This document shows positions 1 through 58,695 of a stretch of DNA of 58,695 bases, piece by piece. This stretch comes from a virus: positions 1 to 58,695 of IMG/VR virus record IMGVR_UViG_3300034175_000127; one strand, written 5' to 3'. The position numbers and the translations under genes are program-made. The first letter of the stretch is position 1. Every line of letters begins with the position of its first letter. The notes beneath the pieces were generated by a model. That model searched no databases. It had not been told where the DNA came from and saw only the letters and a program-made list of their open reading frames with translations.

Positions 1-3000
1 AAGCGGCCACAAGTCTCGCTCGTATTGACAACATTCTCGATACGGGCCAGAAGTCGTTTGATCGTTACGGCTCGGCTCTGGTCGCCTTGGGTGCTGATGG
101 TGCATCTACGGAAAGCGAAATCACCGAGATGTCGCAGCGCCTCGCAGGTCAGGCCAAGCAGATCGGTTTGTCAGCGCCACAGGTTCTAGCCTTTGGCGCG
201 GCAATGGCGTCGGTTGGTATCGAGTCCGAAGCAGGCGGCACGTCGATGTCCAAAAACTGGAAGGAAATCGACTCAGCAGTGCGCGCAGGTGGCAAGAGCC
301 TCGAAAACGTAGCTAAAGTCGCTGGAATGACCGCTTCTGAATTCAAGCGGGCATGGCAAACCGATGCAGCGGGTGCAACGGTGGCGTTCGTCGAAGGACT
401 CTCAAAAATTGGCGCCGCAGGTGGCAACGTCGCGGGCACGCTCGAAAAGCTCGGCATGACCGATAGCCGCCAACAAGATGCCTTTATCCGTCTGGCGGGC
501 GCGAGTGGACTTCTGGCAAACAGCCTCCAGACTGGCGAAACAGCATGGCGCGAAAACTCGGCGATGGTGACAGAAGCGGGCAAACGCTACGAAACGACAG
601 CCTCACAGCTTCAAATTCTGCAAAACCGTGCGCGTGAGTTAGCCATTCAAGCCTCTGAAGTTGTTTTGCCCGGTGTCAATCGTGAATTGAAGGGATTCTC
701 CGATGGCATTCCCGAAAACGCGCAAAAAATCGCCGCTGCCTACGATGCCCTGGGTCCAGCAGGCCAAAAAGCAATTATTGGCCTGTTGGGTATTGGAGTC
801 GTCTCAGGCCCGATTTTGAAAGTTGCGGGCAATGTGATGACGCTTACGGGCGCGCTAGTGAAGCTGGGCGGTTGGGTTTTGCCGTCTACGCTGACCGCTT
901 CGCTTGCTGGCCTTGCTCCGCTTTTGGCTAATCCATTGGTTGGTATTCCGCTTCTGGTCACCGCGCTCGGCGTCGGCGCTATTGCGTGGGAAAATTATAA
1001 AGCCAAGGTCGAAGACTCTCTGACTGCTCAGCACAATGCGGAGATGAGCGCGCGCAGTTTGGCCTCGGCTCTGGAACGCGCTCAGGAATATGCAGGCACT
1101 AGCAGTGCTGCAAAATCTTCGCTGGGCCGGTTGCAAGAAGACGCCAAGGCCGCAGGGCAAGACACCGACAAGTTGATTGCGCTCATTAAAAAAGCGACGG
1201 ATGCCAAAGTAACTGTCGGCAAAGATATGAAGCTCGATCCGCTGGCTAAAAACGCGGTTCAGAACGAGTTACAGCGCTTCATTAACAACTTGTCGTCGAA
1301 GACCATCGAACTGAATGTGAAGCTCAAAGGCGCCGTTGAGTCAGCGCAGGGCCAAAACACAGGTTTGGCTAACCTTGCGGCGTCCGAACTCAGCTTCCAG
1401 CAACGTGCCCAGCGAGCGGGTGTCTCCATTCCCACGAGGCCAGCGGCGAGCCGACCTGCTACGTTTATGGAGCGGCTAACGACGGGTTCAGACACCATCA
1501 ACAACACAGCCGCCATTGAGCGCTACAATCTGGCGATGGATAATGCCAATTCACGCGTTTTGGCATGGGAGCGCGCTAATTTGCGGGCCAGTGGCACAGC
1601 CCGCGCCGCAACGGCGGCCACAACCCAAAAGCTGACTGAGCAAAACAAGCTGGTTTCGGATTTAACCGACAAAGAACTTGCACGCGAGAAAAAGCGGCTC
1701 GAAAACATGGCAGCTCAGGGCAAGCTCACGATGGGCGCAGGCAGCTATGACGCGGGCGCTTATCAGCGGTCGCTCGAAGTGCAGGATGAAGCCAAGGAGC
1801 GCGCATCGGCGGCGAAATCTAAAAGTGATGCTGACAAGCGAGAGAAAGAGCTCGCATCGGGCCGCGCGCGGGATGAAGCACAACGCAAAAGTGAAGAGGC
1901 GGCTCTGAAGCGACAGCAGGAAGCTGAAGCGATTGCCGATCAGGCGCGCCACGATTTGGGACGTTCGCTCCAGGACCAACTAAGCGACTGGAAAACCTTT
2001 GAGGGTGTGGTCGATAGTGTGCGCTCCAATCTGGCTCAAACCGCTGAGGCGGGCAGTGCAGTGAGCGAAAAAACCGCGCGCGCCAAAGTCGAAGCGCAGC
2101 TCGCGCGCAGCGAATTTGATGGAATTCCCCAACCGCTCAAAGAAAGTGCGGTGGCGTTGGCTGGAATCCAGGTGCAGCTCCAGAAGATTGTAGGCACCCG
2201 CGACGCTGTGCGCGAAACGTTTAACGGCATTTTCGCGGGCCTTGGCAGCAGCGATCAAGCGAAATTTGCAGCGTTCGCACAGCGTTTACAAAATGATTTG
2301 AAGTTGGGAGAACAGGCTAAAGCGCTGGCCGATGACGCGCAGCGCCACAGTCGCACCCTCGATAGCGCGGTGAGCGGTCGCACTTCCTCACTCGAGTCAC
2401 AAATTCGGGCGAATCAATTGGCAGGGCGCAAACCGTTTGACGATCCGAATAACCCAAACGATGGCAGAGCCAACGGCGACTTAGTGAGCGCCGCGCGTGC
2501 CTTCGTGGGAGCGACCGGCGCCGATATGCGTGCGTCGGGCAAAGCTCACGGCTTAGAGTGGTGTGTTGGCTTTATTCAGGCGCGCCGCGAGGAACTGGGA
2601 CAAGAACCTTTAGCGGGCGGGACTTTGAAAGTCAAAGGTCTGCGTTCGTGGGCCGAAAAAGCGGGCCGCACAACCATTGACCCGCAGGCTGGTGACATCT
2701 TCACCCGCGTTGTGGGTGGCGAGCGCCATGCCGCGATTGTGGCTTCTCGTAAGGGCAACACGGTTACAACTATTGGCGGCAATGAGGGAGGCGAACGCAA
2801 CAACCTCAAATCACGAGTCGTCGAAGGCGCAACCTACAACATCAATGCGCCCGGCGTGGTCTTCATTCGACCTGATGCAGCGCCTGGGCCTTCAGCCAAT
2901 GTTTCGATAGAGCCCAGCGTCTCGACACTTTCGGATGCGGCTGCTTACAAGCGTTGGAAAGCCTCGGTTGGCTCCGATGGTCTGACACCCGAAGAACGCG

Positions 3001-5093
3001 CCAGCAACAAAACGCCCGCTACCTCCTCACAAAGTCCATCTGTTGCGTCGCCAGCTACTAACGGATCTCGCACTGCGCCTTTGGGCCAGTTCGATTCTCG
3101 TCTTTTAACAGCGCGTGCACTTCCAAACTCTTTTGGCCCCAGCATGGCCGATTATCAGGCACGCGATGGCGAATCCACGAAGTTTCGGCAGGATCTCGAA
3201 ACCCTCATCACACAGCTTTTAGGTCGAGGTGTGAAGCTTTCAGACGCTTCGATTAAAGATGCAGGGAAAACCGCACTTAACCTCGATTTGAGCGCCAGCC
3301 GACGCGAGGCGACCCGCGAAGCCTATCGTGAGATGGCTGGCCTTAATCGTGACATTCGACTTATTGGACGCGAAAACAACCCGTATTTGGCGCTGCTTGA
3401 AGAATTTGAGAGTGGTGGAGCCGAATTCGTCACAGCGGTCGCTAAAAACCGCAAGCTGGGCACCGTGCTTTCGTTCATGAAAGGCCAGCTGCAACAGGGA
3501 ACTGATGAATTAGTCAAGGAGGCCAGCCGCGCGGCACGAATCGCATCGGAAAATCTGGGGATGTTGGGCGCAAACTATAACGGTGCTGATTATGAAAGGG
3601 CACAGTTCCAGACTGAAAAACGGTTTGAAATCTGGGAATCGCCGGATATCGTCGCCACATCTCAGACCATAGAAAAATTGCGAGGGCAGGGCCAAGAACA
3701 CCAGGCACTCGCTCTTCAAAAGGATCTTAATACCGAAGCGACACGCCGCCTGACAGCCGCGATGCAAGCGTATGATTCAAACGCTCATTCGCGCGCTCTG
3801 GTTGGCCACGCAGAACAATTGAAAGCGTTGAAAGATGAGGCCGATGCTCTCGAAAACCTCATCAGGTTGCGTGGCCAAACTGGAATTGCTCGTGGCTTGG
3901 CCGATGACCACGCCGCAGCGGATGAAGCGGAGAAAAAAGCGCGCGAAAAATTCCAGCCTTTGGTCAACAGTGGGAAGATCACTCAGGATGAAGCGGATGA
4001 AATGGTGCGCGACGTGGGTGAATCGACGTTTGGCAACGCTCAGAGAAAACGGGGGAGCAACCAAAACACCTCGCTTGAGGACTATAACGCGGCTCTGCGT
4101 GACAACATGGCGTTGCTCTCAGACCAAAAGCGAGCACACGAAACGATGGCTGTGGACTCGCCGGAGCTAGAAACCGAGATTGCGCTGTTGCAGGAACGGG
4201 CGCGGTTGTTGTCCAACGAATTCAAAGACCGTGTTGGTCGAGACGCAAAAGGCGGGCTGGTAATTCCTGCTGATGTTCAAACAGAACTGGAGCAGCGTTT
4301 GGGTTTGAAGCGAGAAGAGCTTCAGCTTGAAAGCCAACTCGCCCGCGTTGTGAAAGAGCGCCAGAACTTGCTTTCTCTGCAAAACAGCGTGTTGGACGAG
4401 CAAATGCAGCGCGAAATGACGCGTGCCGATACAGCGCGGGAACGCTTGGAGATTGAACTCCGCTACGAAGCTCAGAAACGAGAATTTGCCGCAGAAGCAG
4501 AAACAGCCGCAGAAGCTGCTGCACGAACGCAGCTCGACAACGAACGCAAAATCAGTGCGGCCCAAGAAGACCGTATCACGAGGGAGAAAGCCAACGCAGA
4601 GCAACTGAAAGGCGCTTTTGGGATGCTTCTTAATGGAGATATAAGCGGGATGGGGAATCAAGTGATGGGGAATTTTAAAGATTCAATTTCCCGAAAAGCG
4701 GCTGATTTCCTTTCAGGACGTGGCAAGGGAGATCAGTCACCTAACCCGTGGAACAATCCCGATTTCACGCCCGATTTTGGCACTCGCATGGGGCCAGAGA
4801 AGTTTCTTCCTAACCCGCAGAAATTCCCTGGCATTCCAGCGAGCACATCGGCGGGAGATATTGCGGGTGCTGTGCGTGCGGCTCTGGCCGGTGGTATCAT
4901 GGCCGCGCGTGTTGAAGTGCGAACCGGACAAACTAATGTGCAGGGAATGAATGTAAATGTGGCTGGCGGAGGCAATGGCGGCAATGCAACTGGTCTTATG
5001 AATCTGATGCTTAGCGGCCGCGACAATGGTTCTGGCGGCAGTGGGACGACACCAACGACTGCACAGAGCGTGTCGGGAGTTATTGAAGCATGA
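1..5093 (+). CDS. Tape measure protein, C-terminal part (5' end lies across the window edge)
   Basis: Open from base 3 to the stop at 5091-5093, with no start codon needed, so this is the continuation of a gene cut by the window. The first 200 residues carry the classic tape-measure core (AATSLARI, then GIESEAGGTSMSK). Long coiled-coil and Ala/Gln-rich stretches follow. A cysteine-peptidase-like insert of CHAP/NlpC type lies at about nt 2480-2880, with Cys at 2562-2564 (motif EWCVGF), His at 2727-2729 (ERHAAIV) and Asn at 2781-2783 (IGGN). Such inserts are known in tape measures and are thought to open the murein during DNA injection. The N-terminal 245 codons are at 57959-58695. The last bases overlap the next tail gene (ATGA). 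Confidence 0.92.
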   Translation, partial: AATSLARIDNILDTGQKSFDRYGSALVALGADGASTESEITEMSQRLAGQAKQIGLSAPQVLAFGAAMASVGIESEAGGTSMSKNWKEIDSAVRAGGKSLENVAKVAGMTASEFKRAWQTDAAGATVAFVEGLSKIGAAGGNVAGTLEKLGMTDSRQQDAFIRLAGASGLLANSLQTGETAWRENSAMVTEAGKRYETTASQLQILQNRARELAIQASEVVLPGVNRELKGFSDGIPENAQKIAAAYDALGPAGQKAIIGLLGIGVVSGPILKVAGNVMTLTGALVKLGGWVLPSTLTASLAGLAPLLANPLVGIPLLVTALGVGAIAWENYKAKVEDSLTAQHNAEMSARSLASALERAQEYAGTSSAAKSSLGRLQEDAKAAGQDTDKLIALIKKATDAKVTVGKDMKLDPLAKNAVQNELQRFINNLSSKTIELNVKLKGAVESAQGQNTGLANLAASELSFQQRAQRAGVSIPTRPAASRPATFMERLTTGSDTINNTAAIERYNLAMDNANSRVLAWERANLRASGTARAATAATTQKLTEQNKLVSDLTDKELAREKKRLENMAAQGKLTMGAGSYDAGAYQRSLEVQDEAKERASAAKSKSDADKREKELASGRARDEAQRKSEEAALKRQQEAEAIADQARHDLGRSLQDQLSDWKTFEGVVDSVRSNLAQTAEAGSAVSEKTARAKVEAQLARSEFDGIPQPLKESAVALAGIQVQLQKIVGTRDAVRETFNGIFAGLGSSDQAKFAAFAQRLQNDLKLGEQAKALADDAQRHSRTLDSAVSGRTSSLESQIRANQLAGRKPFDDPNNPNDGRANGDLVSAARAFVGATGADMRASGKAHGLEWCVGFIQARREELGQEPLAGGTLKVKGLRSWAEKAGRTTIDPQAGDIFTRVVGGERHAAIVASRKGNTVTTIGGNEGGERNNLKSRVVEGATYNINAPGVVFIRPDAAPGPSANVSIEPSVSTLSDAAAYKRWKASVGSDGLTPEERASNKTPATSSQSPSVASPATNGSRTAPLGQFDSRLLTARALPNSFGPSMADYQARDGESTKFRQDLETLITQLLGRGVKLSDASIKDAGKTALNLDLSASRREATREAYREMAGLNRDIRLIGRENNPYLALLEEFESGGAEFVTAVAKNRKLGTVLSFMKGQLQQGTDELVKEASRAARIASENLGMLGANYNGADYERAQFQTEKRFEIWESPDIVATSQTIEKLRGQGQEHQALALQKDLNTEATRRLTAAMQAYDSNAHSRALVGHAEQLKALKDEADALENLIRLRGQTGIARGLADDHAAADEAEKKAREKFQPLVNSGKITQDEADEMVRDVGESTFGNAQRKRGSNQNTSLEDYNAALRDNMALLSDQKRAHETMAVDSPELETEIALLQERARLLSNEFKDRVGRDAKGGLVIPADVQTELEQRLGLKREELQLESQLARVVKERQNLLSLQNSVLDEQMQREMTRADTARERLEIELRYEAQKREFAAEAETAAEAAARTQLDNERKISAAQEDRITREKANAEQLKGAFGMLLNGDISGMGNQVMGNFKDSISRKAADFLSGRGKGDQSPNPWNNPDFTPDFGTRMGPEKFLPNPQKFPGIPASTSAGDIAGAVRAALAGGIMAARVEVRTGQTNVQGMNVNVAGGGNGGNATGLMNLMLSGRDNGSGGSGTTPTTAQSVSGVIEA

Positions 5094-5674
5094 AGATTGA
5101 ACTACATCCTGTGATTTTGCCAATTTCTCCGAAGATTCGCGTTGTTGGCGGTCCTAGGTTCAAAAACACGTATTTGGAAGATGCACAAGGCGACCCACAA
5201 TCTCAAATTTATTGGGACAAGGCCAAGTGGGAATGGACGCTTCGTTTTGTCGAAGAGTCGATGACATCGCTGATCGGGTTTTTTCTCGCCCGCAATGGTT
5301 GCGGATGGTTTTTGAAAGACGACTTTGATTACCGCGCTGACTTTACGACTGGCCTTGTCAAAACCATGCCAGACGGTAATCGCTATTTGATGAAGCGTTA
5401 CCCGGACACGGACAACTTTCGGCCCTACGAGCGGCGGATTCGTTGCCCCCTTCCTGGAACTATCGCGTTTTCGGGCGTTTCTGGTTCACCTGTTGTCGAT
5501 CCATATAGCGGCCAAGTGACAGGGGCCACAGGCGATGGAGCTGCAAGCTTCGATTTTGTCTGTCCAGTCATCTTTGCTACCGATTTCATGGAAATGGAGC
5601 GTAAGCCAGGTGATGCAGGTAGTACTTGGCAAGTGCAAATCAAAGAGATCGGGAAGTTCTCGGTCGCAAACTGA
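5090..5674 (+). CDS. DUF2460-family tail protein (GTA distal-tail-like)
   Basis: 194 residues, starting in an ATGA overlap with the tape measure stop. The N-terminus (PKIRVVGGPRF) and the central segment WTLRFVEESMTSLIGFFLAR, followed by an aromatic-rich KDDFDYRADF, match my knowledge of DUF2460, the family of gene transfer agent ORFG12. A Thr/Asp-rich strand and a final DFVCPVIFATD match the family's C-terminal pattern. The position directly after the tape measure and before a DUF2163 gene is the order seen in GTAs and related siphoviruses. Likely role: distal tail component linking the tube to the tail tip. Confidence 0.75.
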   Translation: MKIELHPVILPISPKIRVVGGPRFKNTYLEDAQGDPQSQIYWDKAKWEWTLRFVEESMTSLIGFFLARNGCGWFLKDDFDYRADFTTGLVKTMPDGNRYLMKRYPDTDNFRPYERRIRCPLPGTIAFSGVSGSPVVDPYSGQVTGATGDGAASFDFVCPVIFATDFMEMERKPGDAGSTWQVQIKEIGKFSVAN

Positions 5675-5676
5675 AT

Positions 5677-6612
5677 ATGCCATTTCACGTTTCCAATTCC
5701 ACTCCAGAGCGCGAAGCCGAAGCGCTCGCCTATTTGCAGGGCACGACGCGGCTTTCGTTGGCGCTACGTGTCGAGTGCGGCGATGGGCAGGTTTTCGCCT
5801 TCACCGATGCCGAAGAGGATATTTTGCTACCCGCTGGCACCTGGGACGACATCACGATTCCGCAAACTCTTTATCAGTCTGGCGAAGGCATCTTTCCCAA
5901 GAACATCCAGCAGAACCGCGACCCGCGCAAAGTCGATCACTGGGAGTTTGTCGCGTTCATAGGTGCAATCGGTTACGTCTTGGAAAGCGATGTGGCACGC
6001 GGCAAGTTCCAGAAAGCGCGGTTTTCCTTCATCATTTTCGCGCGTGATCGGCTTGATTTTCAATGGCTCAGACAACGCGGCAAACTGGGTGACAAGAGCG
6101 ACGACAAAGGGCAATCCAAGTGGAAGATGAACGGTTTGTCTCGCTTGCTTCAACAGGAAGTTTTGGAAGTAACTTCGCCTTTATCGCGCGCCAAATGGGG
6201 CGACCCGGCGCTCGCCTTTTTCGACTTAAACGGCGACACTGGCGACGGTTTCGCGGCGCGTGTGTCGGGCGCGGTTTCGCTTGTGGACGCAACGTTCCCA
6301 CGTCGGCGCTTCGTTCTCGCAGCGGCGCAAGGCTTTCCCGAAGGACGTTTCGCCGATGGCACGATTGAGTTTTTGGACGGCGCAAACGATGGCGTTGTTA
6401 TGTCCGTTCAGGATTATGAGAGCGCGACAGGCTTGTTTACGCTGGATGAAAGCGCGCCATTCCCAGTCGCGAACGGCGTCACGGTGCGCGCTCAAATCCG
6501 CGCGCCTATGACGTTCGAGGACTGGAAACTGTATTTTGGCACAGGCTTTGGCTTTCCCGGCGAACCGCAAATCCCCAACGCAGAAGATGCTCAGGACATC
6601 AAGGCGGGCTAA
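5677..6612 (+). CDS. DUF2163-family tail tip protein (GTA ORFG13-like)
   Basis: 311 residues from the ATG at 5677, two bases after the previous stop. A longer upstream reading frame would overlap the DUF2460 gene by about 50 bases. The protein opens with a domain of the type TRLSLALRVECGDGQVFAFTD. A WKMNGLSRLLQQEV segment then precedes TSPLSRAKWGDPAL, which is the usual layout of DUF2163 proteins (elaborated beta domain, then a C-terminal domain normally Cys-rich). The cysteines often seen in the C-terminal part are absent here. Its place between DUF2460 and the hub gene supports a tail tip role. Confidence 0.72.
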   Translation: MPFHVSNSTPEREAEALAYLQGTTRLSLALRVECGDGQVFAFTDAEEDILLPAGTWDDITIPQTLYQSGEGIFPKNIQQNRDPRKVDHWEFVAFIGAIGYVLESDVARGKFQKARFSFIIFARDRLDFQWLRQRGKLGDKSDDKGQSKWKMNGLSRLLQQEVLEVTSPLSRAKWGDPALAFFDLNGDTGDGFAARVSGAVSLVDATFPRRRFVLAAAQGFPEGRFADGTIEFLDGANDGVVMSVQDYESATGLFTLDESAPFPVANGVTVRAQIRAPMTFEDWKLYFGTGFGFPGEPQIPNAEDAQDIKAG

Positions 6613-6617
6613 TCTCT

Positions 6618-9164
6618 ATGAATTTCCTGGGTTCTCTCGTCAACATCGGCGCCGCGTTCGCAACCGGCGGCGCCGCGTTGTATTGGCAAATTGCGGCTGT
6701 CGCGTATGGCGTTATCAAGGGTGGCCCAGAACAAAAAGGGCCAAGACTCAATGACCTCACCATCACTCTTGACGGCGAAGGGCAAGCGATTAGTCGGGGT
6801 TGGGGCCGTTGGCGTCAAGAGCAGTTGCGGCTCTTGTGGACAACGGGCCTGCTCGAAGACAAAAGCAGCAAGCGAAAGGGTGGTTTGTTTGGAATCGGCG
6901 GCACCAAGATTACCAGCTATAAATACAGCGCGAGCGGCTTATTGCTGGGCGGGAAAGGCCCAGTCACGCGTTTGCGGCGCCTCCAATTGAACCAGCACGT
7001 TGAATACGACTATGGCGACGGCGATGAAAAAGGACTGACGCTGACATGGAACGGCCAATTTTGGAGCAGCGCACCGATTTCAACGGCCTTACCGCCACCT
7101 CCATCACTCTTTAGCCGATGGGGTTTTCGAGTCAATCCGGCGGCCACGAGCAACGCGAATTTAATTGTTCGCGTTTATCCCGGCACTCTGGCTCAGCCGG
7201 TCGATTCGTTGCTTGTGGCCGCGAAAGGCGCTGACGAATGGACGAATTATCCCGACAAGTGGATTGTCGCGGTCGAAATCAAAAATCTGGAAAAATACGG
7301 CAACTCGATGCCGCGCATTTCGGTTGAGATGGAATATGCTCAAACCGATCTGGCCGAGGTAATTTTAGAAGTCGCTTCGTGGGTGGGGTTAGAAGCTGCG
7401 GATTTCGATTTGAGCGCGCTCGAAGGTCTGAGCGTGGCGACGAATGGGATGGTCGGTTTTCAGGTCGATTCCAGGCGCAAGGCGTGTGACATCATTGGCG
7501 AGCTAATGGACATCTACCATTTCAGCTTGCCGGAAGTGGACGGCGTTCTGCGCGCTGTGCGTCGTCCAAGTGGCTTTTTGGTCGAGCTTGATGAGAACGC
7601 GCTTCGTGTGCGCGCTGGCTATGAAGCGGGTGAAGTGGCTGGCGCGCCGCTTTCTGAGCGCGACGAAGAGAGTCTTTCGCGGGACAGCGAATATTTGTTT
7701 CGTGATCCAAACCGCGAATTTGCGCCCGGCTATCGCTATTCAAGGCGCTTCGATGCGGCCACAACTCGCAAGAACACCCAACAAACCGGCGCCAGCATGG
7801 AAGGCTCGCGCGCATCGAGCGTCATTCGTGTCTTGCAAGCGGAAGAGTGGGCCGGTGCGCGAGGTAGAAAGGGCACACGCGGCCTTGAGGCGCTGATAGA
7901 CGCCGCTGGTGATGAAGGCTGGATTGCTACGCCCGATGGTGCGGTTCCGATGGTGCTGGATCAAACCGACGTGCCGCTTTTTGGACCAGTAGGCGAGACG
8001 TGGCAGGGCTTAGACCCGCTCGTTTACAACTTGCCTCTGCGCGACGAAACGGCAGGTCTTACGCGGCGCACACCAATCGAGCGCGGCTTTCCCATCGTTT
8101 GGGCGGGCGAATGTTCCTTCGTGGAGGGCTCAGGTGCGTGGATTACTCAGAAATCGTTTGTCATTGGCGTGTGCCGTAGCATCGGTGACTTGCGATGGAA
8201 TGGTGCTGATGTGGAGATCGAGCGCCGTGAACCGGGCGGCGACTGGATAGAAGTGGCTGAAACCGGAGTCGGCGACGAGTCGATCATCGGTGAACTGACT
8301 GCACCTTGGACACCCACAGAAGGTTTTTCGAGCGATGGTTTCTCATGCCAACTCTACGGCGGCGCACTCACTTCAACGACGGAAGCCCTGGCGCTCAGCG
8401 GCGCGAATCTGGCTTTGTTCGAGAATGGCATGGCCGTTGTCATTCAGACCGCAACACAAACCGCAGCAAACGCCAACAGCAAGTTCTACAGCACAACGAA
8501 CCTGACCAGCGGCATTTATGGAACAGATGACTTCCTAGAACCGCTGGCAGCGGGCGCTCGCTTCATAATTCTCAACGATGCAAACGCGCTTCCGCTTGAT
8601 GGGCCGGAGTGGAAAACATTGCCAACGGCGCCGGTCTTAGGGTCTGAGTTTCGTCTCATCGTGCAGGAAGATGGCGCGCAGGGTGAAGAGGTTGTGTGGA
8701 CGCTCGGTGAGTTCGAGGGCGAAAACATTCGCACGCCATCGCCTGCTGTCGAGGCTACGCGAGACATCGACGGTGGCCTGAGTCTGGTGGTAGCAGGTCG
8801 CACGCGCTATCTCGAAGACATGGATTTGGACGCGTTGCCCAGTGGCGCAACCTACCGAGAAACGTCAACACCAAGCGGCTTCAAGTTTCAGATTATTTTG
8901 ACTTGCGAGGGCGCTAGTGTGACGGTAACGCACTATTCGACCGACGAGCGCGCAGAATTTGATTTTGCATGGACGGCGGGCGAACTGGCAACGCTACTTT
9001 CGCTCTCCGAAGCGCAAATTGCGGCCAATGAAATTACGGGCACGTTAGCTCTGTGGGGCGCGACTGCGCTCGGTAGGGCAGCGAACTTCTCGGCTTCTCC
9101 CTTAAATGGCGAGGTTGTCGATGAAAATTACGGATTCTTCCCATTATTTGAAAGTTGGAGCTAA
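6618..9164 (+). CDS. Tail hub / tip attachment protein (phage-tail_3 / GTA ORFG15-like)
   Basis: 848 residues. The N-terminus is a short hydrophobic stretch (VNIGAAFATGGAALYWQIAA) typical of these hub proteins. Residues about 240-330 carry the hallmark pattern for this family: EVILEVASWVGLEAADFD, then LSVATNGMVGFQV, then a DIIGELMDIYHFSLPEVDG segment, equivalent to the gp27-like hub domain of GTA ORFG15 and TipJ-like proteins. The C-terminal half is beta-rich and probably forms the distal tip or host-recognition part. The gene follows DUF2460 and DUF2163, completing the tail tip cluster. The glycosidase-like domain of some GTA hubs was not recognised. Confidence 0.75.
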   Translation: MNFLGSLVNIGAAFATGGAALYWQIAAVAYGVIKGGPEQKGPRLNDLTITLDGEGQAISRGWGRWRQEQLRLLWTTGLLEDKSSKRKGGLFGIGGTKITSYKYSASGLLLGGKGPVTRLRRLQLNQHVEYDYGDGDEKGLTLTWNGQFWSSAPISTALPPPPSLFSRWGFRVNPAATSNANLIVRVYPGTLAQPVDSLLVAAKGADEWTNYPDKWIVAVEIKNLEKYGNSMPRISVEMEYAQTDLAEVILEVASWVGLEAADFDLSALEGLSVATNGMVGFQVDSRRKACDIIGELMDIYHFSLPEVDGVLRAVRRPSGFLVELDENALRVRAGYEAGEVAGAPLSERDEESLSRDSEYLFRDPNREFAPGYRYSRRFDAATTRKNTQQTGASMEGSRASSVIRVLQAEEWAGARGRKGTRGLEALIDAAGDEGWIATPDGAVPMVLDQTDVPLFGPVGETWQGLDPLVYNLPLRDETAGLTRRTPIERGFPIVWAGECSFVEGSGAWITQKSFVIGVCRSIGDLRWNGADVEIERREPGGDWIEVAETGVGDESIIGELTAPWTPTEGFSSDGFSCQLYGGALTSTTEALALSGANLALFENGMAVVIQTATQTAANANSKFYSTTNLTSGIYGTDDFLEPLAAGARFIILNDANALPLDGPEWKTLPTAPVLGSEFRLIVQEDGAQGEEVVWTLGEFEGENIRTPSPAVEATRDIDGGLSLVVAGRTRYLEDMDLDALPSGATYRETSTPSGFKFQIILTCEGASVTVTHYSTDERAEFDFAWTAGELATLLSLSEAQIAANEITGTLALWGATALGRAANFSASPLNGEVVDENYGFFPLFESWS

Positions 9165-9166
9165 CC

Positions 9167-9391
9167 ATGAAACCAAAACTACCCTCAACGCTTTCCGTTC
9201 TCTACACGCTAGGCATTATCGCTGCTGCGTGGGAGATGTGGACAATCGTAAACCGCGAAAACGGCGATACCTTCAGCGCGACGCTTCGCCGACTCGGACA
9301 AAACCAGCCGTTTATTGTGCTGGCGACCGGCCTCGTTGTCGGACATCTCTATTGGCCTTTGCTTGACAAAGAGGACATCGAATCGAAATGA
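9167..9391 (+). CDS. Small two-helix membrane protein
   Basis: 74 residues from the ATG at 9167, just after the hub stop. Two hydrophobic stretches (about residues 5-26 and 47-66) flank a charged loop, and the tail DKEDIESK is charged. The short length and topology resemble small phage holins or tail-tip-associated membrane proteins, but a separate holin candidate exists at 13938-14390. Its stop overlaps the start of the next gene (ATGA). The function is not recognised. Confidence 0.7.
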   Translation: MKPKLPSTLSVLYTLGIIAAAWEMWTIVNRENGDTFSATLRRLGQNQPFIVLATGLVVGHLYWPLLDKEDIESK

Positions 9392-9912
9392 ACTATCAAC
9401 TTTTAAAAGACGAACTCAACAAGCCTGAAAATGACGGGAAAACCGACGCGGAAATTGTCGCCGCTCTTTACGCAAAAACCATCCCCAACCCAGAGCCTCA
9501 AGGCGCTGTGCTGCGCGCTCTGGTGAAGATGGAGGTCATGTCTCATCTGAGCGAGGAATCTGTCGCTAAGGTCTTGTTCTATCCGAATCTGCCTCTGGTT
9601 TTTGAAGCCTTTAACAACCAAGACCATCCCAGTTCGGTTTCGTGGGTTTACTCGTTATGGATGGCAAAGCAAATCACCGAGGCAGAGCGAAATGCCTGTG
9701 TCGCTTTCATCCAGACGCCGATTCCTGACCCAGCATGGAGTCCTTTGGTTTCGTGGTGCGAACTCCACGAAACGGAATGTTCTGGGCAGGATCTTCGCAT
9801 CGCGCGCTTGATCGACAAAGCTGCATTTGCGCGCCAGAGAGCGGAAGTGTGGAAGAGCATCACCTCTAATCTCGAAGCGGGCAATGATGTGGACATCGAA
9901 GGGGTGAGCTAA
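9388..9912 (+). CDS. Hypothetical tail-region protein
   Basis: 174 residues, starting in an ATGA overlap with the small membrane protein. The N-terminus (MNYQLLKDELNKPENDGKTD) resembles short helical proteins that sit near fibre and endolysin genes in many phages. The body is mostly helical, contains several Trp and Cys residues, and has no signal or membrane segment. It ends one base before the beta-helix gene, so the two are probably cotranslated. I cannot assign a function. Confidence 0.7.
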   Translation: MNYQLLKDELNKPENDGKTDAEIVAALYAKTIPNPEPQGAVLRALVKMEVMSHLSEESVAKVLFYPNLPLVFEAFNNQDHPSSVSWVYSLWMAKQITEAERNACVAFIQTPIPDPAWSPLVSWCELHETECSGQDLRIARLIDKAAFARQRAEVWKSITSNLEAGNDVDIEGVS

Positions 9913-11226
9913 ATGGCACTCGGCGGCCTATGTCAATTTGAAGTCAAACCAACTGGGAACGACTTAAACGCGGGTGGCTTTAATGCTGCTGGCACCTCAC
10001 CGGGCACGGATAGAAGCCAACAGGACGCGCCACACGTCATCATCGACGGCGCGACCATAACGGCAACTGTTCATACCACGACCACTCAAATCATTCTCGC
10101 GGGATACACCGTCACATCTGCCGACAATCGCAATTTAGTGAGAATTTCAGGCGGCACAGCAACGGCGGGCCTGTATGAAATCGTAGCCTTTGACACAGTA
10201 AATAACCGCTGGACTCTGGATAGAGCAGTAGGGACAGCAGCCGCAACCGCGACGGGCCGCATGGGTGGCGCTCTGGCGTCTCTTGGAATGGCCGCAGGTT
10301 CGATGGGCGCTCAGGGCCATAAGTCATGGGTGAAGTCTTCCACCTATGTCACCACTGTTAACACTGCTAACGTCTCTGGTGGAATTGTGAGCTTGTCAGC
10401 GGGCGGCTCCATAGAGGCATACGACACGGTTCGCGGAGATAAGGCGGCAAAAACCATCGTTCGCCCTCATGCCAACAGCATGACCATGTTTTCGTGGGGT
10501 GGCACAGGTGTCTCCATCTTGGCAAATATAAGAGTTGAAGCAGATGGATTCACTGGTATCACAGCGTTTTCGAGCGGCAGTAGCGGGCGCGGCTCCATTA
10601 TTGACTGCGAAGCGATTAACTGCGCGACTGGTTTTACTGCGGTCTCCGCGACTCGCAGTTATGCCCAAGGTTGCACAACAGGATTCACAGGTGGCTCAAT
10701 GGCGTTCTGTGTTGCAAAAGCCTGTGCGACTGGTTTTGCAAGCGGTTCGAGTCTTGGCTGCATTGCAGTGGGGTGCACATCTACTGGATTCGCCACAAGT
10801 AACGGTGCCCAAGGTATTATTTTTCATTGTGTTGCTCATGCGTGTGCAACTGGATATTCCGTCAACACAATTATTGCTCGTTTCATCAATTGTATCGCAT
10901 CGAGTAACACAGTTAAGGGATTTGCCAGTTCAGTTGGCACATCCCTAAAACTCGCGTCGCACAACAATACAAACGACCTAACGCCTGATTATGTATTAGT
11001 CGCAGACCCATTCGTGAACAGTTCGGCGACTATAAACAATGTGGCCGATGCGTTCGCGGCTTTCACCCTGAACGATGTCGCAAACGGGGGCGCTTTATTA
11101 AAGGGTGTTGGTTTGATGGGCTATTCAGACATTGGCGCTTTTCAACATCAAGATACTGGTGGTAGTGGCACAGGCGGAGCGGCCAGTTTTATTGGAAGTT
11201 CCTTTATTGCAGGTGGATTATTATGA
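9913..11226 (+). CDS. Right-handed beta-helix tail spike or fibre-like protein
   Basis: 437 residues. The opening CQFEVKPTGNDLNAGGF is a start often seen in phage appendage proteins. From about residue 195 to 330 the chain is built of short turns with recurring patterns (CEAINCATGF, CTTGFTGG, CVAKACATGF, CIAVGCTSTGF, CVAHACATGY), the signature of a parallel beta-helix with stacked Cys/Ala and Gly turns. The C-terminus is Gly-rich. Likely a surface appendage that binds host polysaccharide; no catalytic residues were identified. It overlaps the next gene by four bases. Confidence 0.7.
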   Translation: MALGGLCQFEVKPTGNDLNAGGFNAAGTSPGTDRSQQDAPHVIIDGATITATVHTTTTQIILAGYTVTSADNRNLVRISGGTATAGLYEIVAFDTVNNRWTLDRAVGTAAATATGRMGGALASLGMAAGSMGAQGHKSWVKSSTYVTTVNTANVSGGIVSLSAGGSIEAYDTVRGDKAAKTIVRPHANSMTMFSWGGTGVSILANIRVEADGFTGITAFSSGSSGRGSIIDCEAINCATGFTAVSATRSYAQGCTTGFTGGSMAFCVAKACATGFASGSSLGCIAVGCTSTGFATSNGAQGIIFHCVAHACATGYSVNTIIARFINCIASSNTVKGFASSVGTSLKLASHNNTNDLTPDYVLVADPFVNSSATINNVADAFAAFTLNDVANGGALLKGVGLMGYSDIGAFQHQDTGGSGTGGAASFIGSSFIAGGLL

Positions 11227-12287
11227 GTTACAAACCAGGCGATGTTGTTTACCTCTCGCTCCCAACGCAAAACAGCACCGGTGCAGCAACCAACGCTGAC
11301 TCTACACCTGCCGTGATTGTCAGGCGTAACGGCGTCACCGATGCAACCGTGACGCCGACCGTCTCCAATGCAGCAACGGGCCTTTATAACGTCTCGTTCA
11401 CAATCCCTGTGGGCTACGCGGCGGGCGACACGGTAGCAGCTCTCGCACAGGTTACAATGGGCGGCGTCACCGGGCCTTACACCGCGATTTGGCGCCAGCA
11501 ACTCGACACGGCGCGCGTTTCCGAGGTCCATTCACGACTCGGCGTGGCGGGTGCTGGGTTAACCGCTCTCGGCGACACCCGTATCGCAAACCTCGACACG
11601 ACAGTTTCGAGCCGTTCCACCTTTGCGGGCGGCGCGGTGGCGAGCGTGACGGCACCGGTTACTCTCCCGGCCACAGCCGCACTTGAGGCTACCGTGCAGA
11701 GTGTTAAAGCGAAAACGGATTTGCTTCCGTCTGACCCTGCCGACGCCTCAGATATTGCGGGCGCTTTTAGCACCGTGAATACGACGCTGGCAGCCATCGC
11801 AGCCTACATTGATACCGAGGTCGCGGCCATCAAAGCGAAAACCGATGCGTTGCCTTCAGATCCCGCCGATGCGTCTGAGATTGCTGCGTCATTTACTGCA
11901 ATCGCGGCATCTCTTGCAACCTTGAGCGGGTATGTTGACACAGAAGTTGCGGCTATCAAAGCGAAAACCGACAATCTGCCCGCTTCTCCTGCTGCGGTCG
12001 GTTCTGCTATGACGCTAGAAACAGCCGAGCGAACAGCTATCCGCACCGAAATCGACGCCAATAGCACACAGTTCAAGCGGCTTCTGGGACTTAATCAGGA
12101 AAACGCAGTGTTCGATGATACGACTTACGCCGATGGGAAGCTCACTGCTGCGACCGTGTATGTTTACGATTCGAAAGCGAACGCTGTGACTCACAACAAA
12201 GTGACTGGGCTCTTGTTCAAATACTCGATTGCCCAGACATTTGTGAGCGGCAATCGCACTGTCGGCAAAGTTTTGCGCGAAACCTAA
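11223..12287 (+). CDS. Fibre or baseplate-like protein with tandem KAKTD repeats
   Basis: 354 residues. The N-terminal 95 residues look like an immunoglobulin-like beta-sandwich (VYLSLPTQNSTG, TGLYNVSFTIPVGYAAGD) of the kind seen in upper baseplate proteins of siphoviruses. The middle has three repeats of about 41 residues centred on SVKAKTDLLPSDPADAS, AIKAKTDALPSDPADAS and AIKAKTDNLPASPAAV, predicted alpha-helical. The C-terminus (TVYVYDSKANAV) is beta-rich. It is the last gene of the + strand block and is followed by a strong terminator. Probably a trimeric appendage stem. Confidence 0.7.
   Translation: MSYKPGDVVYLSLPTQNSTGAATNADSTPAVIVRRNGVTDATVTPTVSNAATGLYNVSFTIPVGYAAGDTVAALAQVTMGGVTGPYTAIWRQQLDTARVSEVHSRLGVAGAGLTALGDTRIANLDTTVSSRSTFAGGAVASVTAPVTLPATAALEATVQSVKAKTDLLPSDPADASDIAGAFSTVNTTLAAIAAYIDTEVAAIKAKTDALPSDPADASEIAASFTAIAASLATLSGYVDTEVAAIKAKTDNLPASPAAVGSAMTLETAERTAIRTEIDANSTQFKRLLGLNQENAVFDDTTYADGKLTAATVYVYDSKANAVTHNKVTGLLFKYSIAQTFVSGNRTVGKVLRET
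11698..12000 (+). repeat. Tandem coding repeat (KAKTD units)
   Basis: Three direct repeats in the fibre-like gene, spaced about 123-126 bases apart. The second and third share an exact 17-base run (ATCAAAGCGAAAACCGA). The repeat encodes a helical unit and could expand or contract by slippage, changing the length of the appendage. Confidence 0.75.
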
Positions 12288-12304
12288 TAACAAATGAGAA
12301 ACCA

Positions 12305-12334
12305 AAAGGGCCGCTGCAATTGCAGCGGCCCTTT
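12305..12334. terminator. Bidirectional rho-independent terminator
   Basis: Perfect 30-base palindrome with 15-base arms and GC-rich stems (arm GGGCCGCTGCAA), flanked by A-runs on the left and T-runs on the right. It sits between the convergent + tail operon (ending 12287) and the - operon (ending 12350), so it can stop transcription from both sides. Confidence 0.9.
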
Positions 12335-12349
12335 CTTGTTCTGGGGTTA

Positions 12350-13369
12350 TTATTTAGCGTGATCGAGCAAGCGAGCGATGCGCGCCGCCAATTCGATAGG
12401 AGGCATAGGCTTCTCCCAAATGTCGGCAATTTGATGGGAGTGGCAATCTTCCGCGCTAACACGGCGTTTATTGCCCGTGAAAAAAGCGATAAGCGTTGGA
12501 TTGGCCAGTGTTTCCCTTACGCGAATTTCGTGAGCTACCTCACATCCATCCATGCCTGGCATCTCGTAATCGAGAATGACGACATCGAAGGCGTGGCCGG
12601 CTGTCTGAGCGTCAACGAATTGCTGTATCGCGTCGCGTCCGCTTGATGCCATCCTGATTTCAAAATAGGGGCTGAGTCCCATTTCAAACAGCGTGCGAGT
12701 GTCGGCTGCATCCTCCACCATCAAGACGCGAATGCGAGTAGGTATCACGTTTGGAACATCGTGAATCTTGGGCGGAATAGGGCAGAGCGTGCCGAACCAT
12801 CCCAAGATGTCGCCTTTAGGACTGCACATCACTTCGCCTTTGCCAATGACAGGCACAATTTGACCGTCTGGCCGCTGGATTCGATACGGAATGACACAAT
12901 CGCGTCCATCGGTGACAACCGAGGCCCATTTAGAAGTCACGTCGGCCACATCAGGCGGATAAACCGTGTTTTTCCAGTTGGAGCCCATCAAGTCCTCAAT
13001 GGAGTGTCCGACCAGCTCAGCAAAACGCCGGTTAACCTTGATGATTTCACCGTTAGCATTGGTTTCCCACTGTGCAATTTCTTCCAGATTGAACTTCGCT
13101 TGCTCCCGCGCTTCGCTTTTTGTGACAAGGATTTCCACGCGTTTAACCGAATCGTTGAGACTCGATCCACCATTAGGCCGGACTTCCTTATGGATTTCCT
13201 GCACCAGCTTTTGCGTTTGACCAAAGGATTTGAGGAATGTCACAATGCCCTTGCCGACGTTGAAACACCCCAGAAAAACGGTTTTGGTTTGCTTCCAAAA
13301 CACGAGCAAAATGGTGAGGAACGCACTCAACACCATAATCTGCTGTTTAAATTGATCAAAGAATTCCAT
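12350..13369 (-). CDS. Membrane-anchored PAS-receiver protein
   Basis: 339 residues. Residues 10-28 are a transmembrane helix. Residues 50-100 are a coiled linker containing EVRPNGGSSLNDSVKR, a stretch that I recall from phage PAS proteins. Residues 100-200 form a PAS fold. Residues 213-335 are a response-regulator receiver with all key residues: E219/D220, the phospho-acceptor D267 in VVILDYEMPGMDG, T298 and K320. There is no kinase or output domain. It is the last gene of the long - operon, after the holin and endolysin-like genes, with its ATG overlapping the upstream stop. Phage PAS proteins of this kind are known to me; the fused receiver is unusual. Likely senses a signal at the membrane, possibly to time lysis (inference). 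Confidence 0.85.
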   Translation of the reverse strand: MEFFDQFKQQIMVLSAFLTILLVFWKQTKTVFLGCFNVGKGIVTFLKSFGQTQKLVQEIHKEVRPNGGSSLNDSVKRVEILVTKSEAREQAKFNLEEIAQWETNANGEIIKVNRRFAELVGHSIEDLMGSNWKNTVYPPDVADVTSKWASVVTDGRDCVIPYRIQRPDGQIVPVIGKGEVMCSPKGDILGWFGTLCPIPPKIHDVPNVIPTRIRVLMVEDAADTRTLFEMGLSPYFEIRMASSGRDAIQQFVDAQTAGHAFDVVILDYEMPGMDGCEVAHEIRVRETLANPTLIAFFTGNKRRVSAEDCHSHQIADIWEKPMPPIELAARIARLLDHAK

Positions 13370-13941
13370 TATTTCGCCACCACCGAGCTTGCATCCACCA
13401 GCAAATAGGGCAATTTTGCTATGCCTGCGCGGTTCATTTCGGCGTAAACGAGCGCAATAAATGCGCTGTATTGGTCAGGTGGCAAAGTCTGGCAACCTTC
13501 GGAGTAGGTATTGTTCACGCCGCCACGGTGGATGTTGATAGCTACGCCAGGGCGTGGGTTTGTCTGCTGGTCGCGTGAAACCGGCACTTGCTCGTTAACG
13601 GTCGCTGGCCGGAGTGCAGCATAGGGCACAAACGGCGGTTTGCGCGAGATGCCGTGCTTGCCCTTTTTATACCAATGCACGCCCAAACGAAGCGTAGCCA
13701 TGCCATACCGAAATAGTGATGGGTCGGTATTAGCGTTGAATGAAGTGAATGTGTGGGGAGAGACGACAAACATCGCGTCGTCGTAAACGCCACGATCGTT
13801 GCCCGGACTCCCAAAAGTGTGGGAATAATAGCCGCGCACACCCACAAGTGCCACAGGAGCAGTAACGCCGTGTTTTTTGAGCAGTGCGCGCACTTCGGCT
13901 TCTGTAAGTCGGGGGCGCGCTGAGGGAATGATGGGTTTCAT
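13369..13941 (-). CDS. L,D-transpeptidase-like putative endolysin
   Basis: 190 residues, cytosolic, no signal peptide. Residues 135-155 contain INIHRGG and then TYSEGCQTLP. This matches the YkuD catalytic pattern His-x(n)-Ser-x-Gly-Cys, with H138, S147 and C150. Proteins of this type are found in phages and are suspected to act on peptidoglycan cross-links. It directly follows the holin gene (4-base overlap) and precedes the PAS-receiver gene, a lysis cassette position. A true muramidase or amidase was not seen elsewhere apart from the tape-measure insert, so this is the best endolysin candidate. Confidence 0.65.
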   Translation of the reverse strand: MKPIIPSARPRLTEAEVRALLKKHGVTAPVALVGVRGYYSHTFGSPGNDRGVYDDAMFVVSPHTFTSFNANTDPSLFRYGMATLRLGVHWYKKGKHGISRKPPFVPYAALRPATVNEQVPVSRDQQTNPRPGVAINIHRGGVNNTYSEGCQTLPPDQYSAFIALVYAEMNRAGIAKLPYLLVDASSVVAK

Positions 13942-14390
13942 AATTTGGTGTCGATCTCGTAAGAGACGTTGGGGATTCCGTCTTCAGGGTCGTTGGGTAG
14001 GCCTGGTATCGGCGTGCCGTGTAGTGGTCTTCCGTGAACGCGCCGAATCGGTTGCCCGTATTCTTGTGAGGGAAGCGTCTGCGCACGCGGTTCTGGCGGC
14101 GCAGGCAAAATGTCGGTTTGCTCTTCGAGAGCATCAGCGACACCCAAAGGCTTCCAAAAACCTTTGAAGAACACGATGGTAGCTCCCAAAATAGTCAGCG
14201 TGGAACCGGTGAGGTTGGTCGCAGTGAGTTCACCTTTGAGCGAGACCTCGATGAACGCCGCAATTAAACAGACAATCGCAGCAGCGGTCGTTTTAATGGG
14301 TTTAGACCAGTGGGATTGGATGACGATAGACACGATCAGGGGCATGATGAAACTTACAATGCCAGTCCAGAGGTCAATTGATGGGGACAA
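13938..14390 (-). CDS. Putative holin
   Basis: 150 residues using a TTG start at 14390. A good Shine-Dalgarno AAGGAG lies six bases upstream, whereas the longer frame to 14462 also begins with TTG but has no ribosome site. Three hydrophobic helices (about residues 10-28, 35-53 and 63-78) are followed by KGFWKPLGVAD, a motif I associate with holins of many phages, then by a Pro-rich polar tail. It precedes the L,D-transpeptidase-like gene with a four-base overlap. The membrane topology and position support a holin role. Confidence 0.65.
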   Translation of the reverse strand: MSPSIDLWTGIVSFIMPLIVSIVIQSHWSKPIKTTAAAIVCLIAAFIEVSLKGELTATNLTGSTLTILGATIVFFKGFWKPLGVADALEEQTDILPAPPEPRAQTLPSQEYGQPIRRVHGRPLHGTPIPGLPNDPEDGIPNVSYEIDTKL

Positions 14391-14486
14391 AACAAACTCC
14401 TTAGCCGTAAAAATCGCACGCGAAAAAGCGGGCAGCGGCTCAAACAAATTGTAGGGCCGCAAACCCGCTTTGTGAACGATATGGAG

Positions 14487-14513
14487 GACATTGCGAAGCT
14501 GCTTCGCAATGTC
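14487..14513. repeat. Palindromic repeat element, copy 1
   Basis: Perfect inverted repeat: 13-base arms GACATTGCGAAGC and the reverse complement around a single T. It lies between the gene ending at 14516 and the holin start at 14390. Near-identical elements occur at 43115-43141 and 57924-57950, and related in-frame copies at 24547-24577 and 48094-48116. Confidence 0.85.
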
Positions 14514-14515
14514 TC

Positions 14516-15313
14516 TTAAAATGGTGTCGAGCGAATCCTCTGTGCGTAAGTGCCGCCAATAGCTTTCTTTTCGACTTTCGGCACGGAAACCAGCTCTCCT
14601 TTCAATTCGCCAACGCTCACTCCTTGTATTCTTGCGTTGGTCTCCAGCATTGAATCCAGCTTTTGGCGCACGTCGGGCGCGACTTTTGGCGGGGCTGTCT
14701 CGACCTCGATAGCTTCGACCGGCTCACTCTCACCATTTTGCAGGTTTTGAAGCATCGACGCGATTGTTGCGTGGCTTTCAGCTACTTCCGCAACGCGCGC
14801 GCTGTTATCGCGCCATGCTGTTTCTAATGACGATGCACCTTCATAAATGCGGATAATGTTGGGCTGGCCTTCGCAAGACGTCTCACCTCCCTTTTTGCGT
14901 TTGGCTACTATGTCCCGATGATATTCCTCGATAGAAATACCCAGTTCGTCTGCGCGGCGTTGCTGGCCACGACGAATCTTCTCGCCACGGGAAAGAACCG
15001 GCTCGGGCGGCTTCGGCTCATTTGATTCCAATACGCTGCTACCAACCGCCACAACATTGTTAAAACCGCGTTCAACTGGTTCAGATACTATCGCTGCTCG
15101 CGTATAGAAAGGCTTCGCCAACTGCAAAAAGACGGTTGAGATTTCAACCGTCTCGCCCTGGCCAAGCAGCACCGTTGCGCGCGGAAAGTTCTCGTTTGGA
15201 CGGGTAGGGTGTATTTGCGAAATGAAAACTTCGCGCCCGTCCAAGTCTCCTAGTCCGGGCTGGCAGCTGATGATCTGCACTTTGTCGTGAATTTGGAAAA
15301 TTGTGGGATTCAT
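14516..15313 (-). CDS. Hypothetical protein carrying a tape-measure-like segment
   Basis: 265 residues, unrecognised overall. The first 80 residues look like a compact beta domain (VQIISCQPGLGDLDG). The middle is charged, with RGEKIRRGQQRRADELGIS. At nt 14735-14824 it encodes ETAWRDNSARVAEVAE and ends LQNLQN, which aligns without gaps to ETAWRENSAMVTEAGK...LQILQN of the tape measure at nt 537-626 (18 of 30 residues, first 17 bases identical). The C-terminus is helical. It sits upstream of the holin. The function is unknown. Confidence 0.75.
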   Translation of the reverse strand: MNPTIFQIHDKVQIISCQPGLGDLDGREVFISQIHPTRPNENFPRATVLLGQGETVEISTVFLQLAKPFYTRAAIVSEPVERGFNNVVAVGSSVLESNEPKPPEPVLSRGEKIRRGQQRRADELGISIEEYHRDIVAKRKKGGETSCEGQPNIIRIYEGASSLETAWRDNSARVAEVAESHATIASMLQNLQNGESEPVEAIEVETAPPKVAPDVRQKLDSMLETNARIQGVSVGELKGELVSVPKVEKKAIGGTYAQRIRSTPF

Positions 15314-15567
15314 GGTTTAGTCTCATATTCGCCGAGGCGCAGGCGACCTTTCGTGCCGTCCGCGTCGATTTCAAACAACTCAATTGACCCCTTCAGTTCG
15401 CATTTGTAATATCGGGAAGCGTTCGTTGACAAGATATAAGTCTTCGCACACATCTCGTTAAAAGCAGCGAGGGCTTCGGCTAAGGTGGTGCCATCGGGAG
15501 ATGTGGTGTTTGTTTCTTCTACCTCTCCATTTGGAAGCATGGTTTTCTGCACGAGTTCGTATTTCAT
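15310..15567 (-). CDS. Hypothetical small protein
   Basis: 85 residues. The ATG at 15567 is preceded by AGGGGAAG and overlaps the upstream stop (ATGA); a longer frame would run through the neighbouring gene. The sequence MKYELVQKTMLPNGEVEET looks like a small beta/alpha domain. No family was recognised. Confidence 0.7.
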   Translation of the reverse strand: MKYELVQKTMLPNGEVEETNTTSPDGTTLAEALAAFNEMCAKTYILSTNASRYYKCELKGSIELFEIDADGTKGRLRLGEYETKP

Positions 15568-15815
15568 CGCTTCCCCTTTTTCTTGTTGCGGCGATGCTTG
15601 GCCGCGCGTTTTTGAGCGCGATTGGATGGAGGAATAATTACGACCGGAATGGTTTCCAAGCGAACCTTGATGCGTTTCCATTCAGATTTAGTCATGCGCG
15701 CGCCCTGCGTCTCATCCAGGCCAAGAATTTGACGAGCGCGTTGCTCCTCAATGCCCAAATCGGCGGCGACTTTCATCATGGCGTGGTTGATTGGGTTTGT
15801 GTTTTCGGTTCTCAA
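15564..15815 (-). CDS. Hypothetical basic protein
   Basis: About 83 residues from a TTG at 15815 that overlaps the upstream stop as TTGA and has GGAG a few bases upstream. An ATG at 15845 would overlap the upstream gene by 34 bases. The middle (VAADLGIEEQRARQILGLDE) looks like a helix-turn-helix, and the C-terminus is very basic (RAQKRAAKHRRNKKKGKR). Probably binds nucleic acid. The start is uncertain. Confidence 0.6.
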   Translation of the reverse strand: MRTENTNPINHAMMKVAADLGIEEQRARQILGLDETQGARMTKSEWKRIKVRLETIPVVIIPPSNRAQKRAAKHRRNKKKGKR

Positions 15816-16000
15816 ATTGTCTCCAACCCAAAAGGGTGATCCCATTCCTCTTCACTGCCAACAGGTGCGGGCGGTGCGGAAAAGTCCGGTTCATTGTCTT
15901 CCGGCTCTTCCCACTCCGGTTCAACTATTTCCGGTTCATCGTGGCAAAGGTCATTAAAGTCGCGGCGCGCTATGGCGCGGTCATATTCTTCAGCGGTCAT
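15812..16000 (-). CDS. Hypothetical acidic protein
   Basis: 62 residues from the ATG at 16000, which has a near-perfect GGGAGG site and a TAATG overlap with the upstream stop. The composition is strongly acidic (PEIVEPEWEEPEDNEPDF). It lies directly upstream of a very basic protein in the same operon. No family was recognised. Confidence 0.65.
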   Translation of the reverse strand: MTAEEYDRAIARRDFNDLCHDEPEIVEPEWEEPEDNEPDFSAPPAPVGSEEEWDHPFGLETI

Positions 16001-16434
16001 TATTCCTCCCGTAATTTCTGCCACACGGCGCTCCCATCAGGAGTCACGATGCAGCGGGCTTTGTTGACTCGGAACGAATAACGCAGCGTTGCCCATGTGC
16101 CACTACGCTGCACTTCCGTGTCTTGAAACGGCGTGGCGATGATCAAATCGGTTAGGTCAACGATGGCTTGATTTCGTTCGAGCGGCGGCAAAATGTCGTG
16201 CATCATGTCACATTCCAGATCGGCGCGCATTTCATGGCCGATAGGGTAGGCCGGGTGGCCAACGGTCACAATGCCGAGCGCCTGAGCCGTTTCGTGAAAT
16301 GTAGCATCTGCACCAACACAACAGCCGTGATGCACCTGCGCCCGCTCGCGCCAGAAGCCGCGCAAAATGTTCTCGACCGCGACCATTTGCGCTTCTGTCA
16401 TGCCGTCGCGGGTGCCAGTGAATCCAATCTTCAT
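16000..16434 (-). CDS. SLOG/DprA-like Rossmann protein
   Basis: 144 residues from the ATG at 16434 (MKIGFTGTRDGMTEAQ). The glycine-rich N-terminus, then VHHGCCVGADATFHETA and GHPAYP, follow the SLOG superfamily pattern (beta strand, GxR, later H-G-x-x-x-G-A-D). Members bind nucleotides or nucleic-acid-derived ligands, and phage versions are common but of unknown role. The start is chosen because the longer frame runs into the upstream gene. It overlaps that gene by four bases. Confidence 0.7.
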   Translation of the reverse strand: MKIGFTGTRDGMTEAQMVAVENILRGFWRERAQVHHGCCVGADATFHETAQALGIVTVGHPAYPIGHEMRADLECDMMHDILPPLERNQAIVDLTDLIIATPFQDTEVQRSGTWATLRYSFRVNKARCIVTPDGSAVWQKLREE

Positions 16435-17126
16435 GGCGTAAGCCTCTTGAACACAACAACCCAAACCCACGGGTTCGCCTTCCAAGAGCCGGCGCCGTTG
16501 ATTCTTTCCCATAGCTTTTGAAACTCCTCACGTGCTGTGATGTCACGATCTGGAACCGGAGGCAAGCAAGAATAATCAATTTTCTCCCAAGCCTCACAGC
16601 CTTCGGCCACTGCATCCTCTTCACTAATATCGTTCAAACGTTCAACACGAATATCCAAAATATCGAGGGTAATACGCGAAGCCCAACGCGGCATAAAAAT
16701 AGACGGACGCCAGGCAGGTTTCCCTACTTCTGGTGATGCACATTGACACTCGGGGATTTGGTCACAACATTCACCATCGACGCGATAGTAAATTCCATCC
16801 TCAATTGGTGGCAAATCAGCGAGCGGTTTGCCGATGTAATCCACATGATCGATGTAAAACGTTTCTCTCACCCAGAGATGGAAGCCAGGAGCACCGTAAG
16901 GGCATTTGATTCCGATTGGGTCGCCATTCCGATCAAGGAAGACAAAACGCGGCCTTCCATCCGAATAGCCATCTTGAATACGGTCAAATTTCCATTCGTC
17001 GGGGCTTTCGTTAATTATTTTCAAACCGCGCGTGCGGCGGGTATTGGTTTTCGGCTGAATGTTGCGGAGTGTTTCATCAACCATCTCAGCTTTCATTAGT
17101 AATGGAAGTTCAGGTATTTGCAGCAT
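16431..17126 (-). CDS. Phage ASCH-like protein
   Basis: 231 residues from the ATG at 17126, preceded by AAGGA. The N-terminus LPLLMKAEMVDETLRNIQPK leads to KTNTRRTRG, a variant of the KTQTRR motif. Later FHLWVRETF, AWRPSIFMPRWASRITL and NPWVWVVVFKR match a very common phage protein family with an ASCH/PUA-like fold. Its biochemical role is not established; an RNA or modified-base interaction is assumed for the fold. Confidence 0.75.
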   Translation of the reverse strand: MLQIPELPLLMKAEMVDETLRNIQPKTNTRRTRGLKIINESPDEWKFDRIQDGYSDGRPRFVFLDRNGDPIGIKCPYGAPGFHLWVRETFYIDHVDYIGKPLADLPPIEDGIYYRVDGECCDQIPECQCASPEVGKPAWRPSIFMPRWASRITLDILDIRVERLNDISEEDAVAEGCEAWEKIDYSCLPPVPDRDITAREEFQKLWERINGAGSWKANPWVWVVVFKRLTP

Positions 17127-17523
17127 TTTGTTCCTTGAGCGCCCGGTAAAGCGCCTCAATTTCGTCTTCTGGCTCAATCTTTTGAACCGGAAACAGCAAG
17201 TCGTTAAGCGCGGCGTTAGATCCAGCGCAAAGCATCGGTGGTTCCATACCGCGGGGCGATTCCCAAACTCCATGCTGAGTTCCTGGAACCGAGACAACCA
17301 CGCTTTTAAAATCACGGATTTTCCAGAGATATGCAAATCTATGTGGTGTCTTGTAAGGTTTGGTCTCAACAAGCTCGCAAATAAGCCATGTGTAACCCTG
17401 CGAAACAAACGCAATAGGGCCGCGATAGCTTGTATCCCAAAGTCGGATAACGAAGCCCAACTGTTGAATTATTGGGAGCGATTCGGTTGGGAAATCAAGG
17501 GGGATGACGCGAAAGCTTTTCAC
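17110..17523 (-). CDS. Hypothetical protein
   Basis: 137 residues; overlaps the next gene by 17 bases and the upstream one by four. Segments such as GYTWLICELVETKPY and FAYLWKIRDFK suggest a beta-barrel, perhaps a second ASCH/PUA-like protein, but this is a weak guess. No catalytic motif was seen. Confidence 0.6.
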   Translation of the reverse strand: MKSFRVIPLDFPTESLPIIQQLGFVIRLWDTSYRGPIAFVSQGYTWLICELVETKPYKTPHRFAYLWKIRDFKSVVVSVPGTQHGVWESPRGMEPPMLCAGSNAALNDLLFPVQKIEPEDEIEALYRALKEQNAANT

Positions 17524-17735
17524 GATTTCACATCCTCAAGAGTTGGAAACTCGAACGACTTCATCTCGGCAAATTCTTCATCAGGAACATTTTCCAGAAC
17601 CAGATCAGCGCTCGATCCAACTTTCGCCTTTTGTGCCCAGACACGAATAAGGGCAAATAAATCGTTAAGGTCTTCATCGTTGTTGGTTGGAGCTTTGAAA
17701 CTTTCGCCTCCACTCACAAAGCTAAGGACTTTCAT
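17520..17735 (-). CDS. Hypothetical small acidic protein
   Basis: 71 residues, with start and stop in four-base overlaps with both neighbours, so coupled translation is likely. Acidic and helical (DLNDLFALIRVWAQKAK). No family was recognised. Confidence 0.6.
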   Translation of the reverse strand: MKVLSFVSGGESFKAPTNNDEDLNDLFALIRVWAQKAKVGSSADLVLENVPDEEFAEMKSFEFPTLEDVKS

Positions 17736-18133
17736 GAAGTTAGCTCCAGAGCTACATTCTCGCTGATAGCCGCTTCAAATGAGCGTGTAGCTGGCTCCCA
17801 CTCAATTTCGCCGAGTTCACGCTCGAAAGTCAGAATCTTGACCGCTTCAAAGCACACTTGACCCTGCGACTTGGGAAGCGGACGCGAGCGAATCATGTAA
17901 CGAGTCTCCGCTAACTTTTGCAGGTGAAAGATTAGGTCGGCTTCCTCATCACTTGGCTCGTAAAAGTGATTAGTTGGGTTGGCTTGTCCACCTCTACAAA
18001 TGAGTGGCTGGTTATTCACTTTGTCGAGGACTTCGTAAATCACGTTGACCGTTGCAGGCGGCGTTTTCTGGCCAGGGGAAGTGACGCCTGGAAAAATCTT
18101 CGTAGTGTGCTTGTAGCGTAAAGATATTTTCAT
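17732..18133 (-). CDS. Hypothetical protein
   Basis: 133 residues, in ATGA-type overlaps on both sides. A beta-rich N-terminus (MKISLRYKHTTKIFPGV) and a helical middle. No motif was recognised. It belongs to the run of small unknown genes downstream of the exonuclease gene in this operon. Confidence 0.6.
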   Translation of the reverse strand: MKISLRYKHTTKIFPGVTSPGQKTPPATVNVIYEVLDKVNNQPLICRGGQANPTNHFYEPSDEEADLIFHLQKLAETRYMIRSRPLPKSQGQVCFEAVKILTFERELGEIEWEPATRSFEAAISENVALELTS

Positions 18134-18333
18134 CCTCTGATGTCCTTCTCGATCAAATCATTGAGTTTCAAAGCAAAGTTCGCCACGCTTTGAAGCAATA
18201 AATTACGATATTTATTAGGTGCAGCAGAGCAGGCAGCAACACAAAGAATCGCCGCTGCGAAAAGTGGGTCTGTGGTTTGACAACGAGCTGCTAAATCACT
18301 CAGTTCGTTTTCAATTTCTTGGGTTTGATTCAT
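18130..18333 (-). CDS. Hypothetical small helical protein
   Basis: 67 residues, overlapping both neighbours by four bases. Predicted mostly alpha-helical (QEIENELSDLAARCQ, LLQSVANFALKLNDLIEK). No known family. Confidence 0.6.
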   Translation of the reverse strand: MNQTQEIENELSDLAARCQTTDPLFAAAILCVAACSAAPNKYRNLLLQSVANFALKLNDLIEKDIRG

Positions 18334-18899
18334 ACCGAAAGCGCCCCCCGTTTCTGAATTTCAATCCAGACTCGCGCACAGGCAGCAGCATCGGCCAGAG
18401 CCGAGTGCGCGCCGTCGAACGCCGCGTTAAAGAAAAATTGATGAGCCTCAGCGAGATTCGGCCATTTGTAATCGCCGTATTGCCCTGGCAGTTGCAAAAT
18501 TGGTTTGGCAGCTAGCATGGCGCAGCGGCCCTGAAGCGCCTCCATTTCGTCCGTGATGTTTTCGCGCAGAAACTGGGTCTTCATTACTCGAAGGTCAAAA
18601 TCGAGATTAAAAGCGACCATCATTTCAGCGCGCCGACAAAGTGCGTTAAAAGCGTTCAAAGCCATTCTGCGAGGAACGCCGTGTTTTTCGCAAAATTCCG
18701 TCGTGTAGCCATGAACGGCAGCGGCTTCGTCAGGGATAATCCAGCCATTGGGTTTCACCAGAAACTCCACCTGAGCTACGATTTCGCCCCCATCGGTGCT
18801 CAGAAGCGCGCCTATTTGCACCAGATCGGGCTGGCTGGGATGCAAATAGGCGGCTTTAGTGGTTCTGCCGGTTGTTTCAGTGTCGAAAAACAGGATCAT
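18330..18899 (-). CDS. DnaQ-like DEDDh 3'-5' exonuclease
   Basis: 189 residues. Exo I is ILFFDTETTG (D6, E8). Exo II is VAFNLDFDLRVM. Exo III is the C-terminal GAHSALADAAA (His and Asp). HGYT in the middle is also typical of the family. The full set of catalytic residues is present, so it should be an active exonuclease that proofreads or trims 3' ends during phage DNA replication. The stop overlaps the start of the next gene. No polymerase is encoded in this window, so it may act with the host replisome. Confidence 0.88.
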   Translation of the reverse strand: MILFFDTETTGRTTKAAYLHPSQPDLVQIGALLSTDGGEIVAQVEFLVKPNGWIIPDEAAAVHGYTTEFCEKHGVPRRMALNAFNALCRRAEMMVAFNLDFDLRVMKTQFLRENITDEMEALQGRCAMLAAKPILQLPGQYGDYKWPNLAEAHQFFFNAAFDGAHSALADAAACARVWIEIQKRGALSV

Positions 18900-19534
18900 G
18901 GCGCCGCCTCTGGCGATACCACTTCGGCTTTTTTGTGCAGGTCGAAAACGATGCGAGCCGCCACGCCTCGCCCATTGTCGCGCTCATAGGCCGCGATATG
19001 CAACACGTCCGAGGAAAGATCAACTTTCATCACGCGACCGCGCAGATAATCGAACTTGGTCTGCCGAAGTAGGATTTCGCCCGCCTCGACAACATCGAGC
19101 GGCGAGGGATTGTAATGCAGATGCCCCATTCCCTGTGGTTTGGCCGCGTTGTAAAGTGCCGCCAAAAGCGCCGCTTTGTCGATGCCGTTGATGGACAGTG
19201 AAACTACATAGGACAAACCCTCTTCATAGTTCGAGATTCGGCGATCTCCTTGGGTTATTTCCTTCAAGGCGGTCTCAAAAATTTGGCTTAGGGCGTAATT
19301 GTCGAAAGCCAACGGCGCCATTGAACCCGCCAAACGGTCGATGTTCTGCAAACTGACGCAGGGCCTCGCCTCACCAATCATCGCTAGCAAACCGCGCCCG
19401 GAGGCATAATCGCCAGTGATGATGATGGCATTTGGGCAGTTTTTGACGCCTTCGACCATCGTGTGCGTGTGGCCACAGGCGCGAGAACGGTTGTAATGCA
19501 AAACCAAGGTGCGTAAAACAGTTTCGATGTTCAT
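18896..19534 (-). CDS. Hypothetical phage protein
   Basis: 212 residues. The N-terminus holds RACGHTHTMVEGVKNCPN, a Cys/His cluster that could bind metal, followed by a hydrophobic strand IIITGDY. The C-terminus FDYLRGRVMKVDLS, then AAYERDNGRGVAARIV, recalls a phage family of unknown function. It overlaps the exonuclease gene by four bases. No function assigned. Confidence 0.65.
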   Translation of the reverse strand: MNIETVLRTLVLHYNRSRACGHTHTMVEGVKNCPNAIIITGDYASGRGLLAMIGEARPCVSLQNIDRLAGSMAPLAFDNYALSQIFETALKEITQGDRRISNYEEGLSYVVSLSINGIDKAALLAALYNAAKPQGMGHLHYNPSPLDVVEAGEILLRQTKFDYLRGRVMKVDLSSDVLHIAAYERDNGRGVAARIVFDLHKKAEVVSPEAAP

Positions 19535-19551
19535 AAATTATCCCTTGATGC

Positions 19552-20151
19552 CTAAAATCCGTTCATTCCTTGAAAAACGCCAAGAGCAAAAATTGCACAT
19601 GTCCACTCGCCATCGGTCAGGTCGCCTCGCTCATTAAGGGCAGTGATAACCTCTCGCAGAGATGCTTTATTCTCGATCATCTTGCCGATAAATTGCTCGA
19701 TTTCATCATTTCGCGTGGGCGAGCAGAGCACGGCGGCCAGTTGTCCGCCCTTGGGATTCCATTGCAGCAATCGTTTGACTTGCGGCACTGGAATGCTGAC
19801 CAAATCGCCTTTGCAGCGTGCGCGGATTTCACGATCAATCTCAGCCGCGATAAGGGCACCCGATTTCACGAGGTTGAAAATACGATCATCTTCGATCTTC
19901 AAATGGTCATATTGGCCTTCCTGATTCCGCCAAGGCCAATCCATCTGAGCGTATGGCTCGCCTTCATCGAAAACCTCGCGTATTTCAGCGCCAGTGGCGC
20001 CGCGCGCCTGTATTGAAGAGCACTCACCGTAAACCAGTGCAGCGTCTACCAGCTCACCGTCTGTGTGCTTGTCGTCATGCTCCGGCGTGTAGCCGTCGAT
20101 GTTCATTTGCCGCATTCTCTCAGCGGCGATCAATTCAATTCCAGATTTCAT
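19552..20151 (-). CDS. Phage protein with GYTPEHDD motif, paralogue A
   Basis: 199 residues. The N-terminus ELIAAERMRQMNIDGYTPEH, then DDKHTDGELVDAA, is a widespread phage motif (helix with ERxRQ, then EHDD and GEL). A later segment SGALIAAEIDRE completes that domain. It resembles all-alpha pyrophosphohydrolase-like proteins, but the metal ligands are not certain. A second protein with the same N-terminal motif is encoded at 20955-21545. The C-terminal 80 residues are unrelated. Confidence 0.7.
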   Translation of the reverse strand: MKSGIELIAAERMRQMNIDGYTPEHDDKHTDGELVDAALVYGECSSIQARGATGAEIREVFDEGEPYAQMDWPWRNQEGQYDHLKIEDDRIFNLVKSGALIAAEIDREIRARCKGDLVSIPVPQVKRLLQWNPKGGQLAAVLCSPTRNDEIEQFIGKMIENKASLREVITALNERGDLTDGEWTCAIFALGVFQGMNGF

Positions 20152-20154
20152 AGA

Positions 20155-20952
20155 TTATTTCCTGAGCATAAGCTCTGCATTCCAATCTTTAGCGTGAGGA
20201 GGCGCGTAACGTTTGACGCGCGCGCCTGCTTTCTCGAGAAGCGGTTTCCACACTTCGAAATCCGTGTCTCCCTGCTCATCATTGTCGCTAGCGATCAACA
20301 CGACTTTCCCGCTCGCGGCAGCAGGTAGCCAGTCCGGAAGGCCAGAGCCGCACGTCGCTACGGCTGGGATGTCGAAAAGTAGCAGTGACATCGCATCGAT
20401 GGGCGCTTCGGTGATGGCGAAATCACCGGTCAGTGCGTAGGGTGTGGAAAAAACGCCCGTCATTTTCGGGCCTTTGGTGATTTTGGCATCGCCCCGAATC
20501 GCGCGGCCCTGAACGGCAACTATTTGCCCTGCACTGTTCTTTATGTCGAACAGCACCGAAGCGCGACCAAACCACGAACCAGCGAACCGGACGCCACACG
20601 AAAACGCGATGTCATGCGGGATGCCGCGGCCTTCCAAATACTTCTGTCCCGGACTGCCATAGAGCGGCCCTACGACGGATTTCTCCATCACTTGCTCTAA
20701 AGACAATTTGGGTTTTAAGTTCTTTGGTGGCTTGGGCGCGCGAAACAGACCTTGCCGCGACTCTTCGCCCAGTTTTCCGCCCTGGTTGCATCTGTGGCAC
20801 GTCCAACACCCCTGCGACACATCAGCGTCCAGACTGCGCTTTTCCTTGCCAGTGCAAACACCGGGCATCGGGCAAAGGAATCGGCGACGTGGCCAACCAG
20901 CGGGCGCACCCGGGTCAAAGGCTTCGAGGTCAGCGAGGGCGATCATTTTCAT
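20155..20952 (-). CDS. DnaG-type TOPRIM primase
   Basis: 265 residues from the ATG at 20952, three bases after the upstream stop. The N-terminus has a zinc-finger-like cysteine cluster (FLCPMPGVC, CWTCHRC), as in DnaG-family primases. The central part reads YLEGRGIPHDIAFSCGVRF. The TOPRIM core is seen as FAITEAPIDAMSL (catalytic Glu) and VVLIASDNDEQGD (Asp-x-Asp). It is shorter than bacterial DnaG and lacks a helicase domain. It would make primers, alongside a second primase-helicase at 41439-42992. Confidence 0.85.
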   Translation of the reverse strand: MKMIALADLEAFDPGAPAGWPRRRFLCPMPGVCTGKEKRSLDADVSQGCWTCHRCNQGGKLGEESRQGLFRAPKPPKNLKPKLSLEQVMEKSVVGPLYGSPGQKYLEGRGIPHDIAFSCGVRFAGSWFGRASVLFDIKNSAGQIVAVQGRAIRGDAKITKGPKMTGVFSTPYALTGDFAITEAPIDAMSLLLFDIPAVATCGSGLPDWLPAAASGKVVLIASDNDEQGDTDFEVWKPLLEKAGARVKRYAPPHAKDWNAELMLRK

Positions 20953-20954
20953 GA

Positions 20955-21545
20955 CTAAAGCTCGTTTTCCCAAAAATCGTCTTCATCTTCCTTTTCCATT
21001 TGTTCCAAGGTTTTGCCGGGATCGGCGGGGCTTTCTTCGGCCCAGCGTTCAGTGACAGCTTCTACCGCAGCTTGTAATTCGTCATTGTCGAGCGGGTCAA
21101 CGACATAAATAACCGTTGCGATAGTGGAACCGTCGCTCCGATTCATCGCGAGAGCCATAGAACCGGCGTTCATTTTCCGCATGAAATGAATCGCATCGGC
21201 GGGGCGCAGGATCAAGATTTCTTCGATTTTGGGGTCTCGTGGAACAATACCGAACTCACGCTCAATTCGCTCCGCTTCGGCGATGCCAAGGGCCACGGCT
21301 TTGATGAGGTCACGCACGCGGGCGCGGGCTTCAAGTTCGGTAGAAACATCATATTCGAGCGCACCTTCGGCCCTCGGCCTATAGGTCTCTGAGTCGAAAG
21401 GCCAACTATCACGCTCGCCGCTAAGATAAGAAATCGCAGCGCGAGCGAGTTCACCCTTTTTGTGTCCGTCATCATGCTCCGGCGTATAGCCTTTGCGGGT
21501 CTTTTGTTCGGCACGTTCGAGTGCCACGCGATCTAGAATGTTCAT
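20955..21545 (-). CDS. Phage protein with GYTPEHDD motif, paralogue B
   Basis: 196 residues. The N-terminus ALERAEQKTRKGYTPEHDDG, then HKKGELARAA, is the same motif as in the gene at 19552-20151. The C-terminus is very acidic (EQMEKEDEDDFWENEL). The two genes flank the primase gene, which suggests an old duplication. It overlaps the upstream small gene by four bases. Function unknown. Confidence 0.68.
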   Translation of the reverse strand: MNILDRVALERAEQKTRKGYTPEHDDGHKKGELARAAISYLSGERDSWPFDSETYRPRAEGALEYDVSTELEARARVRDLIKAVALGIAEAERIEREFGIVPRDPKIEEILILRPADAIHFMRKMNAGSMALAMNRSDGSTIATVIYVVDPLDNDELQAAVEAVTERWAEESPADPGKTLEQMEKEDEDDFWENEL

Positions 21546-21742
21546 GACTGTCCGATAATCTTGGCGAGACTGGCATTGTCGAAGCGGTCAAACGCGCTTT
21601 TAAGGTTCTGAAAATCAATCCAGTAGGATTTCGCCCACTGGTCATCTTCGTCGCGCTCGATACGCTTGCAGAACTCGCTGTAATCCATATTGCAGTAAGC
21701 CGAAGTGATGGCTCTGCGAACTTCATTGATTTTTTCTTCCAC
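21542..21742 (-). CDS. Hypothetical small protein
   Basis: 66 residues, helical and rich in aromatic residues (YCNMDYSEFCKRIERDEDD). The ATG is preceded by AGGAG-like bases (ACTCCTATTTT... read on the other strand is weaker), and the stop overlaps the next start. No family recognised. Confidence 0.6.
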   Translation of the reverse strand: MEEKINEVRRAITSAYCNMDYSEFCKRIERDEDDQWAKSYWIDFQNLKSAFDRFDNASLAKIIGQS

Positions 21743-21772
21743 GATTGAAACTCCTATTTTGATTGTTCGAAA

Positions 21773-22051
21773 TCACCAAGATACTTCGTCTTCTTGGCGT
21801 GCTCTGTGGTCAAGATGCTTCGCATCCATGCCCGACGCCACTGTGTAGCCTTGACCGCGCAATGCGGCGTAAACCGCTCTTTTCTGCGCGGCGGAAACCG
21901 GCGTGCGGATTCCCTTCAGCGGGTCTTTGATCGACAATTCGCCTTTGTTGGCGGCAGCTTCGATCTTCTTTTTCACAAAAGCAACCAGAACGGTCACGTC
22001 CAAATTTTCATTCTTCTTGTGCGCGAGTTCGCGCGCTTGTTGTGCGTTCAT
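21773..22051 (-). CDS. Hypothetical protein
   Basis: 92 residues, starting one base after the DUF1064 gene stop. Helical, with a C-terminal half (SAAQKRAVYAALRGQGYTVA) that looks like a small nucleic-acid-binding domain. No family recognised. Confidence 0.6.
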   Translation of the reverse strand: MNAQQARELAHKKNENLDVTVLVAFVKKKIEAAANKGELSIKDPLKGIRTPVSAAQKRAVYAALRGQGYTVASGMDAKHLDHRARQEDEVSW

Positions 22052-22564
22052 CTAAACCTCCAATATCTTGATTTTGTAAAGCGCCATCATCAGATTGCGC
22101 TTGATGACGTAGGCAGACTTCGCCCGAGTCGGTTTGCTCTTGGCATCGACCACGTAGGACTCGCCGGGCTTCATGGCTTTTTGACCGTCCAACGTCGGCA
22201 GGTGAAATGCGCGCTCGACAGTGAAAGCACCATCGGCCTCGTATTGACAGATGCGAACTCCATTCACATCGAGCGCAAACATCAGCTCGCGTTTATCGAC
22301 TTTTAAAGCCGAAATGTAACCTTGATTTTGAAGCAGCAAAAGCTGGTCGGCCATTTTCGCCTCATGCTTTGAGTCGAATTCACCTTGATCATTTTTCACT
22401 TTCTTCGCGCCGAATTTGTTGGGAATCTTCGCACCTGCATCCACTTCGGATTCAACGCGATCCTGAAAATCACGCACGGGAACAGGTTTTTGCAGGCCAC
22501 CATCTGTGGGCAAGCCCATGATTTCCCGCGCTTGCCTTATGTTCATGCCGTTTTTGATTCTCAT
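22052..22564 (-). CDS. DUF1064-family PD-(D/E)XK nuclease-like protein
   Basis: 170 residues. The core NKFGAKKVKNDQGEFDSKHE, then AKMADQL, a later EADGAFTV and YVVDAKSKPT follow the DUF1064 layout: E from SKHEAK, D from the strand, and D-x-K from DAKSK. These phage proteins belong to the restriction-endonuclease-like fold and are thought to cut branched DNA, a possible Holliday junction resolvase role. The AYVIKRNLM segment is also typical. An alternative start at residue 7 (MNIRQ) is possible. Confidence 0.75.
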   Translation of the reverse strand: MRIKNGMNIRQAREIMGLPTDGGLQKPVPVRDFQDRVESEVDAGAKIPNKFGAKKVKNDQGEFDSKHEAKMADQLLLLQNQGYISALKVDKRELMFALDVNGVRICQYEADGAFTVERAFHLPTLDGQKAMKPGESYVVDAKSKPTRAKSAYVIKRNLMMALYKIKILEV

Positions 22565-22567
22565 GCT

Positions 22568-22885
22568 TCAGGATTTCTCGTTAGCGCAGTGGCCAAAAAA
22601 CACCTGTGATTCGCGCATTTCGCGGGCAATGGTGTTACTTTGTTCCTCAGCCATGTGCGTGTTGCGAATCAGTTGCGCCGTCCTTTCCAGCGTCGCCAAT
22701 ACGATAAATAAGTTGTCGCTCGCGTTCCATAGTGTGGAGCCGGGAATAAGCTGCATATTGTGGTCGAGAAGGCCACCGAGCATTTTCGTCTCCCCTAAGC
22801 GGTCTGGCCAGAGCACAACCGCGCCGATCTGATCTGGAGCGGTTGCAACGATGGCCGCGATTTGGTTCTTGATTTCTTCTTCCAT
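22568..22885 (-). CDS. Hypothetical helical protein
   Basis: 105 residues from the ATG at 22885 (MEEEIKNQIAAIVATAP), which lies two bases after the stop of the small membrane gene. A longer frame would overlap that gene. Mostly helical, with VLATLERTAQLIRNTHMAEE. No family recognised. Confidence 0.6.
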   Translation of the reverse strand: MEEEIKNQIAAIVATAPDQIGAVVLWPDRLGETKMLGGLLDHNMQLIPGSTLWNASDNLFIVLATLERTAQLIRNTHMAEEQSNTIAREMRESQVFFGHCANEKS

Positions 22886-22886
22886 A

Positions 22887-23021
22887 TCAAATCCAGTGGT
22901 CGGGGTTGTCGTCCCACATCGCAAACTCTTTGTTGCTGTGGGTCAGGCACATCAACAAAACCCCCAATACGATGGCAGTAATCACGACGGGCAGAAACAC
23001 CCAGTGCAAAAATGTTTTCAT
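22887..23021 (-). CDS. 44-residue single-helix membrane protein
   Basis: A short gene read directly from the sequence. MKTFLHWV is followed by a hydrophobic helix (FLPVVITAIVLGVLLMCL) and a polar tail ending DDNPDHWI. Its ATG overlaps the upstream stop (ATGA) and its stop is one base from the next start, so it fits the coupled operon. A small inner membrane protein; role unknown. Confidence 0.65.
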   Translation of the reverse strand: MKTFLHWVFLPVVITAIVLGVLLMCLTHSNKEFAMWDDNPDHWI

Positions 23022-23236
23022 GGTTGATCGGGGAAAAAAGCGGCTTCAAAAGTGGTGTTCAGTGACGCCACTTGTAAAACGAGGGCATGGAGAGCCAACA
23101 AAATTGCGGCATTGGATTGAACCAACGCAATCGTAGCGGGATCAGCCAGACCAGCGGCCTTTTGAGATTCCTGAGCCAATTTGGAGGATTCTTGCAGCTT
23201 TTCACCAATAGGTGTGGCTAGAGAAATTGTTTTCAT
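23018..23236 (-). CDS. Hypothetical small helical protein
   Basis: 72 residues from the ATG at 23236 (MKTISLATPIGEKLQE), in an ATGA overlap with the upstream stop. The C-terminal half has an amphipathic to hydrophobic helix (NAAILLALHALVLQVASL) and ends with an aromatic tail (FEAAFFPDQP). No family recognised. Confidence 0.6.
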   Translation of the reverse strand: MKTISLATPIGEKLQESSKLAQESQKAAGLADPATIALVQSNAAILLALHALVLQVASLNTTFEAAFFPDQP

Positions 23237-23382
23237 GGTTTGTTTTCTCGCCAGTAGCGGCGATTTAAATAAAGCGTTTGGCGCTCGCGTATCTGGCCTT
23301 TGAGCCATGCGCGAGCGCCAAACATTTGAATGTTAGACCAGGCTCGTTCTATCTCTGCGAGCCAATTAGCCTTTGGTGCCAA
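23233..23382 (-). CDS. Small protein downstream of PRTRC C (start uncertain)
   Basis: The reading frame is supported by its stop, which overlaps the next start, and by a protein-like, aromatic and basic sequence (ERAWSNIQMFGARAWLKGQI). No clear ATG with a ribosome site exists. A TTG at 23382, inside the end of PRTRC C, would give 49 residues, and an internal ATG gives 30. An open frame further upstream would overlap PRTRC C more. Function unknown. Confidence 0.4.
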   Translation of the reverse strand: MAPKANWLAEIERAWSNIQMFGARAWLKGQIRERQTLYLNRRYWRENKP

Positions 23383-23569
23383 CGGCGGCTTTGAAGGTGA
23401 CGATTTGTTTTCCGTCCTTTTCTTCAACGTTGATGCTGGCATTGGTAAGTTGGGGAAAATGCGAGGCGTGATGTTTTTTCACAGCTTCGTTGGTCATGGA
23501 CTTGTCCGGCAGTTCGAGGCGTTGTCCATTGAACATGAACACGCGGGGCAGGGTAGTTTTTTCGGCCAT
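23366..23569 (-). CDS. PRTRC system protein C, ubiquitin-like
   Basis: 67 residues. The pattern RVFMFNGQRLELPDKSM, then HASHFPQLTNASI, then IVTFKAAVGTKG matches my knowledge of PRTRC protein C, including the final GTKG and the conserved F/Y-PxL-x-xA core. The family is classed among prokaryotic ubiquitin-like beta-grasp proteins, usually near E1-like ThiF and E2-like genes. Here the ATG overlaps the ParB stop, while ThiF and PRTRC B lie about 11 kb away on the same strand. Whether its C-terminal Gly is conjugated to anything is not known. Confidence 0.78.
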   Translation of the reverse strand: MAEKTTLPRVFMFNGQRLELPDKSMTNEAVKKHHASHFPQLTNASINVEEKDGKQIVTFKAAVGTKG

Positions 23570-25476
23570 CAGTCAGCTTCCTCCTCGGAATCATCTACAT
23601 CGGTGGGCACGGCGCGCCCTTCCAGTTCAGCGATCATGTTTTCGGGTTCGATTCCCGCGCCTTCACACGCCACGTGAAAGCGTCGATACAGCGCACAGAC
23701 AGTCGCTACATTCAAATCGTGTTCGTCCAACCAGTCTGCTTCAGCGCCTGGGATGGTCGCTGTCATATCGGGGCTGGAGCTTTCGATAGGCGGCGCGGGT
23801 TTGGGCGTAGCTTTCGGCGCCGGCTTGAGGTTCTGGCCTTCACTGCTGGCGGTCGCAAAGCCAACGCCCTGGCTTACTGGTGGCGTGCTGGCCACACCGC
23901 CAACGCCCGCTTTTTGCGCGGGCGATTCGTGCGCGCGGCTTTCAAGCTGTTTGTCGTTCTCGCTCTTTTCCGGTGCTTCGTTGGCAGCATCACCGGCGCC
24001 GTCTTGGGCTACTGGCGTAGCGGCGCTTGTCCGCATTTGTAGCACGAGGAATTCGCCCTGATCGGTTAGTTTGAAATGGTGGCGCCCGTCTTTTTCTTCA
24101 TCAGTCACAAAGCGCGGTTGCAGAGCTACAAGCATCGCCGCGACGTTCGCAGGGCTGACATCGATTTCTTCGGCACTGCGCGCGATAGTCGAATTAGGAT
24201 GAAAATCGAGAGTCTTGAGAATTCGCTTTTGCTCGAAGCTGAGTTCGATGGTGCCGCTGAGAGGTGCAGCCATTACAGAGGTTTCATTTTGACTGTTTGC
24301 GCGTGCCTTTTGATCTGCAAGCAATTCAGTGCCTCGCAACGACAAAAGCAAACTTTCGCCTTGATCGGTCAGCGCAAACGTATTGTCTTCAACAACAACT
24401 AACCCTCTGGAACCCAACTCCGCTACAATGAGGCTGACTTTACCTTCCGGAATCTGTGTTTCTTCGGAGATGCTGGCCACGTCTGAATCTTGGTCAGCAC
24501 CAATAGCAACTAACACCTTTGATTCAAGAACAAGGAGTTCTTCGTCGACACTTTGCGAAGCTGCTTCCAATTGTGTCTGGGCTGGCTCTGCTTTCGGGAT
24601 TTTGGGCAGCTTTTTGACGTTGAAATCGAGGTGAATTGTCTCGGTCATGCCATCCGGTAAAACAACCAGATATTTTGGATGGACTTCTTTGACGGTCCCG
24701 AAAATCTTCGCATCCGGTGCGAGCTTCGACTTCCATTCAATGCGATCATCTGACTCGAAGACCGAAACCAGCGGCGCGCCTTTGCGTTCAACGCCACCGG
24801 CTGGCTCTTCGATTAGCTTCGGTTGCTCGCCGGCGGATTTCGCTTTTTCGGCAGCGTCCAAGCTTTCACGGACGGGCGCAACTTCCGCATCAAGACGGCG
24901 TGATGACCACTGCTCATCAGCGCATCTCTGGCCCAAAACCTCAACGGCGGTTTTGTCTTCGATGATGCTGCACAGAGTTTTAGCGTGGGTTTCAGTAATT
25001 TGGCCGCGCGTGAGCAGATCCAGCACGCTTGCGGGCAAGGCCAACAATCGCATCCGGTTGGAGACGACGGGCGCTGAAACCTTGTATTCCTCGGCAACTT
25101 GAACATTCGTTTTCCCGAAATGCTCAATCAAGTTGCGATAGCCGATGGCGATTTCCACGACGTTGAAAGAAACGTGTTCCGTGTCAGATTTGAGGGCGAG
25201 CGTCGCCATTTGCAAATCCGAATAGTCGCCAACTTCGGCATCGCAAAACTCCCATTGGAGATGTCTGAAAGCACGCACACGGCGCTCGCCATTCAGAATC
25301 TGGTGGGTGCCATCGCCGTTTGGAGTGGGACGCGCCACGATTCTATGGAGCAATCCATCATTAGCGATGCTGTCGGCCAGGGAGTCGATGTCATCGAACA
25401 ACTGGCGGGGCTGAAAAGGGTTGGGCAGAATGTCTGCAACGCGCAACCGCACTATTTTGGTGGGTGTCTGGCTCAT
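23569..25476 (-). CDS. ParB-family protein with two winged-helix domains (PRTRC-associated)
   Basis: 635 residues. Residues 8-100 are a ParB nuclease-like/CTP-binding domain with ILNGERRVRAF, followed by a helix-turn-helix near residues 125-160. The middle is acidic linker. Two related winged-helix units follow (around residues 320-385 and 415-475), each ending LTDQGE(S/F)L. The C-terminus includes VATVCALYRRFHVACEGAGI. Its stop overlaps the PRTRC C start, the arrangement seen in PRTRC cassettes, so it is the cassette ParB by context. A second ParB is at 30495-31583. It carries an in-frame copy of the palindromic repeat (24547-24577). Confidence 0.75.
   Translation of the reverse strand: MSQTPTKIVRLRVADILPNPFQPRQLFDDIDSLADSIANDGLLHRIVARPTPNGDGTHQILNGERRVRAFRHLQWEFCDAEVGDYSDLQMATLALKSDTEHVSFNVVEIAIGYRNLIEHFGKTNVQVAEEYKVSAPVVSNRMRLLALPASVLDLLTRGQITETHAKTLCSIIEDKTAVEVLGQRCADEQWSSRRLDAEVAPVRESLDAAEKAKSAGEQPKLIEEPAGGVERKGAPLVSVFESDDRIEWKSKLAPDAKIFGTVKEVHPKYLVVLPDGMTETIHLDFNVKKLPKIPKAEPAQTQLEAASQSVDEELLVLESKVLVAIGADQDSDVASISEETQIPEGKVSLIVAELGSRGLVVVEDNTFALTDQGESLLLSLRGTELLADQKARANSQNETSVMAAPLSGTIELSFEQKRILKTLDFHPNSTIARSAEEIDVSPANVAAMLVALQPRFVTDEEKDGRHHFKLTDQGEFLVLQMRTSAATPVAQDGAGDAANEAPEKSENDKQLESRAHESPAQKAGVGGVASTPPVSQGVGFATASSEGQNLKPAPKATPKPAPPIESSSPDMTATIPGAEADWLDEHDLNVATVCALYRRFHVACEGAGIEPENMIAELEGRAVPTDVDDSEEEAD
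24547..24577. repeat. Degenerate palindromic repeat inside the ParB gene
   Basis: 31 bases with outer arms GACAC/GTGTC and core GCGAAGCTGCTTC, related to the intergenic palindromes. On the coding (-) strand it reads EAASQS, the same peptide as the copy in the portal gene. The 18-base run GAAGCAGCTTCGCAAAGT is identical in both genes. Confidence 0.7.
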
Positions 25477-26789
25477 TCGGCCTCCTCGACTTCAGCGGCA
25501 GCGGTCGGGAGCGGCCCCCAGGAAAGAAGTTTGAAATTCACTTCGGTCATAACTTTGAACGCGAGCGCGGGCGTCAAATCGTTGAATGACTCGATACCAT
25601 CATGTCCATGCGCTTTGAGGAAGCGACTCACCACATCGATGCGTTCCGCGCGAAACTGGGCCGCCATGGAAAGTCCTTGCTGTTCACACGCAATAATCAG
25701 CTTTTGAACTGCACTTGAGATTCTGCGTTTGGGCGGCGTGGCCTCGCCTGCTGGCGCTGATTCGACTGGGGCCGGTTCGGAAGCGATTTCGGGTTCAAGG
25801 ACAACCTCTGCTTCAGGAATGGTCTCGGCATCGGTGGTCTCACCGTCAACCGGAGCGGTTTCGCTGACTTCACCCTCGGCCACATCGTCTTCTGTGGCTT
25901 CTTCCACGCCTTCATCCATCGCTTCGGCGTAGTCTTTTGTCCGCTCAGCTAAAACGCGTTCGACTTCGGCGCGCATTTCAGGCCGGACAGCTGCGCCACC
26001 ATCCCAACGCTTGATGCATCCTTCGAGAAACTCGGTAGGGCAATCAGCTGGAGTGCGACCTGCACATGCACCTTTTTTAAACGTCAGGGAATTTTCAGTA
26101 GATGCAGTGGCCGTAGATGGAGCTGGGGACGTTTTGGGAGTCGTCACTTTTTGGCGACCAGACGGTGGCTCAGGTGCCGAAGCGACAACAGCGTTACCAG
26201 CCACATCGGTTTCAGTTTCTAACTCGTCAGGTGTGTAATAAGTTTGGCTAAAGACATCTGGGGCAAATCGTCTCATGCCCCGTGAAATGACGCGAGCGAA
26301 GAGCATATCGCTAGGTGTCCGTTGCCAATTGGCTTTGGGTTTTCCATAACCGTTGCTGGTCAGGCCCGCTGCTGTTGCCTCTTCTATTGTCATTCCAAGT
26401 GTTCCGACGCTTTGACCTTCCTCGAAAAATTCAAGTTGGCAATCAAAGTCATTGGAAACAATGATTCTGAAGTCGTATTTCTTCGACTTTTTGATAGCAG
26501 CGGCCATGATGCCCGCGCCGATGGATGGTTTGCCTTCAATGACATGAATGCCTGTCATTGAGGCTATCGGACTTATGCCGATTTCTTGGCCGAAAAGCAC
26601 TTTGACGATAGCCTGTGATTCACTTTTTGCGTCTGAAAAATAGCCACTTTTGGCCAAATGAGAGGCTAAAGTAATAATGTCCAAGCCGGGATACAGCGGT
26701 TGTATAGAAGGCTGGCCTAACTGTGGCATGACGAGCATATCGCCAGCGGATACACGGGCCAATTGTTGATTCTGGCTCATATTATTCAA
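25473..26789 (-). CDS. RecT-like single-strand annealing protein
   Basis: 438 residues. Residues 30-200 show the RecT-type pattern: SESQAIVKVLFGQEIGISPI, HVIEGKPSIGAGIMAAAIKK, CQLEFFEEGQSVGT, then SDMLFARVISRGMRRFAPDVF and YTPDELE. The middle is a Thr/Ser- and Glu-rich linker with no clear domain. The C-terminal 80 residues are helical and unassigned. RecT proteins anneal complementary single strands next to a 5'-3' exonuclease. The preceding gene encodes such a nuclease candidate and overlaps it by eight bases. The start is either of two ATGs three codons apart. Confidence 0.72.
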   Translation of the reverse strand: MNNMSQNQQLARVSAGDMLVMPQLGQPSIQPLYPGLDIITLASHLAKSGYFSDAKSESQAIVKVLFGQEIGISPIASMTGIHVIEGKPSIGAGIMAAAIKKSKKYDFRIIVSNDFDCQLEFFEEGQSVGTLGMTIEEATAAGLTSNGYGKPKANWQRTPSDMLFARVISRGMRRFAPDVFSQTYYTPDELETETDVAGNAVVASAPEPPSGRQKVTTPKTSPAPSTATASTENSLTFKKGACAGRTPADCPTEFLEGCIKRWDGGAAVRPEMRAEVERVLAERTKDYAEAMDEGVEEATEDDVAEGEVSETAPVDGETTDAETIPEAEVVLEPEIASEPAPVESAPAGEATPPKRRISSAVQKLIIACEQQGLSMAAQFRAERIDVVSRFLKAHGHDGIESFNDLTPALAFKVMTEVNFKLLSWGPLPTAAAEVEEAE

Positions 26790-27945
26790 GTTCCTCCAGG
26801 GGTTTTACGAGAGCGAGGCTTTGCGATACGGATAAGGTGACTGCGCCGACTGCACGCAAATCTTCCATCATCGCATTGGCGGCAGCGGTTTTTTCGCCTC
26901 TTGGCGCCGCACTTTTCACTGTTTCGAGCAACCTCGTTTTGTTGATGTCGCACACGGCAAACATCTGATCTTCTGAAAGTTGGGTCTGCATTACCTTTGC
27001 GGATTCTGGTGTAAGCGCAATGGTTTCGCGGTTCATCGGGCGCAGGTCGAGCACTTTGCCTGTGTCAGTGAGAATTGGGCCGCCACCAAAAACGAATTGC
27101 TTTATGGCCATCTTCACATCTTCCACGCGTTTGCCCAGTGCTTGGGCTACGAAATACAATTCGGCAGCATTGTCGGGCGTGATTTCAAACGATTCACCGC
27201 TTTCCTTTGCCATGACAAATAGGCCAGCCTGATTGTGAAGTTGGGGGCACCTCGAAACGGGACAGTAGTGACACTGCTCGCCAATGCGTAGTACACCTCT
27301 GAGCGCTTCACTTCCGGCGATCACCAAGGTTTCTTGCCAAGCCTGAAGCTGGTCGAGTGTGAATGTCTCGCTGTCTATAACTCCTTCGCGAAGCCAAAGT
27401 ATGGAAACAATCACTCGGTCTATCGCGGCTTCTGAGGTAGAAGCAAAACGTTCATACGCCAACATCGCGTAGGTTTTAAGCTGTGCGCCGTAGTCGCCTT
27501 CACGCCAGCCTGATTTCCAGTCGCCAACGCGGATCGAGCCATCGCCCGGCAGCGATATTATGTCCGCGTGCCCCGTGATTTCTAGGTCGATTGCTGTGCC
27601 GTCGCCGACAGGAACATCTAAAACGGTGCAAAGTTCGACTTCCGCCTCAGGTTCTGGAAAAAATTGTTGGCATTTCTGCCAGAGGTTCGATGCTGCCCAG
27701 CTGAGCTTGATTAGTTCGGTCTTATCAACATCGTGAGCAGCGGCCACGACATCCACACTGGCGGGCATCCCGTATATTATGCGCTCGCAGCAATCGTGAA
27801 CTGCGGTTCCCAAACGGGCTGGGGCGGACGTGGATTCAAAGGTGGGAAGCATCATTGAACCCGGACATTTGGTGACACGCGGCGTTGAACTGGCACGCAA
27901 TGTCAGGTGCGGTGGTGAAAAAATTTGGTGTGGTTGGAGCGGCAT
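26782..27945 (-). CDS. RecB/Cas4-like PD-(D/E)XK exonuclease with predicted Fe-S cluster
   Basis: 387 residues. CPGS (C27) and GTAVH (H50) are followed by GHADII (D128), GDWKSG (D142, K144) and QLKTYA (Q155, Y159), the full RecB-type nuclease set. Three cysteines in QCHYCPVSRC (C225, C228, C233) together with C27 match the four-cysteine Fe-S cluster of AddB/Cas4-type nucleases (DUF2800-like). It pairs with the RecT-like gene immediately downstream, forming a recombination module comparable in role to lambda Exo and Beta. Confidence 0.85.
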   Translation of the reverse strand: MPLQPHQIFSPPHLTLRASSTPRVTKCPGSMMLPTFESTSAPARLGTAVHDCCERIIYGMPASVDVVAAAHDVDKTELIKLSWAASNLWQKCQQFFPEPEAEVELCTVLDVPVGDGTAIDLEITGHADIISLPGDGSIRVGDWKSGWREGDYGAQLKTYAMLAYERFASTSEAAIDRVIVSILWLREGVIDSETFTLDQLQAWQETLVIAGSEALRGVLRIGEQCHYCPVSRCPQLHNQAGLFVMAKESGESFEITPDNAAELYFVAQALGKRVEDVKMAIKQFVFGGGPILTDTGKVLDLRPMNRETIALTPESAKVMQTQLSEDQMFAVCDINKTRLLETVKSAAPRGEKTAAANAMMEDLRAVGAVTLSVSQSLALVKPLEELE

Positions 27946-27951
27946 AAGTCC

Positions 27952-28353
27952 TCAGTTTTTTGACAAAACTACTTTGTCTAGAGGGCTTTTTGGCACCTGG
28001 TTGTAATACCGTTGGTGCAGTCTGGTTAGTTCGTTTTGGACAATGGAAAGCTGATTCTGAGCTTCAATGCGAAGGGTGTCAGCTTGCACAATTCCGGTTG
28101 CTAATTGGTGATTCAATCCGAGAAGTTCATTAGTTGATTTGTTGGCTTCCGCAATGCAGCGGTCTTTATCTTTCAATTCCGCCTTTTGCTTACGAATGTC
28201 GGCACACAAGTCCGTGATTTTCTCGGTCAATCTATCGTTGTCTTCGCACTTGTCGAGGATGATTTCTTCCTGCTGATGCACTTTGCAAAGCAGGTAATAC
28301 GCCATACAGCCAAGTGCGGACGCTATTATGAGGGTGAGGATCTGATAGATCAT
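27952..28353 (-). CDS. Membrane-anchored coiled-coil protein
   Basis: 133 residues from the ATG at 28353; an upstream TTG lacks a ribosome site. An N-terminal transmembrane helix (about residues 3-22, ILTLIIASALGCMAYYLL) is followed by a long coiled coil (residues 28-115). The topology resembles spanin-type or Rz-like proteins, but it lies far from the lysis genes. Function unknown. Confidence 0.6.
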   Translation of the reverse strand: MIYQILTLIIASALGCMAYYLLCKVHQQEEIILDKCEDNDRLTEKITDLCADIRKQKAELKDKDRCIAEANKSTNELLGLNHQLATGIVQADTLRIEAQNQLSIVQNELTRLHQRYYNQVPKSPLDKVVLSKN

Positions 28354-28398
28354 CTTGTCAAAACTCTCCTTGGCAGCCAAGGCCGCCGGTTGTTGTGG

Positions 28399-28614
28399 TT
28401 ATTGACGCGGAATCATTCTGATTTGCAGGTCGCAGGCTGGTAAATTGCCGCCGTGCTCTGCTTTGAGCAGCTTGATTTGGCTTTCTAAGTCGCGTCCGAT
28501 GCGTTCCAGCAAAGCCGTGGTTGCGAGTCGTTTGCCCTCTATGCTCTGGGCTGCGTCGACTATCGCGGTTTTTAGGCTTTCGTCGATGTTTGCTGCCACA
28601 ATTTCTCTTCCCAT
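28399..28614 (-). CDS. Hypothetical small protein, first gene of the long minus-strand operon
   Basis: 71 residues, with a strong GGGAGG site before the ATG at 28614. Sequence MGREIVAANIDESLKTAIVD, helical. It is the first gene after the divergent control region and is probably made early; it could be a regulator of the Cro type by position, but no DNA-binding motif is clear. Confidence 0.6.
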   Translation of the reverse strand: MGREIVAANIDESLKTAIVDAAQSIEGKRLATTALLERIGRDLESQIKLLKAEHGGNLPACDLQIRMIPRQ

Positions 28615-28829
28615 TTTCCCTCCCGTGTAGGTTTATAATCAGTCAAGAAAAATAATTGATTGATTAATTGTGTCAAATCATACGCCCGTAATTGATTATC
28701 GTCAAGTGCTTCTTGACTGATTTTCGACTTTTTTTTCTTAATTGATTATGCTTTGTGGAAATCAATTGAATAATTGATTGATTCTCACAGGGAAAAACGC
28801 GATGAATTATGAAAAAGGGGGAAAAACTG
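28615..28829. promoter_or_regulatory. Divergent control region of the repressor and the minus-strand operon
   Basis: AT-rich stretch without a gene. It holds a full copy of TTATAATCAGTCAAG at 28633-28647, a GTCAAG/CTTGAC inverted pair at 28701-28717, and at least five AATTGAT or ATCAATT words, including an inverted pair at about 28761-28778. A TATAAA on the - strand (28632-28637) could be a -10 for the leftward operon, but its -35 is weak. Expected to be the immunity switch of the element. The rightward gene has AAGGGGG eight bases before its ATG. Confidence 0.7.
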
Positions 28830-29561
28830 ATGGCCAGAGTCACATACACCTGCAAAGTCTGCGGCCATCAGTGGCACCCGCGTAAAGCGGCATTGCCAGA
28901 GGTTTGCCCAAACCGCAAATGCCACTCGGCCTATTGGCAAGAAGGGCCACAACGCGCCTCGCGCGCTGAATCGCTCGCCAAAGCGAAGGCTAAACGTGAA
29001 TTGGAGCAAAGCGTTCTGGCAAAACGAGTCCCTGTCTCGCAGAAAGTGCGCGAAGCGACCTACTACAAATTAGGTCTTATGCACCCCAAAGATGACGGTT
29101 TAATCACCATTGGCAAGACCAACGCGAACGAGTGGTATGACGCAGGCACCGAGCCGGAAGAGGAATATCCGAAAGCGGGAATGCTCGACTTGCTCTCGTT
29201 CAATAAAGAAACCGACGTCATGTTCGTGGTCAACGAACAGGAGAATTCGGGCATCTGTTTGACCGGAGATGGTATTTACCCCGGCGACATTATCCATTTC
29301 CGGAAGGGCATCCAACCCAATAACGGTGACATCGTGCTGGCAGAAGGCTTCGATATCGAGGGGCACTGGTTTGTTACTGCCAAGCACTATCATGTGCGTG
29401 GTCTGCGCTGGAACGGCCTTCCGATCGTGGAGCTCCGGCCCTCAAACCCACGGTGCAAAGTCATCCGCGTTTTTCCACAAAACATTCTGGAAATTAGCGT
29501 CGAAATCTCTCGGACACACCGCAATATCCACAAGCGCAACAGCAGAGGACGGAATAAATGA
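28830..29561 (+). CDS. Zinc-ribbon/LexA-like repressor (S24 peptidase fold)
   Basis: 243 residues from the ATG at 28830, chosen because AGGGGG lies eight bases upstream; an ATG at 28809 would add seven residues. Numbering from 28809: Cys15, Cys18, Cys33 and Cys38 form an N-terminal zinc ribbon instead of the usual helix-turn-helix. A predicted linker follows. The C-terminal half is S24-like: a candidate Ala112-Gly113 cleavage site (DAGTEPEEE), Ser147, exactly 34 residues after Gly113 as in LexA, a GIYPGDIIHF strand, and Lys192 in FVTAKHY as candidate general base. The usual GDSM motif is not intact (ENSG). It heads an operon with parAB. Likely represses its own region and late genes. Confidence 0.72.
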   Translation: MARVTYTCKVCGHQWHPRKAALPEVCPNRKCHSAYWQEGPQRASRAESLAKAKAKRELEQSVLAKRVPVSQKVREATYYKLGLMHPKDDGLITIGKTNANEWYDAGTEPEEEYPKAGMLDLLSFNKETDVMFVVNEQENSGICLTGDGIYPGDIIHFRKGIQPNNGDIVLAEGFDIEGHWFVTAKHYHVRGLRWNGLPIVELRPSNPRCKVIRVFPQNILEISVEISRTHRNIHKRNSRGRNK

Positions 29562-29890
29562 ACAACAAGTTAAAGATTTTCTTGGTCGGCTCACTGATTT
29601 TTGCAAGCGGTTTTGCTGTGGCTCAAACACCAGCCGCGCGCAGTTGGGCAACCACGGTCGCAACGGCGGCCTTTAGTGGCGAAAAGGGCGATGACGAAAA
29701 GTTAGCCAGGGCGTATCAAAGCGCTGCTGGCAATGCGGACCTCACAAAGATGGCGGCGCAACTCGCCTTTAGTTGGGAAGAAAACGCGAAGCCAACTGAA
29801 ACCAGTCTGGCTGTCTTGCAGGTCATGCAAAACCAAAAAATCATTGAGCAAAACGCTCAAATTATCAAGTTGCTTTCCCGCAAGAAATAA
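29558..29890 (+). CDS. Small exported protein
   Basis: 110 residues. The N-terminus is a clear signal peptide (positive NNKLK, hydrophobic core IFLVGSLIFASGFAV, cleavage after AVA or AVAQ). The mature part is helical, with no cysteines. Its ATG overlaps the repressor stop (ATGA). It is unusual to find an exported protein between a repressor and ParA; possible roles include a lysogenic conversion or exclusion factor, but nothing in the sequence proves this. Confidence 0.7.
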   Translation: MNNKLKIFLVGSLIFASGFAVAQTPAARSWATTVATAAFSGEKGDDEKLARAYQSAAGNADLTKMAAQLAFSWEENAKPTETSLAVLQVMQNQKIIEQNAQIIKLLSRKK

Positions 29891-29891
29891 G

Positions 29892-30482
29892 ATGATCATC
29901 ACCATTTACTCAGGCAAAGGCGGCGTCGGCAAATCAACGACAACAGCCACACTCGCCCACATCTGGCGCGCGAAAAATCCGATTGTTATCGACATGGACG
30001 AACAAAAAGCAACTGCCGTGTTTGCGGAGTCGCTTGCAGGTATCAGTCGCCACGATGTCGAATCATCAGACTTTTCGCAATTCGTAGCGATCCTTGACCC
30101 GCGCCAACTCGTAATCATCGACTCGCCGCCATTGTGGTCCTTTGCCAGCGAAGCCATTCGCATAGCTGACCTCGTTGTTATCCCTTGCGTCACCGAGCTT
30201 TTACCCTTTCGCGCTACGCTTGCGACTCGCACGAACGTAGGAGGAAAAGGGCGCATTTTGCTCACTCGCTACAACTCATTCGACGCTGAAGCGAACGAAG
30301 TCCGCGCGGAGGTTAATTCGGAGCTCATGGGGAGCGTTTTTAAGAGCGTCATACCAGGCAGCCGCGCCGTGCGCGCCGCAACATTGTTGGGCCAGTGCGT
30401 CACCGAATTTGAGCCAGAAAGTAAAGCGGCAATCGCTTACTTTTCATTGGCCGAAGAAATTGAAGATTATTTGAAGTTTTAA
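29892..30482 (+). CDS. parA: ParA-type partition ATPase
   Basis: 196 residues from the ATG at 29892. The Walker A motif is SGKGGVGKSTT (deviant type, K9 and K14), followed by VIDMDEQ (Walker A') and IIDSPP (Walker B). The short length, with no N-terminal DNA-binding domain, is typical of type Ib ParA. Together with ParB downstream (12-base gap, AGAGGAG ribosome site) it should segregate the plasmid prophage. The operon starts at the repressor gene, so partition may be co-regulated with immunity. Confidence 0.92.
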   Translation: MIITIYSGKGGVGKSTTTATLAHIWRAKNPIVIDMDEQKATAVFAESLAGISRHDVESSDFSQFVAILDPRQLVIIDSPPLWSFASEAIRIADLVVIPCVTELLPFRATLATRTNVGGKGRILLTRYNSFDAEANEVRAEVNSELMGSVFKSVIPGSRAVRAATLLGQCVTEFEPESKAAIAYFSLAEEIEDYLKF

Positions 30483-30494
30483 GAGGAGCATCCA

Positions 30495-31583
30495 ATGGCT
30501 GGAGTTTTAGACCGAGCAAAAAACTCGCTCGAAGGCGTGAAAATCGCGCCCAAATCGGGCGAGATTATCTACGATAACAACGTGGGAAAAGTCAGCATCG
30601 ACGCTGTTTTTCCGATGGGGCAAGACAAATGGGGCACGATGGACACGGTTTCGCGTTCACAGCCTCGCCAGAATTTCAATGAGAAAGAAATGGCGAGTCT
30701 GGCCGAGAGTCTTAGAGAACATGGCCAGCAACAGCCTATCGTGGTGCGAAGAGCGCCCCACGTTCGCGGCGCAGATCGAGTCGCCGAATATGGCATTATC
30801 AACGGCGAGCGCCGTTGGCGGGCACTCAAAAGAATCGGCGCTACGGAAATTCTTGTGCGTGTCGTGAAAGCGGACACCCGTAGCGCTTATCGTCTGGCTG
30901 TTATCAACGATATCCACAATGTCAGCCACAACTCGCTGGAGCGAGGGCAATCGCTGATTGAATGCGAAGAGGATATGCGCGAGGAATTAACAGAGTTTTT
31001 GGCCAAGCATCTGCCGCTGGCTCTGGAACAGCCACTTTCGCAGGCTGGATATGAACGGCTGCAAAAAGTCGAGCACCTCACGCCGTTGTGGATGCGAAAG
31101 GTGTTTGAGCGTGCACTTAAAACGAAACGGCAGCCAAAGGTTATTGATGAAGATGTTGCAGCGACCGTGGGTATCACCACGAAGCGCATGCAGGATCTAA
31201 CGAAACTCACAACGCTCGAGACAGAATTCAAAACCGCACTGGAAGAAGATCAAATCAACACGCGCCACGCAGGCGCACTTTTGCGGTTACCAGACAAGAA
31301 AGCTCGCAAGAAGCTCTATAAAATGATTTTGGATGATGGCTTATCAGGTGTCGATGCCGAGCAACGCGCCAAGGATATGCTTGAGCCGATTCAGAAAATC
31401 GGCGGGACTTGGAAAATCAAAGCCGCTGATCCGATGGTTCCGATGCGCGCTGCACTTTCCAGTGTGGAAGAGGCGGCCAAGGTTCTGCGCGAAACGGATG
31501 CACCAGAAAACCGCGATGAGCTGCGGCAAATGAGCGCGCAAATGCTCGAACTTCTGGCCGAAATCGAAAGCCGTTTAGCCTGA
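30495..31583 (+). CDS. parB: ParB-type partition protein
   Basis: 362 residues. The N-terminal ParB domain shows SRSQPRQNFNEKEMASLAES, QQQPIVVRR and GIINGERRWRALKRIGA, followed by a helical region (residues 150-300). The C-terminus is helical and probably dimerises. It is transcribed with ParA and converges on rep, overlapping its stop. The cognate parS site was not identified. This is the second ParB-family protein in the window; the other is at 23569-25476. Confidence 0.9.
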   Translation: MAGVLDRAKNSLEGVKIAPKSGEIIYDNNVGKVSIDAVFPMGQDKWGTMDTVSRSQPRQNFNEKEMASLAESLREHGQQQPIVVRRAPHVRGADRVAEYGIINGERRWRALKRIGATEILVRVVKADTRSAYRLAVINDIHNVSHNSLERGQSLIECEEDMREELTEFLAKHLPLALEQPLSQAGYERLQKVEHLTPLWMRKVFERALKTKRQPKVIDEDVAATVGITTKRMQDLTKLTTLETEFKTALEEDQINTRHAGALLRLPDKKARKKLYKMILDDGLSGVDAEQRAKDMLEPIQKIGGTWKIKAADPMVPMRAALSSVEEAAKVLRETDAPENRDELRQMSAQMLELLAEIESRLA

Positions 31584-32765
31584 TTCCAACTGCTTTTGAT
31601 AGAGGTCAGCGTGTTGTTGAGCTACGATTTCCCACAACACAAGCGCCATTGGGGAGTCGGGGCGTTCTAACCTGTCCCAAAACACAGGTTCGACTTCGGC
31701 GCGCGCTAATTGGCGCAAACGCTCTTGTTCGGCCTCTGGCAGTGATTCCCAGACCGCAAAGGCTTCGCGAGGATAGATTGCGTCGTCAGGTTGCGAAGGC
31801 TTCAAAACAGGCGGTTTTGGCGCTTTAGCAACCTGTTTTGAAGTCGCGGGCGTGTCGGTAGGTGGAGCGTCAATGCGTAAGGCAACATCTCCAAACTTAA
31901 AAATCGCGATTTCACCGTCATTTCCCTTGCGGTAATCGACACTTGAGAGATAGCCACGCGAGATCAATTCTTCAATGCCAGAGACCAATTTCTCGCGGAT
32001 TTTGGACGGATAAGCGTAAGGTGCCATTCCCAGCCGGTCGCGTAGTTTCATCACACCGATTTCAAACTCACGGCGCGGTGGCTTGTGAGCATTACGCATC
32101 ATGTCCAGAAAACGAAACAGGCGGCGCGCGGTAGGAATATCCAGCGAGAGCATGAAATCCAAAGCAAGTGAGCGAACATTGCCCGCTAAAAACGACTCGT
32201 GCAGCGTTTCACTCCAACGAAACCACGAAAGGGGCAGTGTATTTTGGCCTTTGCGCCCAGGTGGCTCCGCAACAATACCAAAGGCTTCGAGCAAACCAAA
32301 TGAAACAGCTTCGTAAGTGGCTTTAGCTCGGGCGTTCCAAAATGAGTGGCGTGCACTTATTGTCACGCTGGCGAGTCGTTTAAAACAGTCTTCCAGCGTG
32401 CGATAGGTGCGCGCATCATGGCTCCAACCCATGCGTTTGAGCACATCGAAGCGCGAAAAAGGCACGAGACGCGGCCATTCACCATGGCGCGCGATTTCGC
32501 GTGTCAGCTGCAAAAGCACCAAATAAAGCAATTCTTCATTGGGCCCAGGCAAGCCTAATTCTGTGTGGCCATTGACTTCCCACGAGGCTTTCACGATTTT
32601 GCCGTTGGGGAGTTGGCGATCATATTCGTATTGAATCAGTGATTGCCCCGCTCGTGATGCCGCTTGCAAAAGCGCGAAGGGGTTTCCTGCGAGATTCATT
32701 TCATCGCGTCCCGAATGTTCTTCTCCGATTAAAACCAATGTGCTTTGCGACTTTGAGTGGAGCAT
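31575..32765 (-). CDS. RepA/RPA-type replication initiator
   Basis: 396 residues from the ATG at 32765; an ATG at 32699 is an alternative and neither has a strong ribosome site. The open frame extends upstream to 33134 but that part is only iteron DNA. The core has LLYLVLLQLTREIARHGEWP, RFDVLKRMGWSHDARTYRTL, EDCFKRLASVTI and RKGQNTLPLSWFRWSETL, followed by LEAFGI upstream and a winged-helix-like C-terminal half (SKIREKLVSGIEELISRGYL). This matches plasmid initiators of the replication protein A class. It lies next to iterons to which it probably binds. Its stop overlaps that of parB. Confidence 0.8.
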   Translation of the reverse strand: MLHSKSQSTLVLIGEEHSGRDEMNLAGNPFALLQAASRAGQSLIQYEYDRQLPNGKIVKASWEVNGHTELGLPGPNEELLYLVLLQLTREIARHGEWPRLVPFSRFDVLKRMGWSHDARTYRTLEDCFKRLASVTISARHSFWNARAKATYEAVSFGLLEAFGIVAEPPGRKGQNTLPLSWFRWSETLHESFLAGNVRSLALDFMLSLDIPTARRLFRFLDMMRNAHKPPRREFEIGVMKLRDRLGMAPYAYPSKIREKLVSGIEELISRGYLSSVDYRKGNDGEIAIFKFGDVALRIDAPPTDTPATSKQVAKAPKPPVLKPSQPDDAIYPREAFAVWESLPEAEQERLRQLARAEVEPVFWDRLERPDSPMALVLWEIVAQQHADLYQKQLESG

Positions 32766-32866
32766 GATTTTGGATTTTAAATTTAAAAATGTCTCTTTTC
32801 TTTTTCTTTCTAAAGAATACATTCTTTCTAAGGCTTTCCCCTTGGCATTTTGAGCGTGCTTTCTTC

Positions 32867-33075
32867 CCCCAAATACCGCGTTTCCTTCCTCTACATACCG
32901 CGTTTTGGTGGCTTTTTTCTTCCCCCAGATACCGCGTTTCCTTCCCCTGCATACCGCTTTTCCCCAAAAAGACTTCCCCCAGATACCGCGTTTCCATGTT
33001 CTAAACGCGGTATCTGGGGGAAATCCACGCTCAAACAGACTCCCTCCTTTTAAAAGAAACGCGGTATCTGGGGGA
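32867..33075. repeat. Iteron array, probable replication origin
   Basis: Seven copies of an 18-base iteron (consensus CCCCCAGATACCGCGTTT). Five lie on the + strand at 32867-32884, 32889-32906, 32923-32940, 32945-32962 and 32977-32994. Two are inverted at 33004-33021 and 33058-33075. The copies at 32889 and 32945 are degenerate. Spacing includes two 22-base steps, two helical turns. An AT-rich stretch (32770-32830) lies toward rep. This is the layout of theta-replicating iteron plasmids. No DnaA box was recognised. Confidence 0.85.
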
Positions 33076-33087
33076 AGAAATAGCCTC

Positions 33088-33558
33088 TCAGGGTGTTTTT
33101 TCTTTGCGTGGTCGTCCCCGTCCCCTCTTTTCACCCTGTGGCTTGGTTAGGTCGGTGCCGGTTTTAATCCGCGGGTATTGTTTGCGAGGTGCTGGATCAA
33201 AGCGTCGGCCGCCATTGTGGACTTCTTCGAGTGCTTCACAATAATTCCGGATTGCTGCATCGAAAAATGAGGTTTGGTCGAGAAAAAGCGGCGACCCACT
33301 CAGCGCAGCAACACAATTATCAATGCGCTGTGCGTTGTCTATGCTGACGTAGATGTTCTTCTGGCCGAGCGTTTCAGGTGGCGCGCCCGCCTTGACGAGC
33401 GAGCCAATAGCCTGCGAAGTGACGGTGCGTGACCGCCTGGGACGCACTTGACCTAACTTTTTGCGCTCGCGATGACGCTCCAGCACATCTTTGTCGTATT
33501 GGCGACGCTGTTCAGGCGTCATATTTTTGAGTGGGATTGGAAGTCGTTTAATTGGCAT
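33088..33558 (-). CDS. AT-hook protein next to the origin
   Basis: 156 residues. The N-terminal half is basic (MPIKRLPIPLKNMTPEQRRQ). The middle KNIYVSIDNAQRIDNCVAAL, then DQTSFFDAAIRNYCEAL, resembles a ribbon-helix-helix or small helical DNA-binding unit. The C-terminus GRGRPRK is a canonical AT-hook. It is transcribed towards the iterons and ends 13 bases before the nearest one. By location it may control copy number or help origin opening; this is inference. Confidence 0.7.
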   Translation of the reverse strand: MPIKRLPIPLKNMTPEQRRQYDKDVLERHRERKKLGQVRPRRSRTVTSQAIGSLVKAGAPPETLGQKNIYVSIDNAQRIDNCVAALSGSPLFLDQTSFFDAAIRNYCEALEEVHNGGRRFDPAPRKQYPRIKTGTDLTKPQGEKRGRGRPRKEKTP

Positions 33559-33559
33559 T

Positions 33560-34546
33560 TTAAATTCCCAGCGGCAAGTGCATCAAATCAACGGCTTTCT
33601 GTTTGTGCACCTCGCCGCGCATATCGTATTTTTGTGTTGTTGAGATTGATTCATGACCCATCAGAGCTTGAATCATCGGAGCATCGGCACCCGCTTCAAA
33701 CAAATGAGTTGCGAAGCTGCGGCGCATATCATGTGGCGAAAAGGCTTTGACGCCAGCCCGCTCGCGGCAACGTTCGAGCGATGTCAAAACCGTCTGGTCG
33801 TTGAGGCGACGCATCTCGATTTTGCCACCTTTGGGAGTTGGCAAAAACAGCGGCCCGGCATCCTCACCACGAAGCGCAATCCAAGATTCCACCATCGGAC
33901 GCACAAAAGCACTGGTCTGCACCAAACGCTCTTTGTTGCCTTTGCCACTGCGAACCCGAATCGTGCCAGTCTCACGGTCATAGTCCGCCAGATCGAGCGC
34001 CACAACTTCAGAGCGGCGCAGGCCTGCGCCATAAGCGACGATGAGCAGGGCACGATCACGAACGCCGCACGCAGTTGCAGGACAGGCTTTAATCATCGCG
34101 ACCAGCTCACCTTTCGTGAGACTGCGACCGCTCGGCAAAACCGTGCCCTTCACGCTTTTCACGTTCTTGGCGCGCATATAATCGTCGGTGTCTATCTGCT
34201 CCAGATTCCAGGCAGCTTCAAGCACTCCGCGCAGAGCGCACAACATTTTGTTGGCTGTATTTGGCTTGTGACGTCGCGCTAACTCAGATTTAAGCGCAGT
34301 CGTAAGACCCACACGAAGACCAGCCCAGTTGAAATCCATCGCGCCACAACGACCACCCGAAAGCATGAGCGCCATCGTTTCGAGTGCTGCGCCCATTGTG
34401 CGCCGACTAGAATCAGCGGAGAGGCTGGCCAGATAAAGCAAAACGGGATTCTGGTCGGCGCTCCGAGCCGGTGCCCAAATTTGAAAAGATGCTGGCAGCG
34501 ACAGCTGTGACTCGGTGGACGAAGCGGAAACGATGGACGTGCTCAT
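33560..34546 (-). CDS. Tyrosine recombinase (XerC-like)
   Basis: 328 residues from the ATG at 34546. Catalytic residues: R177 (GLRRSE), K202, H272 and R275 (PHDMRRSF), H298 (GHES) and Y307 (KYDM). The N-terminal 130 residues form the core-binding helical domain. No attachment site was found and the element has plasmid replication functions, so a role in resolving multimers or inversion is as likely as integration. It has its own promoter (34554-34582), so its mRNA may start at or next to the start codon. Confidence 0.88.
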   Translation of the reverse strand: MSTSIVSASSTESQLSLPASFQIWAPARSADQNPVLLYLASLSADSSRRTMGAALETMALMLSGGRCGAMDFNWAGLRVGLTTALKSELARRHKPNTANKMLCALRGVLEAAWNLEQIDTDDYMRAKNVKSVKGTVLPSGRSLTKGELVAMIKACPATACGVRDRALLIVAYGAGLRRSEVVALDLADYDRETGTIRVRSGKGNKERLVQTSAFVRPMVESWIALRGEDAGPLFLPTPKGGKIEMRRLNDQTVLTSLERCRERAGVKAFSPHDMRRSFATHLFEAGADAPMIQALMGHESISTTQKYDMRGEVHKQKAVDLMHLPLGI

Positions 34547-34553
34547 GACAATC

Positions 34554-34592
34554 ATTATATGCCTGTAATTGAAATAATGCAAGTATTATTTC
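34554..34592 (-). promoter_or_regulatory. Recombinase promoter with palindromic operator
   Basis: On the - strand, TTGCAT (34577-34582), a 17-base spacer and TATAAT (34554-34559). The -35 lies inside a palindrome at 34571-34592 (arms GAAATAAT and ATTATTTC, six bases between). The predicted transcript start is within a base or two of the ATG at 34546, so the mRNA would be leaderless. The same 27-base sequence is at 40579-40605. Confidence 0.75.
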
Positions 34593-35400
34593 ATTTTTGG
34601 CGAATCATAAGCGGGTTAACGTGCCCGGAGTCGAGATTGATAAAGGCGCCGTGTCTGTCGATTGGACCACGAAACAAACGCCAAAGCAGGTCGAGCGCGA
34701 AAGTCACAACGGTTTGGTTAATGAAGAGATCTTGCTTCTCAAGCGCTTCGGCCAGTGAGCAAGAAGGCGTGTCATCTTCAGGTAGGGCCTCATCGAGGAG
34801 CTCAGGGAAAATATCGAACAAGTGAGGAAGGCGTGGCATCAGTTCCTCTTTGACACTGTGATTTGTCCCACTCTTCAAAGCACGCTTTGAGACTGGGACT
34901 AAACGCTTTTGGGCTTGGAGTTCGCCTAAAATTACTTGGCCGTCACGCGAACGATTTCCCATGTCGAGCCAGTATTTAGAAAGGTAGTTATTCTCCATGC
35001 CCTTGAATATCTCACGCCGTGAAGCTGCTGTATCTGTGCAGGTAATCAAGATGTTGCATGAGTTTCGTCCCTGGAATTTCTCTGGGCGCGCTGTCCAATT
35101 AAGCCCATAAAAGCAGTTCAGGCGATGGATCAGCACAGTAGCTTTGTTCTGGCCGATATCGGAAGGGCTAAAGAGTTGGCGACCGACGTTACTTTCGCTC
35201 ACACGGTCAAAGTCATACGCCGTCACATCGAGACCACTCGGATGACCAATAGCCCGTAAACCACGGTCAATGCGAGCTAACCCAGTCAACATCTGTGAAC
35301 CATTGCCACCACAGCCAATAACAAAAACCGAAATGGATTGGGTCAGCATTGAGGACGCAATTGTATGCGTCTCATTATTAGGGTCAATCGGTTTCGTCAT
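34591..35400 (-). CDS. PRTRC ThiF-family E1-like protein
   Basis: 269 residues. The nucleotide-binding glycine loop is VFVIGCGGNGSQ (residues 25-36). D63/D65 and the segment ESNVGRQLFSPSDIGQNKA give the conserved N71, R74 and K86 of the E1 adenylation site. Near the C-terminus, PSCSLAEALEKQDLFINQ contains the conserved Cys214 of PRTRC ThiF proteins, a candidate thioester residue. By family knowledge it would adenylate the C-terminus of a ubiquitin-like partner, here probably PRTRC C. It overlaps the PRTRC B gene by 17 bases. Confidence 0.85.
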   Translation of the reverse strand: MTKPIDPNNETHTIASSMLTQSISVFVIGCGGNGSQMLTGLARIDRGLRAIGHPSGLDVTAYDFDRVSESNVGRQLFSPSDIGQNKATVLIHRLNCFYGLNWTARPEKFQGRNSCNILITCTDTAASRREIFKGMENNYLSKYWLDMGNRSRDGQVILGELQAQKRLVPVSKRALKSGTNHSVKEELMPRLPHLFDIFPELLDEALPEDDTPSCSLAEALEKQDLFINQTVVTFALDLLWRLFRGPIDRHGAFINLDSGHVNPLMIRQK

Positions 35401-36151
35401 GATTTAAGATGTCCTCCACTGTGACAGGGCTTTCTGCGCCTTGAATTGGTTCTAAGTAGGACCAGGGAAACCTTTCGGCCCCGACCATTTCCCGCCAGAG
35501 CGCATCATGGCTCGAATAATTGAGAAATTTGATCCGGTAATTGGAGTGCGTGTAATGGGTGTCGAAAAATGCGCGTTCCCACTGAGGAATACCACTCGTC
35601 GCCAAATTGTCTGGATAGGGTGCGTTGCCTCGGCACATCGCGCCAGTCGCGTAAAGGTTGAAATAAGGAGCGTAATAGATTGGTGTATCATTTCGAGGAC
35701 GCTCAGAATTTGCTAACGCGAAAACATAAAGGCGCCCTGGTCTTGCCAAAAACAAAAGTGATGGATGACAAACGATCTTGCCGCTCATTTCTTTATTGAA
35801 TTTTGAATTCGAAGTGCTGAAGTAAATTGGGCGTCTTTCCGAGGGAACAAACCACGCCAGCAACCCACCATCACTGCAAAGAACATGATCGGGCGAGACG
35901 GTTCGACGACTGGGTGTAGCTTCCAGTGTGCGAACCAAATTTTCCAGTGCCGGGCGGCTCAATAACTCACCGGCAGTGAGTGCCATTTTTTCCCCGTCAT
36001 TATGAACGCCGTGGACTGTAGCCAGGGCGGTATTGCTTCCTTCATAAATCAGCAGGGCGCGGTTGCATTTCAGCTGTTCGCCCTTAGGCAGAAAGCCCCG
36101 AACGGGCATCAACTCTGGCTCCGTCCTTGTCTGTGTGCGGATGAGTGTCAT
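35384..36151 (-). CDS. PRTRC protein B, E2-like
   Basis: 255 residues. Family features: ALLIYEGSNTALATVHGV, HVLCSDGGLLAWFVPSERRP, LLFLARPGRLYVFALANSER, YYAPYFNLYATGAMCRGN (Cys173) and WERAFFDTHYTHSN. The family is classed as an E2/UBC-like fold (Prok-E2 family D), in which the single conserved Cys is the predicted acceptor of the ubiquitin-like partner and the classical catalytic His is missing. It starts in an ATGA overlap with PRTRC F and is followed by ThiF. Biochemical activity has not, to my knowledge, been shown for this family. Confidence 0.8.
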   Translation of the reverse strand: MTLIRTQTRTEPELMPVRGFLPKGEQLKCNRALLIYEGSNTALATVHGVHNDGEKMALTAGELLSRPALENLVRTLEATPSRRTVSPDHVLCSDGGLLAWFVPSERRPIYFSTSNSKFNKEMSGKIVCHPSLLFLARPGRLYVFALANSERPRNDTPIYYAPYFNLYATGAMCRGNAPYPDNLATSGIPQWERAFFDTHYTHSNYRIKFLNYSSHDALWREMVGAERFPWSYLEPIQGAESPVTVEDILNHDETD

Positions 36152-37275
36152 ATTAAAGTCCTAAATTCTTGGTCATCATCTTCGTTCAATATTTCCATGA
36201 GCGTGGCTTTCGCTTTAAAGGGATCGTTTTCAACGGGATCTGGCCACAATTGCGCCCACCGTTCCCGCGCCGCGACGGAAGGTCGATATTTTTTCCCGAT
36301 GTTCTTTTCCGTATTGATTGCGGTCAGAATCGAGTCGGCAAGGCGAATAAGCCGCGCGCTGCGCCTGAGCCTGTCTATGGCGCTACTGACAGAAGCTGGA
36401 TCTTCGGTGTGGAAAAGGAACGCCATGCAGCTCTCGCAGAAATCCCCCGCTTGCCATGCGTTTTCTGCGTTGTCATCGTAAACCTGAAAAGTGCAGTCGG
36501 TAGATTGCCATGCGACGAGCACAGGTATTACGAAAAAATCCCATTCGCCCAGCTCGGCAAGTTGGCTAAGTTGGTCGGGCCGTTCATTGCCCGTCGGGAG
36601 CAGAGATTTGATTTCAAGTGCTGATGTAAGTGCTTGGTGTTCCCAAGAGACAGGATCGACCTTCTGAAGCGCGCGGCGGACTGCTTTTTCATTCCAGACC
36701 GGATTTATCGCTTTTGCCGGAGCATTCTTTTCAAGTTCCAAGAGAGAGGGATTATAAAACTGGCATTTTTCGCCAGTTTCTTCCGCCTGGGCTATCTCTT
36801 CCATCAAACACTGCTCATACCAATCGCTTCCATCTAGATATTCGTGGGCATCAGTTGTTGACCATCGACCAACAGTAACCCCGAGCGCGTTTAGCAAGCT
36901 GTGAAGAGTTGCATAGCCTGCGCCTCGAGCGCGTTTTTCTAGTTGAGTGATGCACTCACTCACAATGCAGCGAATCGCGCGGCGACGCGCGGTTAGCTCT
37001 ATCATGATCGCGCCTTGGGCCCAGTCATTCTTCGCAGAGTCGGAATAATCGAAATTGAGATGAATCGTGTGCAAATCATGTATATGCAGGTCATCGCGTA
37101 CGAAACGTTCGAGCCCGCTTTGAAGTGTTTCACCGAATGAACCGCGCCAATCGTTATCGATCAAGACACCTTCACGATGAAGGGCGGCACAGATCGAGCG
37201 GGCGCTGTGGTCGGTGGCGATTTTATAACCAGTTGGAATTGTCGAGGGAATCGCGGGAATGCTAAGCGTGTTCAA
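36148..37275 (-). CDS. PRTRC protein F
   Basis: 375 residues from a TTG at 37275 that overlaps the stop of the small gene upstream (TTGA). The frame stays open to 37575, but the added 100 residues are Arg/Thr/Ser-rich and look non-coding. The length fits the roughly 370-residue family. Recognised features are LNTLSIPAIP near the start, HTIHLNFDYSD in the middle and TFQVYDDNAENAWQAGDF towards the end. The function of F in PRTRC systems is unknown. Context with B and ThiF supports the name; sequence recognition alone is moderate. Confidence 0.6.
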   Translation of the reverse strand: MNTLSIPAIPSTIPTGYKIATDHSARSICAALHREGVLIDNDWRGSFGETLQSGLERFVRDDLHIHDLHTIHLNFDYSDSAKNDWAQGAIMIELTARRRAIRCIVSECITQLEKRARGAGYATLHSLLNALGVTVGRWSTTDAHEYLDGSDWYEQCLMEEIAQAEETGEKCQFYNPSLLELEKNAPAKAINPVWNEKAVRRALQKVDPVSWEHQALTSALEIKSLLPTGNERPDQLSQLAELGEWDFFVIPVLVAWQSTDCTFQVYDDNAENAWQAGDFCESCMAFLFHTEDPASVSSAIDRLRRSARLIRLADSILTAINTEKNIGKKYRPSVAARERWAQLWPDPVENDPFKAKATLMEILNEDDDQEFRTLI

Positions 37276-37472
37276 GGGAGAATCGGCAATTGGTGCCAGG
37301 CGGGGCGCAGTGGCTCGCCGCGATTTTTCGCCAGAGCGTCCGACACTTGCATCGCGAGTCGTTCCGCGTCGGGGTTGCTTTGAAATTGTTCCGCGATGAG
37401 TAGTGCTTCGCCTGTCTTTGGTTTGTCTTGCAGGGCTTGGGTTAAGGTTTTGGGTTCGCATGGTGTTTTCAT
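37272..37472 (-). CDS. Small protein upstream of PRTRC F
   Basis: 66 residues (MKTPCEPKTLTQALQDKPKT...). Balanced composition and a stop overlapping the PRTRC F start suggest a real, coupled gene. No clear ribosome site. It could be the leader gene of the F-B-ThiF operon; no family recognised. Confidence 0.55.
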   Translation of the reverse strand: MKTPCEPKTLTQALQDKPKTGEALLIAEQFQSNPDAERLAMQVSDALAKNRGEPLRPAWHQLPILP

Positions 37473-37954
37473 GGGTTATCGCGTAACTGCAACCAAAATT
37501 AGCTTGCAATTTTTGGTTTCGCATATTGAATTGATTGTGAGTTTGGGAGTTGGTAGGTTGGCGGCAAGGAGTCAAAACGAGTGCTTTAAATCCCTTCTGC
37601 CATTTCCTGCTTCGCTGAGTGCGTTTGATGTGAAAGCTGAAAGTGAATGGTTAACGGCAAGGAGTTGAAACGAGCGCGATTTTCAGGGAGTTGAAAGGTC
37701 TTTTCCACATAAGCACGCGGGCAACTCTTTCCGTCGCTGCAATGCTACTTCCGCGCAGCGTAGGAAACGGGGCGCCGCGACTTTTGGGGCAGACTCGGCA
37801 AACGGCAAGGCCCAAAAATGGCGCGGCTCCGAGCGAACAACATTTGGGAGCCGCAAAATAGCGGGGCGCGATTTTCGCGCGAAATTGCGGTTTCGCCTTA
37901 TGCGCCCGCCGTCAGACTCAACGCGCGGGCGCCTCGGTATATGTGGTTGAGTTT
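37473..37954. other. Region without a confident gene
   Basis: About 480 bases. It holds a near-identical 19-base direct repeat (GGCAAGGAGTCAAAACGAG at 37563-37581 and GGCAAGGAGTTGAAACGAG at 37656-37674), a third weaker copy near 37685, and GC-rich sequence toward 37870-37940. An open frame at 37683-37958 (-) starts in an ATGA overlap, but its composition (Arg/Pro-rich, hardly any acidic residues) does not look like a protein. Possibly a promoter or regulatory segment for the PRTRC operon. Confidence 0.5.
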
Positions 37955-38371
37955 TCATGGCGTCGCCTCATTTTCGAGCGTTTCGAGATAGGTTTCAGCG
38001 GCAATTTTGGCCGCGTCTATGTCCTCGAAGAAATCTATGAAAATGGCGTCGCCGCCGCGCTCATCAACGCGCCAAAGAGTAAAAGCGGTTTCGTTGCTGA
38101 CACAAGAGGCAACAGTAAAAGCGGGAAAAGTTTCGCCGTCGTCGTTGGTTTCGCTAACGATTTCGCCCGCTAGGGCATCGTAGTAATCAACCCACACAAG
38201 CGGGCAAAGGTGCGCCGCGATTTCGTTTAATTCTGATGTGTCACGCCCATTAAGGGCGATTAAGCGGCGCGCGGCAGTACGATAAATGACCCGCATTTTG
38301 GCAATTTCGCAAGGCGTTTTGCCCGCTTTGAGCCACTGCGCGTATTTTTGGTTAGCAGTGAGTTTCGACAT
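37955..38371 (-). CDS. Hypothetical protein
   Basis: 138 residues from the ATG at 38371 (MSKLTANQKYAQW). The N-terminal part (QWLKAGKTPCEIAKMRVIYR) is basic and looks like a helix-turn-helix; the C-terminal half is acidic and beta-rich. It lies downstream of the ArdC-like gene. No family recognised. Confidence 0.6.
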   Translation of the reverse strand: MSKLTANQKYAQWLKAGKTPCEIAKMRVIYRTAARRLIALNGRDTSELNEIAAHLCPLVWVDYYDALAGEIVSETNDDGETFPAFTVASCVSNETAFTLWRVDERGGDAIFIDFFEDIDAAKIAAETYLETLENEATP

Positions 38372-38421
38372 GATGTTCCGCCGTGAAACGGGGCCGCGTC
38401 TCCCACACGCGGCCCGCGTTT

Positions 38422-39297
38422 TCACGCTATCGGCTCACCCGCCTTGATTATCTTGTCAGCGGCTCCAAAGATACGCCGCGCGCTCTTTTCGGGCACTTGC
38501 TCACCTTTAAACCAGTGCTGAATGTAGCCGCGCGAGTAATCAGCGCCAGCTAAACCGAAACTTTCACAGAGAATATAGGCAACGCTTTCCGCTTCCAATT
38601 CCCTTAAATCGCGCGTGATTGTCTCACCATCAGCAAAGGTTTCGCCTGTTACATGACCTAAAACATGGTGCGCGATTTCATGGAAAAGCGTTTTATGTGG
38701 CAACGCGGCCACCGGATTAACGGCCAAGACCGCGCGCCCGTCTCGCATCCCTGCAAACCCCTGACAATTACCATCAGGATGTGAAAACGGAACTTGTGAA
38801 ATTCCAAGCACGCCAAAGGCTTTTGCTTTGTCCCATGCCAGAGCGGGCGGCTCCGGTGTCAGCATCGGTTCCCCTTCGGTTTGTGAGTAGGTGAACCAGT
38901 GAGGGCGCCAGATAAAGAAGCGGCGCACAACAACGCCAGCCGCGTTTCGTTCCGTCTCGCTCGCCTCTGTTGTTTCCGCGCCTTGCGCGTCACTTTTGGC
39001 CCGCGTTTCGACTGGTTGGCACAATTGCAAACCGCGCTCGCCCTTTTTGATTTTGCGGCCCTTATTGAGCCAGCCCGCAAACGTATCGAGAGGCCCGACC
39101 TCAATTTCGCGCGCGGTGCATTGCATAATCGCGGCGATTTGATTGCCCCGCGAGTAGGGCCAAAACGCGCGGTAGGCGTCGTGCATCAGTCCTGGAACTG
39201 TCACCGCTTCGCGCAGAATTTTTTCCCACTGCATCGGGTTAGGCTTGACTGTTGGCGCCACTTTGGGCGCGGTTACTTCTGTTGTCGTATATCCCAT
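38422..39297 (-). CDS. ArdC-like antirestriction/metallopeptidase protein
   Basis: 291 residues. The N-terminus matches the ArdC single-strand-binding domain (AYRAFWPYSRGNQIAAIM, TFAGWLNKGRKIKKGERG). The C-terminal zincin domain contains HEIAHHVLGH (residues 206-215) and a downstream ELEAESVAY helix with the third ligand candidate. ArdC proteins, first known from plasmids, protect incoming DNA from host restriction. A GGAAG site precedes the ATG. It suits a plasmid-like lifestyle. Confidence 0.85.
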   Translation of the reverse strand: MGYTTTEVTAPKVAPTVKPNPMQWEKILREAVTVPGLMHDAYRAFWPYSRGNQIAAIMQCTAREIEVGPLDTFAGWLNKGRKIKKGERGLQLCQPVETRAKSDAQGAETTEASETERNAAGVVVRRFFIWRPHWFTYSQTEGEPMLTPEPPALAWDKAKAFGVLGISQVPFSHPDGNCQGFAGMRDGRAVLAVNPVAALPHKTLFHEIAHHVLGHVTGETFADGETITRDLRELEAESVAYILCESFGLAGADYSRGYIQHWFKGEQVPEKSARRIFGAADKIIKAGEPIA

Positions 39298-39324
39298 GAT
39301 AAAATCTTCCTTGTCGTATCCCTT

Positions 39325-39363
39325 GACGGTTCCAGTGCGCTAACACTGGAACCGTCTTTTTTT
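39325..39363 (+). terminator. Rho-independent terminator, plus-strand orientation
   Basis: Perfect 13-base stem (GACGGTTCCAGTG / CACTGGAACCGTC) with a six-base loop, followed by seven T on the + strand. It lies between two minus-strand genes (clamp and ArdC-like), so it would stop antisense transcription; on the - strand it lacks a U-run. Confidence 0.75.
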
Positions 39364-39367
39364 GGGT

Positions 39368-40510
39368 TTACGCTGTTGTTTTGGCGGCTGTTTTTGGGGC
39401 CGCGACTTTGGCATCAAACGCGGCGCGGGCGCGTTCTTTCCACTGAGCGGGCGCAAGTGTTCCGAGTTGCCCCAGTTGAAAATCAAGCGATTTTTGAAGG
39501 CGTGGTTTAGCGTCGGGGTTTTGGCTCACAAGCGTTGCCACATAATCAAGCGCCCACTCTGAGAGGTCAGCGCGACTGAGTTGCGGCGCGGTGCGCGTTT
39601 CGCTTGCAGTTGGCGCAGCCGGAGCGGGAACCGCTTCACAAGGGGAAACCGCGTCAATGACAACGCGCGGCGCGGCTTGCTTCGGTTTTGGCGGCTCGCA
39701 TTGTGGCTCAATTCGCGCAGCGACAACGCCGCTTTTTTTGGTGCTTTTTGTGGCGCTTTTCGCCATTTTGGGCGCTTCTCTGTTGCAAGGCATCAAAAGC
39801 CCGCTAAAGTCACCATCTTTGAATAAGAGCGGTTTTTTTGGCCCTTCAATCGAGGCGGAAAAGCGGGCGCCCTTCACACTTTGCAGGGCATCGCGCAGAT
39901 AATCCAATTTCATGGCGAAGGAAAAGCAATCGCCCGAAACTTTGCCGAAAATCGGCAGAAAGAGCGGCCCGCCGGATGTTCTCACACAGAGATAAGGCGC
40001 GACCCCATCAGCGACGAAATAAACGGCGCCCTCTGGTTCATCGCTCGCCAGCGGCGCAACCTTTTCGAGAAGCGACAAAAAGTGCGGGCGCTCCAAGTCA
40101 AGCACCATGCCGCGAGGCGAGGCTTTCGCAGCTTCTAACGGCTTTTCCCAGTCCACATAAGCCGTTTTCGCGTCAAGCGACGCCACACGCGCCCCATCAA
40201 TTAAAAGTGCATCCATGCCAAATGAAAGCGTTATATCGCCCTTTTTGGCTTTCAACGCGGCAAAAACCTTTTCGACTTGTGCGCCAGCGAGAAGCGCAGA
40301 ACCGCCGATTTTGCCTTTACCCACAGCGCGGGCGCTAACACTCGCCAGATGCAAGCGGCTCGCATCGCATCCAACGATAAGGAGCGCCGCGTTTGTGTAG
40401 CGCAATTGCAACGAGTTGAGGCTTTGACCGCCTGAGTCTTTGGAAACGGCTATTTTTGCCGCTTGGAGAGCGCCGCTAAACGCCCGTCCATCTACTGCTA
40501 TTTGTGTCAT
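39368..40510 (-). CDS. DnaN-like sliding clamp protein
   Basis: 380 residues from the ATG at 40510 (MTQIAVDGRAFSGALQAAKI). The first 250 residues have beta-clamp domain features (IAVSKDSGGQSLNSLQLRYT, LDYLRDALQSVKG, VYFVADGVAPYLCV, SGLLMPCNREA). The family's usual three domains are not all present; only about two appear. The C-terminal 130 residues are a Pro/Ala/Lys-rich linker and a helical part. It may bind host polymerase or other clamp partners during phage replication. It has a strong promoter at 40562-40590. Confidence 0.75.
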   Translation of the reverse strand: MTQIAVDGRAFSGALQAAKIAVSKDSGGQSLNSLQLRYTNAALLIVGCDASRLHLASVSARAVGKGKIGGSALLAGAQVEKVFAALKAKKGDITLSFGMDALLIDGARVASLDAKTAYVDWEKPLEAAKASPRGMVLDLERPHFLSLLEKVAPLASDEPEGAVYFVADGVAPYLCVRTSGGPLFLPIFGKVSGDCFSFAMKLDYLRDALQSVKGARFSASIEGPKKPLLFKDGDFSGLLMPCNREAPKMAKSATKSTKKSGVVAARIEPQCEPPKPKQAAPRVVIDAVSPCEAVPAPAAPTASETRTAPQLSRADLSEWALDYVATLVSQNPDAKPRLQKSLDFQLGQLGTLAPAQWKERARAAFDAKVAAPKTAAKTTA

Positions 40511-40561
40511 TGTATCCCTTTTGCCACCGCTTTGGATTGATATATCACGGCGACAAGAGAA

Positions 40562-40605
40562 ATTATAATCAGTCAAGAGAAATAATGCAAGTATTATTTC
40601 ATTTT
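40562..40605 (-). promoter_or_regulatory. Clamp promoter with two operators
   Basis: - strand promoter TTGCAT (40585-40590), 17-base spacer, TATAAT (40562-40567). The -10 overlaps the 15-base motif TTATAATCAGTCAAG (40563-40577). The -35 lies in the palindrome GAAATAAT-N6-ATTATTTC (40579-40600), part of a 27-base sequence identical to that at the recombinase promoter. The leader to the ATG at 40510 is about 45 bases. Confidence 0.8.
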
Positions 40606-40665
40606 ATTTTTAAAAAAGAGCGTTCACGCCTTGTATATCTTCAATCTGTGTCAAAAAATAGTGCG

Positions 40666-40680
40666 CTTGACTGATTATAA
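40666..40680. promoter_or_regulatory. Second operator upstream of the clamp gene
   Basis: Exact inverted copy of the 15-base motif (CTTGACTGATTATAA), about 103 bases from the copy in the clamp promoter. Two sites in this spacing could allow looping or cooperative binding. Confidence 0.7.
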
Positions 40681-41400
40681 TCACGCGTAAACGAGACACG
40701 ATAACACGCATTTTAAGAGAGGAAAACAGGGGAGAGAGCGCACCTTTTGACGAAAGTTGGCGCCGATTTTACGAGGTGGGCGCCCTGATTCTCGCAAAAT
40801 CGTGACATTTTGAGAAAAACGGGCGTAAATCAGTCAAAACGGGCCTTTTCGGGCGGTTTTGGCTCGCTTTGTGACGTTTTGGCGTCATTTTGTCACGTTT
40901 TCGGGCCTTGCCTCTGGTCGCGCCATTTTGAGGCGGTTTCTGTTTTGGAAGATACATTCTCATACACAAAAAGCGGGGCGATTTTGGCGGCGTTTCGAGA
41001 GCCAGAGGCGAGCGACGCAAGGTGATGAGCGAGCGCACCACATCGCGGCGCACTTTCGGCTGTTTGTGGCTGATTTTGTCACGTTTCGGGCGGTTTTTTG
41101 GCGATTTACACAGGGGTGGCCTTGCATCCTGCGAGGGGTAGTCGCCACGATCTACAACCATTTTTATTTTGGGAGGGGAAAACGCGGTTTTTTGTGTCGT
41201 TTTCTGTCTCGAATCAACACAATTTTGAAGAGCAAGGTAACTATTTTTTGAAAATCCACGCTCAGACAGTTACTTTAGTTACCCTGATTACCCAAAAAAA
41301 TAATCTTTTCGCGTGGGCGCACGTTAGAAAAAACTTTTAGTATTTTGGGTAACTAAGGTAACAAGGTAACTATTTGGAATTCGGCTCAAAAACAAAAAAA
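40681..41400. other. Region without a confident gene, with repeat clusters
   Basis: Open frames here have Lys/Arg/Ser/Phe-rich, unprotein-like products. The sequence is strongly T/G-skewed on the + strand. CGTGACATTTT-like words (e.g. TTTGTGACGTTTT, TTTTGTCACGTTT) recur at about 40800, 40870, 40890 and 41075. Between 41234 and 41375 there is a cluster of GGTAAC/GTTACC words. Confidence 0.5.
41234..41375. repeat. GTTACC/GGTAAC inverted and direct repeat cluster
   Basis: GTTACTTTAGTTACCC (41269-41284) and GGGTAACTAAGGTAAC (41347-41362) form an inverted repeat (15 of 16 bases, 62 between). AAGGTAACTATTT occurs twice (41234-41246 and 41363-41375). A candidate protein-binding array or origin element near the primase-helicase gene. 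Confidence 0.75.
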
Positions 41401-41418
41401 CCCGCGACGAATCGCGGG
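41401..41418 (-). terminator. Terminator of the primase-helicase gene
   Basis: Stem CCCGCGA / TCGCGGG with a four-base loop, flanked by A7 before and T5 after, so it can work in both directions. It follows the primase-helicase stop (41439) on the - strand. Confidence 0.8.
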
Positions 41419-41438
41419 TTTTTGGTGGTGTGACATCG

Positions 41439-42992
41439 TTAATCGTCCTCGGAAGGAAAGCCCAAATTGTAGTTCGCTCCGCTGGCCTGCGGCGCCAATA
41501 TACCAATGCCGCGCCTGATGGGAGCATTGCCGCTGCCGCGCTCTGGCCGAAAACCGCGCTCTTCGAGACGTTGCCCGAGTTCCTTTTTGCTCATGGGTCG
41601 CTCGCCGCTTTCGCTGGCCCAGGCTGTGTAGGCGCCGTAGAGGGTTGACATCTTGACCTGCGCTTTCTCGCCGAAAAAACACTCTTCGTCCAAAAACACC
41701 TGAAGCGTATCTTGCGTGGATCGATAAGCATCGGTTGCCTGCATCACCTCGGCGGGCCAGCCCAAACCCTGATTCTTCCAGTTCAAACATCCGGTGATGG
41801 CCCATGTCAGAATTCCGACCGCTTCGCTCTGGAGTTTTTCGCTGAGCGTTTTGTCCATCCGCAGTTCGTCGGGTCCTGACTCGCCTTTTTCTGGATTCCA
41901 AAATGTTTGGCTGAAGGGTATCAGCGGAAGTCGGCGCCAAATGGCGTGGTCAGTTCCCTTCACGCGCGGCAGATGGTTGGTCGCAAGCCAAATTTTGTGT
42001 GTGGGGCGAAACTCGAACTGCTCTTGGAATTTGAATTCACCCACGAGCACATCGTCGCCTGTCATCTGCTTCACCTTGTTTTCGTCAAGGCGCCGCCCCT
42101 CGCCTGTTTCACTGGTCGCGACGAATCGCGCTCCGCGTAGACGGGCAATGTCGTTGGCGATTTTGGTTTGCTGGCGCGACGTGATGGTTTCGCTGTCCAT
42201 TTGCAGCGCATATTCGCCAAGCAGACTTTGAATTGTGTTGAGAAAAGTGCTTTTCCCGTTGGCGCCGTTGCCGTGCAAAATGAACATCACCTGCTCGCGC
42301 ACATTGCCTGTGAGCGAGTAGCCGATGGCTCGTTGCAGATATTGAACTAGATTTTCGTTGCCTCCCATAATCGACATTAGAAAATCTTTCCATTGCAGAC
42401 ATTCTGCTTCTGGATCGAAGTGAATGGGAAGACATCGACTCAGATAATGCTCGGGGTTGTGTGGCAGCAGCTCGCCGGTTTGCAAGTCAATGGTCCCGTT
42501 TTGCACGTTGAGGAAAAACGGGTGCGTGTCGAGGTCATCTGCGACCATTGACCGCTTCGACTGCGCTGATTCGAGCATTCCACGAATGGCTTTGGCGCTG
42601 GCAGACGAAAAAAACCACTTCGATTTCGCCGCTGGGTCTGCATCGCGCGCGGCTTCAATCAAAATCGAGCGCACGGTTTTCTCTGCGAGCCGGTTGATCG
42701 TGCCGTTTTTGTCGGGCTGCCAGTGGGTGCCAGTCCAAACCATCCATTTTTTCCATGTGTAGCAATAGCGAATCTGGTCGCCGAAAAGATGAACCAGCCT
42801 GTCGGCGTTTGCCAACTCAGTGCACGGCAATTGAATAATGGGCTTTGGAAAATCTTCGGCAGAGACGCCGGTGTGGTCCGCCGCTGTGACGGCTTGATCC
42901 GATGGCTCAGCGGGGAGCGATTTAGATGAACGCCTTGGCGTCTTGATTTTTTCGCTGCTGGAAGATTTCTCTTGAGTGGGTGTTATACTCAT
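41439..42992 (-). CDS. D5/P4-type primase-helicase
   Basis: 517 residues. Residues 60-230 form the D5 N-terminal and linker region (LFGDQIRYCYTWKKWMVW, FLNVQNGTIDLQTGELLPHN). The superfamily 3 helicase follows, with Walker A HGNGANGKST (240-249), then RFVATSETGEGRRLDENKVK and IWLATNHLPRV typical of the B and sensor motifs. The C-terminus (MSKKELGQRLEERGF) resembles a winged-helix. The archaeo-eukaryotic primase domain is not clear, so the protein may be mostly helicase and work with the TOPRIM primase at 20155-20952. No strong ribosome site was seen. Confidence 0.88.
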   Translation of the reverse strand: MSITPTQEKSSSSEKIKTPRRSSKSLPAEPSDQAVTAADHTGVSAEDFPKPIIQLPCTELANADRLVHLFGDQIRYCYTWKKWMVWTGTHWQPDKNGTINRLAEKTVRSILIEAARDADPAAKSKWFFSSASAKAIRGMLESAQSKRSMVADDLDTHPFFLNVQNGTIDLQTGELLPHNPEHYLSRCLPIHFDPEAECLQWKDFLMSIMGGNENLVQYLQRAIGYSLTGNVREQVMFILHGNGANGKSTFLNTIQSLLGEYALQMDSETITSRQQTKIANDIARLRGARFVATSETGEGRRLDENKVKQMTGDDVLVGEFKFQEQFEFRPTHKIWLATNHLPRVKGTDHAIWRRLPLIPFSQTFWNPEKGESGPDELRMDKTLSEKLQSEAVGILTWAITGCLNWKNQGLGWPAEVMQATDAYRSTQDTLQVFLDEECFFGEKAQVKMSTLYGAYTAWASESGERPMSKKELGQRLEERGFRPERGSGNAPIRRGIGILAPQASGANYNLGFPSEDD

Positions 42993-43007
42993 GGTGTTCG
43001 GTCAAAT

Positions 43008-43044
43008 AAAGCGCGCCCAGGGGCCAATTCCTGCGGCGCGCTTT
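43008..43044. terminator. Hairpin between the divergent primase-helicase and late operons
   Basis: Stem AAAGCGCGCC / GGCGCGCTTT, with an inner CAGG/CCTG stem and T5 after it on the + strand. It separates the divergent transcripts and may block read-through toward the terminase genes. Confidence 0.65.
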
Positions 43045-43114
43045 TTCGTGCGTGGGCGAGAAAAAGGGCGCGCCGACGGCGCGGATGTGTAGCGAAAATT
43101 ATAGCAATCTTGGA

Positions 43115-43141
43115 GACATTACGAAGCAGCTTCGCAATGTC
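43115..43141. repeat. Palindromic repeat element, copy 2
   Basis: Arms GACATTACGAAGC and GCTTCGCAATGTC around A, one mismatch. It lies just upstream of the TATAAT of the predicted late promoter (43155-43160), covering the position where a -35 would be. Confidence 0.85.
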
Positions 43142-43153
43142 TCCCTTTAGGCG

Positions 43154-43168
43154 CTATAATCAGTCAAG
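43154..43168 (+). promoter_or_regulatory. Late promoter -10 overlapped by the 15-base operator motif
   Basis: TATAAT at 43155-43160 is part of TATAATCAGTCAAG, a 14-base match to the motif seen at the repressor and clamp genes. TTCGCA at 43131-43136 would be a weak -35 with an 18-base spacer. The start codon of the terminase gene is at 43174, giving a leader of only about seven bases and no Shine-Dalgarno site. Confidence 0.65.
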
Positions 43169-43173
43169 CGTAA

Positions 43174-43980
43174 ATGTCATTCTCTCCTGCGCCCCAAAAA
43201 AAGCCCGATGGCCGAAGCGATTCCGCGCGAAAAGCCGATCAATCTGTGCGTGCCAAGGCTCGCGCCGCGAAAGATGGAATGCCCATATCAACGGGGCGCC
43301 CGCTCAAAGCTGTGGCACTGGAGCCCGACTATAAGCATCCGGATTTAATCGCGGGTGGACTCGCGCGCCCTGGTCGCGAAGCCAAAAACGTTCTGAAATA
43401 CGGTTATGAGTCGGTGCAGGATCACTATGTGAATGGACCAGCTGACTTGCCGATCGCGGCTTTGGCTCGTGTGTGGAATATCACTCCTACTACGATTCAA
43501 CGCTGGATCAACGATTTTGGATGGGGCAAGCTCCGCGCGGAGCGTCTCTCGGAAACCTCCGTTTTGCATGGCGGCACCAAGGGCGATGATATTGTCAAAG
43601 CCGCGCGAGAACAGTTCCTTGAGAAAGAAACCAAAATCATCAATTTGATGCTCGACGACATCGAAGAGCGCCTTGAGGACAAGATCGAAGAACTGATGTC
43701 GCCAACGGGTAAGCTCGAAAAAGTGAAAAAGCGCGCAGCAACACTCCGCACCGAGGTGCAGACCTTCAAAATGATTTCGGAGCACGCGCGCATGGCGCTC
43801 GGACTGCGAACCAAACCGGGCATTTTTGAAGGTGCGAACATCGACGCGCGCTCCGTCACAATCATCAACGAAACGCGCCCGGCTCAAGCCGAAACGACCG
43901 CGTATTTAAACGAAACGCTGAAAGAGATTTTGCCACCTGAAATGGATGCTATCGAGGGCGAAGTTGTGGAGAAACCATGA
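43174..43980 (+). CDS. Terminase small subunit
   Basis: 268 residues. A basic N-terminal segment is followed by a helix-turn-helix (IAALARVWNITPTTIQRWIN, residues 91-110) that would bind the packaging site. A coiled coil follows (KETKIINLMLDDIEERLEDK) for oligomerisation. It heads the late + operon, with a four-base overlap into the next gene. No ribosome site is seen at the ATG, so translation may be leaderless-like. Confidence 0.78.
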   Translation: MSFSPAPQKKPDGRSDSARKADQSVRAKARAAKDGMPISTGRPLKAVALEPDYKHPDLIAGGLARPGREAKNVLKYGYESVQDHYVNGPADLPIAALARVWNITPTTIQRWINDFGWGKLRAERLSETSVLHGGTKGDDIVKAAREQFLEKETKIINLMLDDIEERLEDKIEELMSPTGKLEKVKKRAATLRTEVQTFKMISEHARMALGLRTKPGIFEGANIDARSVTIINETRPAQAETTAYLNETLKEILPPEMDAIEGEVVEKP

Positions 43981-44195
43981 AACGCGAAACTTTGGAAGTC
44001 GAAGGTGACAATTTCGGTTTGAATTATGTGTTTCGTGTGCGTTTGTCCTTCTGGGATCGCTTTTGGATTTTGATAGGTTGGCCCTGTAAAAAAAGTGGTA
44101 TCAACCAAATTTCAGCGGCTGCTTTTCCAGTTCCAGAAAACGAAACCGTTTTCATTCGTCTCGAAATCCGTTTTAACGATTTGGAAACCCTATAA
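43977..44195 (+). CDS. Hypothetical small protein between the terminase subunits
   Basis: 72 residues, in an ATGA overlap with the small subunit and stopping directly before the large subunit. Beta-rich with a hydrophobic segment (WDRFWILIGW). The gene order suggests a minor packaging or head protein; no family recognised. Confidence 0.6.
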   Translation: MKRETLEVEGDNFGLNYVFRVRLSFWDRFWILIGWPCKKSGINQISAAAFPVPENETVFIRLEIRFNDLETL

Positions 44196-45779
44196 ATGGC
44201 CTCTGACCTTGTAGAAGTTGATGACGACGGCAAAATGACCGTCAATTACCACTCCGGCCAAGCGATGGCGATGGACTCTATTGCGACTGAGACCTATGTT
44301 ATCGCCGGTTTGCAGAGTGGGAAAACCACGTTTTTGCCCCATTGGTTGCGCCGCGAAATGATACGTTGCGGCCCAGGCAATCGTGGTTTGGTTTATCTCG
44401 CCTTCGGCCCGACGTATGCGGTTCTTGGCAACAAGGGCGTGCCCGAATTCCGTCGCATTTTCGAGGACATAACCGGCTGGGGCCGCTTCATCGGCTCGCC
44501 GAAATCGCGTATCGAGATCACCAAAAAAGGTGAACAGGCTTTATGGGGACACGAGCAAAAAGAAACGACGAGCATTTATTTTTGCTATGCCGATGACCCG
44601 AGCAGCTTCGCGGGATATACCGCGCTCGCGGCTGTTGGTGATGAAATCGGCCAGCATCGTTTCAAGAGTTCAGCCTACGACGAAATGAAGGCGCGTCTCA
44701 CCATCGCACGTGGCAAAGTGGCGCCAAACAACGCGAAAGTCGGGATGCCTGCGGGTTTGAAAATGGGCCGTTTTTGTGGTGGCTCCATCGTTTACGGTTT
44801 GAACTGGGTTTACGAACATCGAAAGCAGTGGGCTGCCGCCGTGGTTGCAGCGAAAAACGACCCCGATTTCCAAGAGCGGCTACGAATCGGCGCAATCCAT
44901 CCTGTTTATCACTTCGTGCGTTTTGACTCGACCATGAACCCGGCTTTTCCTCAACACGAGTTTGAGATTGCTAAAGCCACGATGGAAGAATGGTATTTCA
45001 ATATGCGCTATCGCGGCATATTTTCGCGCCCTGCGGGCCTCATCTACGGCGCATGGAAACCAGAATTTGAGCGTTTGGAAGCCGATTTAGCACGCGCGCA
45101 GATGTGGCCGATTCCTCTTGACTGGCCACGTGCAGCGGCATTTGATCCAGGCGATGTGAACTTTTACGGGTTATTTGGTGCTCAGCAGCCCAATGACAAA
45201 TGGTTGCTTTACGACACCTATTCGGATGGAGGTGAGTTGTCCTTTCGCCAGCGGGGACAAGTTATTTCTGAGCGAGAGCCTAACCTAATTTGGAGTGTTG
45301 TCGGCCAGATTTCCGAAGACCGTTGGCGTCGTGAGCTTCGCCTAGGCGGGTTGCAGTGCGAGGCGCCGCCAATCAAAGATTTTTGGGCGGGCATTAACAC
45401 CAGCATCGCGGCGATAAAACTCGCTCAAATCGAAATGGTGAAGGAGAAAATGCGCGATGTCATTGACGACTTCGGCACATTTTCAAGGCCTGTCGATGAT
45501 CGCACTGGCCATGTCATCATGGGCCAAAAACCTGACGATGAATCGCAGCGGCATTACATGGCCGCGCTTCGTTATTTCAGTCTTAAAGCATTTTTTGGGC
45601 TGGGCACCAACTATGGCGCGGTTGCTGGCGGTGGCGATTCCGGAAGTGGATCTGCGCCGCCTCCAATCGACCTGAGAAACCGTCATCAACCAGCTTGTGA
45701 GTCTTCGCTTCGAGCGCACGTAGTGCGCGGCGGTCCCATTCGTGGCGCGCGCACTTCTGGCGACCGTTTTTTGGACTGA
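44196..45779 (+). CDS. Terminase large subunit
   Basis: 527 residues. ATPase: Walker A IAGLQSGKTT (residues 36-45) and Walker B ALAAVGDE (D149, E150). Nuclease: the RNase H-like first strand AAAFDPGDVNFYG near residue 310, with a further acidic segment near KDFWAGINTSIAAIKLAQ. It cleaves and translocates phage DNA into the procapsid. The terminal 25 residues are Arg-rich. The stop overlaps the sigma factor start (TGATG). Confidence 0.9.
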   Translation: MASDLVEVDDDGKMTVNYHSGQAMAMDSIATETYVIAGLQSGKTTFLPHWLRREMIRCGPGNRGLVYLAFGPTYAVLGNKGVPEFRRIFEDITGWGRFIGSPKSRIEITKKGEQALWGHEQKETTSIYFCYADDPSSFAGYTALAAVGDEIGQHRFKSSAYDEMKARLTIARGKVAPNNAKVGMPAGLKMGRFCGGSIVYGLNWVYEHRKQWAAAVVAAKNDPDFQERLRIGAIHPVYHFVRFDSTMNPAFPQHEFEIAKATMEEWYFNMRYRGIFSRPAGLIYGAWKPEFERLEADLARAQMWPIPLDWPRAAAFDPGDVNFYGLFGAQQPNDKWLLYDTYSDGGELSFRQRGQVISEREPNLIWSVVGQISEDRWRRELRLGGLQCEAPPIKDFWAGINTSIAAIKLAQIEMVKEKMRDVIDDFGTFSRPVDDRTGHVIMGQKPDDESQRHYMAALRYFSLKAFFGLGTNYGAVAGGGDSGSGSAPPPIDLRNRHQPACESSLRAHVVRGGPIRGARTSGDRFLD

Positions 45780-46486
45780 TGATATTGACTCCGATGAAAG
45801 TCTTGATTTCACGATACGCGGATGCTCCAAGCATCGGGCAGGCAGAGGTCGAACGACTTTTGCCGCTTTTTCGCGCCGGTGATGAGCGGGCAGGTCAAAT
45901 CATCGTCGAAGGCAATATGCGTTTTGTGGTTTATGTGGTTAGCACACAATTCGTGTGGGCGTGGAACCATCAGGGCGCCGCTTTATCAGCTGAAGATTTA
46001 TTCCAGGAAGGTGCTATCGGTTTGTGTCGCGCTCTGAGTAGCTACGACCCGAATCGCGGGCGTTTTATAACACATGCTTGGTATTGGGTGCGCCACTCGA
46101 TTCAGTCTGCGGTCAAAAATACCGTTTCGCGCGGAAACGAAGAAACCAGTCTGGAGAAATTTGAGGGTGTCGAATCGAGCCATTGGCGAGATGAACCTTT
46201 TTTAATTGAGGCTTTCACTGATCCTCAAAACATTGCGGTTGAAGTCGAAGACCACGAGCAGAAAGAGTTGTTGAGACAGCGAATTGCCCAAGCTCTGGAG
46301 CAGCTATCGCCCCGCGACGCGCATATTTTGCGCTGGCGTTTTGGGATAGGTTGTTCGCCTGCGACGCTTCAGCAAATAGCTACATCGCTTGGCGTGAGCC
46401 GTGAGCGTGTTCACAAAATCGAGAAGGATGCCCGTGTGCGCCTGGGCAAAACCCTTGTCGTTCACAGCGATAACTCGAAAACCTAA
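45779..46486 (+). CDS. Sigma-70 family factor
   Basis: 235 residues. Region 2 includes EDLFQEGAIGLCRALSSYDP (2.1/2.2) and FITHAWYWVRHSIQSAVKN (2.3/2.4). A region-3-like linker follows. Region 4 is QLSPRDAHILRWRFG, then LQQIATSLGVSRERVHKIEK, a complete helix-turn-helix. Region 1.1 is missing. It therefore looks like a small, functional sigma factor. It is translated from an overlap with the terminase large subunit and could redirect host RNA polymerase to late promoters. Confidence 0.88.
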   Translation: MILTPMKVLISRYADAPSIGQAEVERLLPLFRAGDERAGQIIVEGNMRFVVYVVSTQFVWAWNHQGAALSAEDLFQEGAIGLCRALSSYDPNRGRFITHAWYWVRHSIQSAVKNTVSRGNEETSLEKFEGVESSHWRDEPFLIEAFTDPQNIAVEVEDHEQKELLRQRIAQALEQLSPRDAHILRWRFGIGCSPATLQQIATSLGVSRERVHKIEKDARVRLGKTLVVHSDNSKT

Positions 46487-46496
46487 AATTTCTCTG

Positions 46497-48221
46497 ATGC
46501 CTACCAATTTAGAACCGCCTATCGTGTCGCTGCAAGAGATTCAGCAGATGGCGGGCGCGCTCGGCTACAACGTGCGCCCGGCCAATAACCTTTCGGAATA
46601 TGTCACAGGTGGCAGTAACAATCGTTCTTGGACGTGGCTTGAAAGCTTGCCCACACCTGACGACGATTTAGACAATCTGATTGGGAACGACGTTTATACG
46701 CGCATGGGAAATGATGAGCAGGTGCAAAGCTCGACCATGCTGCTCATCATGATGGCGCTGCGGCGTCCGCTGACTCTCGATCCGGCCTTTGCTGACCGTG
46801 ATGAGAGCGACGAAGATTTCAAGATGGGTTTGGAAGTCCGCGACTTTTGCCAGCGGGCACTTGACAATCTGGGAAAACATCGCGGCTCACTGTTTCGCTT
46901 TCACTTCGAAATGCTTTATAACGCGATGCGCTTCGGCAATTCCGTCGCGGAAATCACTTATGAGCGTGGTTCTGGCGAAGATGCAAACAAACTCGTTTTC
47001 AAATGTATCAAGGTCAAACAGCGTCACGCGCTGGCTTTTGTCGTCGATTATTTTTGGAATCACCTGGGGTTTACGGCTTATCGTGGGCCTTACACCGGCT
47101 GGCTGGGTGAAATGAAGCGGGTTTTGCAGGTGGCAACCGGTAGCACGATGGTCGGGAGCGAAGAATTAAACGCGAAGAAAGCTCCTGTGAACGATGGTGA
47201 AAATAAGGAAAAGGCGCCGCCACTATGGGAATTCTTGCCGCGTGATAAATTCGCGGTGCTTTCCCTTCTCACCGAAAATAACGATCCACGCGGGCGCTCA
47301 TGGTGGCGCTGCACCTACAACGCTTGGCAACAGAAAATGCGGCGACTCAAGCAACTCGATTCTTTCGCGCGTCGTTTTGGTGAGCCAATTGTGGTCGGCG
47401 AAGTCGCTCCAAACGCGAGTGACCAGCATCCGCTCGATGGCAACGGCAACGAAGATCGGACACAGCCTAAAGTGGCGCCACAATTTGCGCTTTTACAAGC
47501 GCTCATTCAAATGAAGGCTGGCGACGCTTTGGCTGTGGCCGAAGGCACCAAAGTTCACGTAATTGAAAACGGTAATGACGGTGGCGTGCTGATGAATTCG
47601 ATTCACTTTCACGATTCACAGATTGTGAAAGGCATCACGTTCCAAAAACTGGCTACCTCTCCGGATGCACACCAGGCCAAGAACGCGGGTGAAGTTCATC
47701 AGGACGTTTTGAATTCGCCGGTTCACTATCTCAAAAACGAGTTAGTGACGATGGATCTCAATGACCTGCTTATTCCGCTTGTCATTCGCAACTATGGCCC
47801 GACGGCGCGCAAATACGTTCCTAAACCAAACCTTGGGCGCACCGATCCTGAGGATTTGGCCAACCTGCTGATTGCGCTGGGCACAGCTTTCGAGAAAGGC
47901 GGTTTGCACTGGTCGATGCTGCCCGAAATTTGGGCCGATTGGGGTTTGCCGCGTGTCAACATTGAGGAATGGATGGCCGACATGAAGGCCAAACGTGGTG
48001 GCGCGCCGTCCGATGCTGACAGTGACCCAGCGGCGCAAATCGCGAGCGCTCTCACCAAGACCGCGGGCAAGGGAGCCGAATTTTCGAGTAAAAGCGAAGC
48101 AGCTTCGCAAAGTCTCACTATCGAAAATGTGTTGTCGCATATGCCCGAAAACCTACGCGAATGGGGCCGCGAAATGCTGGAAAGCATGGTCGAAAATTCC
48201 AAGGAGGCCAACAGTGGCTAA
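46497..48221 (+). CDS. Portal protein, DUF935-like (Mu gp29 family)
   Basis: 574 residues from the ATG at 46497, 11 bases after the sigma stop; a longer frame would overlap the sigma gene. Recognised patterns: RMGNDEQVQSSTMLLIMMAL, VAEITYERG, FARRFGEPIVVGE and KNAGEVHQDVLNSPVHYLKN, with a C-terminal ADWGLPRVN. The family forms the dodecameric DNA gate at the head vertex. The C-terminal tail contains the in-frame palindromic repeat (SEAASQSLT). Confidence 0.85.
   Translation: MPTNLEPPIVSLQEIQQMAGALGYNVRPANNLSEYVTGGSNNRSWTWLESLPTPDDDLDNLIGNDVYTRMGNDEQVQSSTMLLIMMALRRPLTLDPAFADRDESDEDFKMGLEVRDFCQRALDNLGKHRGSLFRFHFEMLYNAMRFGNSVAEITYERGSGEDANKLVFKCIKVKQRHALAFVVDYFWNHLGFTAYRGPYTGWLGEMKRVLQVATGSTMVGSEELNAKKAPVNDGENKEKAPPLWEFLPRDKFAVLSLLTENNDPRGRSWWRCTYNAWQQKMRRLKQLDSFARRFGEPIVVGEVAPNASDQHPLDGNGNEDRTQPKVAPQFALLQALIQMKAGDALAVAEGTKVHVIENGNDGGVLMNSIHFHDSQIVKGITFQKLATSPDAHQAKNAGEVHQDVLNSPVHYLKNELVTMDLNDLLIPLVIRNYGPTARKYVPKPNLGRTDPEDLANLLIALGTAFEKGGLHWSMLPEIWADWGLPRVNIEEWMADMKAKRGGAPSDADSDPAAQIASALTKTAGKGAEFSSKSEAASQSLTIENVLSHMPENLREWGREMLESMVENSKEANSG
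48094..48116. repeat. Palindromic repeat remnant inside the portal gene
   Basis: GCGAAGCAGCTTCGC core followed by AAAGTCTC, related to the intergenic palindromes (CAATGTCTC). Eighteen bases (48096-48113) are identical to the copy in the ParB gene at 24550-24567, opposite strand, and both are read as EAASQS. Confidence 0.7.
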
Positions 48222-48600
48222 AGTTAAGGTCAATAACATCAAGGGCTTGCCTGGGGTTCGCATCGCGTATTTTCGTTGTCCAGGCTGCGACGAAGTTCAC
48301 GGCGTTAATGTTGGGTTGGTCAACTTACATTGTCCGGTTGTCTGGCAATTCAATGAGGACGTAGAAAAACCGACGTTTTCCCCATCGCTCTTAATCCGTA
48401 GCGGTCATTTCGTTCCGGGCCAAGAAGGTCGCCAGTGTTGGTGTTCCTATGACTGGGAAGAGAAAGAACCTGTATTTTCGTGCTCTGTATGCCACTCTTT
48501 TGTGAACAACGGGCAAATCCAATTCTTGAGTGACTGCACTCACAAGCTCGCTGGCCAAACCGTCGAACTTCCCGACTGGGAGAAAAAATCATATGACTAA
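48214..48600 (+). CDS. DUF6527-like protein
   Basis: 128 residues from a GTG at 48214 with a strong AAGGAGG five bases upstream. Features: FRCPGCDEVHGVN, VWQFNEDVEKPTFSPSLLI and HSFVNNGQIQFLSDCTHKLA, then GQTVELPDW. This is a widespread phage family often mislabelled as ammonia monooxygenase; the cysteines suggest zinc binding. Role unknown. Its end overlaps the protease gene by eight bases. Confidence 0.75.
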   Translation: MAKVKVNNIKGLPGVRIAYFRCPGCDEVHGVNVGLVNLHCPVVWQFNEDVEKPTFSPSLLIRSGHFVPGQEGRQCWCSYDWEEKEPVFSCSVCHSFVNNGQIQFLSDCTHKLAGQTVELPDWEKKSYD

Positions 48601-49966
48601 AATTGCAACTAAAACCCGCACTGGTGTTGTCTTCCGTCCCGGCAATTATCCCGATAAGGGCATCCCTGTCGTCACCGAAGCAGACATGGACGCAATCGTG
48701 GCCGCAAGCCGCGACTCTGTTGAATTCGACTCGGAGCATGGCCCTAGCCTTTTCGACGGTCTTCTCGGCAAGGCTAGGAACTTTCGCACAGGGACCGATG
48801 GCGGTCAAAAAGTCGTGTTCGCGGATTGGGATGAACCCGAACCCCTGGCACAACTGCTGGGAGATACGCCTCGCACGGTCAGTCCCGCTTTCGAGGATTG
48901 GAACACGCGCAAAATCACCAAGATTGCGCTTGCAAAGTTCCCGCGCATCACGGATGCCCAATTTTCGGCGGCCATTGCGGGCGCTTATACGGCGTTCAGT
49001 GAGGGCAAGCCGATTGTCCCTCTGGCTGTTAATTTCGCGTTTTATTCCAAGGATGAGCGCGATGTGATTGCGCTCGAAGATTTCGGTGACCCCGAGAACA
49101 AGCTATTTCCAGCTCGCACTCAGGACGAAGCGAACGAAGCGATGCGCCAACTGGTGCATGCCCAAGATCCAACCAAGGTCAAAGCCAATCTGCTCGCTAT
49201 TTGCGAGCGTAAAAAGTTCAAGGTGAGTGGCTACCCGCACGCGCGGCCCGGTGTGAGCACTGACATTCCAGCCGATTACTACAACTCGGATTACTACTTC
49301 TCAGCCTCGCCCGTTCACAACGCAAAAGGCCAACCCTATAATAATTCTGAGACTCAACAGGAGCAAAAACCGATGTCCCAACACAACGACAACAAAAACG
49401 AACCCAGCTTGTGGGATAAATTCTGCGCGTCACTCGGCTTGAATGAGCAGCAAAAGGCAACCGCCGCTGCGACGTTCACAGCCAAAACCCCGCGCGAAAT
49501 CGAACTCGAGGCCGAAAATGCGCGCCTCGCCGCGCAGGTTGCCACCAGCAATGGCACCAACTTTTCTGCGCAGAAAGCTACCCGCGATGAGCAGGCTAAA
49601 AATGCCGCTCAAAAGTTGCTGGATGAAAAGCGGATTTTGCCGCACCAGCTCGAACCCGTGCGCGCTGACTTTTCGCGCGCTCTTGAAGATGACGCGACCA
49701 GCCCGGTCAAAGTCGCTTTCAGCGTGACCGACGCGCAAGGCAACGCCAAAACCGTGGAGTGCACACGCTTTCAGTCGCTTCAAGCGGTCTATTCAGGTTT
49801 GCCCCCGCATGATCTCGAAACCGAGAAAGTGCGCGAGATGGCACCTGAAACGGTCGCGCTCTTTTCGCGCGAAGCGACTCGACAAGTCAATGCACAGACC
49901 TCAAAGGAAGAGGTTGATAAGGATGCTTATCAGCAGATGACGGGCAAAGAATACAAGCCCGAATAA
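48593..49966 (+). CDS. Head maturation protease with scaffold domain (Mu I-like)
   Basis: 457 residues from the ATG at 48593. Residues 1-240 look like a phage head protease (VEFDSEHGPSLFDGLLGKAR, TRKITKIALAKFPRITDAQF). The rest is a coiled, charged scaffold (PREIELEAENARLAAQVATS). In this phage group the protease cleaves the scaffold and capsid. The active-site Ser/His pair was not assigned with certainty. The scaffold part can also be made separately from an internal start at 49373. The longer upstream frame overlaps the preceding gene and was not used. Confidence 0.75.
   Translation: MTKIATKTRTGVVFRPGNYPDKGIPVVTEADMDAIVAASRDSVEFDSEHGPSLFDGLLGKARNFRTGTDGGQKVVFADWDEPEPLAQLLGDTPRTVSPAFEDWNTRKITKIALAKFPRITDAQFSAAIAGAYTAFSEGKPIVPLAVNFAFYSKDERDVIALEDFGDPENKLFPARTQDEANEAMRQLVHAQDPTKVKANLLAICERKKFKVSGYPHARPGVSTDIPADYYNSDYYFSASPVHNAKGQPYNNSETQQEQKPMSQHNDNKNEPSLWDKFCASLGLNEQQKATAAATFTAKTPREIELEAENARLAAQVATSNGTNFSAQKATRDEQAKNAAQKLLDEKRILPHQLEPVRADFSRALEDDATSPVKVAFSVTDAQGNAKTVECTRFQSLQAVYSGLPPHDLETEKVREMAPETVALFSREATRQVNAQTSKEEVDKDAYQQMTGKEYKPE
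49373..49966 (+). CDS. Nested scaffold protein (internal start)
   Basis: 197 residues in frame with the protease. The ATG at 49373 (MSQHNDNKNEPSLWDKF) is preceded by AGGAGC eight bases upstream. Analogous to lambda Nu3 within gene C: extra scaffold is made without the protease. Confidence 0.7.
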   Translation: MSQHNDNKNEPSLWDKFCASLGLNEQQKATAAATFTAKTPREIELEAENARLAAQVATSNGTNFSAQKATRDEQAKNAAQKLLDEKRILPHQLEPVRADFSRALEDDATSPVKVAFSVTDAQGNAKTVECTRFQSLQAVYSGLPPHDLETEKVREMAPETVALFSREATRQVNAQTSKEEVDKDAYQQMTGKEYKPE

Positions 49967-49991
49967 TCTATTCCATTTCAGGAGACCATAT

Positions 49992-50765
49992 ATGAACCGT
50001 CAAACTCACACATTTCTAAATCAGAGCCTTCAGCCGTATATGCGGCCTAGAGATGCACGCACTCAGGCTTGCGCTATGCTTGCTGCCGCTGCAACCTACC
50101 GCATGGGAGATCGGCTTGCACAAATCACCGCAGAAGGGGCTTCGAAGGGTAAGTGGACAAAAGCCGACATAGCTAAGGTTGTAGCTCCTCTTGCTGCTCC
50201 CGGACTTAGTGCTGCTGGTGCCGACGGCACTTTGGCGGCTGGCATCTATGCCCTTTGCTACACCTACAAGAACGCTAATGGAGAGACCACAATCTCGCCC
50301 GTCGCTACCGTCACAGTTGGAGCGACCAATCATATTACAGTTGCAGCTCTAACACCGCTCCCAGCCGGTGTGCTTTCGGTCAATCTCTACATGACTGACG
50401 CGGGCGGCAACGACTTACATTTCGTAGCCAATTACGACGGCGCTACTCGAAACATCCTCGCGCCTGTTCAGAGCGCGCAAGAACCGCCTTCTTCGAATAC
50501 CGCGTTTTTAAAATCGGATGGCACACAGAAGCCTTCGCGCCTCTGCGTCCGCGACTTCGTTACCGATGCTAATGGCGTGGTCTTTCACGGCGTTGAACCT
50601 CCTACAACTGGTCCTATTGCTTCCCCGGAAGATACGGCTATGGGTTTTGATAAGGGCTATTTTTTGTTGGCCGATTTCGTCAATGCCATGACTGATGATG
50701 AAATTGCTGCTATGGGTGCACAAAAAATTGGCGTCGGAGACAAAACCCACATCCAACTCAAGTAA
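49992..50765 (+). CDS. Head decoration-like protein with Ig-like domain
   Basis: 257 residues with a CAGGAG site before the ATG. The N-terminus is helical (RPRDARTQACAMLAAAATYR). Residues 70-150 form an Ig/fibronectin-like fold (AAGIYALCYTYKNANGETTI, then SPVATVTV). The C-terminus is alpha/beta. Located between scaffold and major capsid genes, as expected for a decoration or accessory head protein. Confidence 0.65.
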   Translation: MNRQTHTFLNQSLQPYMRPRDARTQACAMLAAAATYRMGDRLAQITAEGASKGKWTKADIAKVVAPLAAPGLSAAGADGTLAAGIYALCYTYKNANGETTISPVATVTVGATNHITVAALTPLPAGVLSVNLYMTDAGGNDLHFVANYDGATRNILAPVQSAQEPPSSNTAFLKSDGTQKPSRLCVRDFVTDANGVVFHGVEPPTTGPIASPEDTAMGFDKGYFLLADFVNAMTDDEIAAMGAQKIGVGDKTHIQLK

Positions 50766-50808
50766 GCGGGCTAGTCCCGATTCCAACATCCATTACAGGA
50801 GAATTTAA

Positions 50809-51894
50809 GTGCCCGCACAATTTACTTACACAAATCCCGTTACTCTGCGCAAAATCGCGCGCGAACTGATCATTGGCCCTATTGAGGGACAGTGGATTTT
50901 CACGGAAGTCTTTCCGATTGAAAATATCGAAGCCACCGTGATGCGCTGGATCATTGAAGACAACATGTTTGGTCTTATGGCCATGCGTGGCGTCGGCGGC
51001 GAGCCAACCCGAATCAAAAACGTAGGCTCGACTGGTTACGAAGCCACTCCCGCGTACTTCGGTGAATTTGGCACCCTTGACGAGAATGAGATCCTTCGTC
51101 GTGCGATGCTAGTGGCAGGTGTTCCTGGAGAAGTTCCGATTTCGGTCAATGACCTGATTCAGAACTACTTTGACACGATGAAGGTGCATTATTACAACCG
51201 CCTCAAGCAGATGGCAGGCGACCTTCTCAATACGGGAACACTCACTATCACGTTGCCAGACGGTGCTCCTCTCACTTTGGGCCAATACACTCAGGTAACC
51301 GATAGTCCTGCCGTTCCTTATACGACATTAGGAACTGCTGCACCGATGAAGGAAGGCCAATTATTCCAGGCTCGTTATGGACGTGGCACCAGCGCCAAAT
51401 TCAATAACACGGCTACACGATGGATGAACGGACGCACTTTCACCCTCATCCAACTTAACACCAATGCCAACGACATTTACGGCAAAAAAAATGTCGGCGG
51501 TGATTCGTTAGTTTCACTCGAAGAATTCAACCGAGTGTTCGTCGCGGCTGGAGCTCCCCAAATTGGTATTGTTGATGATTTCTACCTCGACAACGCCGGT
51601 GAAACTGTGATGGATATTCCGGACGGTGTTGAATATGTTATTGGTTCGCGGCCTCAGAATGAAAAGCCTGGCGCTTTTATGCTTACAGCCAACGCTAATA
51701 ACCCCAACAACGCCTCAGGTGTTTATGCATTTGTTGATGATCGCACCAAAGGTCCCAATAAAACTGTTCCTCCTCGTATTGATGTTCATATGGGTTTCAA
51801 CGGTAACGCGGTTATCAAACGGCCAAAGCAAATCATCAAACGTGTTTTGGCTACCCCGGAAGATATGGATACCGTTTTGGGAGCCATTGAATAA
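50809..51894 (+). CDS. Major capsid protein (phage capsid E-like)
   Basis: 361 residues from a GTG at 50809 with CAGGAGA upstream. HK97-fold family E features: TLRKIARELIIGPIEGQWIF, ATPAYFGEFGTLDENEILR, VPGEVPISVNDLIQNYFDTM, FNRVFVAAGAPQIGIVDD and a C-terminal KQIIKRVLATPEDMD. No N-terminal delta domain is seen, in agreement with a separate scaffold. The gene follows protease/scaffold and decoration genes. Confidence 0.85.
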   Translation: MPAQFTYTNPVTLRKIARELIIGPIEGQWIFTEVFPIENIEATVMRWIIEDNMFGLMAMRGVGGEPTRIKNVGSTGYEATPAYFGEFGTLDENEILRRAMLVAGVPGEVPISVNDLIQNYFDTMKVHYYNRLKQMAGDLLNTGTLTITLPDGAPLTLGQYTQVTDSPAVPYTTLGTAAPMKEGQLFQARYGRGTSAKFNNTATRWMNGRTFTLIQLNTNANDIYGKKNVGGDSLVSLEEFNRVFVAAGAPQIGIVDDFYLDNAGETVMDIPDGVEYVIGSRPQNEKPGAFMLTANANNPNNASGVYAFVDDRTKGPNKTVPPRIDVHMGFNGNAVIKRPKQIIKRVLATPEDMDTVLGAIE

Positions 51895-51921
51895 CCAAAC
51901 TTCTTTGGGGGATAAATTTAT

Positions 51922-52275
51922 ATGAATTTTCGCATTCTACATTCGCGGGCTGGTTCGTTCAAACAAGGCCAGATTGTGTCTGACAAACAAATCAAGCACA
52001 GTGGCGCTGACCTCACTTTCTGGAAGAAAATCAAGGCAGTCGAAGAAGTGACTGTTTTGACTCAATCCGAGATCGTTGAACAAAAACTTCCTGCTGAAAT
52101 CACTGATCCAGGAGCTGCAACGCGCGATGCATTAGATGCTGCAACGCGCACACAACAGGAAGCACTGGAGGCCGTTGCTGCTGCGGCTAAGCGTCGCAAG
52201 GAAAAGCCAGCTACAGGCACCGGTGACGACCAGAACCAGAGCGACGACAGCGCTGACACCGGCCAAAACGAGTAA
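51922..52275 (+). CDS. Hypothetical head protein
   Basis: 117 residues with GGGGGAT before the ATG. The first 60 residues look like a compact domain (FRILHSRAGSFKQGQIVSDK); the rest is helical, charged and probably flexible (AAAAKRRKEKPATG...). Right after the major capsid gene, so probably a head accessory protein. Confidence 0.6.
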   Translation: MNFRILHSRAGSFKQGQIVSDKQIKHSGADLTFWKKIKAVEEVTVLTQSEIVEQKLPAEITDPGAATRDALDAATRTQQEALEAVAAAAKRRKEKPATGTGDDQNQSDDSADTGQNE

Positions 52276-52277
52276 CT

Positions 52278-52706
52278 ATGGCACTTGGAACTTATGATGA
52301 AAACCGCTGGAGCATTTTAGATGTTCTGCGCTCGCTCTTTACTGACATGGAAACGACGGAAGGCACAACCATTGTGCCGGACGCTGTTTTGTCGGACACG
52401 GTTTTCACTAAAGTTCTGGCCGAGAACGGCACCCGCGAGGGTGCCGCTCTTTTGGCTCAAATGTATTCGACTTTCTACGCTCAGCAAGCAATTTCTTATG
52501 CAGACCCGACCTTGAAAGTCACTTTCACAGACCGCTCTAAACATTACGCTGGTCTCGCTCAGCAAATCCGAAGCGGCCTTATCAATCTCGAAGCTCTCGC
52601 ATCAGGCGGGCGTGGTGTGCTTCTGGGCCGAAGCATCGTAGGCCGCGCCGATGCGGCTTATTTCGATGCAACTGGCGTTTGGCCAACGCCTTCCCTACTC
52701 GACTAA
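52278..52706 (+). CDS. Head-tail connector-like protein
   Basis: 142 residues, helical, with WSILDVLRSLFTDMETTEGT and YADPTLKVTFTDRSKHYAGL, followed by a short loop. The length, helical content and position after capsid genes are like adaptor proteins of the gp6/gp15 type. Its stop overlaps the next start (TAATG). Confidence 0.55.
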   Translation: MALGTYDENRWSILDVLRSLFTDMETTEGTTIVPDAVLSDTVFTKVLAENGTREGAALLAQMYSTFYAQQAISYADPTLKVTFTDRSKHYAGLAQQIRSGLINLEALASGGRGVLLGRSIVGRADAAYFDATGVWPTPSLLD

Positions 52707-52888
52707 TGTTCAGACTTGAAGTAGAAAATCACCTCCGCGAAATCGCTCCTGTGGATGGATGGAAATGTTTTGAAGACACCGGGCGGCGAACTTACACAGT
52801 TTCTTTTAATGTTCCTACTTTCGTCGGTCGGGCTATCTGGAATCTGCAAAGTTTGCGTTGGAAGTTGATCGCAAAGTTTTCTCGCTAA
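52706..52888 (+). CDS. Hypothetical 60-residue protein
   Basis: Starts at the ATG at 52706 in a TAATG overlap. Sequence MFRLEVENHLREIAPVDGWK... with two aromatic-rich strands. It ends one base before the next gene. Function unknown; part of the head-tail joining cluster. Confidence 0.6.
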   Translation: MFRLEVENHLREIAPVDGWKCFEDTGRRTYTVSFNVPTFVGRAIWNLQSLRWKLIAKFSR

Positions 52889-52889
52889 T

Positions 52890-53531
52890 ATGGCACGCAT
52901 TGGGATTTCGCTCAAACGCATCGAGAAGAGCCTCCGCAAAACGGTGGCTCCTGGCGTTGGAGATGACATTATCGAGGTCTGGCGTGGTAAAACAGGCAGC
53001 GTTGGAGCCCCAGGTGGAGCATTGCTGAACGAAATGGGCCGCACGGTGAGAACGAATGCTGCAACGCCAACAGCGGTAGGAATTGTTAAAGTCGCTGCAT
53101 ATTATGGTCGTTTCAGTCCAGGGCGCGCCGGCATGGAAGGCGATTTTGGCACACGCGCCAGCGTGACAGCGTTTACCTTTACTTTCAACGCTGGTGATGC
53201 GCCGAAAATTGAGAGCGATGATCGTTTGATCGTGGCTGTCAAGCGCGAGTTGAAACAGAAAATCGAGGATTTGGGTTGGCAATCGAACGCAATTTACAGC
53301 GTCGGAGCGCGCGAGCAACCTACTCAAAGCAATGGATTTTCTTACCTGCGAACATCTGGAACGGTGTCAGGTGCGGTTGAGCCGGTTTGGCCACGAGTGA
53401 AGGGCCAGATAGTGGTCGATGGTGATGGAGAGTGGAAATGTGAGGGTGAGCTTCCAGCTTATGGCGTGATTGATCCGGGCGGCATGGGAACCATTGCCGT
53501 CAATTACATTGTGACGGCGGAGCGTAAATAA
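52890..53531 (+). CDS. Putative head-closure or tail completion protein
   Basis: 213 residues. A helical N-terminal segment (MARIGISLKRIEKSLRKTV) and a beta-rich body (FTFTFNAGDAPKIESDDRLI). The second half contains a conserved-looking TSGTVSGAVEPVWP, also seen as a small domain in other phage head proteins. It abuts the next gene. The exact role is not assigned. Confidence 0.5.
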   Translation: MARIGISLKRIEKSLRKTVAPGVGDDIIEVWRGKTGSVGAPGGALLNEMGRTVRTNAATPTAVGIVKVAAYYGRFSPGRAGMEGDFGTRASVTAFTFTFNAGDAPKIESDDRLIVAVKRELKQKIEDLGWQSNAIYSVGAREQPTQSNGFSYLRTSGTVSGAVEPVWPRVKGQIVVDGDGEWKCEGELPAYGVIDPGGMGTIAVNYIVTAERK

Positions 53532-54074
53532 ATGAGCACTCATTTTATTATCGAGCGGGATAACCGCGAAGCCACTTATCACGCGATGGGCGAGGTTTAC
53601 GAAGAATCTCACGTAGATGCAGCCTGCACTCTACGTGGTGCCCTGCACGCTCACTTGCTTCAAGGCGGCAACCTGGGGCCGGAAACCGGAACAATGGCCG
53701 AAACGCTCTATGTTCAGACGCGCGATGAAAGTGACTATGACGAGCGGCGCGACGCGGCCAAAGATGCCTATTTGGGTGAAGAGTCTTTCTGGCGCGAAAT
53801 CGTGCGTGATGTATTGACGCAAGCGGCCTATACGGACGAGCATTTCGAAGAGCGCGCGATGGACGAGGAAGATTTGCCACGCGGCGCGCTGGCCGCAGTT
53901 GCGACGTTTTGGGCAGTTGGGTTTTGGTGGCAGATGGGGCATTTCAATTTGCTAACGCAGCAGTGGGAGCGGGTTTCATGGTTCATTGAACCAACGGCAC
54001 GTTGGGCACAAATGGAACTGGAGCGCTCCTTTGACAATTTCGAAGCGCGTGTGCAGCAAAAGGTGGGGTTATGA
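53532..54074 (+). CDS. Hypothetical head-tail protein
   Basis: 180 residues, helical and acidic (DESDYDERRDAAKDAYLGEE) with a hydrophobic helix (LAAVATFWAVGFWWQMGHF). It overlaps the next gene by four bases. Probably a connector component by position; no family recognised. Confidence 0.55.
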   Translation: MSTHFIIERDNREATYHAMGEVYEESHVDAACTLRGALHAHLLQGGNLGPETGTMAETLYVQTRDESDYDERRDAAKDAYLGEESFWREIVRDVLTQAAYTDEHFEERAMDEEDLPRGALAAVATFWAVGFWWQMGHFNLLTQQWERVSWFIEPTARWAQMELERSFDNFEARVQQKVGL

Positions 54075-54538
54075 GTCCAGTCGATGCACTGATTTTTGGC
54101 GTGATGCGCGTTTTATCGGAAAGTGAGGTTTTGGCCCTGCTTCCAATTTCAAGTGACCTACTGGGTTCTGATCATCCGCTTCCAGCGGGGTTAATCTCGG
54201 TTCATTCGGATGTGCCCTCGCACACAATGGGACCAACCGAGGCGTATCGTGTGATTCGGTTATCGGTGGAGTGGATCGGCGAGGATGCGGATGGCAAAGG
54301 CGCCGACGATATCACCGATCCGCTGAACGAACTGGCACGAGAGAAATTGTTTGTGGACGATGAAAACGAAACCGCGCAAGAGCGCCTAGCGCGGCACATG
54401 GAGCCAAAAGGTGTTGGTATCGGCATACCGATGGAAGTCGGGAGCATCCTGCCCTACACCAAAAAGCTAGGCAAGGACACAACCGAGTTTCGCCGCGCGC
54501 GAGGCTACTTTTTCGAGTTTCATACGGAGCGGATTTAA
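54071..54538 (+). CDS. Tail terminator-like protein
   Basis: 155 residues. An alpha/beta pattern with a C-terminal strand-rich half (EAYRVIRLSVEWIGEDADG, DTTEFRRARGYFFEF), typical of the tail terminator/gpU group in size and position just before the tail tube genes. Overlaps the previous gene by four bases. Confidence 0.55.
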   Translation: MSPVDALIFGVMRVLSESEVLALLPISSDLLGSDHPLPAGLISVHSDVPSHTMGPTEAYRVIRLSVEWIGEDADGKGADDITDPLNELAREKLFVDDENETAQERLARHMEPKGVGIGIPMEVGSILPYTKKLGKDTTEFRRARGYFFEFHTERI

Positions 54539-54540
54539 CT

Positions 54541-56511
54541 ATGAAGAGATTTGATACCGCAGCTCGCGGTGCTGTTATGATCGGCGGGCGTGACAATACG
54601 CGTCACACCAAACGCTTTTCTTCGACTGAAACAATTGTTGCGGTCGATGATACGCATATGCAGCCTGAAGGCGACGCAATGAATTTCATTGCTGGCCTTG
54701 AAACGGCGGCCATTTCGATTTCTGGTTCTCTGCCCGTCTCGAAGGCATTGGTTGAACTGGAAATGCGTAAAGCTCTTGGCTTGATGCGTAATGCTGAGCC
54801 GCTATTGCTCGCGCCTTGGGGCACTGTCCCAGGTCATTATGCTGAGTTCTTGGACACGGAGCAAACCCGCTTTGGCTCTGATGGCCTGACACCGAGCATC
54901 ACGGCATATAACGCTGACTTCATCGGAACTGGCGGGCTGAAGCGCGGCACTATCTTGCACACGTCTCAGGGCACAGCGGGCGTGACTCAAAACGAGATTT
55001 ACGCAATTAATTTCGTGAGTGCTGACCCTAACCAGTTTTTTGGCGCGCGCGCTGTCGGCACAACGGAAGTTTTTGAGTTCACGACCTCAACAACTAACGC
55101 GCAGTGGAAAGCAGGTCTCGAAGCGCTCCCAGCGTATGCGGGACGCACTGTGACAGTCACGGGATCTTTAACCGGCATCTCACTCAAAAGCGGGATACGT
55201 CTGGCTGAGTTCTCAGGTGGTAGTGAAGTCCCTGCCATTGAGATTATCTCAGGCGCAGTGCGTCGTGCCCTTGTGATCGGTGGCGATGCTGACGCCGATT
55301 ACTCGTTTGGAGGCGGCGATGCTTTCGCGCTTGGTATTTCTCAGGCGGACTTTCAAGCCAACCAGCGCGCAACGGGTGGCGCATTTGGGAATGTTGTGGC
55401 AATTGGTAGCAGTGCAGCCAACAATGCAAGCGGCGAATTGCACAATTTAATTGCGACTAATGCGCTAGCCAACGCTACGATTTACGGCGATGTGACTGTA
55501 ACCCCTGGCATGACCGCAGATGCATTAGAAGATGCGATTCAGGCCAAGGGTGGCACGTATGCAAACCGAACGGTGTCAGGCTCCAGCACAGCGCCTGTCG
55601 CAAGCACTATTGTTGGTAGCGGTGCTGATTCTCAAATTGGGAATCGAACATTTACCTACGATGGCGGAAGCGACACCTTTCTTGGTGGAGAAGTATCGTC
55701 TCTGCCGACGGTGGCTTATTGGGATTCAGGCGACTTGCGCTGGAAAATTCGGCATGGCGCTCAAGTTTATTATTTGAACTCAGGAACACAATCAAAAGCA
55801 GCAGGGCCAACCCCTAACTGGACTGTTCACCCTGATTTAGCTTTCGGTCTTTTCGCTGCACCAACAACGGTCTATACGGCTGGAACCGGCTCAAATGGTT
55901 CCTACACCGTCACTATTCCGGCAGGACTTGGCGACGTGGCGAATTTGGCGGTTGTGGGTGATGGGTGGAGTGCAAACTCAACACCCCCAGCGCCCAAAAA
56001 CGGCACTCTCGATTTCAAAATTTACTTTCACGTTGGCGACAATCCCGGTATTAATTCCCATCCTGCATCTGGCACAGGAGCAACTAATACGACTTTGGTT
56101 GTTGCTGGAAGCATCGCCACAACAATTACTCCGGAAGTCACTCAGGCGGGCGGCACATTTACGGGCAACATCATCACGGGCGCCTTCAACGGCACCTGGG
56201 TTGATTTGGGCGCGATCACTGGCGACGACACCACCAACGATGGAGGTGCAGTCATCATCCAAGTGCCTTTCACCTCACCCAACTGCAACGCTACTGTTCG
56301 CGTCCAGCACGCGGATGACAATGGTTCTGGTGCTCCGGGTTCAGCGACATCGGTTGCTGTTTTCGATGTCATCACCCAAAACGGCGCGCAGTTCCTCATT
56401 ATTCCGCGCGGAACTATTTGCAAACAATGGGTGCGTGTCGCGATTTCGTCAGGCCAGATTACCGGCCAAATCGCTTTTACCGCGGCTATTTGCCGCAACT
56501 CAATCATTTAA
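54541..56511 (+). CDS. Large structural tail protein with Ig-like extensions
   Basis: 656 residues, at the position where a major tail protein is expected. The first 140 residues (FSSTETIVAVDDTHMQPEGD, VSKALVELEMRKALGLMRN, LLLAPWGTVPGHY) form a tube-like or structural domain. Two or more Thr/Gly-rich beta-sandwich modules follow (e.g. SGTAGVTQNEIYAINF, VYTAGTGSNGSYTVTIPAGL). The next gene is a second, smaller tube-like protein, so this could be the decorated tube subunit or a head-tail spike. Ig-like domains in such proteins bind cell-surface sugars weakly. Confidence 0.6.
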   Translation: MKRFDTAARGAVMIGGRDNTRHTKRFSSTETIVAVDDTHMQPEGDAMNFIAGLETAAISISGSLPVSKALVELEMRKALGLMRNAEPLLLAPWGTVPGHYAEFLDTEQTRFGSDGLTPSITAYNADFIGTGGLKRGTILHTSQGTAGVTQNEIYAINFVSADPNQFFGARAVGTTEVFEFTTSTTNAQWKAGLEALPAYAGRTVTVTGSLTGISLKSGIRLAEFSGGSEVPAIEIISGAVRRALVIGGDADADYSFGGGDAFALGISQADFQANQRATGGAFGNVVAIGSSAANNASGELHNLIATNALANATIYGDVTVTPGMTADALEDAIQAKGGTYANRTVSGSSTAPVASTIVGSGADSQIGNRTFTYDGGSDTFLGGEVSSLPTVAYWDSGDLRWKIRHGAQVYYLNSGTQSKAAGPTPNWTVHPDLAFGLFAAPTTVYTAGTGSNGSYTVTIPAGLGDVANLAVVGDGWSANSTPPAPKNGTLDFKIYFHVGDNPGINSHPASGTGATNTTLVVAGSIATTITPEVTQAGGTFTGNIITGAFNGTWVDLGAITGDDTTNDGGAVIIQVPFTSPNCNATVRVQHADDNGSGAPGSATSVAVFDVITQNGAQFLIIPRGTICKQWVRVAISSGQITGQIAFTAAICRNSII

Positions 56512-56559
56512 TTTTCTTTCCCTCTTGGGATTCCACTTTTCAGAGGAGCATCTTCAACT

Positions 56560-57042
56560 ATGGCAGTCAAACACCAAATCGGCGCGGGCGGGCGCATCTA
56601 CATCGCCGCTGCTGCGGACCCTACCGCTGTTTCGCGCATTGCGAATCTCAATAAGAAGGACTTTGTTAAGTCCATCACCATCAACGAGTCAATTTCCAAC
56701 GACAATGTAACTACGATGAGCGCTGACGAAGACGGTTTTGCCGAGCGTTTCATCCAGGCACTTTCTAACGCCAACGGCACGATGGATGCGCTTTACGGCG
56801 CGCCAACGGGCGAATTCTTGCTGTTCATCAAAGCTATCAAAGAAGGCAATTTGCACACGCTGGGACGGGGTAAAACCAACCTCATATACGATCCTTTCGG
56901 TTCGGTGGCTGGCTACCTGTCTTTTTCGTGGACGATGCTTTTCACCCAAATCCCGCTCACTGGCGAATTGGGTCGTGCTGTTGGTGGCCAACTAGGGTTT
57001 CAAGTGGATGGACCAATCGCAGTGGGGACTGTCCCGGCTTAA
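56560..57042 (+). CDS. Tail tube protein
   Basis: 160 residues with AGAGGAG upstream. The pattern MAVKHQIGAGGRIYIAAAAD, NLNKKDFVKSITINESISND and DGFAERFIQALSNANGTMDA fits phage tail tube proteins (beta-sandwich with an exposed loop). It is followed by the tail assembly chaperone genes and tape measure, the normal order. Confidence 0.7.
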   Translation: MAVKHQIGAGGRIYIAAAADPTAVSRIANLNKKDFVKSITINESISNDNVTTMSADEDGFAERFIQALSNANGTMDALYGAPTGEFLLFIKAIKEGNLHTLGRGKTNLIYDPFGSVAGYLSFSWTMLFTQIPLTGELGRAVGGQLGFQVDGPIAVGTVPA

Positions 57043-57059
57043 AACTCGTTAATCCGATG

Positions 57060-57099
57060 AAAATGGCCCGGTTTTGCTTGCGCGATGCTGGGCCATTTT
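57060..57099 (+). terminator. Terminator-like hairpin before the chaperone gene
   Basis: Stem AAAATGGCCC / GGGCCATTTT with a 20-base loop, followed by T-rich bases, 17 bases before the next start. Likely an attenuator that lets the tube gene be expressed more than the chaperone. Confidence 0.7.
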
Positions 57100-57115
57100 T
57101 TCACTTCATTCTCTC

Positions 57116-57574
57116 ATGCCTTCTAAACAAGCTATTCACGAAATTACAATCCCGGTTGCCGTTACCTACGGAAACCAAATCATCACGCTCGATGCCGCGT
57201 TAGAACGTCCCTTTTTGCAAAAAGACGAATGGAATGCGCTTCTCGAAGCTGCCCAGATCGCGCGCCGCGATTTGGCTTTTACGGTGATCGCGGTAGAAGA
57301 AATCGTGGACTTGCAAGAAGAGGTCACTGAGGCCGACAGGGAACGTCTCAAAGAACTCAAAGCCGAAATCAAAGTGATTCAAGATCGGATGCACCAAAAT
57401 CGCGCGGAGCGAATCGCGTTTTTGTGTCCGAGTTGGGATGTAACCGAAAACGATGAACCAGATAGCCCGCTCGTGCCCTGCACTCCTGAGAATCTATCGG
57501 ACTTCTCGGATGAACTGCTCGAAGCGATGCTGGATGAGCTGAAAAAAAAAACGGGCCTTTCGCTGACCCTGTAA
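57116..57574 (+). CDS. Tail assembly chaperone, short form (gpG-like)
   Basis: 152 residues from the ATG at 57116 (MPSKQAIHEITIPVAV). Helical and charged, with EDIVDLQEEVTEADRERLKE-like segments. The final residues KKKTGLSLTL are encoded over a run of ten A, where a -1 frameshift gives the long form. Position between tube and tape measure genes and the frameshift are the basis for the call. No clear ribosome site. Confidence 0.75.
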   Translation: MPSKQAIHEITIPVAVTYGNQIITLDAALERPFLQKDEWNALLEAAQIARRDLAFTVIAVEEIVDLQEEVTEADRERLKELKAEIKVIQDRMHQNRAERIAFLCPSWDVTENDEPDSPLVPCTPENLSDFSDELLEAMLDELKKKTGLSLTL

Positions 57575-57912
57575 TCTATTACCAGCAGGTCGCATGGCTG
57601 GGATTTCTTGGCAAAGAAGATCCGGTTGAATACGGCGCCGCACTTCAAAGCGATGCTGCGAACGAAGAGCCAGGTTTTGACATTCCGATTCCGCTCGCAG
57701 GTTGGGCAAAGAACATCCAAAGCGTCGCAAGGTGGACGGACACGACCTGGTTTAAAGCGCGCGAATTAAGCGAACAAAACCCGTTTTTATTTGATTTCCT
57801 GTTGGGTTGTTCAAGTGTCGAGCGCGATGCAGAGCCAATTCAACTCAAGACCCTCAAGGCGCAGGCTGATGCTGATGCGAGCCACACTGAGGCTGCTAAC
57901 TCTGGCTGGTAA
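57116..57912 (+). CDS. Tail assembly chaperone, long form by -1 frameshift (gpGT-like)
   Basis: About 265 residues. At 57542-57551 the run of ten A allows slippage to the -1 frame, giving ...KKK, then NGPFADPVIYYQQVAWLGF and on to the stop at 57910-57912. This second frame is well coded but has no start codon of its own. In lambda-like phages the GT fusion binds the tape measure and tube proteins. Confidence 0.8.
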
Positions 57913-57923
57913 AAGAAAGAAAA

Positions 57924-57950
57924 GACATTACGAAGCAGCTTCGTAATATC
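57924..57950. repeat. Palindromic repeat element, copy 3
   Basis: Arms GACATTACGAAGC and GCTTCGTAATATC around A, one mismatch. It lies between the chaperone stop and the tape measure ATG and takes up the place where a Shine-Dalgarno site would be expected. Confidence 0.85.
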
Positions 57951-57958
57951 TCCCCATC

Positions 57959-58695
57959 ATGGCAGACGTTCTTACACTCCGGACAATTTTTCAGGGCGAT
58001 GACTCCAACGTGCGCGCGGTTGCGCGTGCTGTGGACAGGCTCATTGACGAGACCATTGCCAAGCGTCGCGGCTCCATCGTCCTGCCGATTCAAATCGGTA
58101 GCGGTTCCGGTGGAAGTGGCGGCGGTTTTGGCGGCAATCCCGAAAAAATTATTGCGGCCACTCTTGCCAAAATCGAGCAGGTCGAGAAGGTGTCTGCGGC
58201 CAGACAAGCCCAAATCGCGGGCGAAGGTGAAGCCAAACGTGCAGCTATCGAGGCTCAGGGCACGCAGCGGAGACTCAATCAACAGGCTCAAGCTCAGGCT
58301 CGTTTGGAAGCTCAACAGAGCGCGCATCTCCAGAAGCTGATTCAAAATCAGGAAAAAGCGGAGCAGCGTTTGGCGCTCAAGCCAAAAATGACGCTGGAAC
58401 AACGTGGCGAGCGTTTGCAAAACCTCGGAGGCTCGCTCAATCAAGCGGGCAACTCGCTCACGATGGGCGTGACGGCACCTGTTGTCGGCACAGCGGGTTT
58501 GGCTTTGCGTGAAGGCATCAAATTCGAGTCGAACTTTGCAGATGTCAAAAAGACCGTAGACGGCACGCTGATTCAGCTTGGGCGCATCCGATCTGAACTG
58601 CGCGAGATGTCCGCAGGAAAAAGCCCGATCCCAATTGATGTGAACGAACTGGCGCAAATCGCGGCCAGTGCGGGCGAACTCGGCATCCGGACTCC
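57959..58695 (+). CDS. Tape measure protein, N-terminal part (cut by window edge)
   Basis: 245 codons plus two bases. The N-terminus (MADVLTLRTIFQGDDSN) is followed by coiled coil (QQAQAQARLEAQQSAHLQ) and the start of the tape measure core (TMGVTAPVVGTAGLAL, VDVNELAQIAASAGELGI-like). It joins the protein that starts at base 3. No Shine-Dalgarno site is seen before the ATG, only the palindromic repeat. Joining the two ends directly would shift the frame, so sequence is missing between them. Confidence 0.9.
   Translation, partial: MADVLTLRTIFQGDDSNVRAVARAVDRLIDETIAKRRGSIVLPIQIGSGSGGSGGGFGGNPEKIIAATLAKIEQVEKVSAARQAQIAGEGEAKRAAIEAQGTQRRLNQQAQAQARLEAQQSAHLQKLIQNQEKAEQRLALKPKMTLEQRGERLQNLGGSLNQAGNSLTMGVTAPVVGTAGLALREGIKFESNFADVKKTVDGTLIQLGRIRSELREMSAGKSPIPIDVNELAQIAASAGELGIRT

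Follow-up and report, generated by a model that had tools for sequence, protein, structure and literature searches.

The PRTRC cassette (TIGR03734-TIGR03742) corresponds to operon class 6d of Iyer, Burroughs and Aravind 2006, where it was predicted to be a bacterial ubiquitin-like pathway (PMC1779556). The PRTRC literature that we found treats the cassette on plasmids or ICEs, and reports no conjugate, thioester or C-ThiF complex for any PRTRC system. Here we analyzed a stretch of viral DNA of 58,695 nucleotides (IMG/VR record IMGVR_UViG_3300034175_000127, hereafter the window), which encodes the PRTRC proteins C, F, B and ThiF in two separate blocks. These genes probably make up an intact, minimal E1-E2-Ubl pathway of the PRTRC/6d class, free of a JAB protease and with a pre-matured modifier, that was split at a later stage.

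When the window was originally described, the cassette was regarded as belonging mainly to plasmids, a view that was not upheld. Searches seeded with ThiF yielded 92 IMG/VR loci with enough flanking sequence, and exactly the order E-C-F-B-A-ThiF was found in 76 of them. A ParB of the PRTRC type was present in 8 of these 92 loci, compared with 46 of 61 genome loci. The same E-C-F-B-A-ThiF order is carried by BgVeeders33 (OK665841), an isolated phage of Burkholderia gladioli and the only one of 50,697 GenBank phages with both B and A. Its cassette proteins are annotated as hypothetical proteins and as a 'dinucleotide-utilizing enzyme', and the literature mentioning this phage makes no mention of ThiF or ubiquitin. 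A BgVeeders33-like terminase was identified in 15 of 32 such IMG/VR records. PHROG scans of three records without this type of terminase showed a terminase and a portal in two, and only phage families of unknown function in the third. Phages, too, carry the cassette widely and hold it by vertical descent. Plasmid pPRO1 was considered as a candidate lacking A and was rejected, as its A gene sits 1.6 kb past the record origin.

The window was originally described as a phage-plasmid, which is supported by the presence of virion genes (portal, tape measure, tail and terminase) together with a plasmid-type replication initiator, iterons and ParAB. The replication initiator (RPA; 31575-33134, minus strand) matches PF10134 with 40.3 bits, and iteron-like repeats of 20-28 nt, both direct and inverted, are found within the 5' part of its gene (32838-33080). 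A ParA-like ATPase (29733-30482, plus strand; AAA_31 and CbiA matches) is accompanied by its partner, a second ParB (30495-31583, plus strand; ParB_N 62.6 bits, HTH_ParB 43.6 bits). The large terminase (44196-45779) was recognized neither by Pfam nor by PHROGs and only through its relative in the contig L078 (E 1e-38), described below. The record is listed as linear, and its tape-measure gene continues beyond both contig ends: a plus-strand open frame of 249 aa at the right end (57947-58693) corresponds to positions 17-144 of the tape-measure profile phrog_13339, and an open ORF at the left end (3-5093) to positions 168-451. The part lacking from the record amounts to about 24 codons, a few tens of bases. 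Because this gene is cut by both contig ends, the genome appears to be circular or circularly permuted, and almost complete.

Several other genes of the window deserve mention. A sigma-factor-like protein (45779-46486; phrog_351, 117 bits) is encoded directly after the terminase gene, and a protein with PAS and response-regulator receiver domains at 12350-13369. The divergently placed gene at 28809-29561 encodes a possible repressor, having an N-terminal Cys4 zinc-ribbon-like motif, a C-terminal part that looks LexA/S24-like and no Pfam match. An ORF at 19552-20151, which clustered with genes following ThiF in phages, was rejected, as it turned out to be a phage gene of scattered occurrence that had three weak matches. 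Pattern scans of IMG/VR for relatives of the window portal, F and B gave none.

C, the predicted ubiquitin-like modifier (23366-23569, minus strand), is a protein of 67 aa ending in AVGTKG immediately before the stop codon. It scores above the cut-offs of both TIGR03738 (52.8 bits against 45.95; NCBIfam) and Prok_Ub (PF14454, 62.9 bits; Pfam), and the terminal K66 and G67 are invariant in 57 aligned rows. The AlphaFold2 model of C (pLDDT 83) has a beta-beta-alpha-beta-beta topology (E-E-H-E-E). A Foldseek search of the PDB with this model returned no significant match, the best small-domain ones being protein L/G-type domains with E of about 0.4-1, and a profile search of the PDB gave weak ribosomal S19 matches only. 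C had been described as a small beta-grasp-like protein ending in TKG; its end, family score and modeled topology agree with this, but a significant structural match was not obtained. As Foldseek found no significant PDB match, the beta-grasp fold of C and the E2 fold of B are proposed from family membership, motif spacing and topology.

The start of C overlaps the stop codon of a gene (23569-25476, minus strand; overlap TGATG) with ParB_N and HTH_ParB domains. Its product scores 105 bits with the general ParB model and only 43.9 bits with PRTRC_parB (TIGR03734; cut-off 278.6). Judged by these scores, the ParB beside C is a general ParB/Noc-like protein from another family than the curated PRTRC ParB. 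A ParB-like gene had been counted as part of the cassette, which holds for its coupling to C but not for its family. Overlapping ORFs preceding ParB encode a RecT-like protein (25473-26789, minus strand), with a weak match to PF03837 (19.3 bits, cut-off 24), and a PD-(D/E)XK exonuclease-like protein of the DUF2800 type (26782-27945, minus strand; PF10926 61.7 bits, PF12705 47.7 bits), the gene of which is the first in the exo-RecT-ParB-C run. The RecT-like gene is likely co-transcribed with ParB and C.

ThiF, the E1-like adenylating enzyme (34591-35400, minus strand), matches Pfam PF00899 and scores 300 bits with TIGR03736 (cut-off 144.75), and its profile aligns to the adenylation domains of Uba1, Uba3, Uba5, ThiF and MoeB in the PDB. 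Residues N71, R74, K86 and Cys214, expected to be kept, are invariant over 182 distinct relatives, as are Q75 and D123. The G29xGGxG34 motif, D63 and D65 are also present and are invariant or nearly so in the same relatives. The E2-like protein B (35384-36151, minus strand) contains the motif P162-x2-N165-x4-G170-x2-C173 followed by H202. Its predicted family membership was confirmed by scores of 155.7 bits with TIGR03737 (cut-off 131.45) and 113 bits, above the cut-off, with Prok-E2_D (PF14460). Cys173, the proposed catalytic residue, is invariant (180 of 180 distinct relatives), and N165, H202 and G170 are conserved in 179, 177 and 170 of these, respectively. The N-x4-G-x2-C spacing is that of classical E2 enzymes. 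Neither a Foldseek search with the AlphaFold2 model of B (pLDDT 86) nor a profile search gave a significant match in the PDB. A downstream His in the class 6d E2-like protein was noted by Iyer et al. (PMC1779556).

ThiF family chemistry, the single terminal glycine of C and the additional matches of ThiF to ThiF/MoeB profiles would also be compatible with a ThiS/MoaD-like sulfur carrier, where C, activated by ThiF, would donate sulfur from a C-terminal thiocarboxylate, and B and F would be accessory. Such a function is unlikely, given the E2-like partner with its invariant Asn and Cys in E2 spacing, a window in which no rhodanese, cysteine desulfurase or cofactor-synthesis gene was recognized, and the separation of class 6d from metabolic operons by Iyer et al. 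(PMC1779556).

F (36148-37275, minus strand) is a divergent alpha-helical protein of 375 aa. Its TTG start at 37275, which coincides with the outer limit of the cassette given originally, overlaps, in the sequence TTGA, the stop codon of a small ORF preceding it, and its own stop overlaps the start of B; the coordinates given originally for C, ThiF and B were confirmed as well. Overlapping genes are thus found in two runs, ParB-C and small ORF-F-B-ThiF. F scores 29.8 bits with TIGR03742, below the cut-off of 58.4, but is matched by our first-round plasmid profile (E 8e-11), and its best pairwise match is F from L078 (E 3e-16). These three values constitute the independent support, since the extended F profile built here, which gives 189 bits, was trained on a set including the window's own F. 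Taken with its position beside B, the similarities point to a weakly but consistently related, divergent PRTRC F. The predicted family match of F is accordingly supported by the plasmid profile and the L078 protein, but uncertain by the curated model.

The small ORF translationally coupled to F (37272-37472, minus strand) encodes a candidate protein of 66 aa ending in HQLPILP. ORFs of 40 aa or more that stop at the F start and end in LP were found in 118 of 158 loci, against about 2 expected. This LP protein has no Pfam or NCBIfam match, is annotated in BgVeeders33 as a 61-aa hypothetical protein and is in some loci fused to C as a tail. The window protein is a candidate member, its similarity to the others being detectable at the end alone.

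Up to E 10, the window gave no match to PRTRC A (TIGR03735), Prok-JAB (PF14464), E or D, in agreement with the prediction that A, D and E are missing. As positive controls, the models for A and E detected these proteins in other phages and plasmids, and Prok-JAB gave matches in 12 of 12 phage records, while the search for D had no control of comparable strength. Because the genome is almost complete, the absence of A, D and E is informative. An ArdC-N/zincin-like protein with an HEIAHH motif and weak matches is encoded upstream of the F-B-ThiF block in the same direction (38422-39297); this metalloprotease-like protein of the ArdC family might in principle substitute for JAB. A second Prok-JAB protein, perhaps a tail-assembly JAB, is encoded elsewhere in the phage records of five other loci (L040, L048, L055, L063 and L075).

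The ParB-C and F-B-ThiF blocks are both on the minus strand and 9.1 kb apart (25476 to 34591), consistent with the predicted split of about 9 kb on one strand inside a phage. Directly downstream of ThiF is the gene for a Xer-type tyrosine recombinase (33560-34582, minus strand; PF00589, 127 bits), which is part of the biology of the element and lies outside the pathway. C was located more than 5 kb from ThiF in none of the 92 full-flank IMG/VR loci and in 2 of the 61 genome loci. In three of the genome loci (L129, L130 and L132), several kilobases part ParB-E-C-F from B-A-ThiF, in L132 with the break within F, which suggests insertions that also part the cassette.

Among the loci gathered, the closest relative of all four window proteins is L078 (CALMES010000077.1), with scores well above those of the next locus (C 69.7 against 53.1 bits, F 71 against 48, B 194 against 133 and ThiF 272 against 248). 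L078 is a phage-like contig of 7.3 kb in which the final part of a ParB-like gene is followed by C, F and B, then by a pair of small ORFs and ThiF, with a terminase 2 kb further on; it contains no E, and no A within its 7.3 kb. In a tree of ThiF and B, the window and L078 form a clade (support 1.0) that falls outside the plasmid groups and also outside a large clade of Burkholderiales phages (58 tips, support 0.91), and the window is by this phylogeny an independent phage lineage of PRTRC. Since all four proteins share L078 as closest relative and the genes are contiguous there, the two halves of the window cassette belong to one system and the split is secondary. That the blocks are unrelated acquisitions sharing a genome by chance, as their distance of 9 kb and a ParB outside the PRTRC family might indicate, is for the same reason extremely improbable.

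L078 has the same reduced gene set, so the reduction appears to be older than the split. This also bears on the idea that the loss of A, D and E together with the split left a decaying, non-working cassette. Three components are missing and the block is broken in two, as would be expected from decay, but the ORFs are all intact with coupled starts, the catalytic residues are all kept, and the reduction predates the split. In addition, A is absent from the fetched locus in several other lineages that keep E-C-(F)-B-ThiF intact. We therefore find decay very unlikely and favor a functional, reduced system.

The form of C was found to be linked to the presence of A. Of the 155 loci with A, 118 have a C frame that extends past the KG by 5-100 residues (median 67), whereas C stops at KG in all 21 loci without A, the window among them (Fisher p 4e-12); L015 was here counted as having A, and for most loci A was called absent from the stretch that had been retrieved. 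Since the loci are related, the p-value makes the link look stronger than it is, but no exception was seen. By parsimony, A must have changed state at least four times on the tree and the tail at least 12 times, and the loci without A form nine maximal clades. C-terminal tails on C that are unrelated between different phage groups occur in L014 (16824-17395) as in many phage loci, in every case together with a JAB gene. The possibility that the tails are one domain was rejected, as they belong to several unrelated families, some of them being the LP protein; BgVeeders33 has both a C tail and a separate LP protein. The simple reading of these sequences is that a tailed C would need JAB to expose its glycine, and that a JAB-free system would need a bare C. 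Other roles of JAB must exist as well, because C has no tail in 37 of the loci with A. As a tentative joint reading, which we regard as possible though short of probable, C-X precursors would, in the way known from ubiquitin fusion genes, be cut behind the glycine by the JAB protein A, while JAB-free systems would make mature C and tag irreversibly. The window lineage would then be a natural minimal irreversible E1-E2-Ubl system, and the LP protein a regular extra component coupled to F.

In the proposed pathway, ThiF (E1) would adenylate the terminal Gly67 of C, which would then be carried on Cys214 of ThiF and passed to Cys173 of B (E2), and B would attach it to target proteins. F is probably a helper or target adaptor, and the LP protein may perhaps also help in target choice. 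No JAB protease would be needed for maturation, because C is made already ending in the reactive glycine. Conjugation had been proposed to be one-way or incomplete; with no recognized deconjugase in the window, conjugation would be one-way unless the tag is removed by a protease of the host or by an unrelated one, but it is probably not incomplete, since C is encoded ending in its terminal glycine. The cassette would have been contiguous at first, and ParB-C would have been separated from F-B-ThiF by a rearrangement later on.

The targets may be the DNA-maintenance proteins of the element (ParB, RecT/exonuclease and Rep), a rather doubtful guess made from gene neighborhood: in the window, C follows the exo-RecT genes and ParB in a coupled run, and on plasmids its usual neighbor is ParB. 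The main rival to this idea is a role in anti-phage defense or superinfection exclusion, with C conjugated to proteins of invading phages or to defense proteins, in the manner of Bil or CBASS Cap2/Cap3. Other bacterial E1-E2-JAB systems are anti-phage (PMC10097602; BilABCD, as summarized in PMC11354881), and a prophage clade keeps the PRTRC cassette widely. Against this, a weak match to the ThiF E1 domain is all that PADLOC detects, with B, C and F unrecognized; the usual plasmid neighbors are ParB and DNA-maintenance genes, and the window cassette sits in a replication/recombination region. We consider defense a somewhat unlikely role.

The window provides a small natural test case for ubiquitin-like tagging systems, having a finished tag and no removal enzyme of its own. 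With C, F, B and ThiF alone kept in this phage, these four may be the minimum with which the system can work. The co-occurrence of C tails with the JAB gene leads to a direct biochemical prediction, and BgVeeders33 offers a genetic system for asking what the pathway does.

Compared with known systems, the window shares with PRTRC/Iyer class 6d a ubiquitin-like C with a conserved C-terminal Gly, an E2-like B, an E1-like ThiF and, less certainly, a helical F, but differs in its lack of JAB (A), E and D, its other ParB family, its split and its phage genome. On these sequence comparisons, the statement that it works like the PRTRC/6d conjugation pathway is better supported than the statement that it is a complete PRTRC cassette. 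BgVeeders33 and the IMG/VR PRTRC phage clade likewise carry PRTRC genes on a phage, but with a contiguous E-C-F-B-A-ThiF, JAB, usually a C tail and a separate position in the tree. L078, which is nearest in all four proteins and likewise combines the lack of E, and of A in its 7.3 kb, with a nearby terminase, differs in having C-F-B-ThiF contiguous, with ThiF separated from B by two small ORFs. The logic of bacterial E1/E2 conjugation, there with a JAB partner, is shared by BilABCD and CBASS Cap2/Cap3, but these have a two-domain BilA or cGAS in the place of the Ubl, fused or differently built E1/E2 proteins and a demonstrated anti-phage function; for Bil and CBASS Cap2 proteins, PADLOC gave in the window only weak partial E1-domain matches, and none for B or C. 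The window cassette is a genuine, though reduced and split, member of an already known class.
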